DNA from: Deltaproteobacteria bacterium
GTDB taxonomy: Bacteria > Desulfobacterota > Desulfuromonadia > Geobacterales > Pseudopelobacteraceae
Assembly: GCA_021782545.1 (NCBI GenBank)
Contig: JAJXUW010000002.1
Span: forward strand, 1-63,096
Length of the DNA: 63,096 nt
Reading direction: 5' to 3'
Shown here piece by piece: positions 1 to 63,096 of this stretch. The notes beneath the pieces were generated by a model. The model worked only from the letters and a program-made list of their open reading frames with translations, searched no databases and was not told the origin of the DNA. The position numbers and the translations under genes are program-made. Within the stretch, counting starts at the first letter, position 1. Every line of letters begins with the position of its first letter.

Positions 1-163
1 CCTTGCGCTCGGCCTCGTCCAATTTTTTGGCGCAGAAGGCGGCCTGTTTCACCCCCTCCTCAAAGGCCTTGATGGCGTCATCCAGCGGCAGGGTGCCACT
101 TTCCAGCCTCCGCACAACCTCTTCCAGTTTTTTCAGTGAGGTCTCGAATTTTTCCGCTGCCAT
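1..163 (-). CDS. xseB: Exodeoxyribonuclease VII small subunit, N-terminal part (cut by window edge)
   Basis: The first 54 codons are present, read leftward from an ATG at 161-163; the rest lies outside the window. The peptide begins MAAEKFETSLKKLEEVV and continues RRLESGTLPLDDAIKAFEEG, the conserved small-subunit signature of exonuclease VII. This subunit forms a helical hairpin and binds XseA to degrade single-stranded DNA. A Shine-Dalgarno GGGGAG lies 5 bases before the ATG, and a promoter lies just upstream at 194-221, so the gene is probably not read only from the lipid operon that ends at 218. The family is usually about 75-80 residues, so roughly two thirds is visible. Confidence 0.9.
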   Translation of the reverse strand, partial: MAAEKFETSLKKLEEVVRRLESGTLPLDDAIKAFEEGVKQAAFCAKKLDEAERK

Positions 164-193
164 CGGTTCTCCCCTGCGTAAAAGTGGGCATTC

Positions 194-221
194 ATTATAC
201 AAGATACGGCACCCACGTCAA
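194..221 (-). promoter_or_regulatory. Sigma-70 type promoter for xseB
   Basis: On the minus strand TTGACG (216-221) and TATAAT (194-199) are separated by 16 bases. The predicted start near 187 gives a leader of about 24 bases with a good GGGGAG ribosome site. The -35 box overlaps the stop codon of the last gene of the lipid operon (stop at 218-220), so it marks the boundary between the two units. Confidence 0.65.
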
Positions 222-1609
222 TGACCGCCTGACAAGGGATGCTGATGGCTGCGCTCCAGCCGTTTGATCATCTTCCAAAGGGGGCCGCGCACCTTGAAGA
301 TCCGCATCGCCTCCAGCATGGCCGGGCTGACATTCACCTCCAGCCCCGGCACGATCCAGTTCCTGCGCTGCATCGCCTGTTCGGTGACGAGTGCCGAGAG
401 CCGGTCTTTCACACCGGGCGCCAGATAGAAGACCGGCTGCAACAGATCGGTCTCCGCGGTGATCACCCCCTCATCGAGGGCCGTTCGATACAGGGGGGTA
501 CCGGGGTAGATACGGATGCCGGTCATGGCGATCACGGCAGTGGGCGCCAGTTCATCCATCAGCCGGAAACTCTCTAAAACGGTCTCCTCGGTCTCGCCCG
601 GACCACCAAACAGCAGGTAGTGGGCAACGTCCATCCCTGCCTCGCGGCACAGTCGCGTGGCACACCGCACCTGTTCAACGGTAAACGATTTCCGCAGATT
701 TTCCAGCATGACAGACGAGCCGGAATCGGTGCCGAACTCCACCCCATCACACCCGGCCCGCTGCATCAGCCCCAACAGGTGCGGGGTGATGAACTCGGGG
801 TTGATAAAGGCCGACCAGCTGACCCGCAGGCCGGCATCCACCATGGCGTTGCAGAGCTGCTCGGCAAAACTGACCGGATAGTTGAAGATGTCATCGACAA
901 AGTAGAGGTAATCCACCCCGAACTGGTCAACCAGCGTCCGTATCTCGGCAATGATCTGATCGACCTGCCGCAGCCGCACCCGTTGCCCTTCCAACAGCGG
1001 ATAGGTGCAGTAGCTGCAGCTAAAGGGGCAGCCCCGCTTGGTCTGGAGATTGGCCATCCCCCCCTCGTTCAAGTAGCGGGCCACCTCGAACAGCTGCCGG
1101 TCGGGGGGGCCGATGGCCTGAATCGACCGCGGGGGGAGGAACGTCTCCCTGCCAGGCACCACCAGACCCGGCAGCTCGGCCGGATCGGCGCCAGAGGCCA
1201 GACAGTGCAGCAGGCGGGGCAGCAGCTCCTCTCCCTCTCCCACCACCCCGTAATCGGCACCACAGGCAGCCAGGATCTCAACCGGCATCAACGAATAGCC
1301 GGAGCCGCCCAGCACCACGGTGGCCCTGCCCGTGCAGACCGCAACCAGCTCGCGCAGGGCAGGCAGATAGGAGACCGCATCCGGCCAGGTGACGTTGTCC
1401 AGGTTGCGCAGCGAAATAACCACGACCTCCGGCTGCCGGGCGTCCAGTGCTGTGGCCACTGCCGCAAGCGGGTCGGCCTCAAAGCAGAGATCGAGGAGCG
1501 AGAGATCGTGACCCGCCTCCCGCAGCGGCCCGGCCAGAAAGGCCAGACCGATCGGAAAGACCGGATAGGGTGAGCGCTCACGATTGGCCGAGATCAACAG
1601 CAGCTTCAC
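218..1609 (-). CDS. B12-binding domain radical SAM protein (last gene of lipid operon)
   Basis: This is a protein of about 463 residues with an N-terminal Rossmann-like cobalamin-binding-type domain (about 1-150; GVVGEGEELLPRLL near 122) and a radical SAM core whose 4Fe-4S cysteines form CPFSCSYC (residues 194, 198 and 201). The usual base-off histidine motif DxHxxG is not seen, as is common in this class. The chosen start is a GTG at 1607-1609 that overlaps the thioesterase stop as GTGA, with GGGAG 7 bases upstream; an ATG at 1630 is the alternative. Class B radical SAM enzymes methylate or rearrange unreactive carbons. Its place in an ACP/acyltransferase operon suggests a lipid substrate (inference). 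The exact reaction is unknown. Confidence 0.8.
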   Translation of the reverse strand: MKLLLISANRERSPYPVFPIGLAFLAGPLREAGHDLSLLDLCFEADPLAAVATALDARQPEVVVISLRNLDNVTWPDAVSYLPALRELVAVCTGRATVVLGGSGYSLMPVEILAACGADYGVVGEGEELLPRLLHCLASGADPAELPGLVVPGRETFLPPRSIQAIGPPDRQLFEVARYLNEGGMANLQTKRGCPFSCSYCTYPLLEGQRVRLRQVDQIIAEIRTLVDQFGVDYLYFVDDIFNYPVSFAEQLCNAMVDAGLRVSWSAFINPEFITPHLLGLMQRAGCDGVEFGTDSGSSVMLENLRKSFTVEQVRCATRLCREAGMDVAHYLLFGGPGETEETVLESFRLMDELAPTAVIAMTGIRIYPGTPLYRTALDEGVITAETDLLQPVFYLAPGVKDRLSALVTEQAMQRRNWIVPGLEVNVSPAMLEAMRIFKVRGPLWKMIKRLERSHQHPLSGGH

Positions 1610-2034
1610 GGCGTCTCTCCCGCTGCCCATCGCTGCATCTGCGCCACCCGCGGGGCCACCGCATCCGGCAGCCTGAACTGCAGCATCCCCTGCAGGTCGG
1701 TCAGGGCATGCGTTGTCCGGGCAGTGGCGAGCCTGCTGCCATCGTCGCTGGTAATCTCGCTCACAAAGATCAGGTTGGCCGCCTCGCTCGCCTCCAGGGT
1801 GGTGCGGATGGTGAGGGTGTCATCGCAGCGTGCCGGTCGCAGGTACTTGATCTCCAGCTGTACCACCGGCCCCAGAAACCCCAGTTCGGACAATTGGAAC
1901 GGATCGAGGCCGAAACGCCGGGCAAGGTTGGTGCGTCCCACCTCCAGCCAGCTTACATAGTGGCCGTGCCAGGCCACCCGGTAGGCATCCACCTCATTAA
2001 AGCGGACCGTTATGTTGGTTTCGTCCCAGATCAC
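1606..2034 (-). CDS. Hotdog-fold acyl-CoA/acyl-ACP thioesterase (4HBT family)
   Basis: About 142 residues from the GTG at 2032-2034, which overlaps the upstream stop as GTGA; an ATG at 2058 would add 8 residues and a larger overlap. The N-terminal region VRFNEVDAYRVAWHGHY matches the 4-hydroxybenzoyl-CoA thioesterase / YbgC family, where this helix carries the catalytic acid (here the Asp in EVDAY, in place of the common DTD) and contacts the thioester. The family hydrolyses acyl thioesters. In this operon it could release a modified chain from the dedicated ACP or proofread wrong acyl groups (inference). The substrate cannot be read from sequence. Confidence 0.82.
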   Translation of the reverse strand: MIWDETNITVRFNEVDAYRVAWHGHYVSWLEVGRTNLARRFGLDPFQLSELGFLGPVVQLEIKYLRPARCDDTLTIRTTLEASEAANLIFVSEITSDDGSRLATARTTHALTDLQGMLQFRLPDAVAPRVAQMQRWAAGETP

Positions 2035-2876
2035 GCTGCCGCCTCCGCATCGATCCAACGGTTGAATTTGGTCAGGGCCTGGCCGCTGCCCACCTCGCAG
2101 AAACGGGTGCAGCCGGCGGTACGCAGATGCCGCCAGGTCTGTTCCCAGTAGACCGGCTGCAGCAGTTCGTTCACCACAAAGGACGGGATGGCCGAAGCGG
2201 TCAGGCGGGTCTGGCCGATATGCTCCACCAGCGGCACCAACGGTTCCTCAAACCGGCAATCGGCGACGATTGCAGCCAGTTGGCCGCTTAACTCGGCCAT
2301 CAGCGGGGTATGCAGCGGCGCCTCACAGGGAAACTGACTCACCGAGAATGCCCCCGCCTCCTGGCAGGCTGCCAGGGCCGTTTCAACGGCTGACGCCGTC
2401 CCTGCCAACAGAAAATGGCTGGAGGTGTTGTAGTTGGCCAGATAGGCCCCGCTCCCGCCTACTGCCGATTCCAGTGCCTGGCGTCTGATGCCGACGGCGC
2501 AGCCCAGGGCGTAGGACTGCCGGTCTCCCATGGCGGCCATGCAGGTACCGATCCGGCCAGCCAGCGCCAGGGCATCCCCTTCAGCAATGCTGCCGCTTAC
2601 CGACAGGGCGGCATAGATGCCCAGCGAATGTTCGGCGATCAGATCAGGCCGTTCTCCGTCACGGCGCAACCGTCGGGCCCGGTAGAGCGACATGGCCACG
2701 CCGTAGAGCTGCAGCATGGTATGGTGGCTTACAAGGCAGCCGGAAAGTGCACGATGATTGACCAGATCATAGCCGCAACACTCCCGGCAGAGCCGGTCGA
2801 TGTCCCGGAAATCGTCATCTTTGGGCAGCGCGGCCTCCCGTTTCAACGGTTGGCCGGGAAACAGCCAGAGGGTCAT
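2031..2876 (-). CDS. FabD-like (malonyl-CoA:ACP transacylase-type) acyltransferase
   Basis: 281 residues from the ATG at 2874-2876, which overlaps the preceding stop as ATGA. The acyltransferase nucleophile elbow is EHSLG (Ser84; GHSLG in canonical FabD), the active-site histidine is in PLHTPLM (His189), and an arginine in LAGRIGTCM (about 108) sits where FabD binds the malonyl carboxylate. The N-terminus reads FPGQPLKRE instead of the usual GQGSQ loop, so the oxyanion-hole region differs from housekeeping FabD. The family moves an acyl group from CoA to an ACP thiol. The likely partner is the ACP at 6876-7133 (inference). No ketosynthase accompanies it, which makes a standard chain-extension role uncertain. 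Confidence 0.8.
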   Translation of the reverse strand: MTLWLFPGQPLKREAALPKDDDFRDIDRLCRECCGYDLVNHRALSGCLVSHHTMLQLYGVAMSLYRARRLRRDGERPDLIAEHSLGIYAALSVSGSIAEGDALALAGRIGTCMAAMGDRQSYALGCAVGIRRQALESAVGGSGAYLANYNTSSHFLLAGTASAVETALAACQEAGAFSVSQFPCEAPLHTPLMAELSGQLAAIVADCRFEEPLVPLVEHIGQTRLTASAIPSFVVNELLQPVYWEQTWRHLRTAGCTRFCEVGSGQALTKFNRWIDAEAAA

Positions 2877-4300
2877 GGCGCCACTCCTGCCATGGCCGGA
2901 CAGGAGGCGTAATACTCCTTTAGGTATTCTGCTGGTTTCATCATGGTCTGCGTGCGCCACAACACCTTGATAATGTAGGGGATCTGCGAGGGGCGCACCT
3001 GGCGCACCCAGTCCAGGATTCCCTTGTCACCAGCAGTGTTCAGGATCGAACGCCGCCAGGTCTCGGCGTACAGTTCGAAAAACCGCCGCGGCCCGAGCTT
3101 CGGCTCCCACAGCAGATGGTGCATGTCGAAGTTGGCCCAGGGCTGCCCGGCCGCCTTGTGGGCCACCGACCGGTAGTAGTCGGTACCGGGCAGCGGGGTC
3201 AGGATGGTAAAGCCGGCCCGCTGCAGGCCATACCGTTCCACAAACCCCCACAACTGGTGAAAGTCCTGTTCATCCCATTCCGGGTCCACCAGGAAGTTGC
3301 CGTTGATGCCGTACGAGAGCTCACGGGCGATCCGCACCGCCTCGATGCTTTCCGTGATGCCGGAGTCCTTGTCTAGGCCCTTGAGGCCACGGTCACTGGC
3401 CGCCTCCAACCCCAGAAAAATATCGAAATCCTTGGCCAGTGGCCGCCAGGCGGCCATGATCTCGGCGCTCCTGCAGATCAGATCGGTGCGGGTCTGCACC
3501 AGTATCCAGCGCTTGTAGACGCCCCGTTTTTTGAGCGCCGCGGCAAGCTCCAGGCTACGGGCGGGGTTGTGCCAGAACAGGTCGTCCGCCACAAAGACCG
3601 CATCGCCGCTCTCTGCAAAATCCTCCACCACCGCCTCTATCGAACGCTCGCGGCAGGTCCGATCGTAGAGCTGCCAGACCGAGCAGAATGAGCAGCGGTG
3701 CGGGCATCCCCGGGCGGTCTCGATCAGCCAGACCGGCTTGAACAGCAGGCAGTGGTACCCGTTGCGGTGCTGTTTGACCAGCTGCCGTGCCGGTAACGGC
3801 ACCAGATCGAGGGACGGACGCTCCGCCAGTTCCGGGGTGGCGATCCATCCGTCAGCGGTGTGCAGCCGCAGACCGGGCACCTGGGTTAACGCCGCCCCCT
3901 GCTCAAGACACTGCGCCACGCGCGGCATCAGTACCTCGCCATCCTCCACCATCACGGCGTCAACGACGTCATCCTCCAACGGACCGCTGAAGGCCGCCGC
4001 GGCATGCCCCCCCACCATGATGAACGCCTCCGGCGCCAGCCGCCGCACCTCGCGGGCGGTTGCCAACACCCGGTCGAACTCCAGGGTATGCAGACAGCTG
4101 ATGCCCACCAATCGGGGCCGGCAACGTCGCACCCAGGTGGCAAGGGCAGGCCTGAAACGCAGATCGGCGATGGTTACCTGGTGGCCCGCCTGCAACAGGG
4201 CAGCGCCGATATACTCAAGCCCCAGCGGCTCCACGCAAAAGAACGGGCCAAGCCCGAACCGATCGTTACCGGGATGGGGACGCAACAGCAGGATGTTCAT
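2873..4300 (-). CDS. B12-binding radical SAM protein resembling hopanoid C-3 methylase HpnR
   Basis: 475 residues from the ATG at 4298-4300, overlapping the upstream stop as ATGA. The N-terminus MNILLLRPHPGNDRF followed by VEPLGLEYIGAALLQAGH is a cobalamin-binding-type Rossmann domain. The radical SAM cysteines are in CPHRCSFC (199, 203, 206), followed by SVWQLYDRTCRERSIEAVV and then VADDLFWHNPARS. From memory these blocks resemble HpnR, the B12-radical SAM enzyme that methylates hopanoids at C-3; this has not been verified by alignment. No squalene-hopene cyclase or other hpn gene is in the window, so the substrate may be a hopanoid made elsewhere or a different lipid. Translational coupling links it to its neighbours. 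Confidence 0.75.
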   Translation of the reverse strand: MNILLLRPHPGNDRFGLGPFFCVEPLGLEYIGAALLQAGHQVTIADLRFRPALATWVRRCRPRLVGISCLHTLEFDRVLATAREVRRLAPEAFIMVGGHAAAAFSGPLEDDVVDAVMVEDGEVLMPRVAQCLEQGAALTQVPGLRLHTADGWIATPELAERPSLDLVPLPARQLVKQHRNGYHCLLFKPVWLIETARGCPHRCSFCSVWQLYDRTCRERSIEAVVEDFAESGDAVFVADDLFWHNPARSLELAAALKKRGVYKRWILVQTRTDLICRSAEIMAAWRPLAKDFDIFLGLEAASDRGLKGLDKDSGITESIEAVRIARELSYGINGNFLVDPEWDEQDFHQLWGFVERYGLQRAGFTILTPLPGTDYYRSVAHKAAGQPWANFDMHHLLWEPKLGPRRFFELYAETWRRSILNTAGDKGILDWVRQVRPSQIPYIIKVLWRTQTMMKPAEYLKEYYASCPAMAGVAP

Positions 4301-5577
4301 GGTGCTGTGTTCTCCTGTGCATAAATACCGCCACGACGCAAGATGTTGTACAGCAGATTGATCCCCTTGCCGGGACTCTGCAGCACACGGCCGGCGATAG
4401 ACGACCAATGGTACGCCTCACGACGGGCCTCCTGCCATCCCTGGTAGAGCCGCTTTGGTGTCATCTGTCTTGGCCGGTAGACCACCTGACCATGATCGTA
4501 GCGCTGCCAGTCGGTATGCAGTAAACGCCCCTCCTGTTGGAACTGCTGAAACAGGGCCGTCCCGGGGTAGGGGGTCAGGATGTGAAAGGTGGGCAGGCTG
4601 ACAGCGCATCGTTCAAGATACCGCACCGTACGCTCGAAGATCCCCTCATCGTGGTCGTCGAAACCGAAGATCACCGATCCCTCCACCACCACCCCGGTAT
4701 CGCGGATCCGTTTGATAAGCTCGGCCTGGGAGGAACGACCGGCGGTCTTGGGGTGGTTGGCAAAGGCCCCATCGGCCGATTCAAGCCCCACAAAGATGCC
4801 GATACAGCCGGAATCCGCCAAAAGCCGCACCAGTTCGGGGTCTTCCGCGAAACGCAGGTTCGCCTGCCCGCCCCACTTGAGGCCCATGCCGGCCATCCCT
4901 TTCAAGATCGGTCTGGCGCGTTCAGGATCGCCCAGAATGTTATCGTCCAAAAACACCATCAGCCCCGGTTCAAAACTTGCCAGTTCCGCCAGGACATCAT
5001 CAGGATCGCGATAACGGAAGCTACGGCCGAAATAGGGGGTAACGGTACAGAACGGGCAGTCATAGGGACAACCGCGACTGGCCTGCAGGGTACGGGTAGT
5101 CAGATACCTGCGGGAGCCCAGAAAATCGCGACGCGACCAGGGGATAACCAGGCGGTTGCCGCTGGGAACCGACCGGTAGAACTGTTGTAACCTACCCTGC
5201 TGCAGATCGTCCAACAGACCAGCCCATACCGGTTCGGCCTCACCGATCACCACGCTGTCGGCATGCCCGATCGCCTCATCGGGCAAGACCGTGGGATGGA
5301 TGCCGCCCAGCGCCACGGGAACGCCGCGTACCCTGAACCGGTCGGCGATCTGATAGGCCCGCACCGCCTGATGGGTCATGGCGGTAATCGCCACCAGATC
5401 ATAGTCCCCGTCGAAATCAATCTCCTCCTGCACCTCGTCGGCCAGCAACACCTCCCATGCAGGCGGCGTCGCGGCAGCCACCTGCTTAAGGGATAGTGAC
5501 GGCAGCTGAAACCGTTTGACCCACCCCAATCTATGGGTGGCAGGATAGACCAGCAGCAGACGCGGCCGCCTGTTCAT
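4297..5577 (-). CDS. B12-binding radical SAM protein, tandem paralogue A
   Basis: 426 residues from the ATG at 5575-5577 (ATGA overlap with the upstream stop). The N-terminal cobalamin-type domain carries GGIHPTVLPDEA (about 91-102) and DSVVIGEAE. The 4Fe-4S cysteines are in CPYDCPFC (170, 174, 177). It is clearly related to the next upstream gene: both have PSLSL or PTLSL, then VAA.TPP.WEV near residue 30-42, and GG.H...LPDEA. The radical SAM core ends in a conserved FHILTPYPGT block. The family is radical methylases and related enzymes, and the substrate is not identifiable. Two closely related copies side by side suggest successive chemically similar steps or paralogue specialisation (inference). 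Confidence 0.8.
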   Translation of the reverse strand: MNRRPRLLLVYPATHRLGWVKRFQLPSLSLKQVAAATPPAWEVLLADEVQEEIDFDGDYDLVAITAMTHQAVRAYQIADRFRVRGVPVALGGIHPTVLPDEAIGHADSVVIGEAEPVWAGLLDDLQQGRLQQFYRSVPSGNRLVIPWSRRDFLGSRRYLTTRTLQASRGCPYDCPFCTVTPYFGRSFRYRDPDDVLAELASFEPGLMVFLDDNILGDPERARPILKGMAGMGLKWGGQANLRFAEDPELVRLLADSGCIGIFVGLESADGAFANHPKTAGRSSQAELIKRIRDTGVVVEGSVIFGFDDHDEGIFERTVRYLERCAVSLPTFHILTPYPGTALFQQFQQEGRLLHTDWQRYDHGQVVYRPRQMTPKRLYQGWQEARREAYHWSSIAGRVLQSPGKGINLLYNILRRGGIYAQENTAP

Positions 5578-6860
5578 GCCCCGACCCGTTTCCTGCGGAT
5601 GGCTGCACGGAAACCGATATTCATCACCCCGAAGACCTGCAACGATCGGTGCAGTTTGAACAGCCGCCGGTACATGGAACCAAAGGAATAGAACGAGCGG
5701 CAGATCTGGTCGTAGCCGTCCTGCAGTTCCTGCACGGTCATCCCGCTGGGCTGGAAGGTGACATGCTCCATGTCGTAATCCTGCCAATTGTTGTTGAAGA
5801 TGCGGCCTTCCGCCTCCAGACGCCTGCGGACGGTGGTGCCGGGGTACGGCGTCAGGATCGGGAAGATGGCCGACTCCAGCCGGGCATCCTCACAAAAACG
5901 TAAGGTCTGCTCGAACACCGCCGGGGTATCGCCGTCGCAGCCCATCACAAAGGAGCCCAGAATGCCGATACCGTGATCGCGGAACTGCTGGGCGTATTCC
6001 TTGTAGGACACCGCCTTGTTGGTGACCTTGCCCATGGCGACCAGGGAGGACTGATTCAGCGATTCAAACCCGACAAACATCCCCACGCAGCCTGATTCGC
6101 CGGCAGCCTTGAGCATCTCCCGATCCTCGGCAAAATCGATCGGCGCATGGGAGAGCCATTTGATCCCCATCCCCTGCATCCCCTCGAACAACGGCAGGGA
6201 GTAACGGCGGTCGGCCACGATGTTGTCATCGACAAAAAAGACGAACGAATTGACCCTACGCAGCTGTTCCAGTTCGGCCAGCACCTGCTCAACCGGCCGT
6301 TTGCGGTAGTTGCGGCCATAAAAAGCGGTTACGGAACAGAACTCGCAATCAAAGGGGCAGCCACGGGTAGTCTGGATGGTATTGGTAAAGAAATGGCCGG
6401 AACCCTTAAAAATATCCCTGCGGGCCGGCGGGATCAGACTGGCGTCCAGCAGGCCATCGGCCCGGTAGACAGGCTGCAACCGGCCGGCCTGGAAATCGGC
6501 CAGCAGCTGCGGCCAGACCAGCTCCCCCTCCCCTACCACCACGCTGTCAACATGCTGGAGCGCCTCGTCCGGCAGGTTGCTGGCGTGGAAACCGCCCATC
6601 ACCACGGTCTTGCCCCGTTCACGAAAGGCATCAGCCAGCTGGTAGGCCCGGGTGACCTGGGCGGTCATGGCGGTCAGGGCGATCAGATCGGCATCGCTGT
6701 CAAACGGCGTAGGCTTAATGGCGTCATCATGAAACGCCACCTCCCACTGCGGTGGCGTCACCGCCGCAACAGCCGCCAGCGACAGGGTGGGGAACTTGAA
6801 GCCGAGTTCTCCCCACAGCCGCCCTTTGGGCCAACCTGGGGACAGGAAGAGGATCTTCAT
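5574..6860 (-). CDS. B12-binding radical SAM protein, tandem paralogue B
   Basis: 428 residues from the ATG at 6858-6860, 15 bases after the ACP stop. The cobalamin-type domain contains GGFHASNLPDEA (about 89-100) and DSVVVGEGE; the radical SAM cluster is CPFDCEFC (168, 172, 175). The C-terminal third has a PILTPYPGTTVRRRL block and a basic tail. It is a paralogue of the gene at 4297-5577. Being placed directly behind the ACP and ahead of paralogue A, it is probably co-translated with both. No DxHxxG cobalamin histidine is visible. The reaction is inferred only at class level: radical methylation or rearrangement. Confidence 0.8.
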   Translation of the reverse strand: MKILFLSPGWPKGRLWGELGFKFPTLSLAAVAAVTPPQWEVAFHDDAIKPTPFDSDADLIALTAMTAQVTRAYQLADAFRERGKTVVMGGFHASNLPDEALQHVDSVVVGEGELVWPQLLADFQAGRLQPVYRADGLLDASLIPPARRDIFKGSGHFFTNTIQTTRGCPFDCEFCSVTAFYGRNYRKRPVEQVLAELEQLRRVNSFVFFVDDNIVADRRYSLPLFEGMQGMGIKWLSHAPIDFAEDREMLKAAGESGCVGMFVGFESLNQSSLVAMGKVTNKAVSYKEYAQQFRDHGIGILGSFVMGCDGDTPAVFEQTLRFCEDARLESAIFPILTPYPGTTVRRRLEAEGRIFNNNWQDYDMEHVTFQPSGMTVQELQDGYDQICRSFYSFGSMYRRLFKLHRSLQVFGVMNIGFRAAIRRKRVGA

Positions 6861-6875
6861 CCGAAGTTCCCTGGG

Positions 6876-7133
6876 CTAGTTGCGCTGTTCGGCGATATAG
6901 GCGGCCATGGCCCGCACCGAGGCGAACACCTTGGTGCCGGTGTCAGCATCCGGCACCACCACACCGAACTCCTTCTCCATGGCCACCACCAGCTGCAGGG
7001 CATCGATGGAATCAAGCCCCAACCCCTCGCCAAACAGAGGGGCATCGCTGTCGATCTCATCGGGGGCCATCCCCTCGATCCGCAGTGCGTCAATGATCAT
7101 CTGCTTTACCTGGGGTACCAACTCATCAGACAT
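6876..7133 (-). CDS. Dedicated acyl carrier protein
   Basis: 85 residues with the phosphopantetheine attachment site GLGLDSIDAL (Ser42) and the helical ACP pattern around it. Two ATGs are possible (7137-7139 and 7131-7133). The second is chosen because AAGGA stands 6 bases before it, but abuts the first. It overlaps the upstream acyltransferase gene by 8 bases. It is not the housekeeping acpP, which normally lies in a fab cluster, and its helix-III region VVVPDADTGTKVFASV differs from standard AcpP. It most likely carries the acyl substrate on which the surrounding radical SAM, acyltransferase and thioesterase proteins act (inference). Confidence 0.88.
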   Translation of the reverse strand: MSDELVPQVKQMIIDALRIEGMAPDEIDSDAPLFGEGLGLDSIDALQLVVAMEKEFGVVVPDADTGTKVFASVRAMAAYIAEQRN

Positions 7134-8025
7134 GTTCATTCCTTTGCGTAGAGTTCCAGAAATCGAAAAATGTATACCACTGATCGGGATACTGCCGGAT
7201 ATACCGTTCAAACACCCGCGCAAGACGGCTCATTCCCTCCTGTACCACCTCGCGGTTGTGGCCCGGACGTCCCGAAAAAAAGATCGCCTCCTCCATCAGT
7301 GTGGCGTAGCGCCCATCCGCCTCAAGTACCACAAACACAGGGATTAGCGGCGCTCCGGTGGCCAGTGACAAATGGGCGGCACCTGCCGGCAACGATGTCG
7401 GCCGGCCGAAGAACGGCACCGTAACGGTATTGGACGAACCATCCCGGTCGCCGATCAGACAGACGATCTCGTTACGACGCAAGGCATTGACCGCCTCGAT
7501 GATGGCCAGGGGTGAGCTGTCGTCACGATCAACGTAAATAACGCCGATGCCCCGTTCCTGCCGGACCTGACGACGCTGTTCATTAAACTTTTCGTCCGGC
7601 TCCCGAAAGGTGAGTACATTGACCGTGTAGCCCAGATCGGCCAGCCCCAGCCCCCCCAGCTCCCAGGTGCCCAGATGGGGCGAGATCAGGATCGCGCCGG
7701 TGCCGGCGCTCAATGCCGCTTCAAGTGGCCGGGGGTCACTACGCCTGCCGATCAGCTTCTGCAAGGCCTGGCCGCGCAGCCGGGACATGAGCACCAGATC
7801 GCACCAGTTGCGGCAAAATTTGTACATCATGGAGAAGACCAGTCGTTCAACATCCCGCCGGCCGGTCACAATCACAAGATTTTTTCGGGCTGCCCGGCGT
7901 TGGGGGACCGCCAGCAGATAGGAGCAGAGCGCTGCCACCCCTGCAAACGGCGGAATCAGCCAGCGCGGCACCAGACGGGTCAATACCCCTATCAATGCCA
8001 GATTGGAACTGCTGTACAGGGCCAT
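7126..8025 (-). CDS. LpxL/HtrB-type lysophospholipid acyltransferase
   Basis: 299 residues from the ATG at 8023-8025; a longer reading frame upstream is non-conserved. One hydrophobic segment near residues 8-40 anchors it in the inner membrane. The catalytic motif HLGTWE (His117, Glu122; HX4D/E) is in the context ILISPHLGTWELGG, and a second block GDRDGSSNTVTVPFFGR matches LpxL/LpxM-type enzymes. The family transfers acyl chains from ACP to lipid A precursors or, in other clusters, to glycolipids. Its overlap with the dedicated ACP gene suggests that ACP is its acyl donor (inference). It is preceded by GGGG and sits 14 bases after the stop of the SPASM gene. Confidence 0.85.
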   Translation of the reverse strand: MALYSSSNLALIGVLTRLVPRWLIPPFAGVAALCSYLLAVPQRRAARKNLVIVTGRRDVERLVFSMMYKFCRNWCDLVLMSRLRGQALQKLIGRRSDPRPLEAALSAGTGAILISPHLGTWELGGLGLADLGYTVNVLTFREPDEKFNEQRRQVRQERGIGVIYVDRDDSSPLAIIEAVNALRRNEIVCLIGDRDGSSNTVTVPFFGRPTSLPAGAAHLSLATGAPLIPVFVVLEADGRYATLMEEAIFFSGRPGHNREVVQEGMSRLARVFERYIRQYPDQWYTFFDFWNSTQRNEHV

Positions 8026-8039
8026 CCGCCGCCCTACCC

Positions 8040-9416
8040 CTAACGTTTTCCTGTAGTGCGCTGCCGCACCGGATGCCCTTTGAACTCCTCCTCCCAGGCC
8101 TGGTCGGCAATCTCTCCGTAGCTGCGGGCGTAGTTGTCCATCCGCTCCGCCAAGGTGGTGAAAATCGTCTCGGCACCCTCGTGGGTCGGATAGGCCCCCT
8201 CGCTCGCAAAAAACTCGCGGCCGTAGTCGGGATGATCGATCAGCATGCACGGGCGCAACAGGTTGTCATGTTCTCCCTGCTTTTCCCGGATCTTGCGGAA
8301 TAGTGGCGAACCGAGCGCCTCCTGCAGGCTGCTGCGACGGATGTTATCCACGGCAAAGTGGCAGAAAACGCAGGGTTCAATATCGCCATTGGCGTTGATG
8401 TGGACATACTTGCGACCACCGGCTATGCAACCGGAGATGATCGGTCCATCGTTCCAGAAATCGACAAACAGCATCGGCCGGGTGGCACGAAACTCCACCG
8501 TGGCCCGCCGCAGTCGGTCGCGTTGTTCAGGACTGGGCATCAGATCGGGGTTTGGCTCCCTCCCCACCGGCACGTAGGAGAACAACCAGAGGGCGAAGAC
8601 CCCCTGTTCCAGCAGAAAGTCGATATAGGTGGGGTCGGTGATAATAGCGGTATTTTTGCTGGAATGGGTAAAGGAACCGCAGAAGGAGAGCCCGTTTTCC
8701 CGCAAGAGCCGCATGGCGTGCAGCACCTTGTCAAAATGGCCGGCACCACGCCGTTCGTCGGTCTCGTGACGGTACCCCTCCAGCGAGAAGGCCGGCATGA
8801 CATTGCCCACCTCGATCAGACGTTGCACCATCGCCTCGTCGATCAGGCCGCCGTGGGTAAACACTAAGAAGGCCATATCGCTATGTTTTTTAAACAGCTC
8901 GAAGATGCCATCCATAAAAAACGGTTCACCGCCGGAGATCACCGCAAAATAGATCCCCATCTCCTTCATCTGGGTCAATACGCCGTCGATCTCCTCAAGC
9001 GACAGTTCCAACGATTTATTGTAATCGCCGGCGTAACAGCCGTAGCAGGAGAGGTTGCAGCGCATGGTGACCGAAATGACCATGGTGGAGGGGGGATAAA
9101 AACCGTGTCTGTCGGCCCACTCCTTGCGTCGGTTGGTGCCGGACAGGAGGTGGTTTACCGCCAGATTGGTGATCCACTTGTCGCGCTGGTTGGGGTGCAA
9201 ATCACGCAGGATACGGCGGGGAAACGCTATGGAGGGGTGCTTCGTCCGAATCAGTTCGCGGATCCAGCGTATACGGTCCTTGTAGTACTCCTTCTTCGGA
9301 ATCAGCTCCATCAGATGCGTCATCTTAATCAGGGTCTCGTCGGACGAGGAGGTCGCCAGCGAGAGCAGATACGAAACCAGCTTGTCGCGGGTATAGGTCT
9401 TCAGAGATTGCAGCAT
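8040..9416 (-). CDS. Radical SAM/SPASM domain protein
   Basis: 458 residues. A helical N-terminal extension (about 1-110) precedes the radical SAM core with MRCNLSCYGCYAG (Cys120, 124, 127), a GGEPFF motif near 162-167, and a C-terminal SPASM-like region with cysteines at about 330, 349, 352 and 390 (GCIAGGRKYVHINANGDIEP, then CVFC). Extra Fe-S clusters are therefore likely. Unlike the other four radical SAM proteins here it has no cobalamin domain. SPASM proteins modify peptides or, in some families, lipids and sugars; in this operon a lipid or carrier substrate is the natural guess. It is not HpnH-like at the cysteine motif. Confidence 0.82.
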   Translation of the reverse strand: MLQSLKTYTRDKLVSYLLSLATSSSDETLIKMTHLMELIPKKEYYKDRIRWIRELIRTKHPSIAFPRRILRDLHPNQRDKWITNLAVNHLLSGTNRRKEWADRHGFYPPSTMVISVTMRCNLSCYGCYAGDYNKSLELSLEEIDGVLTQMKEMGIYFAVISGGEPFFMDGIFELFKKHSDMAFLVFTHGGLIDEAMVQRLIEVGNVMPAFSLEGYRHETDERRGAGHFDKVLHAMRLLRENGLSFCGSFTHSSKNTAIITDPTYIDFLLEQGVFALWLFSYVPVGREPNPDLMPSPEQRDRLRRATVEFRATRPMLFVDFWNDGPIISGCIAGGRKYVHINANGDIEPCVFCHFAVDNIRRSSLQEALGSPLFRKIREKQGEHDNLLRPCMLIDHPDYGREFFASEGAYPTHEGAETIFTTLAERMDNYARSYGEIADQAWEEEFKGHPVRQRTTGKR

Positions 9417-9445
9417 GAGACTACCTCAATGGTTGAGAAGGGTTT

Positions 9446-10108
9446 CTACAGGTATTTCAGGAACGTCATACAGATATTCCAGGTGTCCGGCACCGCCCGA
9501 TAATGGCTGGTTGCACGGCCGTCTGCCACCCGTGCCGGCACGGGCAGGGAGCCGATGGTGAACCCGGCGCGCCAGCACTTCATAAGCAGCTCCATCTCCA
9601 GGTCGTAGCCATCTTTTTCCAGCACGACCGACCGCAGCAGGTCGGCACGATAGTAACGAAAACCTGACTGGCTGTCGCTGATCTCAAACCCGGTCCGCTT
9701 GCGGAGGCACCAGACGCCAAAACGGTTCCATACTTTGCGCAGGCCGGCCATCTGCTCGAACTGGCTGTGCCGCGAGGCCAGCAGAATACCGAAGCCCCCT
9801 GACCGCGCAGCGGCCACCAGACGGGGAATGGCGGAAGGATCATGCTGCCCATCGGCATCCAGCGTGATGATGCCAGTATACCCGTTTGCTAGGGCCCAGT
9901 CAAAACCGGTACGCAGGGCTGCCCCTTTTCCCCGGTTGGCTGCATGACGAAGGACGGTTACCGGCAGGTCATTAATCTGGGGTGCCGTACCGTCATGGGA
10001 GCCGTCATCCACCACCACCACCGGCAGCCCCTGTGCCAGACAGTCGACAACTACCTGCCGCAGGGTACGGGCGGCGTTATAGGCCGGTATCAGGATACAG
10101 TCTGCCAT
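9446..10108 (-). CDS. Family 2 glycosyltransferase (dolichyl/undecaprenyl-phosphate type)
   Basis: 220 residues from the ATG at 10106-10108; it overlaps the deacetylase gene by 19 bases. A GT-A fold is shown by ILIPAYNAARTL at the start, VVVDDGSHDGT, the DXD-type LDADGQHDP metal site, and SDSQSGFRYYR. The closest architecture is the DPM1-like soluble GT2 group that transfers a hexose from a nucleotide sugar to a polyprenyl phosphate or lipid. No membrane segments follow. With the deacetylase it implies that the operon's product carries a sugar (inference). Confidence 0.85.
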   Translation of the reverse strand: MADCILIPAYNAARTLRQVVVDCLAQGLPVVVVDDGSHDGTAPQINDLPVTVLRHAANRGKGAALRTGFDWALANGYTGIITLDADGQHDPSAIPRLVAAARSGGFGILLASRHSQFEQMAGLRKVWNRFGVWCLRKRTGFEISDSQSGFRYYRADLLRSVVLEKDGYDLEMELLMKCWRAGFTIGSLPVPARVADGRATSHYRAVPDTWNICMTFLKYL

Positions 10109-10947
10109 GCCTCGACCACTTCTCCCAACGGTTTGAATGCAAATCCCCGCAACAGGGCGGTCAACCGGTGAGCGGCACTCGTACGGCAACCATAGGCCAC
10201 AAACCCGCGGAAGAGCCCCAAATCGAGACGAGGCCCGTGCGGATCGACTTCGCGGGGATGCACAAACAACACCCCTGGCAGCCCTTGGTGCTGATAGGCC
10301 TGCACGGTATGCCGGATAAACCAGTTTGGAAAGAACCTGAACCCCCAGCCCCCGCCGGTGGGCAGATTGCCGAAAGGGGTGCTGGTGACCAAGGGGGGCA
10401 GCTCCCATATCCCGCTGCACGAAGACGTTGCAATCCAGTGGGGGTTGCGTGGGCCACGCGGATTTCCGATGGCTGCCAGGGGAGTCAGGCTGCTGTCGTA
10501 GCGATACCCCTGTTCTGCCAGGATATCAAAGGCCCAGGGTGTCGTCTCCCGGCTTAGGGACCAGCGCGGGGCGCGAAAACCGAACGGCCGCCTGCCGGTC
10601 TGCTGCTCGAGCAGATCTGCGGTCCGCACAAGCTCGGCACGAAACTCCTCCGCTGAAAGCCCCGTCACCAGGCGATGCGACCAGCCGTGTGAAGCGAGTT
10701 CGTGCCCATCTGCGGCAATGCGCGGCGCCAGATCAGGATGCTGCTGTGCCACAGAACCGAGCATAAAGAACGTCCCCCGCACCCCGCAGGTCTGCAGCAG
10801 TTCCAGCACGAGACCAACCGCCTGTTCAACCCGCTCTTGGTGACGAATCCGCTCCTGGGCGGGGACGTAACCGCAGACGTGGTACCAGTCTTCAACATCG
10901 ACGGTTATGGCATGGGCGATGATGCCTGAGTGCCGTTCAATAGGCAT
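10090..10947 (-). CDS. Polysaccharide deacetylase family protein (NodB-like, DUF3473 type), first gene of lipid operon
   Basis: 285 residues. The NodB homology domain begins HAITVDVEDWYHVCGY; the metal site is formed by the VDVED aspartates and the HELASHGWSH histidines, followed by FRAPRWSLS. The C-terminal part (GGGWGFRFFPNWFIR, FVHPREVDP) matches the DUF3473-type extension of deacetylases associated with exopolysaccharide/exosortase loci. No signal peptide is seen, so it probably acts in the cytoplasm on a lipid-linked sugar (inference). The promoter at 10954-10983 places transcription start on or next to this ATG, and no Shine-Dalgarno is present. Confidence 0.87.
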   Translation of the reverse strand: MPIERHSGIIAHAITVDVEDWYHVCGYVPAQERIRHQERVEQAVGLVLELLQTCGVRGTFFMLGSVAQQHPDLAPRIAADGHELASHGWSHRLVTGLSAEEFRAELVRTADLLEQQTGRRPFGFRAPRWSLSRETTPWAFDILAEQGYRYDSSLTPLAAIGNPRGPRNPHWIATSSCSGIWELPPLVTSTPFGNLPTGGGWGFRFFPNWFIRHTVQAYQHQGLPGVLFVHPREVDPHGPRLDLGLFRGFVAYGCRTSAAHRLTALLRGFAFKPLGEVVEAWQTVS

Positions 10948-10953
10948 TTTACG

Positions 10954-10983
10954 TTAATACCCGAATAGCAGCAGTGCTGTCAA
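10954..10983 (-). promoter_or_regulatory. Promoter of the 11-gene lipid operon (predicted leaderless)
   Basis: On the minus strand TTGACA (10978-10983) and TATTAA (10954-10959) are separated by 18 bases. The A of the deacetylase ATG (10947) is the seventh base after the -10 box, the usual transcription start distance. No ribosome-binding sequence lies between. The -35 box overlaps the stop codon of the cas6-like gene. Confidence 0.6.
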
Positions 10984-11765
10984 GAAAGCGGGCGTATCTG
11001 AAACGCCCCCATCCCAAACGAGGCACCTTTGCCCAGGTGCAGCAAGGCACCAATATCCAGCAGCGGCCCCAACGCATCGCAGGGGCCCTGCAGGGTGAAG
11101 CTGCCCAGTACGCCGCGCTGTCCCTGCGGTGCCGGTAGCGGCCTGGCGTCAACCAGACGCATGCCGCCAGCCAGCTCGGCCAGCCGGATAAAGGTTTCCG
11201 GATTGCCGGCGGCGCCGTAATGGGCAACCAACGATGAAAACCGCCGCAACACGCCGCGCGCAAACCGGACCGGTTCAAAACGCCTGAGTTCCCGCCCTTC
11301 GGCCATCAAACGCAAAGGCGTCTGCAACTGCACCTGCAGACAGTGGCAGGCGGTATACCGTGGGGTAGCCAGGTCCAGCAGCCCGGCCAACGAAAGCACC
11401 GGCAGTTCAGCGCCGCCCCTGGGGCGCTGGAGCACAACATCTCCCTGATAATCAAGGGCAAACAACTGCGGTGGGTGAGGCATGCCGGCCAGGTCGGTCA
11501 CCGTCGCCACGACCGCGGGCAATTCGGCAATGGCAGGCCCTGCTAGAAGACAATCCAGCACACCGCAACAGGGCACAGAAAGGACGAACGGCAGCCCCGG
11601 CTTTTGATGGCGACGTACCAGTTCGGGATCGCTTGAGAGGGTTCGCCGGCAGAGGTTGGCCAAATGCTGCTCGATGGCGGCCCGCTGTGTCGACAAGGCC
11701 GTCACCAGCCTCTGTTCATAAGGAGCCGCAAGCGGTATGCGCAGCCGGACAATATTCAGATCCAC
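10980..11765 (-). CDS. Orphan Cas6-like CRISPR precursor-RNA endoribonuclease (RAMP fold)
   Basis: 261 residues from a GTG at 11763-11765. The C-terminal half ends GALLHLGKGASFGMGAFQI, the glycine-rich loop of the Cas6 C-terminal domain (DUF2276 type), preceded by LGSFTLQGPCDALGPLLDIG. The N-terminal half carries a CCGVLDCLLAGPA segment rather than a typical first ferredoxin repeat. Cas6 cuts CRISPR transcripts at repeats. No CRISPR repeats and no other cas genes are in the window. It follows the cation efflux gene by 4 bases and precedes the lipid operon promoter. It could serve a CRISPR locus elsewhere or have another RNA substrate. Confidence 0.72.
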   Translation of the reverse strand: MDLNIVRLRIPLAAPYEQRLVTALSTQRAAIEQHLANLCRRTLSSDPELVRRHQKPGLPFVLSVPCCGVLDCLLAGPAIAELPAVVATVTDLAGMPHPPQLFALDYQGDVVLQRPRGGAELPVLSLAGLLDLATPRYTACHCLQVQLQTPLRLMAEGRELRRFEPVRFARGVLRRFSSLVAHYGAAGNPETFIRLAELAGGMRLVDARPLPAPQGQRGVLGSFTLQGPCDALGPLLDIGALLHLGKGASFGMGAFQIRPLS

Positions 11766-11769
11766 GTTG

Positions 11770-12669
11770 TTATAACCTGATCAGGTCCTCATGCGCTTCG
11801 TCATGGGGATTGATGTGGATCATCACGTCACCGACGTTGTTCATCCGGTCGAAAATCAGACGTTTGACCGCAGTGGCCACGTCGTGCGACTCCTTGACGG
11901 TCATCACCGGGTCCATGTCCAGCTTGAGGTCGACAATGTAGTACTGGCCCGAACGCCGCGTCCGGAGCTCATGCACATGCTCGACACAGGCGACACTCTC
12001 TGCCAACTTGGTCACGGTGCGATTGAACTCTTCCGGCGCGGCGCCATCCATCAGATCGTGGGCTGCACCGCTTACGGTCTCCCAGCCTATGTGCAGAATG
12101 AAAAATGAGGTGAGGGCCGCCGCCAACGGGTCCATGATGCCGTACCCAAGCCAGGCACCGAGCACCCCCACCAAGGTTGAGATCGAGGTGACGGCATCTT
12201 TGCGGTGGTCTTTGGCAACGGCCATCAGGGCCGGGCTGCCCAGGCTGGCCCCGGTCTTCATTGACCAGCGGTAGAGGGCTTCCTTGATAACGATGGTGAT
12301 TGCGGCAGCGGCAATGGCGATCAGTCCGGGAGATTTGTAGCGGTGATGCACAATGGTCTGTATCGACTCCACAAAAATCCAGATACCGGTGCCCAGGATC
12401 AGCAGCGCCACCACGGCCGCCGCCAGGGATTCTGCCTTGCCGTGGCCGTAGGGATGACGTTCGTCAAAGCACCGACGCCCCACCCGCAAGGCGAACAGGG
12501 TGGTGAAGATGGCGATAAAATCACAGCCGCTCTCGATGCCGTCGGCAAAGACTGCATCGGAATGCCCCCAATAGCCGGCTGCCAGTTTCAAGACCATCAG
12601 GACGGCGTTAATCCAGAAACCGATGGTGATGATCCGCTCGGCGTTATCGAAACGTTCCTCTCGTTGCAT
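11770..12669 (-). CDS. Cation diffusion facilitator family transporter
   Basis: 299 residues with six predicted membrane segments and a C-terminal cytoplasmic domain. Metal-site candidates are ADGIESGCDF in TM2 and KDHRKDAV in TM5, and the loop HPYGHGKAE after TM2 is a CDF hallmark. The C-terminal domain (about 210-299) has the usual dimerisation fold with HVHELRTRRSG and VMIHINPHDE. The family exports Zn, Fe, Mn or Co by proton antiport. The TM2 site has Asp plus Glu/Asp rather than a typical HxxxD, so the metal is not predicted. It lies 6 bases after recJ and 4 bases before the Cas6-like gene. Confidence 0.88.
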   Translation of the reverse strand: MQREERFDNAERIITIGFWINAVLMVLKLAAGYWGHSDAVFADGIESGCDFIAIFTTLFALRVGRRCFDERHPYGHGKAESLAAAVVALLILGTGIWIFVESIQTIVHHRYKSPGLIAIAAAAITIVIKEALYRWSMKTGASLGSPALMAVAKDHRKDAVTSISTLVGVLGAWLGYGIMDPLAAALTSFFILHIGWETVSGAAHDLMDGAAPEEFNRTVTKLAESVACVEHVHELRTRRSGQYYIVDLKLDMDPVMTVKESHDVATAVKRLIFDRMNNVGDVMIHINPHDEAHEDLIRL

Positions 12670-12675
12670 GGTGTC

Positions 12676-14379
12676 CTACTCCGCTTGCTTAAAATCCCGA
12701 AGCCGCACTTGCAGCCGCATCCCCCCGCCCCAGGTGTCGATCTCCGGCGTGCCGACAAGATCGAGCAGGTCGGGCACCTGGCGACCGGCCATACGCCAGC
12801 CGATCGCATGCACATACTGGCGCCCCCGCCCCAGACGCAAACGCAGGTGATCGGTGCCGATCACCTTCTGCTCCATCACCCGCAGACCCCTGATACAGAT
12901 TACCGGCTCCGGATTACCGGCACCAAAAGGCGCCAGCCGTTGCAGGTCAGTCACCAGCGGCACGGCCAGCGCCTCCGGTTCAAGTTCTGCATCGATCAGC
13001 AGCGTGGGCGTCAACAGGTCACGGTCAAGACGGCGGGCAGCAGCCTGTTCAAAGGCCTGCGCAAAGGCCTCACACTGAGCGGCCAGAAGCGTTACGCCGG
13101 CCGCGGCCCGGTGCCCCCCATACCGCTGCAGCAACGGGGCACAGTCATGCAGGGCCTCAAGCAGGTGAAAACCGGGAATACTGCGCCCCGATCCCTTGGC
13201 CGTTGCGTCGTCCTGTAACGCCAAAACTATAGTTGGACGATGATAACGCTCCACCAGGCGAGATGCAACAATACCGATCACGCCAGGATGCCAGCCGGCG
13301 GAAGCCAAGACAATACTGTACCGCCCCGTCACACCGCTGCCAGCCTCGACCATTTCGACCGCCTGGTGCACTATGGCCTGTTCCAGCGCCTGTCGGGTAT
13401 GGTTTGCCTCGTTCAGTTCCCCGGCCAGCCGGTCGGCCTGCTGCCGATCGTCGGTCAGTAACAGCTCTACACCCGGCACGGCACTTTCCAGGCGTCCGGC
13501 GGCGTTTAGACGCGGTGCCAGCCGGAACCCGACCTGGCCAGCCGTGACCTGCCCCGTGACGCCGGATATCTGTTTGAGCGCGGCAAGCCCGGTGCGGGCC
13601 GCCCCCCCCATCCGCTGCAGGCCGGCCGCCACCAACAGACGGTTCTGTCCGGTAAGCGGCACCACATCGGCGACGGTGCCCAGCGCGACCAGATCCAGCC
13701 AGTTCCGGAGGTCGGGACCGTCATCGTCGAGAGTCCCTTCTCCGCGTAACCGGGCACGCAGCCCCACCAGCAGGTTAAAGGCCACCCCCACCCCGGCCAG
13801 CCCCTTGAACGGATAGGTGCAATCAGCACGCTGCGGGTTGATGACGGCCACCGCCTCCGGCAGGAGATCAAGCGGCTGGTGGTGATCGGTGATAATCAGG
13901 TCCAGCCCGATCTCCCGGCAGACCAGCGCCTCCTCAATGCCGGTGACGCCGCAATCGACGGTGACGCACAGCGCTGTTCCCGTCTTGCGGATCATCCGCA
14001 ATGCGTCGCTATTCAGGCCATAGCCATCTTCCAGACGATGGGGAATATGGTAACCAGCCTGCACCCCAAGCGCATGCAGCCCGGAAACCAGCAAAGCCGT
14101 CGCAGTAACCCCATCCACATCGTAATCGCCGTAAATACAGACCGGCTCCCGCCGCTGTCTGGCCCGCACAAGGCGTTCCACTGCCTGCTCCATACCGGCC
14201 AGCAGGAACGGATCCAGCATCCCGGAAAGTGTGGGGTTCAAAAACTCCTGTGCCGTGGCCGGCGTGGTTACACCACGACCCGCCAACACCCGCGCTATGG
14301 CTGGCGTCAGGCCCAGCTCAGCCGTAAGTGTATCTACCGCGGCCTGATCGGCCTCTTTTAAAAGCCAGGTGGTCTGCAT
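12676..14379 (-). CDS. recJ: Single-stranded-DNA-specific exonuclease RecJ
   Basis: 567 residues from the ATG at 14377-14379, where family similarity begins (MQTTWLLKEAD). DHH phosphoesterase motifs are in order: YGDYDVDGVTATALL, TVDCGVTG, ITDHHQP, and DLVALGTVADVVPL, followed by the DHHA1 motif KGSGRSIPGFHLL and GGHRAAAGVTL. A C-terminal OB domain follows (APFGAGNPEPV). It degrades 5-prime ends of single-stranded DNA in recombination and repair. Its apparent Shine-Dalgarno (AGGGGG) is the 3-prime arm of the terminator hairpin of the upstream TPR gene, so its translation or expression may be tied to that structure. Confidence 0.95.
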   Translation of the reverse strand: MQTTWLLKEADQAAVDTLTAELGLTPAIARVLAGRGVTTPATAQEFLNPTLSGMLDPFLLAGMEQAVERLVRARQRREPVCIYGDYDVDGVTATALLVSGLHALGVQAGYHIPHRLEDGYGLNSDALRMIRKTGTALCVTVDCGVTGIEEALVCREIGLDLIITDHHQPLDLLPEAVAVINPQRADCTYPFKGLAGVGVAFNLLVGLRARLRGEGTLDDDGPDLRNWLDLVALGTVADVVPLTGQNRLLVAAGLQRMGGAARTGLAALKQISGVTGQVTAGQVGFRLAPRLNAAGRLESAVPGVELLLTDDRQQADRLAGELNEANHTRQALEQAIVHQAVEMVEAGSGVTGRYSIVLASAGWHPGVIGIVASRLVERYHRPTIVLALQDDATAKGSGRSIPGFHLLEALHDCAPLLQRYGGHRAAAGVTLLAAQCEAFAQAFEQAAARRLDRDLLTPTLLIDAELEPEALAVPLVTDLQRLAPFGAGNPEPVICIRGLRVMEQKVIGTDHLRLRLGRGRQYVHAIGWRMAGRQVPDLLDLVGTPEIDTWGGGMRLQVRLRDFKQAE

Positions 14380-14385
14380 AAACAA

Positions 14386-14409
14386 AAGCCCCCTTGAGGG
14401 AGGGGGCTT
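14386..14409 (-). terminator. Rho-independent terminator after the TPR gene, overlapping the recJ ribosome site
   Basis: On the minus strand AAGCCCCCT and AGGGGGCTT form a perfect 9-bp stem with a 6-base loop, followed by TTGTTT. It ends only 6 bases before the recJ ATG, so the AGGGGG of the second arm is also the best recJ Shine-Dalgarno. Confidence 0.75.
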
Positions 14410-14416
14410 GAAGCTC

Positions 14417-14983
14417 CTAGTTGCCGGCCGGTAATTGCTGCAATATAGCCCGGGCCTGACTGCCCAATTCGCCGGTTTTGTCAAGTCGGATAACCTTTTC
14501 AAACACAGGGCGGGCCTTGGCCGGCTGTTTCAAATCAATGGCATAGACAATGCCCAAATTATAGAGACTTTGCAGATGCTGGGGGTTGAGTTTGTTGGCC
14601 TTTTCAAAATTGGCCACCGCCTTGTCGAAGAAGCCCAAGGCCCGGAACATCACCCCCTGATCGGTCAGCACGTTTGCATCGTTGGGATTGAGCGCCAACG
14701 CCTTGGCATAGGCCTGTACCGCCTTCTGGGGGCTTTTGGCGTCGTAGTAGGCGTTACCCAAAGCCACCCAGGCCTGCACGTTTTGCGAATCTTTGGCCAC
14801 CACCTTTTCCATCTCGTCGATTTTGGCGTTGACATCCACCGCGCTGGCCAGCGGAGCGGCATCCTGGGCCGGCGATGACGCTGTGGTGGCACCGCCTCCC
14901 AGCATCTTGCCACCCACCAGGACCCCCAGCAAAAAACCGATGATCAGTCCGGCCACAGCGAAGGCGATAGATTCCTTATTCAT
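14417..14983 (-). CDS. Membrane-anchored tetratricopeptide repeat protein
   Basis: 188 residues. One N-terminal membrane segment (FAVAGLIIGFLLGVLVGG, about 8-25) is followed by a low-complexity linker and three to four TPR units: VQAWVALGNAYYDAKSPQKA, ANVLTDQGVMFRALGFFDKA, and HLQSLYNLGIVYAIDLKQPA. TPRs are protein-docking modules. Without an obvious signal cleavage site it is probably anchored in the inner membrane with the repeats outside the cytoplasm or facing it. Being 9 bases behind secF suggests co-transcription with the Sec genes, but a direct role in secretion is not shown. A strong terminator follows. Confidence 0.85.
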   Translation of the reverse strand: MNKESIAFAVAGLIIGFLLGVLVGGKMLGGGATTASSPAQDAAPLASAVDVNAKIDEMEKVVAKDSQNVQAWVALGNAYYDAKSPQKAVQAYAKALALNPNDANVLTDQGVMFRALGFFDKAVANFEKANKLNPQHLQSLYNLGIVYAIDLKQPAKARPVFEKVIRLDKTGELGSQARAILQQLPAGN

Positions 14984-14992
14984 GGCATCCCC

Positions 14993-15934
14993 CTAGGCGT
15001 GTGCCGGTGCTCCGGCCGTATTCCCCTGTTTGCGCTGCGCCCGCTGTTCCAGGAGGATCACAATGGGGCTGGCCACAAAGACCGACGAATAGGCGCCAAC
15101 GATAATTCCTATCAGCAGTGCGAAGGAGAAATCGTGAATCACCTCGCCGCCGAAAAAGAAGAGTGCCGAGGCCGACAGGAAGGTGGTCAGAGAGGTGATG
15201 ATACTACGGGACAGCACCTCGTTGATACTGCGGTTGAAGATAGTGTGCAGGGCGCCTTTCAGATCCTTATGCAGATTTTCCCTGATCCGGTCAAAGACCA
15301 CCACCGTATCGGTCAACGAGTAGCCGGCAATGGTCAGCACCGCCGTGATGAACAGCAGGTTAAACTCGCGGCCGGTCACATAGTAGGCGGCGAACATGGC
15401 CAGCACGTCATGCAGAGTCGCTACCACGGCACCGATGCCGAACTTGAAATCAAAACGCCAGGCGATATACAGGATGATCCCCAGCATGGAGAGTGCCACC
15501 GCGATAATGGTATCCTTGCGCAGCTTGTCACCGATGGCCGGCCCGATCTCGGTGGTGCTGTCGACGGTTACCTGCAGATTGGGCATGGCCTTGGTAAAGG
15601 CTGCCGGTATCACGGTTGCCGCCTGCCCCACCGCCAGGTGATCCTGCTTGCCCAGCTTCACCAGCAACTTGTTCCCGTCCTTGATCTCTTGCAGCTCCAG
15701 ATCGGTGATGCCGCTGGCATGCAGCGCCTTGCGGGCATCGGCCAGCGGCACCGGCCTGTCGAACTTGAGCTGCACAGTAGTGCCTCCGGTGAAATCGATC
15801 CCCAGGTTGGCGGCACCGCGGCTCATCTGCACGATGGCGATAATACCGATGATGGAGATGAGGGACGAGATCACAAAGGAGTATTTGCGCTTGCCGATAA
15901 AATCGATATTTGTCTTGCCTAAAAATTCAATCAT
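14993..15934 (-). CDS. secF: Protein translocase subunit SecF
   Basis: 313 residues with six membrane segments. The N-terminus carries the SecF P1 domain (GIDFTGGTTVQLKF), and the SecD/SecF family region AIVQMSRGAANLGIDFTGG, SMLGIILYIAWRFDFKF and TVVVFDRIRENL is clear. SecD and SecF use the proton gradient to pull exported proteins across the inner membrane from SecYEG. The ATG is preceded by GGGAGG. It is 14 bases behind secD, as expected for a secDF operon. Confidence 0.97.
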   Translation of the reverse strand: MIEFLGKTNIDFIGKRKYSFVISSLISIIGIIAIVQMSRGAANLGIDFTGGTTVQLKFDRPVPLADARKALHASGITDLELQEIKDGNKLLVKLGKQDHLAVGQAATVIPAAFTKAMPNLQVTVDSTTEIGPAIGDKLRKDTIIAVALSMLGIILYIAWRFDFKFGIGAVVATLHDVLAMFAAYYVTGREFNLLFITAVLTIAGYSLTDTVVVFDRIRENLHKDLKGALHTIFNRSINEVLSRSIITSLTTFLSASALFFFGGEVIHDFSFALLIGIIVGAYSSVFVASPIVILLEQRAQRKQGNTAGAPAHA

Positions 15935-15948
15935 GGCTGACGCCTCCC

Positions 15949-17541
15949 TTATATGCTCATTTTTTTGACGCGCCCTTTATGCAGGAACAGGTCAAAGATC
16001 ACCCTGGTGCCGGTCAGGGAGGTAAACAGGTTGATGATGATACCCAGCGACAGTGACACCGCAAACCCCTTGATCGGGCCGGTACCAAACTGGAACAGCA
16101 CCGCAGCGGTGATCAGGGCGGTGACGTGGGAGTCCATGATGGTCAGAAAGGCGTGGTCATACCCGGCATCCAGGGCCGCCTTGGGTGCTTTGCCCAACCG
16201 CAGTTCTTCCCTGATCCGCTCGAAGATAATCACGTTGGCATCGACCGACATGCCGACCAGAAGCACGATAGCGGCGATGCCCGGCAACGTCAGTGTGGCC
16301 CCCAGCGCTGAGAGGGCCCCCAGCAGGTAGACGATGTTCAGCACCATCCCCAGGTTGGCCACCATGCCGGAAAGCTTATAGTAAAACGCCATAAAACAGA
16401 TCACCAGCAGGACACCGATCGCGCCGGCCATAAGCCCCTTGTCGATGGAGTCCTTGCCCAGCGAGGCCCCGACCGTCACATTCTGAATCACCTTGACCGG
16501 GGCAGGCAGGGCGCCGGCACGCAACACAATGGCCAGATCGGAGGCGGTCTTTTCGGTGAAATTCCCCGAGATCTGAGCGCTGCCGCCGGAGATCCGCTCC
16601 CGGATCACCGGAGCGGAATAGATGGTGTTATCCAGCACAATGGCGAACCGTTTGCCCACATTGGCGGCGGTGATCTGATCGAACAGCTTGGCCCCCAGTG
16701 AATTGAATTCGATGGCCACATAGGGCTGATTGAACTGGGAATCGATCCGCACCTGGGCATCGGTCAGCAGGTCGCCGGTAATCAAGGCCTTTTTCTGGAC
16801 CACAAAGGGGGTCTCGTTGACCGCCCCGGTCACCGGATCAACGATCTTTTCATTCAACACCTCGGCATCGTCGGGGATGACATCGCCGGTGGGGGAAACG
16901 CCCTCTTTGACCAGCTTGAACTCCAGGCGGGCGGTGCGCCCGATCAGATCGATCGCCCGCTGGGGATCCTTGATGCCCGGCAGCTGTACCACGATCTGAT
17001 TGGTCCCCTGCCGTGCGATCACCGGCTCGGAGACGCCAAACTGGTCAATCCGGTTCCGGATGGTCTCCAGGGCCTGGGCCACCGCCTTGTCCTTGCGCTC
17101 TTGGATATCCTTTTCCCGCATACGCAGCTGGATACCGATCATGCCACCATCTTCGACCGTGGAAACCTGGTCATAATCCCGGTACTTTTCCTTGATCAGC
17201 TGCTGTACCGCGGCAGCGGTGTCTTTTTCGTACAACACGATGGAAACCGTATCGGCACCGGTCCGACCGATCCGCTTATAGCGCAGATTCTTGCTGGTGA
17301 GGGTATCCTCCAGATCGGTGGCCACCAAGTCCAGGGTGCCTTCCACCGCTTTCTGGGTCTCCACCTCCAGCACCAGATGGGTACCGCCCTGCAGATCAAG
17401 ACCAAGGCTGATCTTGTCTTTCGGCAGTATCCCTTTCCACCATGACGGCAAAGTAGGCACCACGGTCGGCACCAGGTAGACACAGGACAGGGCAACAAAG
17501 ACGATAATTAGGGCGATGCGCCATCCGGCTGCTTTAGGCAT
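15949..17541 (-). CDS. secD: Protein translocase subunit SecD
   Basis: 530 residues from the ATG at 17539-17541, chosen because AAGGAG lies 9 bases upstream; an ATG 21 bases earlier lacks a ribosome site. The N-terminal membrane segment is followed by the periplasmic region beginning ISLGLDLQGGTHLVLEVET, then five C-terminal membrane segments with LPAPVKVIQNVTVGASLG and VDANVIIFERIREELR, all typical of SecD. It works with SecF and YajC. A 142-base leader containing a hairpin separates it from yajC. Confidence 0.97.
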   Translation of the reverse strand: MPKAAGWRIALIIVFVALSCVYLVPTVVPTLPSWWKGILPKDKISLGLDLQGGTHLVLEVETQKAVEGTLDLVATDLEDTLTSKNLRYKRIGRTGADTVSIVLYEKDTAAAVQQLIKEKYRDYDQVSTVEDGGMIGIQLRMREKDIQERKDKAVAQALETIRNRIDQFGVSEPVIARQGTNQIVVQLPGIKDPQRAIDLIGRTARLEFKLVKEGVSPTGDVIPDDAEVLNEKIVDPVTGAVNETPFVVQKKALITGDLLTDAQVRIDSQFNQPYVAIEFNSLGAKLFDQITAANVGKRFAIVLDNTIYSAPVIRERISGGSAQISGNFTEKTASDLAIVLRAGALPAPVKVIQNVTVGASLGKDSIDKGLMAGAIGVLLVICFMAFYYKLSGMVANLGMVLNIVYLLGALSALGATLTLPGIAAIVLLVGMSVDANVIIFERIREELRLGKAPKAALDAGYDHAFLTIMDSHVTALITAAVLFQFGTGPIKGFAVSLSLGIIINLFTSLTGTRVIFDLFLHKGRVKKMSI

Positions 17542-17582
17542 TGCACGGACTCCTTTGCACAAGTAAATAGAGATCAGAAACG

Positions 17583-17618
17583 GGCAGCCTCCGACCGCTT
17601 AAGCCGACGGAGGCTGCC
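17583..17618 (-). terminator. Perfect 11-bp inverted repeat between yajC and secD
   Basis: GGCAGCCTCCG (17583-17593) and CGGAGGCTGCC (17608-17618) form a perfect 11-bp stem with a 14-base loop. On the minus strand it is followed by only a weak CGTTTCT, so it is either a leaky terminator, an mRNA processing or stabilising hairpin, or both. Confidence 0.5.
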
Positions 17619-17683
17619 TGGCTCAGGCCGCTGCAGCGCATACACCACACAGCGGCCTGGCAAGGCCACGACTACACCCGCTT

Positions 17684-20170
<2,487 letters not shown>

Positions 20171-20181
20171 TCCGCTACCGT

Positions 20182-21285
20182 CTACCTAGCATCCGTGACG
20201 GTACGCAATTCGGTACCCGGATAGTAGTAGGACAGTATCTCGCTGTACGTGAAGCCGTCCAGGGCCCGTTGTTTGGCTCCCCACTGGCAGAGCCCCACGC
20301 CATGGCCGTAGCCCAAACCATTGAAAATGGCGTTACCACCAGCCACATGCACCGTAAAATTGGTGCTTTTGATCACGGTGGAACCGACCGTCATGCGAAA
20401 CTTGGTGGCCGGCATGGTCACGGTGCCGTGGGCCGTCACCAGCAGCACACTTTTCAGCCGCCCCCGGTTGTTTTTGGGACCGGCCTTGATGGCGGTCAAC
20501 CCAGACAACCTCAGCACGGATTCGATCTTCGAGAGCGGCAAGACCTGTTCCCACGTACTGGAGGTGGCTGATGCGCAGTACTGGCAGTCGACCCCTTTCA
20601 AGTAAGGCGGCGAGACCCCGCCCCAGACATTGGCCGCATCCTCGGTCTTGCCACCGCAGCTGGCATGATAAAAGGCCTGAATCGGGGCACCATGGTAGGT
20701 CAATATCTGTCCGGCCGTCTCATAGACGCCACGGGCAGCCCGGCTATCCTCGAGCCCGCTGCCGTCGTAGGCCTGGTCCATCACGGAGGCCTCCAAATGG
20801 TAGGGGGCCGTACGGCGCTCTTCCCGCTTGGCCACCGCATACGTGCGGGCAACCACCGCCTGGGCCTTGATTGCCTCCATCGGCCAGGTGGATGATATCT
20901 CGCTGTTAATGAGGCCCACCAGATACTGTTCCAGAGGGATTTCATCGACCACCAGCAGCAGACCGTTCATCACGGAAAGTTCGAGGACGCCACGGTAGGG
21001 TTTGCTGTTCAGCCTGACAGGGCCTGCGGCTGTGACCCTGAGTTTATGATAGGCAACACCATTCAGGGCTACTTGACCATGTTCAACCCGTACCGTTACT
21101 GGTGTCTGGGGCACCACTGCCGCACCAGTTTCGGACAACGCCAGCAACCCATCACCGTCAAGGGTTGCCACGGTGCCTGAACGGCTGATCGCCACCCGAA
21201 TCAGGTCATGTTCTAATGCCGTAACCGGCACCGCAACGAGAAGCAGTGTCAAAACGGTTATGATAGAGGAGATAAGCTTATGCAT
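20182..21285 (-). CDS. SpoIID/LytB domain protein (exported amidase-enhancer type)
   Basis: 367 residues from the ATG at 21283-21285; a longer frame to 21333 would start upstream of the predicted promoter. A signal peptide (MHKLISSIITVLTLLLVAVP) is followed by the SpoIID domain: PLEQYLVGLINSEISSTWP, EAIKAQAVVARTYA, FYHASCGGKTEDA, and YGHGVGLCQWGAKQRA near the C-terminus. SpoIID proteins are lytic transglycosylases of denuded glycan strands in spore formers; in non-sporulating bacteria the role is cell-wall remodelling or division. It is probably the first gene of the queA-tgt-yajC-secDF unit. Confidence 0.88.
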   Translation of the reverse strand: MHKLISSIITVLTLLLVAVPVTALEHDLIRVAISRSGTVATLDGDGLLALSETGAAVVPQTPVTVRVEHGQVALNGVAYHKLRVTAAGPVRLNSKPYRGVLELSVMNGLLLVVDEIPLEQYLVGLINSEISSTWPMEAIKAQAVVARTYAVAKREERRTAPYHLEASVMDQAYDGSGLEDSRAARGVYETAGQILTYHGAPIQAFYHASCGGKTEDAANVWGGVSPPYLKGVDCQYCASATSSTWEQVLPLSKIESVLRLSGLTAIKAGPKNNRGRLKSVLLVTAHGTVTMPATKFRMTVGSTVIKSTNFTVHVAGGNAIFNGLGYGHGVGLCQWGAKQRALDGFTYSEILSYYYPGTELRTVTDAR

Positions 21286-21304
21286 AGGCGTAGAAAACCG
21301 TAAA

Positions 21305-21333
21305 ATAGAACCATACTGCCGCCGCTGTGTCAA
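21305..21333 (-). promoter_or_regulatory. Promoter for the spoIID-queA-tgt-yajC-secDF unit
   Basis: On the minus strand TTGACA (21328-21333) and TTCTAT (21305-21310) are 17 bases apart. The start would be near 21298, about 13 bases before the SpoIID ATG at 21285. It is divergent from the oppD promoter. Confidence 0.55.
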
Positions 21334-21380
21334 ACAGTTTCACCCCGACAAACCGTTTGTATACCTCGTACGGCCTTCAT

Positions 21381-21409
21381 TTGACAGGGGCGGCCAGCCA
21401 AGGTACACT
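21381..21409 (+). promoter_or_regulatory. Promoter for the oligopeptide ABC ATPase pair (near-leaderless)
   Basis: TTGACA (21381-21386) and TACACT (21404-21409) are 17 bases apart. The A of the ATG (21418) is only the ninth base after the -10 box, and no Shine-Dalgarno lies between them, so the messenger should have a leader of zero to about three bases. Confidence 0.6.
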
Positions 21410-21417
21410 GACGCGCC

Positions 21418-22377
21418 ATGTCGCTGCTTACGCTAAACGAGCTAACCACCGCCTTTACCACCCCCCAGGGGCTGGTCCGCGCTGTCGTTGGGGTAACCAT
21501 GACGATCGGCCGTGGCCAGACCGTGGCACTGGTCGGTGAGTCCGGTTCGGGTAAGACCATGACCGCCCGTTCCATTATGGGCCTGCTGCCACCCAGTGCC
21601 TCCATCGTCTCTGGTTCGATCCTCTTCGAGGGGCAGGAGATGGTCGGCCTGCCTGCAGCAGCACTGCGCTCCCTGCGGGGCAGCCGGCTGGCGATGATCT
21701 TCCAGGAGCCGATGACCTCCCTCAATCCGGTGCTGCGGATTGGCGAACAGCTTCTGGAACCACTCATGCTGCATTGCACCATGAAGCGCACCGAGGCCAC
21801 CGACAGGGCCGTGCAGCTACTGGGCCAGGTGGGGATCAACCATCCCGAAGCGCGTCTCCGGGATTATCCGCACCAACTTTCCGGAGGGCAACGACAACGC
21901 GTGATGATTGCCATGGCACTGGCCTGCAACCCTGCGCTGCTGATTGCCGACGAACCGACAACGGCTCTGGACGTGACGATCCAGGTCCAGATACTGGATC
22001 TGATCGACCGCCTGCAGGCCGAACAAGGACTGGCGGTGCTTCTGATAACCCACAACCTGGGAATAGTGGCTGAACGGGCCGATCAGGTGCATGTGATGTA
22101 TGCCGGACGGATTGTCGAATCGGCCGCCACCGAGACACTGCTGAACCGGCCATTGCATCCCTACACGCAGGGACTGCTGGCCTCATTGCCGGAAAACGCC
22201 GTTCCCGGCGCACCACTGAACAGCATTCCCGGCCAGCCTCCCAACCTGACTGGCAAACTGACCGGTTGCCCGTTCCGCGAACGCTGCCCCGCTGCCTTAC
22301 CTCCCTGTGCTACCGCCATGCCGGCGCAACGAGAACTGACACCGGGCCACACCGTCCGCTGCTGGAACTATCTATGA
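21418..22377 (+). CDS. Oligopeptide/dipeptide ABC transporter ATP-binding protein (DppD/OppD type)
   Basis: 319 residues. Walker A GESGSGKT, Q-loop IFQEPMTSLNP, signature LSGGQRQRVMIAMAL, Walker B LLIADEPTTALD and the H-loop THNLG are all present. The C-terminal oligopeptide extension has cysteines (GCPFRERCPAALPPCA) that in DppD-type ATPases bind a 4Fe-4S cluster. It powers peptide or nickel import together with a partner ATPase and two permeases. The partner ATPase follows with an ATGA overlap. No permease or binding protein is in the window, so these must be encoded elsewhere. Confidence 0.93.
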   Translation: MSLLTLNELTTAFTTPQGLVRAVVGVTMTIGRGQTVALVGESGSGKTMTARSIMGLLPPSASIVSGSILFEGQEMVGLPAAALRSLRGSRLAMIFQEPMTSLNPVLRIGEQLLEPLMLHCTMKRTEATDRAVQLLGQVGINHPEARLRDYPHQLSGGQRQRVMIAMALACNPALLIADEPTTALDVTIQVQILDLIDRLQAEQGLAVLLITHNLGIVAERADQVHVMYAGRIVESAATETLLNRPLHPYTQGLLASLPENAVPGAPLNSIPGQPPNLTGKLTGCPFRERCPAALPPCATAMPAQRELTPGHTVRCWNYL

Positions 22378-23360
22378 CCCAGCCGATCCTCGAGGCACTG
22401 ACGGTTTCAAAAAGCTTCAAACTGCGCGGAGAGGTCCCCGGGCGCGGTCAAAAAGCGCGGCTTACCGCCCTGGACGGAGTGTCGCTTACGATCAACGCCG
22501 GTGAAACCCTGGGGATCGCCGGCGAGTCGGGCTGCGGCAAATCAACGCTTGCCAAGCTGTTGACCGGTCTTCTGGCTCCTGACAGCGGCATCATCCGCTT
22601 CAGGGGCAACGATGTGCACCACCTGAATGCGGAAGAACGGCGCCTTTTCCGCAGATCGGTACAGATGGTCTTCCAGGATCCCTTCTCATCCTTGAACCCA
22701 CGCCTGCGCATCGGCGACGCCATTGCCGAACCGTTGCTGATCCACGGTTTGGCACCAGCCGTTACCTGTCGAAGCCAGACGATCGGCCTGATGCAGCAGG
22801 TCGGCCTGTCGGCGGAACTCTACGACCGCTTTCCCCATGAATTTTCCGGCGGACAGCGACAACGGATAGGCATCGCCCGCGCCCTGGCAGCCGAGCCGAG
22901 CGTGCTGGTGGCTGACGAACCGGTCTCGTCTCTGGATATCTCGATCCAGGCCCAGATCATCAACCTGCTTATGGAGCTGAAGCAGCGGCAGGGACTCACC
23001 ATGGCGGTCATCAGCCACGATCTGGCGGTGCTGCGCCATATGAGCGACCGGATTGCGGTAATGTACCTGGGGACCGTCGTCGAACTGGCCCCAGCCCAGA
23101 CGCTCTTTACCCAATGCCGCCACCCCTATACAGAAGCACTGATGGCCGCCATTCCACGCCTTCAATCGACCCGACAACGCCAACCGGCCGGGCTGCAGCA
23201 TGAGCTCCCCCCCCTGCACAGCGTCCCGAACGGCTGCCGTTTCCATCCTCGCTGTCCCTACGCCGAGGAGATATGCCGCCAACAGGTACCGCCGCTGACG
23301 GAGCAGGCCCCAGGCCATGTCGCTGCCTGCCACCTACGCCACCACCTATCCAAAGTATGA
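22374..23360 (+). CDS. Oligopeptide/dipeptide ABC transporter ATP-binding protein (DppF/OppF type)
   Basis: 328 residues from the ATG at 22374, which overlaps the first ATPase stop as ATGA. It has Walker A GESGCGKST, Q-loop VFQDPFSSLNPR, signature FSGGQRQRIGIARAL, Walker B VLVADEPVSSLD, H-loop ISHDL and a C-terminal oligo_HPY tail with Cys residues (GCRFHPRCPYAEEICRQ). It forms a heterodimer with the preceding ATPase. The two genes are co-translated and read from the 21381 promoter. Confidence 0.93.
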   Translation: MTQPILEALTVSKSFKLRGEVPGRGQKARLTALDGVSLTINAGETLGIAGESGCGKSTLAKLLTGLLAPDSGIIRFRGNDVHHLNAEERRLFRRSVQMVFQDPFSSLNPRLRIGDAIAEPLLIHGLAPAVTCRSQTIGLMQQVGLSAELYDRFPHEFSGGQRQRIGIARALAAEPSVLVADEPVSSLDISIQAQIINLLMELKQRQGLTMAVISHDLAVLRHMSDRIAVMYLGTVVELAPAQTLFTQCRHPYTEALMAAIPRLQSTRQRQPAGLQHELPPLHSVPNGCRFHPRCPYAEEICRQQVPPLTEQAPGHVAACHLRHHLSKV

Positions 23361-23382
23361 GCCCTGTCGCATGCACCATGAA

Positions 23383-23411
23383 TTGACAAAGGTGCTACTA
23401 CTATATATAGT
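23383..23411 (+). promoter_or_regulatory. ArsR-gene promoter with palindromic operator
   Basis: TTGACA (23383-23388) and TATAGT (23406-23411) are 17 bases apart. A perfect 12-base palindrome ACTATATATAGT (23400-23411) covers the -10 box, the kind of AT-rich site used by ArsR-family repressors, suggesting autoregulation (inference). The promoter starts 23 bases after the oppF-like stop. Confidence 0.65.
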
Positions 23412-23442
23412 TTTCCAAATTTTTTTGGCGAAAGACCGGAGC

Positions 23443-23727
23443 ATGACCAATTTTGACAAGAACAAAAGCTTCACCAACGAGGCAGAGATTCTGAAGGTAT
23501 TGGGACATCCGATCCGCTTGAAAATCGTGGCCGGACTCTGCACCAACGAATGCAATGTCAAACATATCTGGGAATGCCTGAACCTGCCCCAGGCCACGGT
23601 TTCTCAACATCTGGCACTGCTGAAGAACAAGGGGATCATCGAAGGGAAACGGGACGGGGTCGAGGTGCACTATAGCGTGATTCACCCCCTGGCCCGCAAA
23701 TTGATCGCCTCGCTGCTGTCGGCCTGA
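23443..23727 (+). CDS. ArsR-family winged-helix transcriptional regulator
   Basis: 94 residues from the ATG at 23443, downstream of the promoter. The helix-turn-helix reads NLPQATVSQHLALLKNKGII and the wing region GKRDGVEVHYSV. Three cysteines (GLCTNECNVKHIWEC) lie in the region where ArsR and SmtB sensors carry metal ligands, but the arrangement is not the classical ELCVCDL motif, so metal or redox/sulfide sensing are both open. No metal-resistance or sulfur gene adjoins it: an ABC ATPase pair lies before it and bioC runs toward it from the other side. Confidence 0.85.
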   Translation: MTNFDKNKSFTNEAEILKVLGHPIRLKIVAGLCTNECNVKHIWECLNLPQATVSQHLALLKNKGIIEGKRDGVEVHYSVIHPLARKLIASLLSA

Positions 23728-23734
23728 TCCCTGA

Positions 23735-24550
23735 TTATAGCCTGCCGCTACCGTAGATCACGTGGTAGCTCGCCGGCACCCCACGGTCAGTGCCAAACCG
23801 TTCCCTGTAGATCGCTGCCATCTCGTGCAGCACCCGCCGCCATCCCAGCCCGCCACCGGCAGGGGGGCGCGCCGTCCCAGCCCCGATCCGCTTGATGGCC
23901 TGCAACAGCTGCGGCAGGTCGGGATACCAGACCTGCTCCAACTCCGATGTCACCGAAACTTCATAGAATCCCTGTTCCACAAGGGCATCCCGTATGGTGT
24001 CGACGGTAGGGAACCGGTGACTTCCATCCTGATTAAGCGGCAGATGCCGGCCGCACCGTTCCAACGCCTCCTGCCACGCAATACGCAATTCAGACAGGGT
24101 GCCTGCCCCAAACAACGCAAACCCAAACAGCCCCCCGCTCTCCAGTACCCGATGGACCTCGCTGAAACAGCGACTGCACTGTTCCAGCCACTGGAAGGTC
24201 GATGACGAGACCACCAGATCGAAGCAGTGCTCTCCAAACGGCAGATGTTCGGCATCCCCCTGCTGCAGGATGACCGTTTTCCCCAGACGCTGCCCCGCCT
24301 GGCGCAGCATGTTAGGCGCCAAGTCGAGTCCGGTCAGGGACGCCTGCGGATAACGCCGTGCCACCTGCGCGAGCAGCTGCCCGGTACCGCACCCGATATC
24401 CAACACCCGGCCTGGTTCGACCGGAAGCAGACCTGCCAGCCGCTCAAGCAGCCGTTGCACGACGCGCTGCTGTACCGGGGTATGCTGGTCGTATTCCGCC
24501 GCCCCACGATGAAAAGAACGGGCCACCCGCTGATGATCAACGGCCGGCAT
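23735..24550 (-). CDS. bioC: Malonyl-[ACP] O-methyltransferase BioC
   Basis: 271 residues from the second of two adjacent ATGs (24548-24550), 6 bases behind GGAG; the first ATG (24551-24553) is 3 bases closer. It starts MPAVDHQRVARSFHRGAAEY, matching the BioC N-terminus, and has the SAM site VLDIGCGTGQLL and SSSTFQWLEQ. BioC methylates malonyl-ACP to start pimelate synthesis for biotin. It overlaps bioH by 14 bases and forms a bioF-bioH-bioC unit. Confidence 0.93.
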   Translation of the reverse strand: MPAVDHQRVARSFHRGAAEYDQHTPVQQRVVQRLLERLAGLLPVEPGRVLDIGCGTGQLLAQVARRYPQASLTGLDLAPNMLRQAGQRLGKTVILQQGDAEHLPFGEHCFDLVVSSSTFQWLEQCSRCFSEVHRVLESGGLFGFALFGAGTLSELRIAWQEALERCGRHLPLNQDGSHRFPTVDTIRDALVEQGFYEVSVTSELEQVWYPDLPQLLQAIKRIGAGTARPPAGGGLGWRRVLHEMAAIYRERFGTDRGVPASYHVIYGSGRL

Positions 24551-25361
24551 CATGCACTCCAGCGAATAACGCCACGTCGCGGTTGAACTGTACCGCACGG
24601 CTGAGAAAGGGGGCATGACCACAACCGGGATACACCAGCCGCCGGCCCCCAGGGATCACCTCAGCCAGCCAGGCCGAGGCCTGCGGCAGACAGACCCGAT
24701 CCTGGTCTCCGTGCAGCAGCAGAACAGGAGCGTCAATCCTGGGGGCATCCAGCAGCATCTCGGCATGCATCAACGCCTCCAGCCCATCAAGCGCCGCCGC
24801 AGGCGTGGGGAGCGGCACCTCGGCAAGAACCGAGCGCACCTGTTCGGCCAGCAGCGGGTCGCTCAACTCCCCGTGCACAAACAACTGCCGGTGAAAGCCG
24901 TCAAGTGCCCGTTTGAGGCTGCGCCTGACCTTGAGCATCATCCCTAACGCCTCCTTTGCCGGCAGACCATACGGGAAATGGGGTGCGGCCGTGAAACGTG
25001 GCGTGGCTCCCACCAGCACCAGACCCGCCAATCTCCCGGCAAACGCGGCATATCCCCTGAGCAGCACCTGTGCCCCCAGAGACCAGCCCACTGCTACGGT
25101 ATCTTGAAGATCGAGGTCCTCCATAACCGCCACAAGATCGGCGACATGCCCCTCAAAACCACCCCTACCACCAGAAGGGAGTGAGGAACGGCCATGTCCG
25201 CGCAGATCGTAGGTCACCACACGATGGCGCTCCGCCAGTTGCTGCTGCAGCTGCCAGATGTCACCCGACATGCACCAGCCATGAATAAACAGCAGTGTCG
25301 GCCCACTACCGCGCTGTTGATACCAGATCCGCCCTCCCCCTCTGGTTGTGATAAACGGCAT
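24537..25361 (-). CDS. bioH: Alpha/beta hydrolase, pimeloyl-ACP methyl ester esterase BioH
   Basis: 274 residues. The oxyanion-hole segment LLFIHGWCMSGDIWQ, the nucleophile elbow VGWSLGAQ (Ser94), the acid LLHGDQDRVC and the histidine PGCGHAPFLS make a complete triad and resemble BioH rather than a generic esterase. BioH removes the methyl group put on by BioC once the pimeloyl chain is made. The ATG shares one base with the bioF stop (TGATG). Gene order with bioF and bioC supports the assignment. Confidence 0.88.
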   Translation of the reverse strand: MPFITTRGGGRIWYQQRGSGPTLLFIHGWCMSGDIWQLQQQLAERHRVVTYDLRGHGRSSLPSGGRGGFEGHVADLVAVMEDLDLQDTVAVGWSLGAQVLLRGYAAFAGRLAGLVLVGATPRFTAAPHFPYGLPAKEALGMMLKVRRSLKRALDGFHRQLFVHGELSDPLLAEQVRSVLAEVPLPTPAAALDGLEALMHAEMLLDAPRIDAPVLLLHGDQDRVCLPQASAWLAEVIPGGRRLVYPGCGHAPFLSRAVQFNRDVALFAGVHDAGR

Positions 25362-26536
25362 CAGACCACCCCCAGAGCTCGTCCGACCTGTGCAATGGCG
25401 TCGGCAGCAGCAGACAGGTCATCCTGACTATGGTTGGCCATAAGCGTACAGCGCAACCGACTGGTGCCCTGGGGGACCGTGGGGGGCCTAATCCCCTGCA
25501 CAAAGAAGCCCTTTTCAAGTAACTGGGCTGAAAAGGTCATAGTAACGACCGGATCGCCCACCAGGATAGGAACAATCGGGGTGACACCGTCGGGCACCGC
25601 AAAACCGGCCAGCTGCAGCTGGCGACGGAACAGGGCCACATTGGCGGCCAGCTGCTGTCGCCGACGTTCCCCTTCAGCCGAACGGACCAGTTCGATAGCC
25701 GCAAGCGAGGCAGCCAGCACCGCCGGCGGCAGCGAGGTGGAAAAGATCAGACTGCGGGAACGGTTGACCAAATAGTCCTTTATCAGCTGAGAGCAGGCCA
25801 CATAGGCGCCAAAGCTGCCCAAGGCCTTGCCAAACGTTCCCATCTGCAGGTGAATGCCGCTCGTAACACCGGCCATGGCGGCGCTGCCACGTCCTTGCGG
25901 TCCCAACAGACCGCCGCCGTGGGCGTCATCCACCATCAGCAGGGCATCATGGTGGGCGGCCAGATCTACCAAGGCACGCAATGGCGCAAGGTCGCCATCC
26001 ATGCTGAACACGCCGTCGCTGACAATAAGCCGCAGGCCATCGGTCTGATGCTGTTCCATCAGCCGAGCGAGCGCAGCGGCATCGTTGTGCGGGTAACGCA
26101 CCAGCTTTGCCCCGGAGAGCAACGCACCGTCAATAATGCTGGCATGATTGAGACGGTCGGAGAAGATCAGGTCCCCCCGCCCGGCCAACGCGGCAATGAT
26201 ACCGGTGTTGGCGGCATACCCACTGTTGAAGAGCAGCGCCGTTTCGGTACCCTTCCAGTTGGCAACACTCGCTTCTAGGGCATCATGCAACGGCAGGCTG
26301 CCCGAAACCAGCCGGGAGGCGCCGCTGGAGGTACCGAAACGGAAAGCTGCCTCGGCAGCGGCCCGCTTCAGGGAGAGATGGTCCGCCAAGCCGAGATAGT
26401 TGTTGGAACACAAAAGCAGGCACTCCTGATCACCCAGCTGGACCCGCGGCCCGACCTCGGCCACTGGCCGCAGAGTGCGTAACAGACCGTTGTTGGAAAT
26501 TGTAGCAAGGCGTTGTTTGACCCGTTCAAGCGACAT
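25361..26536 (-). CDS. bioF: 8-amino-7-oxononanoate synthase
   Basis: 391 residues from the ATG at 26534-26536. It is a PLP-dependent alpha-oxoamine synthase: [18 protein letters not shown] at the start, [19 protein letters not shown], and the PLP-lysine motif [12 protein letters not shown]. It condenses pimeloyl thioester with alanine, the first ring-forming step of biotin synthesis. It is the first gene of bioF-bioH-bioC; bioA, bioD and bioB are not in the window. A terminator of the sugar operon ends 49 bases upstream. Confidence 0.95.
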
Positions 26537-26584
26537 TGTTAACCAGCACCCCTTCAGCCAAGTTGACAAGCATGGCAAACGAAA

Positions 26585-26607
26585 GGGGGCACACCGCGTG
26601 TGCCCCC
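26585..26607 (-). terminator. Rho-independent terminator after the mannose-1-phosphate guanylyltransferase gene
   Basis: GGGGGCACAC and GTGTGCCCCC form a perfect 10-bp stem with a 3-base loop, followed on the minus strand by TTTCGTTT. It separates the sugar genes from bioF. Confidence 0.85.
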
Positions 26608-26622
26608 GGCAGATTGACGACC

Positions 26623-27702
26623 CTACAGGTAGCGATCCAGACCTTTGGATCTGAGCGTTTCCACCACCATGCGTACATCCTGGGCGCGATCCTTCGGGCA
26701 AACCAGGAGTGCATCGCCGGAACTCACCACGACCAGATCATGGACCCCCACGGTGGCCACAACGCCACCGTGCCCTGAGACGATGCAACCGGTGCTCTCG
26801 ACGGCGATATGCGCAACCGTGTTGGTGAGCACGTTGCCAAGGGGGTCCGGTGCCACCACCTCGGGCAGGGCCGACCAACTGCCGACATCGCTCCAACCGA
26901 TCTCGGCAGGTACCAGCTGCACCCGTTGGGAGCGCTCCATCACCCCGTAATCGATGGATTGCGAGGTAACCCTGGCGTAAAGGGCCTCTATCTGGGGGGC
27001 CAGATCTGACACATCCCACACATCGCCGCCAAACACAAGGTTCCCCAGTTCTGCTGCCAATTCAGGCATGTAGCGGCAGAGCTCCTCCTGGATCACGTCC
27101 GCCCGCCAGACGAACATGCCGCTATTCCAGAGGAAATTACGGGCCTCCAGGTAATGCAACGCCTGCTCCAGAGGAGGCTTTTCGACAAAACGCAACACCG
27201 GGAACGGCCCGTCGCCCCGCAGCGCCATGTCGGCCTCAATGTAGCCATAGCCGGTCTCGGGACGTGTCGGCACAATCCCCAGGGTAACCAGATAGCCGTT
27301 TCTGGCGGTCTGCAGAGCGGTCTGCAGGCAATCGCGCAGTCCGGCCTCGTCACGGATGAAATGGTCTGCCGGCAAGACCGCCATCACCGCTTCAGGCTCG
27401 CGGGCGGCAATCATGGCGGCAGCAAGGCCTATCGCCGGTGCGGTATTGCGTCCCACTGGTTCGGCAACGATATCGATCGGCACCTGGCACCGATAACCGG
27501 ACAGCTGAGTTTCGGTCTCTGCCGCCTGCAGCCGGTTGGTCACCACCAGTATCCGCTTGGGGCGCATCGGCAGTACCCGTTCTACGGTGCGTTGCAGCAT
27601 GGTCGGACCATCCACCACCGAAATCAGCTGTTTGGGGCGGGCGGCCCGGGAGACCGGCCAAAATCGGGTGCCGGAGCCGCCGGCCAAGATCACAATATAC
27701 AC
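26623..27702 (-). CDS. manC: Mannose-1-phosphate guanylyltransferase (nucleotidyltransferase domain only)
   Basis: 359 residues from a GTG at 27700-27702, chosen because AAGGGGGTGA stands a few bases before it and the family homology begins there ([19 protein letters not shown]). An ATG at 27795 directly after the cupin stop is the alternative but has no ribosome site. [23 protein letters not shown] and the WSDVGSW block are characteristic. The enzyme makes GDP-mannose from mannose-1-phosphate and GTP. The usual C-terminal cupin (isomerase) domain of bifunctional enzymes is missing and is encoded by the separate gene just upstream. Confidence 0.9.
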
Positions 27703-27795
27703 AGGCTCACCCCCTTTAGTGGTACTGAATCCGGTCGACGCCGCTGGCACTTCCATACCCAAGTCAAAGGCACCACTGTCGCAGCCTAGATCCAT

Positions 27796-28149
27796 CTAGC
27801 CATCGCCACGCTGATAATCATCCTGAAAACGGACAATATCGTCCTCCCCCAGGTATTCGCCGCTCTGCACCTCGATGATGATCAGCGGGATCTTGCCCGG
27901 ATTTTCCAGACGGTGCTGCTCGCCGATCGGGATAAAGGTAGACTCGTTGACGTTGACGACAAACTCACGCTCACCACAAGTCACCAAGGCAGTACCTGAG
28001 ACCACGATCCAGTGCTCGCTCCGATGATGGTGCTTCTGCAGGGAGAGCCGCTGCCCCGACAGCACCTCGATCCGTTTGATCTTGTAACTCGTGTTCTCTT
28101 CCAGGACCGTATAGGTCCCCCAGGGACGCTCCCCCTGTTCCAGGGCCAT
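27796..28149 (-). CDS. Cupin domain protein, mannose-6-phosphate isomerase type II-like
   Basis: 117 residues beginning MALEQGERPWGTYTVLEE, with the cupin metal motif LQKHHHRSEHWIVVSG and QHRLENPGKIPLIIIEVQSG. This is the C-terminal PMI domain of bifunctional ManC/AlgA proteins, here free-standing. It interconverts fructose-6-phosphate and mannose-6-phosphate. The order (cupin first, then nucleotidyltransferase) is the reverse of the fused protein. It follows rmlD by 3 bases with a strong AAGGAGG ribosome site. Confidence 0.9.
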   Translation of the reverse strand: MALEQGERPWGTYTVLEENTSYKIKRIEVLSGQRLSLQKHHHRSEHWIVVSGTALVTCGEREFVVNVNESTFIPIGEQHRLENPGKIPLIIIEVQSGEYLGEDDIVRFQDDYQRGDG

Positions 28150-28152
28150 ACC

Positions 28153-28989
28153 TCAAACCTCCTTGGCGCGCAGTACAAGATACTGCCGTAGGGCCTCCCG
28201 CCAGGGTTGCGGCCTATAGCCGGTATCCGCTGTCAGTCTGGCACAATCCAGGGTTGAATGCAACGGGCGCAGCGCCGGGCGATTGAGCTGAGCCGTGGTC
28301 ATCGGCTCCACCTGTGTCGCCATGCCGGTCTCTGCAAAGATTGCCCGGGCAAAACCGTTCCATGAGGTGCTGCCGCTGTCAGCCACATGGTAGGTCCCAC
28401 GGCAACCGGCGTCAATCAGGGCAATGATACCCTTGGCAAGATCCATGGTCCAGGTGGGGGCACCGATCTGATCGTCCACCACCGTCAGGCGATCCTTTTC
28501 CTGCCCCAGCCGCAGCATGGTCTCCACGAAATTCTTGCCATGCAGGCCATAGAGCCATTGGGTACGCACCACCACATGATCGGGATTGACCTGCACATTC
28601 AATTCACCGGCCAGCTTGGATTCACCATAGACATTCAGCGGCCTGGGCAGATCATCTTCCTGATACGGGCTGCCCTTGCCGCCGTCAAAGACATAATCGG
28701 TGCTGACCTGCACCAGCTTGGCACCGATTTCTCGGGTGACCATCGCCAGAAAGGCCACCCCTTCGCCGTTCACCTGCATAGCGAGATCGTGGTTAGTCTC
28801 ACAACCATCCACATCGGTATAAGCGGCACAATTCACCACTACCGACGGCTTGAGTGCCGTCAGCACCCGCTGAACCGATGCCATATCAGTGATATCAATC
28901 TCGGGCAGATCGACACCGCGCCCCCGCTGGCCGAGCAACGTCAGTAGGTCGCTGCCGAGCATCCCTTTTCCACCCACCACCAGAATCAT
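28153..28989 (-). CDS. rmlD: dTDP-4-dehydrorhamnose reductase
   Basis: 278 residues from the ATG at 28987-28989 with GGAGGGG 5 bases upstream; an extended frame to 29013 adds eight unconserved residues. The NAD(P) fold VVGGKGMLGSDLL, VNCAAYTDVDGCE, VSTDYVFDG, and the active-site YGESKLAGE identify RmlD, which makes dTDP-rhamnose. The other rml genes are not here. It heads a small sugar operon with the cupin and manC genes, likely for lipopolysaccharide or exopolysaccharide. Confidence 0.93.
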   Translation of the reverse strand: MILVVGGKGMLGSDLLTLLGQRGRGVDLPEIDITDMASVQRVLTALKPSVVVNCAAYTDVDGCETNHDLAMQVNGEGVAFLAMVTREIGAKLVQVSTDYVFDGGKGSPYQEDDLPRPLNVYGESKLAGELNVQVNPDHVVVRTQWLYGLHGKNFVETMLRLGQEKDRLTVVDDQIGAPTWTMDLAKGIIALIDAGCRGTYHVADSGSTSWNGFARAIFAETGMATQVEPMTTAQLNRPALRPLHSTLDCARLTADTGYRPQPWREALRQYLVLRAKEV

Positions 28990-29088
28990 CACATCCCCCT
29001 CCAGCACGTTCACCTGCCGGTATCAAATTTGCCCTACGATCACCGAGTATGCCGGATACAACTACAACCAAGCGCAGATGAGGAGCGA

Positions 29089-30468
29089 TCATAGCTCATC
29101 CGCTTCTCCGGCCAGCTCATATTTGGCCAGTTTGTAACGAAATGAACGAAACGACATCCCCAACAGCTCGGCGGCCCGCTTCTTAACGCCGCCGGATTTT
29201 TCAAGGGCCTTGAGCAGATATTGTTTCTCCAGGTTTTCCAGAGCCGGCTCCAGGGCGATCCCATCATCAGGGATGGAGACCGGCGCATGCAGGTCAAAAC
29301 GCTTCTCCCCCCCCCTGACATGGGGCGGCAGGTTTTCAACGGTAATTCTTTCGCGGTTCAAAACGAGACTACGTTCGACGATATTCTCCAGTTCGCGGAC
29401 ATTGCCGGGAAACTGGTAGGTCATCAGGCTCTTTAGCGCCTCACTACTGATGGTGACCTTATTGTTGCCGGCATGCTTACGGACGAGATGTTCGATCAAC
29501 AGGGGTATATCCTCTATCCGCTCTCTGAGGGGCGGCATGGTCACCTGCACCACGTTGATCCGATAATAGAGATCCTCCCGAAAGCTCCCCTCCTTGACCT
29601 GCTCGGCGAGATTACGGTTGGAGGCCGCCAGCACACGCACATCGACCTTTTTGGTACTGGATCCTCCCACCCGGCGCACCTCGCGTTCCTGCAGGACCCG
29701 CAGTAGCCTGGTCTGCATCGCCAGCGGCAGCTCACCGATCTCGTCCAGAAAAAGCGTGCCGCCCTGGGCCTGTTCAAACAGGCCAGCCCGCTCCCCCACG
29801 GCACCGGTAAAGGCACCCTTGGCATGCCCAAACAGCTCACTTTCGATCAGCGTTTCCGGTATGGCGCCACAGTTGACCGCCACAAACGGTTTGTCCTTAC
29901 GGGGACTGGTATCATGGACCGCCCGTGCCGCCAGTTCCTTACCGGTGCCACTTTCGCCCAGGATAAGGACTGTGCTGGGGCTATCGGCCACCTTACCCAG
30001 CAGGTTGAACAGTTCGCGCATACGCGGGGAGCTACCGATCATCGAGCCAAACCCTTCACAGGCCTTGGCCTTTTCCTTCAACAGTTGATTTTCGCGTTGC
30101 AGGTCACGCTTTTCAAGGGCGTTACGAACCAGCACCTTGATCTCTTCCACTTTGAACGGCTTGGCCAGATAGTCGTAGGCACCAAGTTTCATCGCCTCAA
30201 CCGCCTGCTCCGAGGTGGAATACGCGGTTATCAGCAACACCGCCGTTTCGGAGCAGCATGCACGGATCCGCGACAACAACTCAAGGCCGTTCAACCCCGG
30301 CATCTGGACATCGGAAATCACCAGATCGACAGGAGCGGCCGCCAGCCGTTCAAGGGCGGTAGTGGCGTCAGCAGCCGTCAGCACCTCATACCCCTCCCGT
30401 TCGAGCAGGATCGAAATGAACTCCCGCATGCTCAATTCGTCGTCGACCACCAGGATCCTGGTCTTCAT
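29089..30468 (-). CDS. pilR: Sigma-54 dependent response regulator PilR
   Basis: 459 residues. The receiver domain carries VVDDE and the phospho-Asp in VISDVQMPG; then the AAA+ domain with Walker A GESGTGKE, the sigma-54 contact loop GAFTGA, and Walker B TLFLDEIGE; then a Fis-type DNA-binding tail (KRAAELLGMSFRSFRYKL). It activates sigma-54 promoters, typically pilin genes. Its ATG overlaps the pilS stop as ATGA. No pilA is adjacent: rmlD follows after 99 bases. Confidence 0.92.
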   Translation of the reverse strand: MKTRILVVDDELSMREFISILLEREGYEVLTAADATTALERLAAAPVDLVISDVQMPGLNGLELLSRIRACCSETAVLLITAYSTSEQAVEAMKLGAYDYLAKPFKVEEIKVLVRNALEKRDLQRENQLLKEKAKACEGFGSMIGSSPRMRELFNLLGKVADSPSTVLILGESGTGKELAARAVHDTSPRKDKPFVAVNCGAIPETLIESELFGHAKGAFTGAVGERAGLFEQAQGGTLFLDEIGELPLAMQTRLLRVLQEREVRRVGGSSTKKVDVRVLAASNRNLAEQVKEGSFREDLYYRINVVQVTMPPLRERIEDIPLLIEHLVRKHAGNNKVTISSEALKSLMTYQFPGNVRELENIVERSLVLNRERITVENLPPHVRGGEKRFDLHAPVSIPDDGIALEPALENLEKQYLLKALEKSGGVKKRAAELLGMSFRSFRYKLAKYELAGEADEL

Positions 30469-32111
30469 GCATGTTCCTCCACGATCGGCAACAGGATGGT
30501 GAAGATCGTACCACCGCCCTCTTTTGCCTGTGCCTGGATGCTACCGCCATGCGCCTCCACAATCCGGTAGACCGTTGCCAATCCCAGTCCGGTGCCGTTT
30601 GGTTTGGTGGTCCAAAACGGTTCAAACAGATGCCGGCTGGTCTCCTCGTCCAGACCACCGCCTTGATCGCCAACGGCTATACAGACCAAAGCAATCCTTT
30701 GGCCGGCATCATCCACACCATCCTGACGTGTCGCAGAAAGTGTCAGCAGTCCCCCCTGCGGCATCGCCTCGGCGGCATTTTGCAGCAGGTTCAGCAACGC
30801 CTGATGCATCTGCCTGCGGTCGGCGAGCAGTTCCATCTCGGGCAACACCTGTACGACGAGGTCAATCCCCTTGAAGCGGGCATCCGCCGAAAGCAACGTC
30901 TTCAGGTCATCGATCAGCCCGGCCAGCTTAAAGCGTTCCAGCTTCGGCACGGCAGGACGGGCATAGGCGAGAAAATCGGTAATCAGGCCGTTTAACCGCT
31001 CGGATTCACGCAGGACGATCGCCAACAACCGCGCCTCATGGTCCCGGAGACAGCCGTTACCGGCCAAAAGCTGCACCGAACCGCTAATGGCGGCTAGTGG
31101 GTTACGGATTTCATGAGCCATACGGGCCGACAGCTCACCCAGGGCTGCCAGACGGTCCTGCCGTTTGAGTGCCAGCTCCAGCTGCCTGCTCTTGGTCAGG
31201 TTGCGCAGGGTGACGACAATACCGGCCGGTTCTCCACGGGAGTCATCCAGCGGGATGGTGGTGTAGCCGATGATCAACGGATCTGCACTGGCGGTGCGGT
31301 AACTGAACTCCCCCTGCCGCGCCTGTAAAAGGACCCGATCATCCCAAGGCAGTTGCGGAAAAACCGACTGGCAGGGCTGACCGTAGGCCTTCTCCTGGCT
31401 GATCCCGGTAAGCCGTTGCAGATAGGGGTTGAAGACCCGAATGGCGCCATCACGGGTGATGGTCATCAGGCCGTTTTCGAGATGCTGCACAATACTGCTG
31501 TGCAGCTGTTTCAGCTCCTCATAATTGACCTCGCTGGTCCGCAGGGCATCCTCGGTCCGGCGCGCCCGTTCCGTGAGGTAGCCGGTGATGAAGGCGGTCA
31601 GCACGAAGCCGGTAAGATGCAGGAAGATCGTGTAAAACAGCACCACATTGCCCCGCTGGAGCGCCGCCAACGGAGAAAGGCCGATCCTGGCCAGCAGGCC
31701 GTAATACTGGAGGTCCACTAACGCCCCGAACAGGATACCGGACAGCGCGGCCGTATAGAGCGCCTCGCGCCGCGAGAGCAGCATGGCAGCGTTCATGATG
31801 GCCAGCAGATACAGGAAGGAATAGGGGCTGGCGATACCGTCCGTGAAAACCAGCAGCAGGGTAACAAACAGCAGATCCCAGATGATCTGCAGGTAGGTCA
31901 AGATCAACTGCCACGACTGGCGGCGCAACGCAGCCAGCGAGGCGGCAGAAAACAGGCAAGACGCGACCATCAACAGCACAATGCCGCGGAAGGCACTGTT
32001 GTCGATGGCCTGGGGCTCCTGCATTTTCAGCACAAGGATCGAGACCAGGAACAGGACGGTAACGGCGATCCTGGCGACGATAAAGAGCCGCAGACGGCGC
32101 TCGGTTTTCAC
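30465..32111 (-). CDS. pilS: PAS-containing sensor histidine kinase PilS
   Basis: 548 residues from a GTG at 32109-32111 (a TTG three bases earlier is also possible), right after the pilC stop. About six membrane segments (residues 1-190) are followed by a PAS domain (about 210-310), the H-box ARMAHEIRNPLAAI and a HATPase domain with LLNLLQNAAEA, GDQGGGL and GTGLGLATVYRI. It phosphorylates PilR in pilus gene control. Its stop overlaps pilR. Confidence 0.92.
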   Translation of the reverse strand: MKTERRLRLFIVARIAVTVLFLVSILVLKMQEPQAIDNSAFRGIVLLMVASCLFSAASLAALRRQSWQLILTYLQIIWDLLFVTLLLVFTDGIASPYSFLYLLAIMNAAMLLSRREALYTAALSGILFGALVDLQYYGLLARIGLSPLAALQRGNVVLFYTIFLHLTGFVLTAFITGYLTERARRTEDALRTSEVNYEELKQLHSSIVQHLENGLMTITRDGAIRVFNPYLQRLTGISQEKAYGQPCQSVFPQLPWDDRVLLQARQGEFSYRTASADPLIIGYTTIPLDDSRGEPAGIVVTLRNLTKSRQLELALKRQDRLAALGELSARMAHEIRNPLAAISGSVQLLAGNGCLRDHEARLLAIVLRESERLNGLITDFLAYARPAVPKLERFKLAGLIDDLKTLLSADARFKGIDLVVQVLPEMELLADRRQMHQALLNLLQNAAEAMPQGGLLTLSATRQDGVDDAGQRIALVCIAVGDQGGGLDEETSRHLFEPFWTTKPNGTGLGLATVYRIVEAHGGSIQAQAKEGGGTIFTILLPIVEEHA

Positions 32112-32114
32112 CAA

Positions 32115-33323
32115 TTAGCCGCCGACCGTTCCTGCCAGTTTGAAAATCGGTAGATACATCGCGATGACCAGACCGCCCACCGTGGTCCCCAAGAATACCA
32201 TTAGCATCGGTTCCATCATGGCGGTCATGGCTGAAACGGCGTCATCCACCTCGTCATCATAGAAATCGGCAATCTTGTTCAGCATGGCGTCCATGGCACC
32301 GGTGGCCTCACCCACCGAGATCATCTGCACCACCATCGGCGGGAAGACACCGCACTTCTCCAGCGGTTCGGCCATGGTTTTCCCCTCGGATATCGCCTGG
32401 CGCACGCCGTAAATCGCCTCTTCGACAATCTTGTTACCCGCTGTCTTGGCCACGATCTCCAGCCCGTCCATGATCGGCACCCCGGAGCTGACCATGGTCC
32501 CCAGCGTACGGGTGAACTTGGCCACCGCCACCTTACGGATCAGGGGGCCGGCTATGGGGGCCTTCAAGGCCAGGGCATCGATCTTCTTGCGGCCGGCCGG
32601 TGTGGCGTAGAACTTCTTGAAGCCCCAAAATGCCCCAAAGATAACAGCAATAATGACGATGATATATTTCAGCAGGAAGTTTGACAGGGCGATCACAAAC
32701 TTGGTGGGGGCCGGCAGTTCGCCTCCGAAGTCGGCAAACATCTTGGCAAAGGTCGGGATGACAAACACCAGGATAACGCCGACCACGATCACGGCGATGG
32801 ACATGATGGTGGTCGGATAGACCATGGCGCCCTTGATCTGTTTCTTCAGCTTCATCGCCTTTTCGATGTAGGCGGCCAGACGGTTCAGGATGGTATCCAG
32901 AATACCGCCGATCTCACCGGCGGCCACCAGGTTCACGTACAACTCGTCAAAGGCCTTAGGGTGTTTGGCCAGCGCGTCGGCAAAGGTGGAACCGCTCTCC
33001 ACACTCTCCTTCACCTTGAGCAGGATTTGTTTGAACGCAGGTTTTTCCTGCTGCGACGAGAGGATGTCCAGACACTGCACCAACGGCAGGCCTGAATCGA
33101 TCATGGTGGCGAACTGACGGGTAAAGATGACCAAATCCTTGGTGTCGACATTGCCGCCGCCGAACTTGGGCAGTTGAATGCCCTTGGCCTGCTCTTTGAC
33201 CGTAACGTTCAAAAGGCCCGCTTTCTTCAGCTGCATTTCCACCGCTGCAGCGTTCTGCGCATCAGTCACCCCCTTCTGCACAGCACCGGTACGGGTCTTA
33301 CCTTCCCAGGCAAACTTTGGCAT
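32115..33323 (-). CDS. pilC: Type IV pilus inner-membrane platform protein PilC
   Basis: 402 residues with the two repeated GspF domains: VFTRQFATMIDSGLPLVQCL and KFTRTLGTMVSSGVPIMDGL, each followed by a membrane hairpin and the GEATGAMD / GEIGGILD motifs. PilC links the PilB and PilT motors to the pilus. A strong AAGGAGGAG ribosome site precedes the ATG. It follows pilT by 26 bases. Confidence 0.96.
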   Translation of the reverse strand: MPKFAWEGKTRTGAVQKGVTDAQNAAAVEMQLKKAGLLNVTVKEQAKGIQLPKFGGGNVDTKDLVIFTRQFATMIDSGLPLVQCLDILSSQQEKPAFKQILLKVKESVESGSTFADALAKHPKAFDELYVNLVAAGEIGGILDTILNRLAAYIEKAMKLKKQIKGAMVYPTTIMSIAVIVVGVILVFVIPTFAKMFADFGGELPAPTKFVIALSNFLLKYIIVIIAVIFGAFWGFKKFYATPAGRKKIDALALKAPIAGPLIRKVAVAKFTRTLGTMVSSGVPIMDGLEIVAKTAGNKIVEEAIYGVRQAISEGKTMAEPLEKCGVFPPMVVQMISVGEATGAMDAMLNKIADFYDDEVDDAVSAMTAMMEPMLMVFLGTTVGGLVIAMYLPIFKLAGTVGG

Positions 33324-33349
33324 GTTACTCCTCCTTCAGAATCGGGCGG

Positions 33350-34444
33350 CTAACGCCGTGGTTGCGGACGCATCCCCATGGTCGGATTGTTGATCATCTG
33401 TTTCAACTCCTCAGGGTCGGTCGAGCGGCCCATGGCATCATCCAAGGTAATCTGCCGCCGCGTATACAGCGAATAGAGGGATTGGTTCATGGTCTGCATG
33501 CCAAATTTCTCCTGGCCGACCTGCATCTGCGAGTAGATCTGATGCACCTTGTCTTCACGGATCAGGTTACGGATGGCCGGGTTGGGGACCATGATCTCCA
33601 GTGACAGACAGCGGCCGCCCCCTATCTTGGGGATCAGGGCTTGGGACATGACCCCCTCCAGCACGAACGACAGCTGGGCGCGGATCTGCGGCTGTTGGTA
33701 GGGCGGAAACACGTCCACGATCCGGTTGATGGTCTGGGCACACGAGTTGGTATGCAGGGTGGCCAGACAGAGGTGGCCGGTCTCCGAGAGGGTCAAGGCC
33801 GCCTCAATAGTCTCCAGGTCCCTCAGCTCGCCAACGAGAACGATATCAGGATCCTGGCGCAGCACATACTTAAGCGCGTTTTTGAAACCCTTGGTGTCGG
33901 CACCTACCTCACGTTGGTTTACCAGGCACCCTTTGTGGGGATGCAGGTATTCGATCGGATCCTCGATGGTGACGATATGTTCACGACGGTTGATGTTGAT
34001 GAAGTCGATGATCGACGCGAGGGTGGTTGACTTGCCGGAGCCGGTGGGACCGGTGACCAGAATCAGTCCCCGCGGTTTTTCGGCCAGTTCCCGTACCACC
34101 GGTGGCAACCCCAGCTCTTCAAAGGTGAGTATTTTGTAGGGGATAACCCGAAAGACGCCGGCCACGGCGCCGCGCTGGACGAAGACATTGCCCCGGAACC
34201 GGGACAGCCCCTTCACTCCGAAGGAGAGGTCCAGCTCGTTATCCTCTTCGAATTTGTGCTTCTGGGAGTCGGTCAGCACCGAGTAGCAGAGCTGCTTGGT
34301 CTCAATGGCATTGAGTGGGGGAAGGTCGGCGAGCGGCCTCAGCTTGCCATCAACCCTGATCTGCGGCGGGGTATTGGTGGTGATATGCAGGTCGGAACCG
34401 CCTGCTTCAACCAAGGTTTTCAGTAGATCGTGCAGGTTTGCCAT
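33350..34444 (-). CDS. pilT: Type IV pilus retraction ATPase PilT
   Basis: 364 residues. Walker A GPTGSGKSTT, the Asp box IEDPIEYL, Walker B DIVLVGELRD, His box TLHTNS and the PilT C-terminal AIRNLIRE motif are all present. It lacks the N-terminal domain of PilB. It powers pilus retraction and DNA uptake or twitching. It lies 13 bases behind pilB with AAGGAG before the ATG. Confidence 0.96.
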   Translation of the reverse strand: MANLHDLLKTLVEAGGSDLHITTNTPPQIRVDGKLRPLADLPPLNAIETKQLCYSVLTDSQKHKFEEDNELDLSFGVKGLSRFRGNVFVQRGAVAGVFRVIPYKILTFEELGLPPVVRELAEKPRGLILVTGPTGSGKSTTLASIIDFININRREHIVTIEDPIEYLHPHKGCLVNQREVGADTKGFKNALKYVLRQDPDIVLVGELRDLETIEAALTLSETGHLCLATLHTNSCAQTINRIVDVFPPYQQPQIRAQLSFVLEGVMSQALIPKIGGGRCLSLEIMVPNPAIRNLIREDKVHQIYSQMQVGQEKFGMQTMNQSLYSLYTRRQITLDDAMGRSTDPEELKQMINNPTMGMRPQPRR

Positions 34445-34457
34445 CGCTTTATTCTCC

Positions 34458-36164
34458 TTAGTCGTCTGCCACCGTCACCCGCAGCACCTCTTCAAGGCAG
34501 GTGACCCCTTCCTTCAGCTTGGTCAGGCCGGATTGGCGCATGGTCTTGATGCCGAGCCGGATCGACTCCCGTTTGATTTCGGCCGTGTTGGCGCCATTCA
34601 GGATCAGTTCGCGAATCGGCTCCAGCATCGGCATGACCTGATAAAAACCGACGCGCCCCTTATAACCGGTGTTGTTGCAGACAGGACAACCCCGCCCCTT
34701 GTAGCAGACATATTCCGGTGCCTCTTCCGGAGGAACCCCGGCATCGATCAGGGCCTGCAGCGGAATATCTTCCTTCTCCTTGCACTCGCTGCAGACCCGA
34801 CGGGCCAGACGCTGGGCCGTAATCAGGTTGACGGCCGAGGCCACCAAGAACGGCTCGATCCCCATGTTCAGCAGACGGTTGATGGTGGCCGGCGCATCGT
34901 TGGTATGCAGGGTGGAGAGTACCAGGTGGCCGGTCAGGGCCGCCTTCACGGCTATCTCGGCGGTCTCGAAGTCCCTGATCTCGCCGATCATGATGATATC
35001 GGGGTCCTGGCGCAGAAAGGAACGGAGCGCAGCGGCAAAGTTCAGACCGATATCCTCATGCATTTGAACCTGGTTGATGCCGGCAAAGTTGAACTCCACC
35101 GGGTCTTCGGCTGTGGAGATGTTTTCGGTCACCTTGTTCAACTCTGCAAGGGCGGAATAGAGTGAAACGGTCTTGCCGGAACCGGTGGGACCGGTCACCA
35201 GCACCATGCCGAACGGCTTGTGGATCTCACGCTTGAAATGGGCCAGGGCGTCCACTTCATAGCCCAGCTTGGTCATGTCCAGCTGCAGGTTGCTCTTGTC
35301 CAGAAGCCGCATGACGATCTTTTCGCCGAACAGGGTCGGCAGGACCGAGACCCGGTAATCCATGTCCCGGCCGCCGCCCAGCTTGATCTTGATCCGGCCG
35401 TCCTGGGGCAGGCGGCGTTCGGCGATATCCAGCTCGGCCATGATCTTGATCCGCGAGGTAATGGCGTTTTTCAGCTTCATGGGCGGCTTCATCACCTCAT
35501 ACAGCACGCCGTCGATCCGGTAACGGACCCGGAACATCTTTTCATACGGTTCGATATGAATATCACTGGCCTTTTTCTTGATGGCGTCCATCAGGATCAG
35601 GTTGACCAGCTTGACGACCGGGGCGTCTTCGGTGGACTTTTCCAGCGAGGAGACATCGACGGTCTCCTCGGTATCCACCAGTTCCAGATCCTCCATATCC
35701 AGGTTGTCCATCACATCGGCCAACGAGGCGGATTGGTCGTAATACTTGTCAATGGCCCCCTTGATATCCAACTCCGAGGTCACGACCATCTCAACGTTAT
35801 AGCTGGTCATGAACTTGATATCTTCGATGGCGAACAGGTTGGAGGGGTCACTGACGGCAACGATCAAGGTGGAACCGGCCCGGTTTACCGGCACCAGGCT
35901 GTATTTTTGAACCACTTCAGGAGGGATGATTCTGACTACGGCCGGGTCGATCTCGTACTCGTTCAGGTTGATCGTGGGGACGCCGTACTGGCGGGACAGG
36001 AATGAGACCAGATCGTGTTCGCTGATCAACCCCTGCTTGATAAGGATGGTGCCCAGCTTACTCTGTCCACCGGACATCTTCTGTTCCTGCAGGGCACCGG
36101 CCAGCTGTTCCCGCGTGATCAGGCTGTTTTTTACCAGAATTTCGCCCAGGCGGCTTGTCTGCAT
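34458..36164 (-). CDS. pilB: Type IV pilus extension ATPase PilB
   Basis: 568 residues from the ATG at 36162-36164 (GGGAG 4 bases upstream; the TTG 15 bases earlier lacks one). Two MshEN-like motifs lie at the N-terminus: RLGEILVKNSLITREQLAGA and KLGTILIKQGLISEHDLVSF, a pattern known to bind c-di-GMP in related ATPases. A central domain is followed by Walker A GPTGSGKT (325-332), IIMIGEIRDFETAE, LSTLHTND and a zinc tetracysteine region (CSECKEK, CPVC). It powers pilus assembly. Confidence 0.97.
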   Translation of the reverse strand: MQTSRLGEILVKNSLITREQLAGALQEQKMSGGQSKLGTILIKQGLISEHDLVSFLSRQYGVPTINLNEYEIDPAVVRIIPPEVVQKYSLVPVNRAGSTLIVAVSDPSNLFAIEDIKFMTSYNVEMVVTSELDIKGAIDKYYDQSASLADVMDNLDMEDLELVDTEETVDVSSLEKSTEDAPVVKLVNLILMDAIKKKASDIHIEPYEKMFRVRYRIDGVLYEVMKPPMKLKNAITSRIKIMAELDIAERRLPQDGRIKIKLGGGRDMDYRVSVLPTLFGEKIVMRLLDKSNLQLDMTKLGYEVDALAHFKREIHKPFGMVLVTGPTGSGKTVSLYSALAELNKVTENISTAEDPVEFNFAGINQVQMHEDIGLNFAAALRSFLRQDPDIIMIGEIRDFETAEIAVKAALTGHLVLSTLHTNDAPATINRLLNMGIEPFLVASAVNLITAQRLARRVCSECKEKEDIPLQALIDAGVPPEEAPEYVCYKGRGCPVCNNTGYKGRVGFYQVMPMLEPIRELILNGANTAEIKRESIRLGIKTMRQSGLTKLKEGVTCLEEVLRVTVADD

Positions 36165-36221
36165 AACACTCCCGTTCAACCCGATACTAACGCTAGCGGT
36201 GCTTCAGGCGCACGGCTTGGC

Positions 36222-36251
36222 ATAGTAACGGCCTCGCATCCCTGCTGTCAA
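36222..36251 (-). promoter_or_regulatory. Sigma-70 type promoter for the pilB-pilT-pilC-pilS-pilR genes
   Basis: On the minus strand TTGACA (36246-36251) and TACTAT (36222-36227) are 18 bases apart. The predicted start lies about 50 bases before the pilB ATG. It starts just past the aroE stop. Confidence 0.5.
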
Positions 36252-36252
36252 G

Positions 36253-36270
36253 CACTAGCTTGGGCTAGTG
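36253..36270 (-). repeat. Inverted repeat over the aroE stop codon
   Basis: CACTAGC (36253-36259) and GCTAGTG (36264-36270) form a perfect 7-bp stem with a 4-base loop spanning the aroE stop. There is no U-run, so it may stabilise or weakly terminate the aroE message upstream of the pilB promoter. Confidence 0.35.
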
Positions 36271-37118
36271 CCCCTTGCTGCCGCTATCGCCATAAGCCCG
36301 GAGGGCGGCGCCATACCTGTCCAGTACTCAAATGCACGTTCGCCCTGCGCAACCAGCATGCCCAGGCCATCACTGACCGCCAGTCCCAGCTGCATGGCCT
36401 GCTGCACCAAAGGAGTGGCAACCGCTCCGTAGACCATGTCGTAGACTTTAGCAGCAGCGGGCAGGAGTGCAAGATCGAGTCCGTCGATTTTCTCGCCCTT
36501 AAGCCCCAGGGATGTGGCGTTTACCAGCAGGTCTACCTGCGGCAGAAGGTGGGCTAACCCGGCATAGTCGGTCGCCTCCAGCTCAGCCTCGGGGAGACAG
36601 GCATGCACCTGTCCCACCAACTGCTGCGCAGACGCCAGCGTTCGGTTTATCACGGCAATCCGGCCCACGCCGGCCGCCACCAAGGCGGTGACAGCCCCCC
36701 GCGCAGCGCCACCCGCCCCCAGTACGACAACCCGCGATCCGGGCACCCGGCAATCGAGGTCCCGCTCCAGTGCCGCCAACAGTCCGCTGCCATCGGTGTT
36801 ATGGCCGATCAGACGTCCCTCCAGGTTGCGTACCGTATTCACGGCGCCGGCCCGAAGCGCCTCAGGCGTAACTTCATCCAGGAAGGGCATAATGGCGGTT
36901 TTATGCGGGACCGTCACGTTCCAGCCGGCCACACCCAAGGCCCGCATGCCCCGTACCGCCTCCGCCAGACCGTCTGGCGACACGGCAAACGGCACATAGA
37001 CGCTATCCATTCCCAAGGCGCTGAAAGCTGCATTATGCATCTGCGGCGACCGGGAATGTGCAACCGGCCACCCGATGATCGCGTATACCCTGGTCGTCCC
37101 CACAATCAGATGTTGCAT
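36255..37118 (-). CDS. aroE: Shikimate dehydrogenase (NADP+)
   Basis: 287 residues from the ATG at 37116-37118, overlapping the upstream stop as TGATG; a GTG at 37121 is equally close. VYAIIGWPVAHSRSPQMHN, the active-site NVTVPHK lysine, NTDGSG, and the NADP loop VLGAGGAARGAV are intact. It reduces 3-dehydroshikimate in aromatic amino acid synthesis. It is the last gene of the ribF unit. Confidence 0.95.
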   Translation of the reverse strand: MQHLIVGTTRVYAIIGWPVAHSRSPQMHNAAFSALGMDSVYVPFAVSPDGLAEAVRGMRALGVAGWNVTVPHKTAIMPFLDEVTPEALRAGAVNTVRNLEGRLIGHNTDGSGLLAALERDLDCRVPGSRVVVLGAGGAARGAVTALVAAGVGRIAVINRTLASAQQLVGQVHACLPEAELEATDYAGLAHLLPQVDLLVNATSLGLKGEKIDGLDLALLPAAAKVYDMVYGAVATPLVQQAMQLGLAVSDGLGMLVAQGERAFEYWTGMAPPSGLMAIAAARGTSPS

Positions 37119-39007
37119 CACAACGCCCCCTCACCTGCAGCGCCGGCTACGTTGTAGCGCCGCCGCAGCCGTTTAACGCTCTCTTGCCAGGCCGGCACCA
37201 TCCGAGTGACCTGCCGCAGCATCCATTCTGCCCGAGCTTGCTGTCCCGCCCGCAATGCAGCCTCGGCATCCCGCAACAAAGCGTAGGCCTCGATCATCAC
37301 CGCCTTGTCGGAATCCTGATCCACCTGCCAGGGCTGATCCACCCCCATACGATGCAGAGCCTGGAGGTCCCAGCGTCCGGCACCGTCAGACATCCACGGG
37401 CCGCACGCCCCCCCCGGCACCCAATACACCATACCCAGCGGCACAGGTTTCGGGTTACCCCAGGTCAGTGAATGCCGGGTCGAGTAATCCATCAGCACCG
37501 GTCGGTCCTGTTGCAGACGCGCTGCCAGCTGCATGAATATCTGCTCGGCGGTGCCCTCCCCTTCGAGCGCAACATCATTGAAGGCAGTCCCCAGCCTTGG
37601 CAACTCCCGCTGATACCAGGGAAAAATCAGATGGGGAATATGCGGCAGGTCCAGATCCTCCCGCAGACGCTCCACACGCTGCATGTACCAGAGCGGAAAG
37701 GCTCCGCTGTCGCCCCAGGTGAACAACACGGCCCGTTCAGGCAGCGTACGAAGCGTATTGACGGCATAATCATGGGCAAGATAATTGGCATGCTGATCAT
37801 TGGGCCGGTAATTCTCCACCAACTGGAAGCCAGGGAGCAGGAGCAGAAACAGCACGGCCAGTACGCGATGCTGCCAACTGAAGCGTTCAGGCCGCTCAGC
37901 CATGGTTATCCCCCGGCTGACCACGGCGTGCAGCCCAAGCGCGATCAGCACCGCAGCCAGCAGATACAGCGGCGTGTAAAACTCCTCGGTCAAAAAGATC
38001 GATTCCGGCTGCGGGTTGAAAACGCCGACGATCACCGCCCAGAAACTGAGCAGCGAGGCCACCAGCGCAATGGCGAAGGGGCGTTGGAACTGCCAGCAGA
38101 CAACCAGTCCAACCAGCAGGAAAAGCAGGCCGATCCAGCCGAATTCATGGGGAATTGAAAAACCGCTCAACTGCTTCACCAGCAGGGAAACGTCGCGCCC
38201 GTGGGGCTCTTCAGGGTAACCGCGCCGCAGGATATGCCAAAGAAAACGCGACAGGCTGCTGGGATCACCCCAGTTTTGGTGCGGGGCCGCAGCTGCCCGT
38301 AACGGCAGATACAGCTGCACCGCACCGCCGGTCAACGCAAAGGCCATCGTCAGCAACAGTTCCCGCGCCTTAAGAAGCATGCGCGGACGGGTGGCAAGGA
38401 TAAACAGCAACCAGGCCGGCACCAGCAGAATTATGGTCTGATGCGCCCCGCTGGCCAGGCCGGCCAGGAAACCGACCCCATACCACCACGCCGGTTGCTC
38501 ACTGCCAGCAAGCAACTCCTCACGCCACCGCAGCAGGAACAGGAAACTAAGCGCAACCAAAAAGGACAGCAGGGGATACGGTTTATCATGATTGGTCTGC
38601 AGCCAGAGCCGCGGGGAACCGGCAAACAGAAGCGCACTGGCCAAGGCGGCTCCGTTGCGGACAAAACCTGCAAAAGGGGCGTCATCCGAACACGGTGTAG
38701 CCGCAACCAGACGCCTGACCAGCAAAAACGCGCCAAGGCTGGCCAAAGCCGCGCTACAGGCGGTAGCCAGATTCACCCGGAAGGCGATGGTACCGAACGG
38801 CAACCAGGTAAACGGCTTGGCAAACAGCAGAAACAGGGGATACCCCGGAGAATGGGCCGATCCCAGGGCATAAATGGCGGTAATGAACTCACCGCTGTCG
38901 TAGAAGCTAACCGAAGGGGCCAGCGTGGTGAGATAGATGACAAACGGGATCAGCCAGGCAGCCAATAGCCACGGATCGAACCGGAAGGACTCTCGTTGCC
39001 TGATCAC
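37118..39007 (-). CDS. DUF2723 multi-pass membrane protein (GT-C glycosyltransferase-like)
   Basis: 629 residues from a GTG at 39005-39007 that overlaps the upstream stop as GTGA and has GGAGGG 6 bases before it. Around ten membrane segments fill residues 15-430; the early loop LAPSVSFYDSGEFITAIY, followed by HSPGYPLFLLF, is the DUF2723 signature and carries the acidic residue expected of GT-C enzymes that use polyprenyl-phosphate sugars. A soluble C-terminal domain of about 190 residues follows (FTWGDSGAFPLWYMQRVERL), with a TPR-like end. The substrate is unknown. The neighbouring YbhN-like protein suggests a lipid-linked function. Confidence 0.78.
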   Translation of the reverse strand: MIRQRESFRFDPWLLAAWLIPFVIYLTTLAPSVSFYDSGEFITAIYALGSAHSPGYPLFLLFAKPFTWLPFGTIAFRVNLATACSAALASLGAFLLVRRLVAATPCSDDAPFAGFVRNGAALASALLFAGSPRLWLQTNHDKPYPLLSFLVALSFLFLLRWREELLAGSEQPAWWYGVGFLAGLASGAHQTIILLVPAWLLFILATRPRMLLKARELLLTMAFALTGGAVQLYLPLRAAAAPHQNWGDPSSLSRFLWHILRRGYPEEPHGRDVSLLVKQLSGFSIPHEFGWIGLLFLLVGLVVCWQFQRPFAIALVASLLSFWAVIVGVFNPQPESIFLTEEFYTPLYLLAAVLIALGLHAVVSRGITMAERPERFSWQHRVLAVLFLLLLPGFQLVENYRPNDQHANYLAHDYAVNTLRTLPERAVLFTWGDSGAFPLWYMQRVERLREDLDLPHIPHLIFPWYQRELPRLGTAFNDVALEGEGTAEQIFMQLAARLQQDRPVLMDYSTRHSLTWGNPKPVPLGMVYWVPGGACGPWMSDGAGRWDLQALHRMGVDQPWQVDQDSDKAVMIEAYALLRDAEAALRAGQQARAEWMLRQVTRMVPAWQESVKRLRRRYNVAGAAGEGAL

Positions 39008-40023
39008 GACAGCCCTCCGTTGCCGAGGGCACCAGCGCGCAGCCGCCCCAGCGAAATTCCTCCCGCCCACACATGGAAGAAACCGGCCAGGATCACGGGA
39101 AGAAAGCCGACACCATGGATCACCAAGGCGATGCTTACCGCCTGGGTATCCGGTAGCCGAAAGGCGGTGAGGCCGGTGTAACAGGCGACGTGATAGGTAC
39201 CGATGTAGCCGGGGGCAGCCGGCACCATCACGGCAAACACCAAAAGCACCAAAATGAAGAATGAGGCTGCAAGCGGCAGATGGATGCCGAACCCCTGCAG
39301 GACGAGGTCAATCGGCAGCGCAGCAGTTACCCAAATCAGGGCTGAGCAGCAAGCTATCGCCACCAACGTACCAAGATTTCTTGTCAACCGTAGCCCCTCC
39401 AGAAAGGAGCCGACCAGCGGAATCAGCCTTTCTCCAAAACGCTGCGGAAACGGCCGCACGAGCCTGGCCAGCACCCTAAGCGCCTGGAGCGGACGCGCCT
39501 TCAGCAGGACCAGAAAGGTCAGCACCCCAAGATACGCAATCAGGGTGGTAATGCCGCCTGCCCGCAGCAGCGCTGCGGCCTTTCCCATACCTGGCGGCAG
39601 ATGCAACGTCAGCAGGACCAGGAGCAAGATGACCATTACCGAGAGGCCGTCCAGTAACCGATCGACGACCAGGGAGGCAAGCACAGGGGGCATCTTGAGC
39701 CGTTCCCGTTCGGCCAGCATCCAGGCCCGTACAAACTCCCCCAGCCTGGCAGGAAAAAGGTTGTTGGCCATATAGCCCACAATGGTTGCCGAGTAGAGAG
39801 AGCGCAGCGGAAGGGGCCGTTCATGGAGCAGCAGAAGGCGCCAGCGCACTGCACGCAACCAGTAGCTGACAAAGGTGAGCCCCACGGCAGGGAACAGGTA
39901 GCGCCAGTCAAGGTGCTGCAGCGCCTCCAGCAGCTGCCGCAGGTCAATCTTGCGCACCAATCCCCACAGAAGCAGCAGACTGATGCAGCTGCCACCCAAC
40001 AACGTCAAGGTGGTCCGCCTCAT
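39004..40023 (-). CDS. Lysylphosphatidylglycerol synthase transmembrane/UPF0104 (YbhN/AglD) family protein
   Basis: 339 residues with about eight membrane helices. The family signature is WRLLL...PLPLRSLYSATIVGYMANNLFPARLGEFVRAW near residues 60-105 and VPAAPGYIGTYH near 270. Members include the membrane part of MprF and proteins proposed to be lipid flippases or glycosyltransferases. The ATG overlaps the ribF stop (ATGA). Its position between ribF and a DUF2723 protein hints at a common membrane-glycan task (inference). Confidence 0.82.
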   Translation of the reverse strand: MRRTTLTLLGGSCISLLLLWGLVRKIDLRQLLEALQHLDWRYLFPAVGLTFVSYWLRAVRWRLLLLHERPLPLRSLYSATIVGYMANNLFPARLGEFVRAWMLAERERLKMPPVLASLVVDRLLDGLSVMVILLLVLLTLHLPPGMGKAAALLRAGGITTLIAYLGVLTFLVLLKARPLQALRVLARLVRPFPQRFGERLIPLVGSFLEGLRLTRNLGTLVAIACCSALIWVTAALPIDLVLQGFGIHLPLAASFFILVLLVFAVMVPAAPGYIGTYHVACYTGLTAFRLPDTQAVSIALVIHGVGFLPVILAGFFHVWAGGISLGRLRAGALGNGGLS

Positions 40024-40967
40024 ACCAGCCGTCCTGTAGGCAGGGCCGCCGCCAACAGGGCTCTGGACACGGCTACATCCCGTTCGATCTGGGTCTTGAG
40101 CGCCACCGCATCTGGAAAACGGACCAGCCCCCTCAACCAGCCAGCAAAATGGATAACGATCTCCTGGCCATACAGTGAACCGTCAAAATCGAACAGGAAG
40201 GCCTCGATGGTCCGTTCGGCGCCCTCAAACGTCGGATTCGTACCGATGCTGCAGGCCCCCATATGCAGTTCGCCCCCCGCCTCCACCCATACCGCATACA
40301 CGCCGTCGGCAGGGATCAACTGATTTGCGCTGACGATATTGGCCGTGGGAAAACCGAGCGATCGGCCAATCTCCCGCCCGTGCACCACCTGGCCGCTGAT
40401 CCGATGGTAACGTCCCAGGATCGGCACCGCCGCAGCGACCTCTCCGGCCCGCACCAGACGACGCACTTCGCTGCTGCTGAAGATCAACTCCCCGTCACCT
40501 ACCGGTTCAAGGGCCTCAAGGACAAACCCCAGTTGCGCCGCAAGGTGCGCCAGCACCGTCTCATTTCCCTCCCGGTCGCGACCGAAGGCGTAATCATGGC
40601 CGATAACCAGATGACGCAGGCCGAGTCCTGCCACCAGTATCTCGCGCACGAACCGATCAGCTGAAAGGGCTGCAAAATCCGGGCTGAACGGGATGATAAC
40701 CAACAGATCCAGGTCATTTTCCGCAATCAGGGCCCGTTTCTGGGCAGAGGTCGTAATCAGCAACGGTGCACGGGCAGGATTGAGTACCTGCAACGGATGG
40801 GGATCGAAGGTCACCACTACGGAGGTACAGCCTTCCGTGCGTGCATACTGGGAAACGCGGCGGAAGATCTCACGATGTCCGCGATGGACCCCATCAAAAT
40901 TGCCGATGGTCAGCACGGAACGTTCGGCAAGGGGGCGGCTAAAATCAGTAGTGGTTATGGTACGCAT
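40020..40967 (-). CDS. ribF: Bifunctional riboflavin kinase / FAD synthetase
   Basis: 315 residues. The N-terminal FAD synthetase (nucleotidyltransferase) has LTIGNFDGVHRGHREIF and VVTFDPHP, with a characteristic GHDYAFGRDREGN segment; the C-terminal riboflavin kinase has GRSLGFPTANI and GVYAVWV. It makes FMN and FAD. It is the first gene of ribF-ybhN-like-DUF2723-aroE and divergent from nadB. No FMN riboswitch is visible in the 118-base intergenic region. Confidence 0.95.
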   Translation of the reverse strand: MRTITTTDFSRPLAERSVLTIGNFDGVHRGHREIFRRVSQYARTEGCTSVVVTFDPHPLQVLNPARAPLLITTSAQKRALIAENDLDLLVIIPFSPDFAALSADRFVREILVAGLGLRHLVIGHDYAFGRDREGNETVLAHLAAQLGFVLEALEPVGDGELIFSSSEVRRLVRAGEVAAAVPILGRYHRISGQVVHGREIGRSLGFPTANIVSANQLIPADGVYAVWVEAGGELHMGACSIGTNPTFEGAERTIEAFLFDFDGSLYGQEIVIHFAGWLRGLVRFPDAVALKTQIERDVAVSRALLAAALPTGRLV

Positions 40968-41015
40968 GACGGCAAGTTATGGCACATTTTCAGCGCCCAG
41001 ACAACCCTTGTTCCC

Positions 41016-41045
41016 TTGACAAACAGCCACCCCGGGTTCAATAAT
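41016..41045 (+). promoter_or_regulatory. Possible nadB promoter
   Basis: TTGACA (41016-41021) is followed after 18 bases by AATAAT (41040-41045). The start would be about 34 bases ahead of the nadB ATG. The -10 box is imperfect and other placements (TATACA at 41059-41064) are possible. Confidence 0.35.
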
Positions 41046-41085
41046 CGTTCGTTATCCGTATACACTTTCCTCACTGGAGTTTGTC

Positions 41086-42687
41086 ATGATTGTAGAAAGC
41101 GACTTTCTGGTTATCGGCAGCGGTATTGCCGGACTTTCATTTGCCCTCCAGGCCGCGGACCACGGCCGGGTCGCCATCGTCACCAAACGGGAAATCTCGG
41201 AATCCGCCACCCGTTACGCCCAAGGCGGCATCGCCTCGGTTTTTTCGACGGAAGACTCCTTTGATGCCCACATCCAGGACACCATGGTGGCCGGCGCCGG
41301 CATCTGTCACGAGGATGTGGTACGGATGGTGGTGGAGGAAGGGCCAAAGACCATCCGCAATCTTATCGAATGGGGGGTCAAATTTACCACCAAAGGCGAA
41401 GATTACGACCTTACCCGTGAGGGGGGGCACAGCGCCCGCCGGATCCTGCACGCGGAGGACATTACCGGCCGTGAGATCGAACGGGCCCTGGTGGAGGCTG
41501 CCCGTCAGCACCCCAATATCGAAGTGTACGAATATCACATCGCCATCGACCTGATCACCTGCGCCAAGATCGCCCGCAAACCGGTCACCGACAACTGTTG
41601 TGTCGGCGCCCATGTCCTGGATATCAAATCAGGCACCGTACTGACCTTCGCCTCGCGCACCACCCTGCTTGCCAGCGGCGGTGCCGGCAAGGTCTATCTC
41701 TACACCTGCAACCCTGACGTAGCCTCCGGCGACGGCGTTGCCATGGCCTACCGCGCCGGGGCCACCGTGGGCAATATGGAGATGATGCAGTTCCATCCCA
41801 CCACCCTCTTCCATCCCCACGCCAAGTCCTTTCTGATATCTGAGGCGGTACGGGGCGAAGGGGCCGTCCTGCGCCGCCGGGACGGCACCGCCTTCATGGA
41901 GAAATACCACCACCTGAAAGATCTGGCCCCACGAGATATCGTGGCACGTGCCATTGACCACGAGATGAAGACCTACGGCGACGACTGCGTCTATCTGGAC
42001 ATCACCCATGAGCCGGCCGATTTTGTCCGCAACCGTTTTCCCAACATCTACCAGACCTGCCTGGAATTTGACCTGGACATGACCCGCGACTGGCTGCCGG
42101 TGGTGCCGGCGGCCCACTACCTGTGCGGCGGGGTGGCGGTCAACACCAATGCCGAAACCGATATTCCCGGCCTGTACGCCATCGGTGAAGTGGCCTTCAC
42201 CGGACTGCACGGTGCCAACCGGCTTGCAAGCAACTCTCTGCTGGAGGCTGCCGTCTATGCCGGCAGGGCGGCCATACATGCCACCGAAACCCTGGTACAG
42301 CGACCGGCCATTCAGCGCGATACCATCCCGGTATGGGATTCAGGCACCGCCACCAACAGCGACGAGATGGTGGTGGTCTCACAAAACTGGGACGAAATCC
42401 GCCGCTTCATGTGGAATTACGTGGGGATCGTGCGTTCCACCAAACGACTGGAACGGGCCATGCGGCGCATTAAGCTGATCCAAGACGAGATTCACGACTA
42501 CTACTGGAACTTCATCATTACCTCAGACCTGATCGAACTGCGCAATATCGCGACGGTGGCTGAACTGATCGTGACCTGTGCCCAGATGCGCAAGGAGTCT
42601 CGGGGCTTGCACTATACCATCGACTACCCGGACCGTGATGATGCGAACTGGCAACGCGACACCAAGATCAAAAAACGGTTCCTCTGA
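41086..42687 (+). CDS. nadB: L-aspartate oxidase
   Basis: 533 residues with GGAG 7 bases before the ATG. The FAD site VIGSGIAGLSFALQAA opens the protein, followed by TRYAQGGIASVF, EGGHSARRILHAEDITGREI, MEMMQFHPTTLF and GLHGANRLASNSLLE, the succinate dehydrogenase/NadB pattern. It oxidises aspartate to iminoaspartate for NAD synthesis. Its stop is 7 bases before the chorismate mutase gene. Confidence 0.97.
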   Translation: MIVESDFLVIGSGIAGLSFALQAADHGRVAIVTKREISESATRYAQGGIASVFSTEDSFDAHIQDTMVAGAGICHEDVVRMVVEEGPKTIRNLIEWGVKFTTKGEDYDLTREGGHSARRILHAEDITGREIERALVEAARQHPNIEVYEYHIAIDLITCAKIARKPVTDNCCVGAHVLDIKSGTVLTFASRTTLLASGGAGKVYLYTCNPDVASGDGVAMAYRAGATVGNMEMMQFHPTTLFHPHAKSFLISEAVRGEGAVLRRRDGTAFMEKYHHLKDLAPRDIVARAIDHEMKTYGDDCVYLDITHEPADFVRNRFPNIYQTCLEFDLDMTRDWLPVVPAAHYLCGGVAVNTNAETDIPGLYAIGEVAFTGLHGANRLASNSLLEAAVYAGRAAIHATETLVQRPAIQRDTIPVWDSGTATNSDEMVVVSQNWDEIRRFMWNYVGIVRSTKRLERAMRRIKLIQDEIHDYYWNFIITSDLIELRNIATVAELIVTCAQMRKESRGLHYTIDYPDRDDANWQRDTKIKKRFL

Positions 42688-42694
42688 GGTCGGC

Positions 42695-43015
42695 ATGGAT
42701 ATCACCGCCTTACGGCAACGGATTGATCTGCTGGATGATGTGTTACTGAGGATATTCAATGAGCGGGCCCGTCTGGCCCTGGAGATCGGCCACCTCAAAA
42801 AGGGGCTCGATCTGCCGGTATTCGACCCGGGCCGCGAAAAACGGATCTTTGGCCGGATGAAGCAAGACAACCCCGGCCCTTTGGATGACGGGGCGATTGT
42901 AAGGCTTTTTGAACGGGTAATCGACGAGTCACGCCGCCTTGAGCGGATCATGACCACGGAAACAGCAGGAGACGGTTCAGAAGATGATCATCATTATGAG
43001 AAAAAATGCCCCTGA
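42695..43015 (+). CDS. Chorismate mutase, AroQ type
   Basis: 106 residues from the ATG at 42695 with GAGGT just upstream. It matches the small all-helical AroQ fold: MDITALRQRIDLLDDVLLRI, ERARLALEIGHLKK, FDPGREKRIF and VIDESRRLERI. The C-terminal position usually filled by a substrate-binding glutamine appears as glutamate, as in yeast chorismate mutase (from memory). It converts chorismate to prephenate. It overlaps the next small gene by 32 bases, implying co-translation. The last 17 residues are polar and unconserved. Confidence 0.88.
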   Translation: MDITALRQRIDLLDDVLLRIFNERARLALEIGHLKKGLDLPVFDPGREKRIFGRMKQDNPGPLDDGAIVRLFERVIDESRRLERIMTTETAGDGSEDDHHYEKKCP

Positions 43016-43193
43016 CGAGTCCCTGGACTTCGTCAAGGAGTACCTGATCAGCCGCAACTTCGACATCCATCAGTCAACCGGGGCCAACCGCACCATTATC
43101 GGGGTGATCGGCGACACGCATTGCCTAGATGAGGCCACGATCGCCCAACTGCCCGACGTGCATCAGGTCGTCCGGATCAGACCGGAGGCCTGA
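42984..43193 (+). CDS. Free-standing DAHP synthase N-terminal (ferredoxin-like) regulatory domain
   Basis: 69 residues: MIIIMRKNAPDESLDFVKEY, HQSTGANRTIIGVIGD and VHQVVRIRPEA. From memory this corresponds to the N-terminal ferredoxin-like domain of type I-beta DAHP synthases such as the Thermotoga enzyme (IVVLKPG, ERTVIGIIGD, VVRVLKP), where it mediates feedback inhibition. Here it is a complete small ORF with its own stop, with no catalytic barrel following; the next gene is on the other strand. It overlaps the chorismate mutase gene. It may regulate a DAHP synthase or the mutase in trans (inference). Confidence 0.75.
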   Translation: MIIIMRKNAPDESLDFVKEYLISRNFDIHQSTGANRTIIGVIGDTHCLDEATIAQLPDVHQVVRIRPEA

Positions 43194-43200
43194 GCCCCCC

Positions 43201-44988
43201 CTACCCGGTGATGCTGGCCACCTCGTCGTAGCTGGTCACCCCCTCCAGCATCTTACGGATGGCAAGCTGGCGCAGACTGGCAAAACCGTCCTCCTCGGCA
43301 GCCCTGACAATATCGGTCGGATCGGCCTTTTCGCCGATCAACCGCTTGACCCGCTCCGTGATCTCCAACACCTCAAAGATGCCGGTACGCCCCTTGTAGC
43401 CGGTACCGCGACACTCCTTGCAACCAGCCCCATGCGCCACCCGCACCTTGCTGCGATGAATCTGCAGATACTCCCGTTCCTCCTTGCTCAACTCACGGGT
43501 CTCCTTACAGTGCGGGCAAACCCTGCGCAACAGCCGTTGGGCCACAACCCCCATAACCGTGGCTGATATCAGATAGGGTGGCACTTCGAGATCAAGCAGC
43601 CGCGCAATGGACGAAGGCGCGTCATTGGTGTGCAGCGTGGAGAGCACCAAGTGACCGGTAAGGGCGGCCTGAACGGCATTCTCGGCGGTTTCCTGATCGC
43701 GGATCTCACCCACCATGATGATATCGGGATCCTGCCGCAGGACTGTACGCAAAATGGTGCCAAAGGTCACCCCGATGGTCTGCTGGACCGAGATCTGGTT
43801 AAACTCCTCCAGCACCATCTCAATCGGGTCCTCGATGGTGACGATATTGATCTCCGGCGACGACAGAGTCCGCAACGATGAGTACAGCGTGGTGGTCTTG
43901 CCGGAACCGGTGGGGCCGGTCACCAGCACGATCCCGTTGGGGCGGTGTATGAAACTGTTGAACAGGCCGTATTCCCGTGGGTAGAACCCGATCGTATCCA
44001 ACTCTTGCAGCAGGATGTCCGGATCGAAGATACGGATCACCACCTTCTCGCCAAAGGCCACCGGCACGGTGGAGACCCGTAGTTCAACCTCCTTTCCGTT
44101 GTGCGCCGTCTTGATACGGCCATCCTGGGGACGGCGCTTTTCCGCCAGATCCATCCTTGCCAGGATTTTGATACGCGAGACGATAGGCGCATGCAACGGT
44201 TTCGGCAGGAGGTGGATGTTGTGCAGAAGCCCGTCCAATCTAAACCTGATCAAAAATTTATCCCGTTTGGGTTCGATATGGATATCGCTGGCCCGTTGAT
44301 CGAAGGCGTAAGAGAGGAGAAAATCGACTGCCGAGATGACGTGCTTATCGTTGCCCTCAATCTCCTTATCACCACGCATCCTGAAGAGCTGTTCCAGGTT
44401 GCCCAGGTCGATGGCAGCGCGTTCCTCGGCCTCTGCCGCCATGACCGAGGCACGGAACCCGTAAAACTCTCTCAAAATCTTCTGAATGTCGGTGCACGAA
44501 CTGAGCACCCGGTGGATTTTGAGCCGATGGGCGCTGCCCAGTTCATCCAGCATCACCTCGTTGAACGGATCGGCCACGGCGATGGTCAATTCGCCGGATT
44601 TCGCCGCCACCGGCACAATCAGATGCTTAAGGGCAAAGGGGCGTGGGATAAGGGACGTCACGACCGTGAGGTCCAGTTTCAAGGGGTCGATCTTGAGGTA
44701 CGGGAGTTTCAAAAATGAGGCCAGGGTCTCGGTAATCGTGTCTTCCGTCAGGATACGGCCATTACTGCCGGCTATTTCAAGGGCAAACGAGGCGATCACC
44801 TGGGCGGGCGAAGGGCGTTCGCCACTCTTATGCAGACGCCGACCCGGCCCCTGATGACCGGCCATCAGACGAACCTCCTGCTGAGGGGCCTGCGCCTGCA
44901 GGGCTGCCCGCTGTTCCTGCGAGAGCAGCCCCTGTTTAAGCAATAATGCCGAGAGGTAGTCGATGGTGAGGGTTGGCTGGCCGGTCAT
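43201..44988 (-). CDS. PilB/GspE-family secretion ATPase (second copy)
   Basis: 595 residues. The N-terminal domain (about 1-190) has only a degenerate MshEN motif (GRILTEDTITETLASFLKLP). The ATPase part has Walker A GPTGSGKT (358-365), IEDPIEMVLEEFNQ, IIMVGEIRDQETAEN, LSTLHTND and the CPHC...CKEC zinc site. It is distinct from PilB. No pilin, platform or secretin genes adjoin it, so its machine (type II secretion, MSHA-like pilus or another) is unknown. It converges on the chorismate mutase operon and is followed, 15 bases upstream, by a small membrane protein gene. Confidence 0.9.
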   Translation of the reverse strand: MTGQPTLTIDYLSALLLKQGLLSQEQRAALQAQAPQQEVRLMAGHQGPGRRLHKSGERPSPAQVIASFALEIAGSNGRILTEDTITETLASFLKLPYLKIDPLKLDLTVVTSLIPRPFALKHLIVPVAAKSGELTIAVADPFNEVMLDELGSAHRLKIHRVLSSCTDIQKILREFYGFRASVMAAEAEERAAIDLGNLEQLFRMRGDKEIEGNDKHVISAVDFLLSYAFDQRASDIHIEPKRDKFLIRFRLDGLLHNIHLLPKPLHAPIVSRIKILARMDLAEKRRPQDGRIKTAHNGKEVELRVSTVPVAFGEKVVIRIFDPDILLQELDTIGFYPREYGLFNSFIHRPNGIVLVTGPTGSGKTTTLYSSLRTLSSPEINIVTIEDPIEMVLEEFNQISVQQTIGVTFGTILRTVLRQDPDIIMVGEIRDQETAENAVQAALTGHLVLSTLHTNDAPSSIARLLDLEVPPYLISATVMGVVAQRLLRRVCPHCKETRELSKEEREYLQIHRSKVRVAHGAGCKECRGTGYKGRTGIFEVLEITERVKRLIGEKADPTDIVRAAEEDGFASLRQLAIRKMLEGVTSYDEVASITG

Positions 44989-45003
44989 GTCACCTTATCA
45001 GTT

Positions 45004-45426
45004 CTAAAATTTACTCTTGCGTGCCGCCTCTTCACGTTGCTGTTCGATCCGTTTGCCGACCGCCTCCAGCACCTCTTCTTCGCTATAGTGAGGCTTGGCT
45101 GCAAGCTTGGGCATTGCCTCCGGCTCCGGAGACAACACTTCGGCCTGTCTGGACAGAAATGAGTTTACCATCTGCTTTTTCTCCGCATAGACCATGCTCT
45201 CCCTGAGCAGGTCGATAGAGCTTTTGAAGAGTCCCCTACCGGTAATTAGCAGGATCAGGATCGGTACCAGATCGCTCTGCCAGTAATCAAGGCTTCGTTC
45301 ATGCACCATGGTACCGACCAGCAGCCCCGAACACCCCAGCAATACGCCAAAAAGATTGGCGAGTACACGGTATTCTGGCCCATCCGCGAGTTGCACCGTC
45401 TGTCTGTCAGCAGCTTTATCGGCCAC
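45004..45426 (-). CDS. Small membrane protein of unknown function
   Basis: 140 residues from a GTG at 45424-45426 preceded by AGGGGGG; a TTG at 45447 is the alternative. Two hydrophobic segments (ANLFGVLLGCSGLLVGTMV and LVPILILLITGRGLF) are followed by a charged C-terminal tail with a likely coiled coil (EEVLEAVGKRIEQQREEAAR). It is not recognised. It lies 15 bases upstream of the PilB-like ATPase gene on the same strand, so the two may be co-transcribed. Confidence 0.7.
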   Translation of the reverse strand: MADKAADRQTVQLADGPEYRVLANLFGVLLGCSGLLVGTMVHERSLDYWQSDLVPILILLITGRGLFKSSIDLLRESMVYAEKKQMVNSFLSRQAEVLSPEPEAMPKLAAKPHYSEEEVLEAVGKRIEQQREEAARKSKF

Positions 45427-45552
45427 GCGCCCCCCTGCAACATGCAACTGCCGCAGTTGTTCTCTCTCAATCTCCTTTTTAATCTATCGGATGACGCAAC
45501 CGTATCATTAAATGCATTGTCCGGCGGACAGCCCGGGTAGACACCTCGTACC

Positions 45553-45888
45553 TTAAAACTTGACCGGTGCAAAACCATCCGGCGTGGCAAAACGGTATAG
45601 CCGTTTACGGGTAATGGCGTGGTTGCTATCCAACGTTATCTTGTCGTAAAGACGGCCCTTCTCTTCAACACTCAGTGAGACACCAGGGCGGGCGCACAAA
45701 TCCCGATGCTGGATGTGACCATCCTCGGTGCGGACCAGGGGACACGAGGTGAACTCCTCCCGGCTGATCACACCGTCCTTGTTTCGGTCCAGCTTGTCAA
45801 ATAGGGCGTCCGGTCCGATACCACCCGCAACGGCAGCCACCGCTACCAACATAGTGCCGCAGATACACAGCGTAATAAGGCGCAGCAT
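45553..45888 (-). CDS. Exported EF-hand protein
   Basis: 111 residues. A signal peptide (MLRLITLCICGTMLVAVAAV) is followed by a complete calcium loop DRNKDGVISREEF and a second, degenerate one near DSNHAITRKRLYRF. The ATG is preceded by GGAAG. It is probably a periplasmic or outer-membrane calcium-binding protein. Neighbours are the small membrane protein gene behind it and the divergent ettA gene. The function is not known. Confidence 0.78.
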   Translation of the reverse strand: MLRLITLCICGTMLVAVAAVAGGIGPDALFDKLDRNKDGVISREEFTSCPLVRTEDGHIQHRDLCARPGVSLSVEEKGRLYDKITLDSNHAITRKRLYRFATPDGFAPVKF

Positions 45889-46055
45889 AGTTCGCTTCCT
45901 TTCCGTCTTTCAGTATGCATGGTCCTAGAGATGCCCCAAGTATAACCGCTTTCGGCGATTCTTCAACTGCGCGGCCGGGCAACACACCATACAAATTGAC
46001 ACAGGACCGCCTACCATGCCATACAATGCTCTCATTCCACGGAGGTTTCACAGCC

Positions 46056-47732
46056 ATGAGCGTTGACGATAAAAAGGTCATCTACAGCATGATGCGGGTG
46101 TCAAAATTTTACGACAAGAAGCCGATCATCAAGGATATTTCGCTTTCCTATTTTTACGGTGCCAAGATCGGCGTACTGGGCCTGAACGGCTCCGGCAAAT
46201 CGACGCTTCTGAAGATCATGGCCGGTGCCGATACCGAATTCAACGGTCAGGCGACCCTCTCGCCCGGCTACACGGTGGGCTATCTGGAGCAGGAACCGAC
46301 GCTGGCTGAGGACAAGACCGTCCGCCAAGTAGTGGAAGAAGGCTGCCAGGAGACCGTCGACCTGCTGGCGGAGTTTAACGGTATCACCGACAAGTTCTCT
46401 GAGCCGGACGCCGATTTCGAAAAACTGTGCGACCGACAGGCGGTACTACAAGAAAAACTTGACCATCTTGATGCCTGGGACCTGGATTCACGCCTGGAGC
46501 TGGCCATGGACGCCCTGCGCTGCCCGGAGGGCGATACGAAGGTACAGGTGCTGTCTGGCGGCGAACGGCGCCGGGTGGCCCTCTGCCGGCTGCTGTTGCA
46601 AAAACCGGACATCCTGCTCCTGGACGAACCGACCAACCACCTGGACGCCGAAACCGTGGCCTGGCTGGAAAAGCACCTGCAGAACTATGCCGGTACCGTC
46701 ATCGCCGTCACCCATGACCGTTACTTCCTGGACAACGTGGCCGGCTGGATACTTGAACTGGACCGGGGCGAAGGGATACCCTGGAAAGGGAACTACTCCT
46801 CCTGGCTGGAGCAAAAACAGAATCGCCTGGCTGTAGAAGAAAAGCAGGAGAGCGACCGTCAAAAAACCCTGCAGCGGGAGCTGGAATGGATCAAGATGTC
46901 GCCCAAGGGACGCCACGCCAAATCCCAGGCCCGGATCAGCGCCTACGAGGAACTGGCCTCCCAGGAAGGCGAAAAGCGTTCCAAGGATATGGAACTGTAT
47001 ATCCCGGCCGGCCCCCGTCTGGGCGACATCGTCATCGAGGCTGACAACGTGGCCAAGGGGTTTGGCGACCGGCTGCTGTACGAAGGGATGACCTTCAAGC
47101 TGCCCAGAGGTGGCATCGTCGGGGTGATCGGCCCCAACGGCGCCGGCAAGACCACCCTTTTCAGGATGATCACCGGACAGGAACAGCCTGACCATGGCAC
47201 CATCCGGGTGGGCGAGACGGTACAGCTGGCCTGCGTGGACCAGAGCCGCGATGCCCTTAACCCCGACCGGTTGTTGTGGGAGGAGATCAGCGACGGTCAG
47301 GAACAGATCCAGCTGGGCAGGCAGACCGTCAACGCCCGCACCTACGTGGCCCGCTTCAACTTCACCGGCAGCGACCAGCAGAAGAAGGTTGGGGTGCTCT
47401 CTGGCGGAGAGCGGAACCGGGTGCACTTGGCCAAGGTATTGAAAAGCGGCGCCAACGTGCTGCTTTTGGACGAGCCGACCAACGATCTGGATGTGAACAC
47501 CATGCGGGCACTGGAAGAAGGGCTGGAGAACTTCGGCGGCTGCGCGGTGGTAATTTCGCACGACCGCTGGTTCCTGGACCGGATCGCCACCCATATCCTG
47601 GCCTTTGAGGGGAATTCAAAGGTGGTCTGGTTCGAAGGGAACTATTCGGAGTACGAAGAAGACCGCCACAAACGCCTGGGGGCGGAGGCGGACCGTCCCC
47701 ACCGGATCACGTATCGCAAGCTGACCCGTTAA
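46056..47732 (+). CDS. ettA: Energy-dependent translational throttle protein EttA (ABC-F ATPase)
   Basis: 558 residues from the ATG at 46056 (GGAGG 10 bases upstream); the longer frame to 45915 is not conserved. Two ABC domains: Walker A GLNGSGKSTLL and GPNGAGKTTLF, signatures LSGGERRRVALCRLL and LSGGERNRVHLAK, Walker B LLLDEPTNHLD and LLLDEPTNDLD, separated by the P-site linker with its KMSPKGRHAKSQARI region. The EttA-type arm region is present. It controls ribosome entry into elongation according to ATP/ADP. Confidence 0.95.
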   Translation: MSVDDKKVIYSMMRVSKFYDKKPIIKDISLSYFYGAKIGVLGLNGSGKSTLLKIMAGADTEFNGQATLSPGYTVGYLEQEPTLAEDKTVRQVVEEGCQETVDLLAEFNGITDKFSEPDADFEKLCDRQAVLQEKLDHLDAWDLDSRLELAMDALRCPEGDTKVQVLSGGERRRVALCRLLLQKPDILLLDEPTNHLDAETVAWLEKHLQNYAGTVIAVTHDRYFLDNVAGWILELDRGEGIPWKGNYSSWLEQKQNRLAVEEKQESDRQKTLQRELEWIKMSPKGRHAKSQARISAYEELASQEGEKRSKDMELYIPAGPRLGDIVIEADNVAKGFGDRLLYEGMTFKLPRGGIVGVIGPNGAGKTTLFRMITGQEQPDHGTIRVGETVQLACVDQSRDALNPDRLLWEEISDGQEQIQLGRQTVNARTYVARFNFTGSDQQKKVGVLSGGERNRVHLAKVLKSGANVLLLDEPTNDLDVNTMRALEEGLENFGGCAVVISHDRWFLDRIATHILAFEGNSKVVWFEGNYSEYEEDRHKRLGAEADRPHRITYRKLTR

Positions 47733-47760
47733 ACGGCGGGTTGCGAAGCAAGGGGTACAC

Positions 47761-48528
47761 ATGAACTACACGACCTATTACAGCCGCGGTCAAAAGGTAT
47801 TCCTGATCAATATCACCCCAGGTCGGGATGACTCGATTTTTGAGGCATTTTCGGCAACGATTGTGACCTGTGACAACCACCACTTTGAGTTGCGCCCCCG
47901 CTACACACTGCACCATGGCGCTGAAAATCCGCTCAAAAAGGGGATGCAGTTCAAGGTTACCGCTGAAAGTTTTGGTTCCGGGGTACAGTTCAGTGCAGAA
48001 GTCAGCACGGTGAGCAACACCGGTTTCTCACTCAAACCGACCGGCCCTATCGAGATGTACCAACGCAGCCAGGTGCCGCGGCTGGATATGATCGTGGGAT
48101 TCCGCTCCTTCACCCGCAGTGCGCCACTGGTTGTCTTTCAGGAGGAATGGCAACGACTGCAGGAAGGTCTGACCTCCAGTAAGGCCGCCATGTTGGAGCT
48201 GATACCAAACCAGATCAACCTGGGTGTTGGCGGCCTTCGTTCAGTATCGGAGCAGACGGGACGACACCATGACCTGTCCGTTGTCTTTATCGAGCTTGTG
48301 GTTGGTGAACCACCGGTTTGTGCCGTTGCGGAGCAGCTCTGGCGCAGGGTACTGCCAGACGAGGAAGGTGTTGCCATTGGACACCGCTTCGTACTAATCC
48401 GCAAGGACGATCAACGACGTATCCAACGTCATATCGAGCAGCTTCTTAAACAGCAGGGCCGTAAGCTAAAAAAGCAAAAAAACAACTGGGAGCTGCTGGA
48501 CCGCATGTTTTGCACCAGTACCCTCTAA
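47761..48528 (+). CDS. PilZ-domain-like protein with degenerate c-di-GMP motifs (paralogue 1)
   Basis: 255 residues with a good AAGGGG ribosome site. The architecture is an N-terminal YcgR-N-like beta domain (about 1-95) and a PilZ-like domain beginning YQRSQVPRLD. In canonical PilZ the sequence is QRRxxxR and D/NxSxxG; here the first Arg of RxxxR is Ser103 and the Ser of NxSxxG is Gly155 (NLGVGG). The next gene is a paralogue with both motifs intact. The protein may have lost c-di-GMP binding or be a partner subunit (inference). Confidence 0.75.
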   Translation: MNYTTYYSRGQKVFLINITPGRDDSIFEAFSATIVTCDNHHFELRPRYTLHHGAENPLKKGMQFKVTAESFGSGVQFSAEVSTVSNTGFSLKPTGPIEMYQRSQVPRLDMIVGFRSFTRSAPLVVFQEEWQRLQEGLTSSKAAMLELIPNQINLGVGGLRSVSEQTGRHHDLSVVFIELVVGEPPVCAVAEQLWRRVLPDEEGVAIGHRFVLIRKDDQRRIQRHIEQLLKQQGRKLKKQKNNWELLDRMFCTSTL

Positions 48529-48553
48529 CGAGCCACCCTCTGAGTGTCAGGAT

Positions 48554-49309
48554 ATGCATTACGAACGCTATTTCAGCCATGGGCAAAAGGTCTGCCTGAT
48601 CAACATCTCGCAGAGCAGGGACGAGTCAGTCTACCAATCACTCTCCGGCACGGTGATCAGCAGCAAGGGCGGTCATATCACTGTAAAGGCCCCCTACCGG
48701 CTGTTTTCAGACCGATTCGCCCCGTTTGAAGCGGGGATGCAGTTCAAGCTATCCACCGAGTCGTTCGGTGTCGGTGTCCAGTTGCGCGCGGAACTGACCT
48801 CCCTCCCAGCTCAGGAACTCATTGAATTGACACCGGTTGGCGAGATGGAGATCTATCAACGGCGCAAAATGCCCCGTGCTGACGTCACCCTCCCCTTTTT
48901 ACCTGTGCTTCAAAAATCGTCCCTGGCGGCATTCAAGCGCGAATGGCGCCGCGTGGTGAACGACCTTCATCAGCCGACGCCCCCCAGCCTGAAACTCCAT
49001 GAAACCGCTCTCAATATCAGCGCCGGCGGCATCCGTTTTGATCTGAACAGCACCCCAACCCCCCTGGCCATGGTGGTTGTGGATCTGCAGGATGGGGCCC
49101 CGCCGGTCTGCGCCGTCACCGAGCTGGTCTGGCAGAAAATACGTCAGGATGACGGGCTGTTTATCTGCGGGCATCGTTTTTTGGAAATTCTTAAAGAGGA
49201 TCAGGAACGTCTCGCACGGTTCAGCAATAAGCACGGTACGGACGGCGGCGGGAGAATCAAGGACAACTGGGACCTGCAAGACAAGATGATGGCTCACTCC
49301 GACCGGTGA
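48554..49309 (+). CDS. PilZ domain protein with intact c-di-GMP motifs (paralogue 2)
   Basis: 251 residues. N-terminal YcgR-N-like region and a PilZ domain with YQRRKMPRAD (Arg104 and Arg108 forming RxxxR) and NISAGG (Asn154, Ser156, Gly159). It starts with the same HGQKV.LINI block as paralogue 1 and ends with the same KDNWDLQDKM block (KNNWELLDRM in paralogue 1), so the two arose by tandem duplication. It most likely binds c-di-GMP and acts on motility or surface functions (inference). Confidence 0.85.
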   Translation: MHYERYFSHGQKVCLINISQSRDESVYQSLSGTVISSKGGHITVKAPYRLFSDRFAPFEAGMQFKLSTESFGVGVQLRAELTSLPAQELIELTPVGEMEIYQRRKMPRADVTLPFLPVLQKSSLAAFKREWRRVVNDLHQPTPPSLKLHETALNISAGGIRFDLNSTPTPLAMVVVDLQDGAPPVCAVTELVWQKIRQDDGLFICGHRFLEILKEDQERLARFSNKHGTDGGGRIKDNWDLQDKMMAHSDR

Positions 49310-49331
49310 GCAGAAAACCTGCGGCAGCGGT

Positions 49332-49811
49332 TCAAGAGCCGCTGGAGCGGTAATGATCTTCCATCAAGGCCCGGAACTGCTGTTTAAGCTCAGGGTCCTC
49401 CACCACACTGCACTGTTGTTCAATCCAGACCTGCGTCTGCTGGCGTAACCGACGCGGGGTAGGCCTCTCGGCCTGGACCGTTTCACCCTCTGCATCCGAT
49501 ACACGCCCGGATCTCAGCACAATCTCCCGCACCCGCTGCTCACCAAGACAACTGTTCAGTCTGGCCACCAAATCGACCTTCATAAAGGAGAGCTGCTGCA
49601 TCCAGGGAGCGCTGCCAACCGCCACCGTCAAGACACCACCACCAAACCGCAACGGCCGTGCGCGGCGGGCGATGTCTGTTCCCACCGCCTGTTCCCAATA
49701 CTGCCAGATGGCCAGATCTTTGAGGCGCTCCCCGAGGTTAGTGCCCTCGAAGCTGTTGCGCAACAGATTGCTTAACGCCTCAGGGCGCCCTTTTGGTCGT
49801 CTTCCTGCCAC
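49332..49811 (-). CDS. DUF721 / DciA-like protein
   Basis: 159 residues from a GTG at 49809-49811 with GGAGGGG 5 bases upstream; a GTG at 49862 would add 17 residues and overlap the next gene by 83 bases. The DUF721 core reads WEQAVGTDIARRARPLRFGG, then VLTVAVGSAPWMQQLSFMK. DUF721 proteins include DciA, the helicase loader found in bacteria without DnaC. The helix-rich N-terminus and this core fit, but the exact role is inferred from family. Confidence 0.78.
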   Translation of the reverse strand: MAGRRPKGRPEALSNLLRNSFEGTNLGERLKDLAIWQYWEQAVGTDIARRARPLRFGGGVLTVAVGSAPWMQQLSFMKVDLVARLNSCLGEQRVREIVLRSGRVSDAEGETVQAERPTPRRLRQQTQVWIEQQCSVVEDPELKQQFRALMEDHYRSSGS

Positions 49812-50058
49812 GTCCGCCCCTCCGCTTGTACCATCCTCCCACAACCTGTCCGGCAACGGCACTACCCAGCGTCAGCGGTATCACACGCAGACTGAAACCG
49901 GCCGCGATCCGCATGAGCACCACCAACGGAATTGGCAGGTGAATCATGAGAAACCACCCGAAGGAATATTTCCGAAACGACTCTCGCCAGTAACCGCAGG
50001 GAATGCTTACCGAAAATGCCAGCACCAACAGGCCTGCCAAACGAAATGAGTCTTGCAT
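49780..50058 (-). CDS. Small integral membrane protein of unknown function
   Basis: 92 residues from the ATG at 50056-50058. About three hydrophobic segments (LAGLLVLAFSVSIPCGYW, FGWFLMIHLPIPLVVLM, SLRVIPLTLGSAVAGQVVGG) and a very basic C-terminal tail (WYKRRGGRGRKTTKR). It is not recognised. Its stop overlaps the DciA-like gene by 32 bases, so the two are co-expressed. It is transcribed from a well-formed promoter with a palindrome at the start site. Confidence 0.7.
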   Translation of the reverse strand: MQDSFRLAGLLVLAFSVSIPCGYWRESFRKYSFGWFLMIHLPIPLVVLMRIAAGFSLRVIPLTLGSAVAGQVVGGWYKRRGGRGRKTTKRAP

Positions 50059-50061
50059 GAG

Positions 50062-50079
50062 ATGCCCCTTTTGGGGCAT
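50062..50079. repeat. 18-base perfect palindrome at a promoter start site
   Basis: ATGCCCC - TTTT - GGGGCAT is a perfect inverted repeat. It overlaps the predicted transcription start (about 50071) of the minus-strand small membrane protein gene and includes its Shine-Dalgarno on that strand, so it could be an operator or an RNA hairpin that hides the ribosome site. Confidence 0.55.
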
Positions 50080-50106
50080 AGTATGAAACCGGACTGAAAT
50101 TGTCAA
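50078..50106 (-). promoter_or_regulatory. Promoter for the small membrane protein and DciA-like genes
   Basis: On the minus strand TTGACA (50101-50106) and TACTAT (50078-50083) are 17 bases apart. The start would fall near 50071, inside the palindrome. Confidence 0.65.
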
Positions 50107-50137
50107 TTATCTGCAGATATCCTTAAAGGAAGGTGAG

Positions 50138-50428
50138 ATGTCAGACCACTACCTGGTGAAGGACGGCCATTGTCTGGCGGTTTTCAACTCAACCCACCGG
50201 GTGCTCAAGGCCGAAGGCCTGTTAAAAGGCATCGGCATTGAAATCCTACTGATTCCGGCCCCTCGGGCCTTGCAGACCGATTGCGGCCTGGCGCTACGCT
50301 TCGACCAAAAACAGGTGCATGCCATTATGGCGCTTCTGAAAAATCACGATCTGCTGCCCACCTATGTCAGCTGTCTGCACAATGGGCAGTATATCCCCTG
50401 CGAGGACTCTGCCGATGCTCACCATTGA
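50138..50428 (+). CDS. DUF3343 protein, probable selenium/sulfur carrier partner of YedF
   Basis: 96 residues preceded by AAGGAAGG. The sequence CLAVFNSTHRVLKAEGLLKG and IPAPRALQTDCGLALRF is the DUF3343 family, a small TusA-like partner often found next to selD and yedF. It has a Cys in LQTDCG and further Cys in SCLHNGQYIPCED. Its stop overlaps the yedF start by 14 bases. The role in selenium handling is family-based inference. Confidence 0.85.
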   Translation: MSDHYLVKDGHCLAVFNSTHRVLKAEGLLKGIGIEILLIPAPRALQTDCGLALRFDQKQVHAIMALLKNHDLLPTYVSCLHNGQYIPCEDSADAHH

Positions 50429-51005
50429 CTGCCGTGGACAAGCCTGCCCAGCTCCGGTGATCGCCACCAAACGGGCTTTGGAAACATCGCCTTCGGGTGT
50501 CTGTGTCCTCCTTGATGACGGTGCCCCCCGTGAAAATGTGACCCGCTTTGCCCAAACCAGAGGGCTGACCGTTACCGAAACAACGGATGGTCAGGGTTGG
50601 ACCCTGCAGATCAGTGGGGCCAACAAGGCTGCTGTTCAGAAACCAGCTTCCGATAACGCCGCTGTTCCGGGTGAACGAATACTGCTCGTTACCAGCGACC
50701 GCCTGGGAGATGGCGACAACGAGTTAGGGCGCCTGTTGATGCGCAATTTTTTGCACACGCTGCTCGAAACGGCACAACGCCCCGACCGCATCCTGTTCTT
50801 GAACAGCGGAGTACTGTTGACCGTCCAAGGCGCAGATACCGTCGAGGCACTGACCGCCTTGGCAGCACAAGGAGTCGATCTGGCCTCCTGCGGAGTCTGT
50901 CTCGATTTTTACCAGAAAAAAGATCAACTGGCCGTTGGCAGGGTTACCAACATGTTCAGCACTGCCGAGCAGTTGCTGGATGCAGGCTCGGTCATCAGGC
51001 TGTAA
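50415..51005 (+). CDS. yedF: Selenium metabolism protein YedF (TusA-like domain plus C-terminal domain)
   Basis: 196 residues from the ATG at 50415. The N-terminal TusA-like domain has LTIDCRGQACPAPVIATKRAL with the CPxP Cys11; the C-terminal part (RILLVTSDRLGDGDNELG, and GVDLASCGVCLDFY) is the YedF-specific sulfurtransferase-like domain. In selenate-reducing or selenoprotein-making bacteria this protein accompanies SelD. It overlaps the DUF3343 gene. No selA, selB or selD is in the window. Confidence 0.9.
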   Translation: MLTIDCRGQACPAPVIATKRALETSPSGVCVLLDDGAPRENVTRFAQTRGLTVTETTDGQGWTLQISGANKAAVQKPASDNAAVPGERILLVTSDRLGDGDNELGRLLMRNFLHTLLETAQRPDRILFLNSGVLLTVQGADTVEALTALAAQGVDLASCGVCLDFYQKKDQLAVGRVTNMFSTAEQLLDAGSVIRL

Positions 51006-51021
51006 CAAAAACAAATACTTC

Positions 51022-51050
51022 TTGACAGCCCCGCGACTGTTCCCTATAGT
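51022..51050 (+). promoter_or_regulatory. Promoter for the ffh-rpsP-khpA-rimM-trmD-rplS cluster
   Basis: TTGACA (51022-51027) and TATAGT (51045-51050) are exactly 17 bases apart. The predicted start near 51057 gives a leader of about 44 bases before the ffh ATG. It is one of the closest matches to consensus in the window. Confidence 0.8.
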
Positions 51051-51100
51051 AACTTTCTTTTAAAATGCCTAGATTGCGTCAGTAAATATACTATCAACCT

Positions 51101-52483
51101 ATGTTCGAAACCCTCTCGGATAAGCTGGAATCGGTCTTTAAAAAACTTCGCGGTCAGGGGGTCATGACCGAGGACAACATCAAGGAAGCCCTGCGCGAGG
51201 TGCGCCTGGCACTCCTTGAGGCTGACGTCAACTTCAAGGTTGTCAAGGAGTTTGTCGAAGCGGTGCGGATCAAGGCGGTCGGCACCGAGGTTTTGCAGAG
51301 TCTTTCCCCGGGACAACAGGTTATCAGGATCGTCCACGACGAACTGATAACCCTCATGGGTGGACACGGCAGCAACGATCTCGACCTGGCGGCCAAACCG
51401 CCGGTAGCGTTGATGATGGTTGGCCTGCAGGGCGCCGGCAAGACCACCTCCTGCGGCAAACTGGGCAACTGGCTGCGTAAACAGAAGCGTCGTCCCCTGC
51501 TGGTACCGGCCGACGTCTACCGGCCGGCGGCCATCGAACAGCTCAAGACCGTGGGGCGGCAGCTCTCCCTTGAAGTCTATGACAGCTCGGCTGACCAGGA
51601 CCCGGTGGCCATCTGTACGGCCGCCATGCAGTACGCCGAACTGAACGGTTACGATACGGTCATCCTGGATACCGCCGGTCGCCACCAGATTGACGACTTC
51701 CTGATGGGCGAACTGGAGCGGATCAAGGCGACGGTGCAGCCCCGCGAGATCCTGTTCGTGGCCGATGCCATGACCGGCCAGGAAGCGGTGAACGTGGCCA
51801 GCGGTTTCAATGAGCGACTGGGGTTGACCGGCGCCATACTGAGCAAGCTGGACGGCGATGCCAAGGGCGGTGCGGCGCTTTCCATCAAAGCGGTCACTGG
51901 CACGCCGGTCAAGTTTGTGGGGCTCGGTGAAAAGCTGGATGCCTTGGAGGTGTTCCACCCCGATCGTCTGGTGTCACGCATCCTCGGCATGGGTGACGTG
52001 CTGACCCTGGTGGAAAAGGCCCAATCAGCTTTTGATAGCAATGAGGCGGAACAACTCCGCCATAAGCTGAAAAAAAACCAGTTTGACCTGGAAGATTTTC
52101 TCAACCAGATGCAACAGCTGAAAAAGCTGGGGTCGCTGGAGTCCATCATGGGGATGATCCCCGGTATGGGCAAGATGATGAAGCAGATGCAGGGTGCCCA
52201 GCCGAGCGAAAAAGAGATCAAGCGGATCGAGGCGATCATCCGCTCCATGACGCCGGCCGAACGGGCAGACCACGGCATCATCAACGGCAGCCGACGCCTG
52301 CGGATCGCCAAAGGCAGCGGCACTACCGTACAGGAGATCAATCTGCTGCTGAAGCGTTTCACTGAGGCGCAGAAGATGATGAAGCAGCTTCAGAAGCTGG
52401 GGCCCAAGAACCTGATGAAGGGGCTGGGCGGACTGCCCGGCATGGGCAGCATCGGCAAAGGGATGTTCCCCTTCGGCCGTTGA
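51101..52483 (+). CDS. ffh: Signal recognition particle protein Ffh
   Basis: 460 residues. N domain (1-95), G domain with GLQGAGKTT, DVYRPAAIEQL, DTAGR and the TKLDG-type LSKLDGDAKGGAAL, and the methionine-rich M domain at the C-terminus with GMIPGMGKMMKQMQG, then SRRLRIAKGSGTTVQEIN. It binds nascent signal sequences and 4.5S RNA and targets ribosomes to FtsY and SecYEG. No ffs RNA gene was seen nearby. Confidence 0.98.
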   Translation: MFETLSDKLESVFKKLRGQGVMTEDNIKEALREVRLALLEADVNFKVVKEFVEAVRIKAVGTEVLQSLSPGQQVIRIVHDELITLMGGHGSNDLDLAAKPPVALMMVGLQGAGKTTSCGKLGNWLRKQKRRPLLVPADVYRPAAIEQLKTVGRQLSLEVYDSSADQDPVAICTAAMQYAELNGYDTVILDTAGRHQIDDFLMGELERIKATVQPREILFVADAMTGQEAVNVASGFNERLGLTGAILSKLDGDAKGGAALSIKAVTGTPVKFVGLGEKLDALEVFHPDRLVSRILGMGDVLTLVEKAQSAFDSNEAEQLRHKLKKNQFDLEDFLNQMQQLKKLGSLESIMGMIPGMGKMMKQMQGAQPSEKEIKRIEAIIRSMTPAERADHGIINGSRRLRIAKGSGTTVQEINLLLKRFTEAQKMMKQLQKLGPKNLMKGLGGLPGMGSIGKGMFPFGR

Positions 52484-52549
52484 TTGTATTTTTCGGACAA
52501 CCCGTTACTCTAACAACACTACGCGAGACACACACGCAGGAGGAAACAG

Positions 52550-52813
52550 ATGGCAACCAAGATCAGACTGCAGCGCGGCGGCGCCAAGAAACGCCCCTTT
52601 TATCAGGTAGTAATCGCAGACGAACGCTCACGCCGCGACGGTCGTTTCATTGAAAACCTCGGCTACTATGACCCCACCAAAAACCCAGCTGTCTGCAAGC
52701 TGAACGTGGAAAAGGTCGTGGCCTGGCTCGACAAGGGTGCTCAGCCCACCGATACCATGCGCCAGATACTGAAGAATCAAGGCATCCTGGAACAGGCTGC
52801 CAAGGCTGCATAA
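52550..52813 (+). CDS. rpsP: 30S ribosomal protein S16
   Basis: 87 residues: [39 protein letters not shown], the S16 signature. Preceded by AGGAGG. It is the first of the four-gene rpsP-khpA-rimM-trmD series downstream of ffh. Confidence 0.98.
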
Positions 52814-52887
52814 CGTAGGTTTAGCTTCTTCTGTACGGCGTTCCAATCCGGCCAGACCGGTTACCCTAACCCACAGAGGTACGCCAG

Positions 52888-53118
52888 ATGAAGGTTCTCG
52901 TTGAAACTATCGCGCAGGCCCTTGTTGACGATCCATCCAAAGTGACCACCACTGAAGAGATGGAGGATGACACCCTGGTGATCAAGCTGTCCGTGGCCAA
53001 AGAGGATATGGGACGGATCATCGGCAAGGAGGGGCGGACCGCCAAGGCCATCCGCACCCTGTTGAATGCCGTGGCGACCAGGGACAACAAGAAGGCGATC
53101 CTCAAGATCATCGAGTGA
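52888..53118 (+). CDS. khpA: KH-domain RNA-binding protein KhpA
   Basis: 76 residues with one KH domain: KLSVAKEDMGRIIGKEGRTA, including the GxxG loop IIGKEGRT. It binds RNA and, with KhpB in other bacteria, affects cell division and small RNA function. Its stop shares bases with the rimM start. Confidence 0.92.
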   Translation: MKVLVETIAQALVDDPSKVTTTEEMEDDTLVIKLSVAKEDMGRIIGKEGRTAKAIRTLLNAVATRDNKKAILKIIE

Positions 53119-53645
53119 TGTCTACGGGTTACAACGACCTGATTGCCGTTGGCCGGATAACCGGCACCCACGGTATCAGGGGCCAGCTACGCATGCAGTC
53201 TTATTCCGGCAATCTGGAAAGCCTGAAGGCCGTTCGTCAGATACTGCTGCGACAACCTGACGGTGGTACCCTGCACGAATACGACCTGCAACAGGCTACA
53301 CGGCATGGCGGCGCCGTTTTGCTAACCCTGACGGGTTTCGACAACATCAACCAGGTTATGGGGTTGGTAGGTAACGAGCTCTGCCTTCGGCGCGATCAAC
53401 TACCGCCACCAGAAGCGGATGAATACTACTGGCATGACCTGCTGGGGCTTACGGTCGTCACCGACTTGGGCGTAACACTGGGCAGTATCACGGACATCCT
53501 GGAAACAGGCGCCAATGATATCTATGTGGTCGCCGGAAAAGACCATGAATATCTGATTCCAGCCGTGGCCAGCGTGATTGCCAAGATTGACCTGACCGCA
53601 CGGACCATGACGGTCACTCCTCTGGAGGGGCTGCTGGAACTATGA
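53118..53645 (+). CDS. rimM: 16S rRNA processing protein RimM
   Basis: 175 residues from the ATG at 53118 (TGATG with the khpA stop; a GTG at 53115 would add one residue). [20 protein letters not shown] at the start and the PRC-barrel C-terminal domain ([35 protein letters not shown]) identify RimM, which assists 30S head assembly with S19. The stop overlaps trmD as ATGA. Confidence 0.95.
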
Positions 53646-54367
53646 AGGTTGATATTCTGACCCTCTTTCCCGAGATGTTCCGGGGGCCCTTTGACGAAAG
53701 CATTATCCGCAGGGCCCAGGATAAGGGTCTCGTTCAGATCGGGCTGCACCAGATCAGGGATCACGCTGCCGATAGGCACCATACCGTCGATGATACCCCT
53801 TACGGAGGCGGCGCCGGCATGGTGATGAAACCAGAACCGCTGGCGGCCTGCATTGAAACGGCACGTCAACATAATCCGCACGCCACGGTGCTTTTGACCT
53901 CCCCCAAGGGCGTGCCGCTGAGTCACCGGTTAGCGGTTGACCTAGCTGCCCGGCCGGGGCTCATCATCGTCTGCGGCCGGTATGAAGGGATTGACGAACG
54001 GGTGCGTGAGCTGTTCGTCGACCAAGAGATATCCATCGGTGATTATGTGCTCTCCGGTGGCGAATTGGCGGCCATGGTAGTCGTCGACGCGGTGACCCGG
54101 CTTGTTCCCGGTGTGTTAGGGTCAGAGGAGTCAGCAGCCAATGACTCCTTCAGCGATGGTCTGCTGGAGTACCCGCAGTATACGAGGCCACCGGTATTTC
54201 GTAACCATGCCGTACCTGAGGTGCTGTTGTCCGGAAACCATGCGCTGATCGCGCAATGGCGACGACAACAGGCGTTGCAACGCACCCGCAGGCAACGCCC
54301 GGACCTGCTGGAAACGGCGCCGCTCACCGAGCAGGATCGACGTTTTCTGGCACAGTCGCACCCATGA
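53642..54367 (+). CDS. trmD: tRNA (guanine-37-N1)-methyltransferase TrmD
   Basis: 241 residues. The trefoil-knot SAM site and conserved blocks [50 protein letters not shown] and [10 protein letters not shown] are intact. It methylates G37 of tRNAs to prevent frameshifting. It overlaps rimM by 4 bases and the next gene by 4 bases. Confidence 0.98.
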
Positions 54368-54945
54368 TCTCTGACAACAACGCAGTCCGCAACTTGGCCC
54401 TGGCCCTGGTACACCACCCGATCTACAACAAGCATCGCGAGGTAGTGACCACGGCAGTCACCAATCTGGACATTCATGATATCGCTCGGGCAGCCCGTAC
54501 CTTCGGTCTCAGCCGTTACTACCTGGTGACGCCGTCACGTGAGCAACAGGCGATGATCACACGGATCGTGGGACACTGGCAAGAGGGATGGGGCGCCAGC
54601 TACAATCCCGACCGCCGTGAGGCGCTCAGCATTGTCCGGGTTGTCGCTACACTGGCTGACGCGTGTAACGACCTTCAGCAGAACTTTGACACACCGGTCG
54701 TCACCGTGGCCACTGGCGCCCGCCAACGGGATGGTGCCATCACTTTTACAGAACTGCGGCGCAGGCTCCAACAACCGGAATCGCCCCACCTGCTGGCCAT
54801 GGGAACAGGATGGGGACTGACCGATGAGGTATTTGAACACGCCAGCCTTACCTTGGAGCCGATCCAAGGGACGGGAGCCTACAACCACCTGTCGGTCCGC
54901 TCGGCAACCGCTATCATGCTTGACCGATTACTTATTGGACGCTAA
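54364..54945 (+). CDS. SPOUT-like RNA methyltransferase (Methyltrn_RNA_4 family)
   Basis: 193 residues from the ATG at 54364 (ATGA with the trmD stop). The N-terminus [19 protein letters not shown], the segment [19 protein letters not shown], and the knot-like end [14 protein letters not shown], then [16 protein letters not shown] fit the family placed between trmD and rplS in many Deltaproteobacteria, Aquificae and Thermotogae (from memory). The RNA target is not known. SAM-binding is inferred from the GTGWG/GAYNHLS block. Confidence 0.85.
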
Positions 54946-55026
54946 GTCGTAAAAATTTACAGACAACGGATGCAGATCACATACACCAACCGCGCAGCAT
55001 GGTTCCAGTAAGGAGGAACAGTACTA

Positions 55027-55389
55027 ATGAACACCATCGATATTCTTGAATTCGAACAAATGAAAAAGAACGTGCCGGTCTTCAAGGTAGGGGACACCGT
55101 CAAGGTACATGTCAAGATTGTGGAGGGCGACAAGCAGCGTATCCAGGCCTACCAGGGCGTGGTGATCGCGCGCCAGAACGGCGGCATCCGCGAGTCCTTC
55201 ACGGTCCGCAAGATATCCAACAACATCGGCGTCGAGCGGGTCTTCCCGATCCACTCCCCCTCCATCGAGCAGATCGAGGTCGTGACCCGCGGCCATGTAC
55301 GCCGCGCCAAACTGTACTACCTGCGCAAACTGCGGGGCAAGGCCGCTCGTATCCGTGAGCGCAAGTACGTCGCCGCAGCCAAAGCCTAA
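55027..55389 (+). CDS. rplS: 50S ribosomal protein L19
   Basis: 120 residues starting [20 protein letters not shown], with [20 protein letters not shown] and the basic C-terminus [21 protein letters not shown] strong AAGGAGGA site precedes it. It is the last gene of the ribosomal cluster, and a 14-bp inverted repeat follows. Confidence 0.98.
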
Positions 55390-55410
55390 CCGTCCACAAC
55401 GCATCACCTC

Positions 55411-55450
55411 ATGTCCCAAAGCCCTGTCATACGATGGGGCTTTGGGACAT
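55411..55450 (+). repeat. 14-bp perfect inverted repeat between rplS and rnhB
   Basis: ATGTCCCAAAGCCC (55411-55424) and GGGCTTTGGGACAT (55437-55450) pair perfectly with a 12-base loop. There is no U-run after it. It may end or protect the rplS message, or form a structure just upstream of rnhB, whose start at 55465 lacks a clear ribosome site. Confidence 0.6.
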
Positions 55451-55464
55451 ACCTACTACAAACG

Positions 55465-56115
55465 ATGCAACCGTCCCTTTTCCCCCCACCGCCCGCAGAC
55501 CTGTACCGTTTTGAACGGCACGCCGTCAAGGCTGGGTATCGACTCATCGCTGGCATTGACGAGGCCGGCCGTGGCCCGTTGGCCGGCCCGGTGGTGGCCG
55601 CGGCGGTCATTTTGCACCCCGACCGTCCAATCAAGGGTGTCAATGACTCCAAAAAACTGTCCGAACGTCAACGCGAACGCCTCTTCGATCTGATCAATAC
55701 CGATGCTCTGGCCATCGGTATCGGTAGCGCACTGCCAGACCTCATTGACCGGATCAACATCCTACAGGCCACCCGTCTAGCCATGCTGGAGGCCGTTCAC
55801 AAGCTCTCCCCCAGCCCAGACGCATTACTGATCGACGGTATCACCCCCATCGACTCGCCCCTGCACCAGGAGCTCATCAAACAGGGCGACAGCCGAAGTG
55901 CCTCCATTGCCGCCGCCTCGATCATTGCCAAGGTGACCCGTGACCGGCTGATGCTGGCATACGATAACGAGTACCCCCAGTACGGCTTTGCGCGCCACAA
56001 GGGGTATGGCAGCGTGGCCCATCTAACGGCCCTGCGTCAGTATGGGCCGTGCCCAATCCACCGTGCCAGCTTTGGCGGCGTACGAGAGTTGCTCATCGCC
56101 TCCCCCACCGCCTAG
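55465..56115 (+). CDS. rnhB: Ribonuclease HII
   Basis: 216 residues from the ATG at 55465 (an in-frame ATG at 55411 falls within the hairpin arm). [39 protein letters not shown] and the [14 protein letters not shown] block, with the conserved Asp and Glu residues, define RNase HII, which removes ribonucleotides from DNA and RNA primers. Neither ATG has a good Shine-Dalgarno, so the exact start is uncertain. Confidence 0.93.
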
Positions 56116-56158
56116 TCACTGTTTGCAATTTGCAGCAAAGCCTGTTACATACAGGCCC

Positions 56159-58042
56159 ATGGTACCGTTACGCACCGATGGCACAACCAACCAAGTAGGC
56201 GTCCTGCCTGCCCTGCTCCGCCAAGAAGGCATTCTGACCGAAGATCAGCTGGCCTACGCGGTTCGGGTCCATCGGAAACTGACTACGCCTCAGACCATGC
56301 TGGATACGCTGCTGGAACTCGACCTGATCTCCCAGGAGCAACTTCAGACCACCCTTAGAAAGCACCAACTGGATATACGACTCGGGGACCTGCTCGTAGA
56401 GCTGGGCTACCTGCGCAGTAGCGACCTTGAGCAGGCGCTGGCGCTTCAAAAGGAGTCGCAGGGTCAGAAACGACTCGGCGAGATACTGGTCGACAACTGC
56501 TTTATCGAAGAGCGGAAGTTACTTGAAACCCTCTCCTACCAGCTCGGTTTCCCCCTGATAAACCCCGATTTTGTCAGGATCGACAAGACGCTCCAGGCCC
56601 ACCTCCCGCTGACGGTCTGCAAACAGATCAATGTCCTGCCGCTTTACCGGGTAGGCGAGCAGGTCATGGTTACCTTTGCCGACCCGCTTGATCAGCGGGC
56701 CCGCGAGATTGTGCGAGCCCACCTGCCGAACTATCTCCTGGCGATCTGCTCAAAAAGCTCGCTCCACGAGGCATTAACGGCACTTGAACATGCCGGCAGG
56801 ACCGTGGCCACTGACGATACCACCATCATCGGCATGATTAACCTGTTGTTTGAAGAAGCGATCGAGGAGGGGGCCAGCGATATCCATATCGAACCACTCA
56901 AGGACCGCTTGCGCGTCCGCCTGCGACGCGATGGGGTCATGGGGCTGCACAAGGAGTTTCCCAAGGATATCACCCCCCAGCTCATCACCCGCATCAAGGT
57001 CATGGCCCAGGCGGATATTGCGGAAAAACGCCGCCACCAGGATGGCAGAATCCTGTTCACCAGCAACCGACACGGTATCAACCTGGATATGCGGGTCTCT
57101 TTCTTTATCACCATCTATGGGGAAAAGGTGGTGCTGCGGCTTTTGAACAACAAAGGGACCCTGCTTGATATCAAGGAAATCGGCATGACGCCGAGGATGC
57201 TGGAACATTTCATCTACGACGCCCTTGAGGTCCCTACCGGTGTCATGATCGTCACCGGCCCAACCGGCTCCGGCAAGACCACAACCCTGTACAGCTGCGT
57301 CAACTACCTAAACAACAGCAGCACCAGCATCATCACCGCCGAAGATCCGGTAGAATACGTCATTGAAGGTGTCGGCCAATGTTCGATCAACCCCAAGATC
57401 GGGGTCACCTTTGAGGAGACCCTGCGGCATATCGTCCGCCAGGACCCCGACGTGATCGTGCTGGGAGAGATTCGTGATCAATTCTCGGCCGAAACGGCTA
57501 TCCAGGCGGCACTCACCGGGCACAAGGTGCTGACCACCTTTCATACTGAGGATTCCATCGGCGGTCTGATCCGGCTGATGAATATGCAGATCGAGGCCTT
57601 TCTCATCTCCTCCACGGTGGTCTGTATTGTGGCCCAACGACTCCTGCGCAGGGTTTGCCCCGAATGCGCCGAACCGTATACCCCTACCCCGCTGGACCTC
57701 ACCCGTCTTGGGCTCTCCTCCAGCGATCTGGCCGGCGCCGAATTCAAACTGGGCCGTGGCTGTAAAAGCTGCCGTTTCAGCGGCTATCGCGGGCGGGTAG
57801 CCATCTTTGAGCTTCTGGTCATGAACGAAATGGTAAAAAATGCCATCCTGGCACACAAGAGCTCCTACGAGATCCGCAAAATCAGTGTCGAGACCTCGGG
57901 CATGGTCACCCTGATGGAGGACGGCATTGTCAAGGGGGCCCGCGGGATGGTTTCCCTGCAGGAAATTATCACGGATCTGCCGCGGCTGGGAAAACCCCGC
58001 CCGCTCCATGAGTTGAAACGAATTCTGGGAGTCATGCGATGA
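56159..58042 (+). CDS. PilB/GspE-family ATPase with tandem MshEN-like motifs (third copy)
   Basis: 627 residues from the ATG at 56159. Two MshEN-like segments (about 72-95 RLGDLLVELGYLRSSDLEQA and 105-130 RLGEILVDNCFIEERKLLET) precede the ATPase core: Walker A GPTGSGKT (367-374), AEDPVEYVIEG, VIVLGEIRDQFSAETA, LTTFHTED and a CPEC/CKSC zinc site. The His box differs from PilB (FHTED). It overlaps an HDOD gene by ATGA, suggesting a co-translated signalling/assembly pair. Its machine is unknown. Confidence 0.88.
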   Translation: MVPLRTDGTTNQVGVLPALLRQEGILTEDQLAYAVRVHRKLTTPQTMLDTLLELDLISQEQLQTTLRKHQLDIRLGDLLVELGYLRSSDLEQALALQKESQGQKRLGEILVDNCFIEERKLLETLSYQLGFPLINPDFVRIDKTLQAHLPLTVCKQINVLPLYRVGEQVMVTFADPLDQRAREIVRAHLPNYLLAICSKSSLHEALTALEHAGRTVATDDTTIIGMINLLFEEAIEEGASDIHIEPLKDRLRVRLRRDGVMGLHKEFPKDITPQLITRIKVMAQADIAEKRRHQDGRILFTSNRHGINLDMRVSFFITIYGEKVVLRLLNNKGTLLDIKEIGMTPRMLEHFIYDALEVPTGVMIVTGPTGSGKTTTLYSCVNYLNNSSTSIITAEDPVEYVIEGVGQCSINPKIGVTFEETLRHIVRQDPDVIVLGEIRDQFSAETAIQAALTGHKVLTTFHTEDSIGGLIRLMNMQIEAFLISSTVVCIVAQRLLRRVCPECAEPYTPTPLDLTRLGLSSSDLAGAEFKLGRGCKSCRFSGYRGRVAIFELLVMNEMVKNAILAHKSSYEIRKISVETSGMVTLMEDGIVKGARGMVSLQEIITDLPRLGKPRPLHELKRILGVMR

Positions 58043-58887
58043 ATCAGGAAAAACCTCTGCTGCAGATGATCCAGGAACGCCTGAACAGCGGCATGCAGGA
58101 CCTGCCGGTCTTCCACAGCGTGGCGATCAAGCTGCAGCAACTGCTCGGCAGGCCGTCTTTCGAGATTACCGATGTTGTCGAACTGATCGGCGAAGATCAG
58201 TCCCTTTCGGGCAGGGTGTTGAAAGTAGCCAACTCATCCTACTATGCCGGCCTGACCAAGATCGCCACGATTAAAGATGCCATAACCAGGCTAGGGGCCC
58301 AAGAGATTGCCAACATGGCCATGTTGGCCTCGCAGTTTGAATACTACCACTCCAGTAACAAGACCCTGAACAGCATGATGCAGACCCTGTGGAACCACGC
58401 CTTGGCCTGCGCCGTAGGCGCCAAGTGGATTGCCTGTAAGAGCGGTTACCAGGGCCTGGCAGCCGAGGCATTCATGGGGGGTTTGCTCCACGATATCGGC
58501 AAGTTGGCCCTTTTAAAGGCACTCGACGACATCCTGAAGAACAAAGAGAGTGCCACCCACCTCTCGGCCCAGTTGCTCCATGAGATTATGGCGGCCATGC
58601 ATGAAGAGGTCGGTTACCAACTGATGAAGGGATGGAATCTGCCCGATTTTTATTGCGATATTGCCGGCAACCACCATAAGCCCGACTTTGACCAGTCCAA
58701 CATCCTGCTGATTGCCGTACGCCTCGCGGACCTGACCTGTAAAAAACTCGGCCGCAGTGCTGAAGTGGCTGATCCCTCCCTCACCATCTTCTCCACACCG
58801 GAGGCCCAGCTTCTGGGGCTCAAGGAGATAGCCGTCGCCGAGCTGGAGATCATCATCGAGGATGCCGAGGGCATTACGATGAATTGA
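58039..58887 (+). CDS. HDOD domain signalling protein
   Basis: 282 residues. The HDOD pattern is DLPVFHSVAIKLQQLLGRP, IGEDQSLSGRVLKVANSSYY, GLLHDIGKLALLKAL and HEEVGYQLMKGWNLPDFYC, an HD-fold relative without clear phosphodiesterase metal ligands in every position. Such proteins often sit in c-di-GMP or pilus pathways. Its ATG overlaps the ATPase stop as ATGA. Confidence 0.88.
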   Translation: MNQEKPLLQMIQERLNSGMQDLPVFHSVAIKLQQLLGRPSFEITDVVELIGEDQSLSGRVLKVANSSYYAGLTKIATIKDAITRLGAQEIANMAMLASQFEYYHSSNKTLNSMMQTLWNHALACAVGAKWIACKSGYQGLAAEAFMGGLLHDIGKLALLKALDDILKNKESATHLSAQLLHEIMAAMHEEVGYQLMKGWNLPDFYCDIAGNHHKPDFDQSNILLIAVRLADLTCKKLGRSAEVADPSLTIFSTPEAQLLGLKEIAVAELEIIIEDAEGITMN

Positions 58888-58896
58888 GGAGGCTTA

Positions 58897-59919
58897 TTAC
58901 TTCTTCAGCCCCTTCTTGAGAAACTGGTACACCCCCTGGTTATGCTCTGCCAGCGTGCGGGAAAACTGGTGCGTACCGTCTTTGCGGGCCACAAAATAGA
59001 AATAGTCCGTGTGGGCCGGCTGCAGAACCGCCTTGATCGCATCCACCCCCGGGTTGCCGATGGGACCGGGGGGAATTCCCCGTATCCGGTAGGTGTTGTA
59101 CGGTGACTGCCGCTGCACATCCTGTTTGGTAACCGTCCCGCCAAAGGCCCGTACCCCGTAAATGGCCGTCGGATCGCTCTGCAACGGCATGCCGATCTTC
59201 AGGCGATTGCGGAACACCGAGGCGATCAACGGTTTCTCTTGAGGCCTGACCGCTTCCTTTTCCACCATAGATGCCAGCGTCACCACCTGTTTAGGGGTAA
59301 GCCCGGCTTCTGCCGACGCCTGTTCCAATCCTCTGTTCCGTCGACGAAACTCCCGCAGCATCTCTGTCAGCAGACCTCGTTCGTCCATATGAAACCCGAC
59401 CAGGTAGGTCCCCGGAAAGAGATACCCCTCAACCGTTTTGGCGGGTATGCCAAATTCAGCCAACAACCGCTTATCGCGACAGGCACTGAGGAATACCTCA
59501 CGACTGAACAACCCCTGCCGTGCAGCCAACTCGGCCAACTGATAGATGGAGTACCCCTCAGGCACCGCAAATTTGCAGGCGTCAACCTCGCCACTGGCCA
59601 GCTTCTTCAGTATGTCGCCAGGCTTCATGGCATCAGACAGGCGGTAATCGCCGGGCTGCACCCGCGTGTCAAGCCCCCGCAGCCGCCCCAAAATTCGCAG
59701 ATACAACGAACTGCGCACCACCTGCTGACGCTCAAGTCTCTGGGCCGTCTGGGCGAAACTGTCACCTTTGCGGACCGTTAAACCGTAGACATGCCGTCCC
59801 TCCCCGGCGGGGCGGGACACCACAAAAAACCAGACGCAGACAAACACCAGCAGCAGACAGAACAACAGATACCGGTAGCGACGTATCACCGATCGAAAGG
59901 ATGATTTCTTGTATGACAT
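58897..59919 (-). CDS. mltG: Endolytic murein transglycosylase MltG
   Basis: 340 residues from the ATG at 59917-59919. One N-terminal membrane helix (residues 15-35), a LysM-like region, and the YceG domain with VEGYLFPGTYLV, LASMVEKEAVRP (Glu220 is the likely catalytic residue by analogy with E. coli) and QSDPTAIYG, SPYNTYRIRGIPPGPIGNPG. It cleaves nascent glycan strands. A promoter puts the start of transcription on the ATG, with no Shine-Dalgarno, so the message looks leaderless. Confidence 0.96.
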   Translation of the reverse strand: MSYKKSSFRSVIRRYRYLLFCLLLVFVCVWFFVVSRPAGEGRHVYGLTVRKGDSFAQTAQRLERQQVVRSSLYLRILGRLRGLDTRVQPGDYRLSDAMKPGDILKKLASGEVDACKFAVPEGYSIYQLAELAARQGLFSREVFLSACRDKRLLAEFGIPAKTVEGYLFPGTYLVGFHMDERGLLTEMLREFRRRNRGLEQASAEAGLTPKQVVTLASMVEKEAVRPQEKPLIASVFRNRLKIGMPLQSDPTAIYGVRAFGGTVTKQDVQRQSPYNTYRIRGIPPGPIGNPGVDAIKAVLQPAHTDYFYFVARKDGTHQFSRTLAEHNQGVYQFLKKGLKK

Positions 59920-59926
59920 GGCACGG

Positions 59927-59954
59927 ATTGTACGGGCTTTGCAGCGCACGTCAA
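59927..59954 (-). promoter_or_regulatory. Promoter for mltG (predicted leaderless)
   Basis: On the minus strand TTGACG (59949-59954) and TACAAT (59927-59932) are 16 bases apart. The ATG (59919) is the eighth base after the -10 box. Confidence 0.6.
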
Positions 59955-59975
59955 GAACAACCTGACGAGATCGGC

Positions 59976-60004
59976 TTGACACCGCTTCATACGGCTGTTA
60001 GATA
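59976..60004 (+). promoter_or_regulatory. Promoter for the rubrerythrin-like gene
   Basis: TTGACA (59976-59981) and TAGATA (59999-60004) are 17 bases apart. It is divergent from the mltG promoter, whose boxes lie 22 bases away. Confidence 0.6.
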
Positions 60005-60048
60005 AAAAGATTGAACCATGCCATCCGTTTCTCACGAGGTGCTTATCC

Positions 60049-60504
60049 ATGGAACGCTTCAAAACCCTGCAGGACGTAATCACCTTCGCCATTGACAAGG
60101 AAGAGGCGGCCTACCAGCTTTACAGCGCAACCGCCAAACAGGTGCAATCCCCCGCCGCTCGCAAGATGCTCGAAGATATGGCACGTCAGGAGCTGGGGCA
60201 CAAACGGATGATGGAAGCGATGACCCAAGAAAAGCTCGTGCAGCACGACCTTACGGCAGTCCCTGACCTGAAGATCGGTGACTATCTGCAGGACGTCGAG
60301 GTAAAAGTGGGGATGAGTTTCCGTGATGTGCTGGTGTTTGCCATGAAAAGCGAAGAGCTGGCCTACCAACTCTACACAGCAGCCGGGGCGTTGGCCGACG
60401 CCCCCGAGGTGCGGGATGCCCTGCGCCTGATGGCCAACGAAGAAAAGAAGCACAAGTACCAGCTCGAGACGATGTACGATGACAAGATTCTGGCAGAAAT
60501 GTAA
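60049..60504 (+). CDS. Rubrerythrin-like ferritin-fold protein (no rubredoxin domain)
   Basis: 151 residues of a four-helix ferritin-like fold with the diiron ligand pattern: FAIDKEEAAYQLY, ARQELGHKRMM, FAMKSEELAYQLY and ANEEKKHKYQLE (ExxH repeats). The usual C-terminal rubredoxin domain with CxxC pairs is missing, so it is of the short, rubredoxin-free type that removes hydrogen peroxide or handles iron. It has its own promoter and no operon partner. Confidence 0.88.
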   Translation: MERFKTLQDVITFAIDKEEAAYQLYSATAKQVQSPAARKMLEDMARQELGHKRMMEAMTQEKLVQHDLTAVPDLKIGDYLQDVEVKVGMSFRDVLVFAMKSEELAYQLYTAAGALADAPEVRDALRLMANEEKKHKYQLETMYDDKILAEM

Positions 60505-60568
60505 ACTTCCCGGCCCAAACGCTGCTGTCCGGCGGCATTTGGCATCCCGGCCACGGGACGTACCAACC

Positions 60569-61435
60569 ATGCCCTACCCTGAAACGATCAACCTGCCCTT
60601 CAACCGCTCGGCGCTTCCGGATGATTTTGCCGTGCTGCCGACCCCACAGTCGCCAGACGATGATCAGCCAGCCCACTGGATAGTACTCCAGGGCGGCAAC
60701 CTGGTACTGCAGGAAAGCCAGGGGGACCTGCTGCTCCCCTTGGGCAGGCTGCCCAACGGATTGACGTTGAAGACTCCCCCGTTGGTATTTGCCAGCTGGC
60801 AGAAACGGCAGGTGCGGGTAGCAGAACTGCCCTCCCTGAGCGTCCTTCCCCCTGGACTTAGTGCCGAACCGTTCAACGCCTTCCGCGAACGGATACCCGC
60901 CGATCTGGTGACAATAGCCGGCATCGGCAAGCAGTTGCTCCATTGGCAAAAAATGAGCAGGTTTTGTTCACGTTGCGGTGGCCAGCCGCTCCAACTGCCT
61001 GACAGCTGGGGGAAACGGTGCCCCGACTGTGCCACTGAACATTTCCCCCATATCCATCCGTGCGCCATTGTACTGATCAGACGTGATGACCAGCTGCTGT
61101 TGATCCGCAAGCCAGAATGGGCGCAAGGCCGCTACAGCCTGGTGGCAGGCTTTTTAGATGTGGGGGAATCGCTGGAAGAATGCGCCATCCGCGAGGCAAA
61201 AGAGGAGACCGGCGTGGATATCAAAAACGTGCGCTACATCACCAGCCAGTGCTGGCCGTTCCCCTCCCAGCTCATGGCCGGCTTTGTGGCCGATTACGCT
61301 GGCGGGGAGATCCGCCCCGATGACAACGAGATAGAAGACGCCCGCTGGTTCACCATCGGCTCACTGCCAGACCTACCAGCTCGGCGCAGCATTGCGCGTT
61401 TCTTGATCGATACCTATGGCACCCTGGCCAACTGA
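60569..61435 (+). CDS. nudC: NAD+ diphosphatase / NADH pyrophosphatase NudC
   Basis: 288 residues from the ATG at 60569; the longer frame to 60479 overlaps the rubrerythrin gene. A zinc ribbon (FCSRCGGQPLQLP, CPDCATEHFP), the Nudix box GFLDVGESLEECAIREAKEE, and the NADH motif SQCWPFPSQL (the family usually has SQPWPFP) support NudC, which decaps NAD-RNA and hydrolyses NADH. The Cys in place of Pro in the motif is a mild oddity. It follows the rubrerythrin gene by 64 bases. Confidence 0.92.
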   Translation: MPYPETINLPFNRSALPDDFAVLPTPQSPDDDQPAHWIVLQGGNLVLQESQGDLLLPLGRLPNGLTLKTPPLVFASWQKRQVRVAELPSLSVLPPGLSAEPFNAFRERIPADLVTIAGIGKQLLHWQKMSRFCSRCGGQPLQLPDSWGKRCPDCATEHFPHIHPCAIVLIRRDDQLLLIRKPEWAQGRYSLVAGFLDVGESLEECAIREAKEETGVDIKNVRYITSQCWPFPSQLMAGFVADYAGGEIRPDDNEIEDARWFTIGSLPDLPARRSIARFLIDTYGTLAN

Positions 61436-61477
61436 CATTGGCATAAGACCTTCTTAAGGAGTAGCGGACACGACCGT

Positions 61478-63096
61478 ATGGCGCCACGTCACCTCACCAT
61501 AAGAACCAAACTGCTTGTATCGATTATACCGGCAGTATCGGTTCTGGCAGCGATCACGGTTATGTTGTTAACCACCTACTTCAAGGCCTCCACCAAGGCC
61601 GCCGTCGAGAAGCAGCAATACACACTGGCCACACTGATGGCAAGCAAACTGGACGACCAGCTTGATCTTTACCGCAAAGCAATCGTCTCACTTGCCCAGA
61701 ACATCCCCAAATCGATCCTAAACAACCCAGCCGCCTTGGAACACTACCTGGATGCGGACCCTGACCTGCTGCAAATCTTTGACAACAACGTTGCCGTGTT
61801 TACCCCCAAAGGGATATTGCTCGCAGAAACCGGCTGCCGCCCCAGCCGTACCGGCCTTGACCTGTCCTACCGCGACTACATTATCAAAACCCGTAAGAAC
61901 TGGCAGCCGGCCATCTCCTCACCTTTTCGGATACAGTTGCCCGGATCGCCGCCCGTGGTGATGTTCACCGCTCCGATACGGGACGAAAAGGGTGTCCCGC
62001 TAGCCATTGTAGGTGGCAGCATCAGCCTGCTGCATCCCAACCTACTCGGGAAACTGGCAACCACAAAGATTGGAGAAAACGGGTATTTCTATCTGGCAGA
62101 CACCGATCGGACCTTGATTATGCACCCCGATCAAAACCGCATCCTGAAGACTACCGCAAAACCGGGGGTGAACCGCCTTTTCGATAAGGCCATGAAAGGC
62201 TTTGAAGGCGCCGGTGAGACCGTAAACTCCTATGGTATTACCATGCTCGTCGCATATAAACGACTGGCCACGACCAACTGGATTCTTGCCGCCCAGCTCC
62301 CGATCAGTGAGGCCTACGCGCCGGTGGTGATGGCGGAAGAGGTCGGCTGGGGAATCGCCCTGTTTGCCCTGTTTCTCCTGGGAATGCTCATAACCGTGGC
62401 CTCCTCGCGCCTACTGGCCCCCCTGCAGAACCTCACCACCCAGATAGCGCAGATTAACGTCGCAGAAAAGACCGAACTGCTCCCGCTCACCGGTAACGAT
62501 GAGATCAGTAAGTTGAGTACCAGTTTCAACAGCCTGCTGATGCAACTCAAAGCCCGGGAGCGGGATCTGCAAAACAGCCGCGAGCTGTATCAATTTATCT
62601 CCGATTTCTCAACTGACTGGATCTTCTGGCGGGTACCCAGCGGCGAGATGCTCTACATATCGCCAGCTGCCGAGAGGATATCTGGATACCGGGTGGATGA
62701 ATTGCTCGCCGACGCCACCCTCATCAGCGCCATGATCCATCCGGATGACCGCCCTATCTGGGATCAGCATGTCTGTCATGTTGACCAGACAACCGCCCCC
62801 CAAGCCATTGAATTCAGAATCATAACCAAACAGGGACACATTCGCTGGCTGCGCCACAGCTGCATGCCGATACTTGATGCCGACGGCACCTTGATCGGCA
62901 TACGGGGAAGCAATGACGATATAACCGAACGCACCGAGACCCTGCTCACCCTGCAGGAGAGCGAAGCACGCTTCCGGCTGATCGCCAATGCCGCCCACGA
63001 TGCGATTGTGATGGTCGACCAAGAGCAGACAATCACGCTTTGGAACCCTTCAGCAGAGCGTCTGTTCGGCATGCCCGCAGAAAAGGCCCAGATCGG
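61478..63096 (+). CDS. Cache-PAS sensor protein (histidine kinase or diguanylate cyclase), partial at window end
   Basis: The frame is open from the ATG at 61478 to the window end (539 codons), so the output domain is not visible. An N-terminal membrane segment (LLVSIIPAVSVLAAITVMLL, residues 12-31) is followed by a periplasmic dCache-like domain (about 35-285) with LSYRDYIIKTRKNWQPAISS and FYLADTDRTLIMHPD, a second membrane segment (WGIALFALFLLGMLITVASS, about 290-310), a HAMP region (about 311-365), a first PAS (about 370-490; HPDDRPIWDQH) and a second PAS starting near 492 (SEARFRLIANAAHDAIVMVD). It senses a periplasmic ligand and signals inside. AAGGAG stands 17 bases upstream. Confidence 0.82.
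   Translation, partial: MAPRHLTIRTKLLVSIIPAVSVLAAITVMLLTTYFKASTKAAVEKQQYTLATLMASKLDDQLDLYRKAIVSLAQNIPKSILNNPAALEHYLDADPDLLQIFDNNVAVFTPKGILLAETGCRPSRTGLDLSYRDYIIKTRKNWQPAISSPFRIQLPGSPPVVMFTAPIRDEKGVPLAIVGGSISLLHPNLLGKLATTKIGENGYFYLADTDRTLIMHPDQNRILKTTAKPGVNRLFDKAMKGFEGAGETVNSYGITMLVAYKRLATTNWILAAQLPISEAYAPVVMAEEVGWGIALFALFLLGMLITVASSRLLAPLQNLTTQIAQINVAEKTELLPLTGNDEISKLSTSFNSLLMQLKARERDLQNSRELYQFISDFSTDWIFWRVPSGEMLYISPAAERISGYRVDELLADATLISAMIHPDDRPIWDQHVCHVDQTTAPQAIEFRIITKQGHIRWLRHSCMPILDADGTLIGIRGSNDDITERTETLLTLQESEARFRLIANAAHDAIVMVDQEQTITLWNPSAERLFGMPAEKAQI

Follow-up and report, generated by a model that had tools for sequence, protein, structure and literature searches.

The eleven genes at one end of the window, the 63,096-nucleotide stretch of DNA analysed here, probably constitute one half of a pathway of about 20 genes, the second half of which lies on another contig (C56) of the same genome. 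The combined gene set is likely to represent an aryl-less, radical-SAM-tailored cousin of the aryl polyene (APE) and flexirubin pathways that yields an exported glycolipid. Geobacter is a soil and sediment bacterium, and the host of the eleven-gene locus is a Geobacter relative. The pathway is widespread, and no identified product appears to have been reported for it. A sequence-only reading of the window had proposed a lipid or glycolipid pathway built around a dedicated acyl carrier protein (ACP), with tailoring by B12-dependent radical SAM enzymes, and our results support this proposal.

Gene calls and family assignments bore out an unbroken run of eleven co-oriented, tightly packed genes on the minus strand (218–10947), all of the families originally named. 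From the head, these encode a polysaccharide deacetylase (Polysacc_deac_1 plus DUF3473; 10090–10947), which is a relative of the XrtA type and a putative sugar N-deacetylase, a GT2 glycosyltransferase (9446–10108), a radical SAM/SPASM enzyme with a helical N-terminal extension (8040–9416), an LpxL-type acyltransferase (7126–8025), and an ApeE-type ACP that passes the NF006617/PRK09184 cut-off (6876–7133). These are followed by the B12-binding radical SAM proteins rS1 (DUF4070; 5574–6860), rS2, a paralogue of rS1 with 43% identity (4297–5577), and the HpnR-like rS3 (2873–4300), a FabD/MdcH-like malonyl (acyl) transferase (AT; 2031–2876), an ApeK-like 4HBT thioesterase (1606–2034), and a fourth B12-binding radical SAM protein, rS4 (218–1609), the last two with GTG starts. 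The catalytic motifs were intact throughout: CxxxCxxC in all five radical SAM proteins, DSI in the ACP, HSxG plus His (the Ser-His pair) in the AT, D/HxxxH/RxP/H in the deacetylase, HxxxxE in the LpxL-type enzyme, and DxD in the GT2 enzyme.

The junctions and boundaries were less regular than first described. Most genes had been said to overlap by 4 bases; an exact 4-bp overlap was found at five of the ten junctions, the others being −19, +29, +14, −8, and +15 bp. Promoters had been placed at both ends. That of xseB at the tail is clear (221–194 on the minus strand, TTGACG-16-TATAAT, 11 of 12 matches in the scan) and overlaps the rS4 stop, whereas the possible head promoter (10954–10983, minus strand, TTGACA-18-TATTAA), at the end of a Cas6-like gene, is weak, was read by eye, and was absent from the promoter-scan output. 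Since the Cas6-like gene lies on the same strand and ends 32 bp upstream of the operon head, the head is not firmly bounded.

Conservation of the eleven-gene grouping is far beyond chance, because the core genes are kept across 28 related loci spanning the unit. SPASM, LpxL, ACP, AT, and 4HBT were found in all 28, and the deacetylase, GT2, rS1, and rS4 in 25–26 (rS1 in 25); rS2 (8 of 28) and rS3 (4 of 28) are accessory. The gene order, proposed earlier as a check, was also kept. In L109 and L110 the genes form a single run, deacetylase-GT2-SPASM-LpxL-ACP-rS1-AT-4HBT-rS4-FabG-KS1-KS2-DH-LolA-LolB-MMPL (4HBT labelled only in L110, DH only in L109), and L021–L025 show the same continuation downstream of rS4. 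In most relatives, a ketosynthase pair, ketoreductase, dehydratase, LolA/LolB, and an MMPL exporter lie directly 3′ of rS4.

In the genome studied here, the corresponding genes are on C56, which encodes FabG, an active ketosynthase (KS1), a second ketosynthase (KS2), a dehydratase, LolA, a LolB-like lipoprotein, and an MMPL/HpnN-like exporter. KS1 retains Cys-His-His, and KS2 has none of the three active-site residues, suggesting that it is a non-catalytic protein resembling a chain-length factor (CLF). The nearest sequence to KS1 was the housekeeping FabF, which counts against the two-half reading. The location of the halves on separate contigs is a further point against it as regards co-regulation.

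Can the window operon act alone? On that model, to which the sequence-only reading corresponds, the private ACP would receive housekeeping fatty acids, the radical SAM enzymes would modify them, and they would be transferred to a glycosylated carrier without a ketosynthase or exporter of the pathway's own. Such genes are indeed absent within the window operon, and two of 76 Geobacteraceae genomes contain the SPASM gene without a KS2 orthologue. However, in most relatives the KS, FabG, LolA, and MMPL genes come immediately after rS4, and the two sets tend to occur together: 45 of the 76 genomes carry both rS4 and KS2, four carry one only, and 27 neither (45/1/3/27; raw counts that ignore phylogeny), and in 34 of the 45 the two genes are on one contig within 12.3 kb. 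Furthermore, both halves were retained after the split, here and in the sister genome G071. We therefore consider a stand-alone operon unlikely. The argument that the locus has no ketosynthase, reductase, or exporter and so is not of the aryl polyene type fails, since these genes are on C56; the idea of a modified acyl chain passing from a private ACP to a sugar carrier remains plausible. As a caution, the absence of a ketosynthase or exporter from a limited window can simply mean that a pathway is split between loci.

The presence of these genes on C56 and their adjacency to rS4 in relatives place the locus among exported lipid pathways of the aryl-polyene/flexirubin type, even though no enzyme for loading an aryl starter was found. 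In a phmmer comparison with the apeA–R proteins of E. coli CFT073, the functions of which were taken from PMC8253772, eight genes of the combined set matched directly: ACP to ApeE (E 1e-22), GT2 and LpxL to the glycosyltransferase and acyltransferase halves of ApeJ (E 1e-23 and 7e-16), 4HBT to ApeK (E 4e-18), FabG to ApeQ, KS1 to ApeO/ApeR, MMPL to ApeM (E 5e-19), and a neighbouring Methyltransf_2 methyltransferase to ApeB. LolA and LolB matched by family and the dehydratase only weakly matched ApeP, while phmmer detected no likeness between KS2 and ApeC. Accordingly, the set shares with APE clusters the ApeE-type ACP and 4HBT thioesterase, the KS/FabG/dehydratase module with a non-catalytic second KS, the GT2/LpxL-type attachment enzymes, and the LolA, LolB-like, and MMPL export genes. 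In contrast to APE clusters, it has one ACP, carries the GT2 and LpxL functions as separate genes rather than fused as in ApeJ, adds a private AT, a deacetylase, a SPASM enzyme, and four to five B12 radical SAM enzymes, and is divided between two loci in this genome. No ApeH-like aryl-ACP ligase was found in the window operon, C56:1-19000, or the complete clusters L109/L110.

From these assignments we infer the chemical steps and the predicted product. The MdcH/FabD-like enzyme would load malonyl units onto the private ACP, and the chain would be extended by KS1 with KS2 as the chain-length factor, FabG, and the dehydratase. With no dedicated enoyl reductase, the chain may be polyunsaturated (polyene-like); a FabI-type reductase acting in trans could instead produce a saturated chain. 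The lack of an ApeH-like ligase in the loci read counts against this scheme as regards the starter unit. The B12 radical SAM enzymes may methylate or cyclise the chain, or act on the sugar head. An amino-sugar head would come from GT2 and the deacetylase, perhaps with the SPASM enzyme, and the LpxL-type enzyme may couple the chain to it; the 4HBT thioesterase would release or proofread the chain, and LolA, the LolB-like lipoprotein, and the MMPL pump would deliver the lipid to the outer membrane.

The locus had been regarded as undescribed, which is too strong, since Rattray et al. 2009 (PMC2649909), in a hunt for ladderane genes, mentioned clusters of SAM-enzyme and FAS genes in Geobacter and Desulfotalea, and since rS4 passes TIGR04072, the NCBI model "lipid biosynthesis B12-binding/radical SAM" (rSAM_ladder; cut-off 360 bits). 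A search of the literature on G. sulfurreducens locus tags, TIGR04072, and a Geobacter polyene lipid found nothing specific. The FASII/SAM clusters of Kuenenia stuttgartiensis and Desulfotalea psychrophila resemble ours in their B12 radical SAM enzymes, ACP, FabF paralogues without active-site residues, and nearby deacetylase and glycosyltransferase. They differ in that ours has additional AT, SPASM, and LpxL genes, and neither phytoene-dehydrogenase-like nor phenylacetate-CoA-ligase-like genes were seen.

A ladderane-like route, in which strained rings for membrane lipids would arise when the B12 radical SAM enzymes cyclise a polyunsaturated chain still bound to the ACP, is conceivable. In its favour, besides the rS4 match to TIGR04072, the substitutions Phe163, Gly328, and Arg333 reported by Rattray et al. 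for NP_951518 of G. sulfurreducens also occur in KS2, and a 2026 preprint (PMC13142503) catalogues Cbl-dependent radical SAM enzymes that do not methylate and refers to this proposal for ladderanes. However, rS4 scores 394 bits, at the low end of a family whose best members in the phylum reach 570–650, and no phytoene-dehydrogenase-like (desaturase-like) oxidoreductase was seen among the annotated genes of the two loci. Moreover, Desulfotalea had no ladderanes despite genes syntenic to those of anammox bacteria, and none were obtained when the proposed anammox genes were expressed heterologously (PMC9821293). A ladderane-like product is thus improbable. An exopolysaccharide or protein-sorting (XrtA/PEP-CTERM) module, with the lipid enzymes serving carrier synthesis, is very unlikely: the deacetylase shares Polysacc_deac_1 and DUF3473 with the XrtA system and one GT2 is present, but the deacetylase scores 207 bits against the TIGR03006 cut-off of 276, the unit contains no exosortase or polymerase, and the ACP, AT, KS-CLF, LolA, and MMPL indicate a lipid. 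Hopanoid modification by HpnR-like and HpnJ-like enzymes with an HpnN transporter, suggested by the shared B12-binding radical SAM architecture, the rS3 score (232 bits over 395 residues), and HpnN as the best NCBIfam match of MMPL, is likewise very unlikely, since all scores are far below the HpnR (TIGR04367; 650) and HpnN cut-offs, no role in hopanoid synthesis is known for ACP, AT, or KS, and hopene cyclase, found in 66 of the 76 genomes, is present in several that lack the cluster, making the co-occurrence with hopanoid genes suggested earlier uninformative.

Our favoured assignment, an APE/flexirubin-related glycolipid pathway, connects the "ladderane-type" radical SAM clusters, a long-unsolved group, with the export machinery of aryl polyenes, which is understood. 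More tentatively, it may define a branch of the APE/flexirubin superfamily that lacks the aryl group and is widespread among anaerobic Desulfobacterota. In this branch several B12 radical SAM enzymes would C-methylate or cyclise a polyene chain built by the KS-CLF pair, the product would be exported as a glycolipid, and the Desulfotalea and anammox "ladderane" clusters would fall within the same superfamily. The 2009 work lists a G. sulfurreducens KS2 carrying the substitutions noted above, so the pathway is probably testable by genetics in a tractable Geobacter, in contrast to uncultivable anammox bacteria.

Two further candidates were rejected. A tetraether-synthase-like lipid-coupling role for the SPASM enzyme was not favoured by sequence and fold searches, which led instead to SuiB, SkfB, BlsE, and PqqE; the nearest folds to its predicted structure (pLDDT 82.4) were SuiB, SkfB, and BlsE. 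An in-frame TGA had suggested selenocysteine in relatives of rS4; in L028, the one locus inspected, the TGA is at the normal 3′ end of the gene, and the alignment had overrun the stop.

The eleven-gene operon is real, conserved and functionally coherent, yet it is half of a larger pathway. Its consecutive minus-strand genes (218-10947) have junctions of -19, +29, +14, -8, +15 and, in five cases, -4 bases, and Pfam and NCBIfam bore out the families that the sequence-only reading had assigned to them. All radical SAM cluster motifs and the ACP serine site are intact, as are the motifs of the acyltransferase (AT), deacetylase, LpxL and GT2. The unit had been described as bounded at both ends: the xseB promoter does close the tail, whereas the head is less clear. 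A stand-alone Cas6-like gene on the same strand (PF10040; 10980-11765) stops 32 bp directly upstream, and the gap region shows no more than an imperfect match to a promoter. This gene adjoins the operon in several relatives too (L009-L020). Elsewhere in the window, biotin-type BioF-, BioH- and BioC-like genes lie in a row (23735-26701), with type IV pilus genes (30465-36179) beyond.

Using the radical SAM/SPASM protein as the query against 84,980 species genomes, we found 44 loci, distributed over the Geobacteraceae, the Syntrophaceae and other Desulfobacterota. Since the closest (82-93% identity) belong to Geobacter sp., Trichlorobacter and related MAGs, including T. thiogenes, the window's genome (a Geobacteraceae draft of 2.05 Mb, 131 contigs, 84% complete) was placed near Trichlorobacter. 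Every one of the 28 loci that cover the unit has SPASM, LpxL, ACP, AT and 4HBT; the deacetylase, GT2 and the B12-binding radical SAM enzymes rS1 and rS4 occur in 25-26 of them, and the B12 enzymes rS2 and rS3 in 8 and 4, respectively; some loci carry additional inserted radical SAM genes. The operon is therefore conserved beyond this genome as a nine-gene core with a variable number of B12 radical SAM enzymes. Other insertions were also observed. In L026, rS1 and the acyltransferase are set apart by two genes within the operon (14008-16375), one resembling a type I restriction-modification methylase and the other antirepressor-like by eye; in the Syntrophaceae-type loci L104 (2-3168) and L042 (7009-10013), a 2-hydroxyacyl-CoA-dehydratase-activase-like trio (DUF2229, BcrAD_BadFG) separates SPASM from LpxL.

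The lack of a ketosynthase, reductase and exporter had been taken to exclude an aryl-polyene-like locus. This argument fails, because such genes lie on another contig, C56, follow rS4 in single runs in relatives and co-occur with it. In many relatives, the genes that come after rS4 encode, in order, FabG, two ketosynthases, a dehydratase, LolA, a lipoprotein and MMPL, and a search of the window's own genome located their counterparts on C56: FabG (4854-5600), KS1 (5597-6826), KS2 (6820-7878), dehydratase (7838-8251), LolA (8248-8862), LolB-like (8869-9561) and MMPL (9566-12085), beside a minus-strand methyltransferase (3710-4687). In the sister genome G071 the genes are split between two loci in the same way, whereas in L109 (on one contig) and L110 they form a single uninterrupted series that begins with the deacetylase and ends with MMPL. 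Among 76 Geobacteraceae genomes, 45 had both rS4 and KS2, 27 neither and 4 were discordant (Fisher P 4e-16, uncorrected for phylogeny); the two share a contig, at most 12.3 kb apart, in 34 of the 45. A 99% complete, one-contig genome of the same genus (G060) is without rS4, KS2 and SPASM alike, a concerted absence within the genus. In L110 (14889-18419) and L109, LolA and the LolB-like gene flank a gene for an alpha-amylase-family protein of about 1170 residues. On C56, a further B12 radical SAM gene, rS5 (12416-13837, minus strand), lies opposite the MMPL gene; in L062 and L063, too, it is found close to the exporter half.

The products of the aryl polyene (APE) gene set make and export APE lipids, polyenes of the outer membrane (PMC8253772). 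Compared with the 18 APE proteins of E. coli CFT073, ACP matches ApeE, 4HBT ApeK, FabG ApeQ, KS1 ApeO/ApeR, MMPL ApeM and the C56 methyltransferase ApeB; GT2 and LpxL match the two halves of ApeJ, and LolA and LolB were matched by Pfam. KS1 retains Cys-His-His; in KS2, Phe replaces the cysteine and both histidines are lost, an active-site loss resembling that of a chain-length factor. An aryl acid is probably not the starter of the chain, since no ApeH-like ligase turned up in the window operon, in C56:1-19000 or in the complete clusters L109 and L110; neither half encodes an enoyl reductase, which suggests a polyene product. From its genes, we predict a new aryl-less, radical-SAM-rich variant of APE-like exported-lipid pathways.

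Co-occurrence with hopanoid genes had been suggested as a check; there is no specific link, since 66 of 76 genomes have a match above the cut-off of the hopene cyclase model, and several of these lack the cluster. As for ladderanes, Rattray et al. (PMC2649909) describe FASII clusters containing SAM radical enzymes in Kuenenia and Desulfotalea and state that members of the genus Geobacter carry comparable ones; KS2 shares the Phe163, Gly328 and Arg333 substitutions of the divergent G. sulfurreducens FabF in their list. rS4 passes the NCBIfam lipid biosynthesis B12-binding/radical SAM model TIGR04072 (394 vs 360 bits) at its low end; top members in the phylum reach 570-650 bits, and several of these sit amid GT2, LpxL, ACP, KS pairs, LolA and MMPL (L094-L099). 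In an open-access library, we found no paper describing the Geobacter pathway or its product. Since the B12 radical SAM enzymes OxsB, HpnJ and BchE do not methylate (PMC13142503), methylation should not be assumed.

The SPASM enzyme was modelled with a mean pLDDT of 82. Its predicted structure resembles SuiB, SkfB, BlsE and PqqE and shows the usual SPASM fold, extended at the N terminus by a helical region. GT2-SPASM pairs without ACP genes nearby occur in other Desulfobacterota, which hints that SPASM may belong to the sugar side of the pathway.
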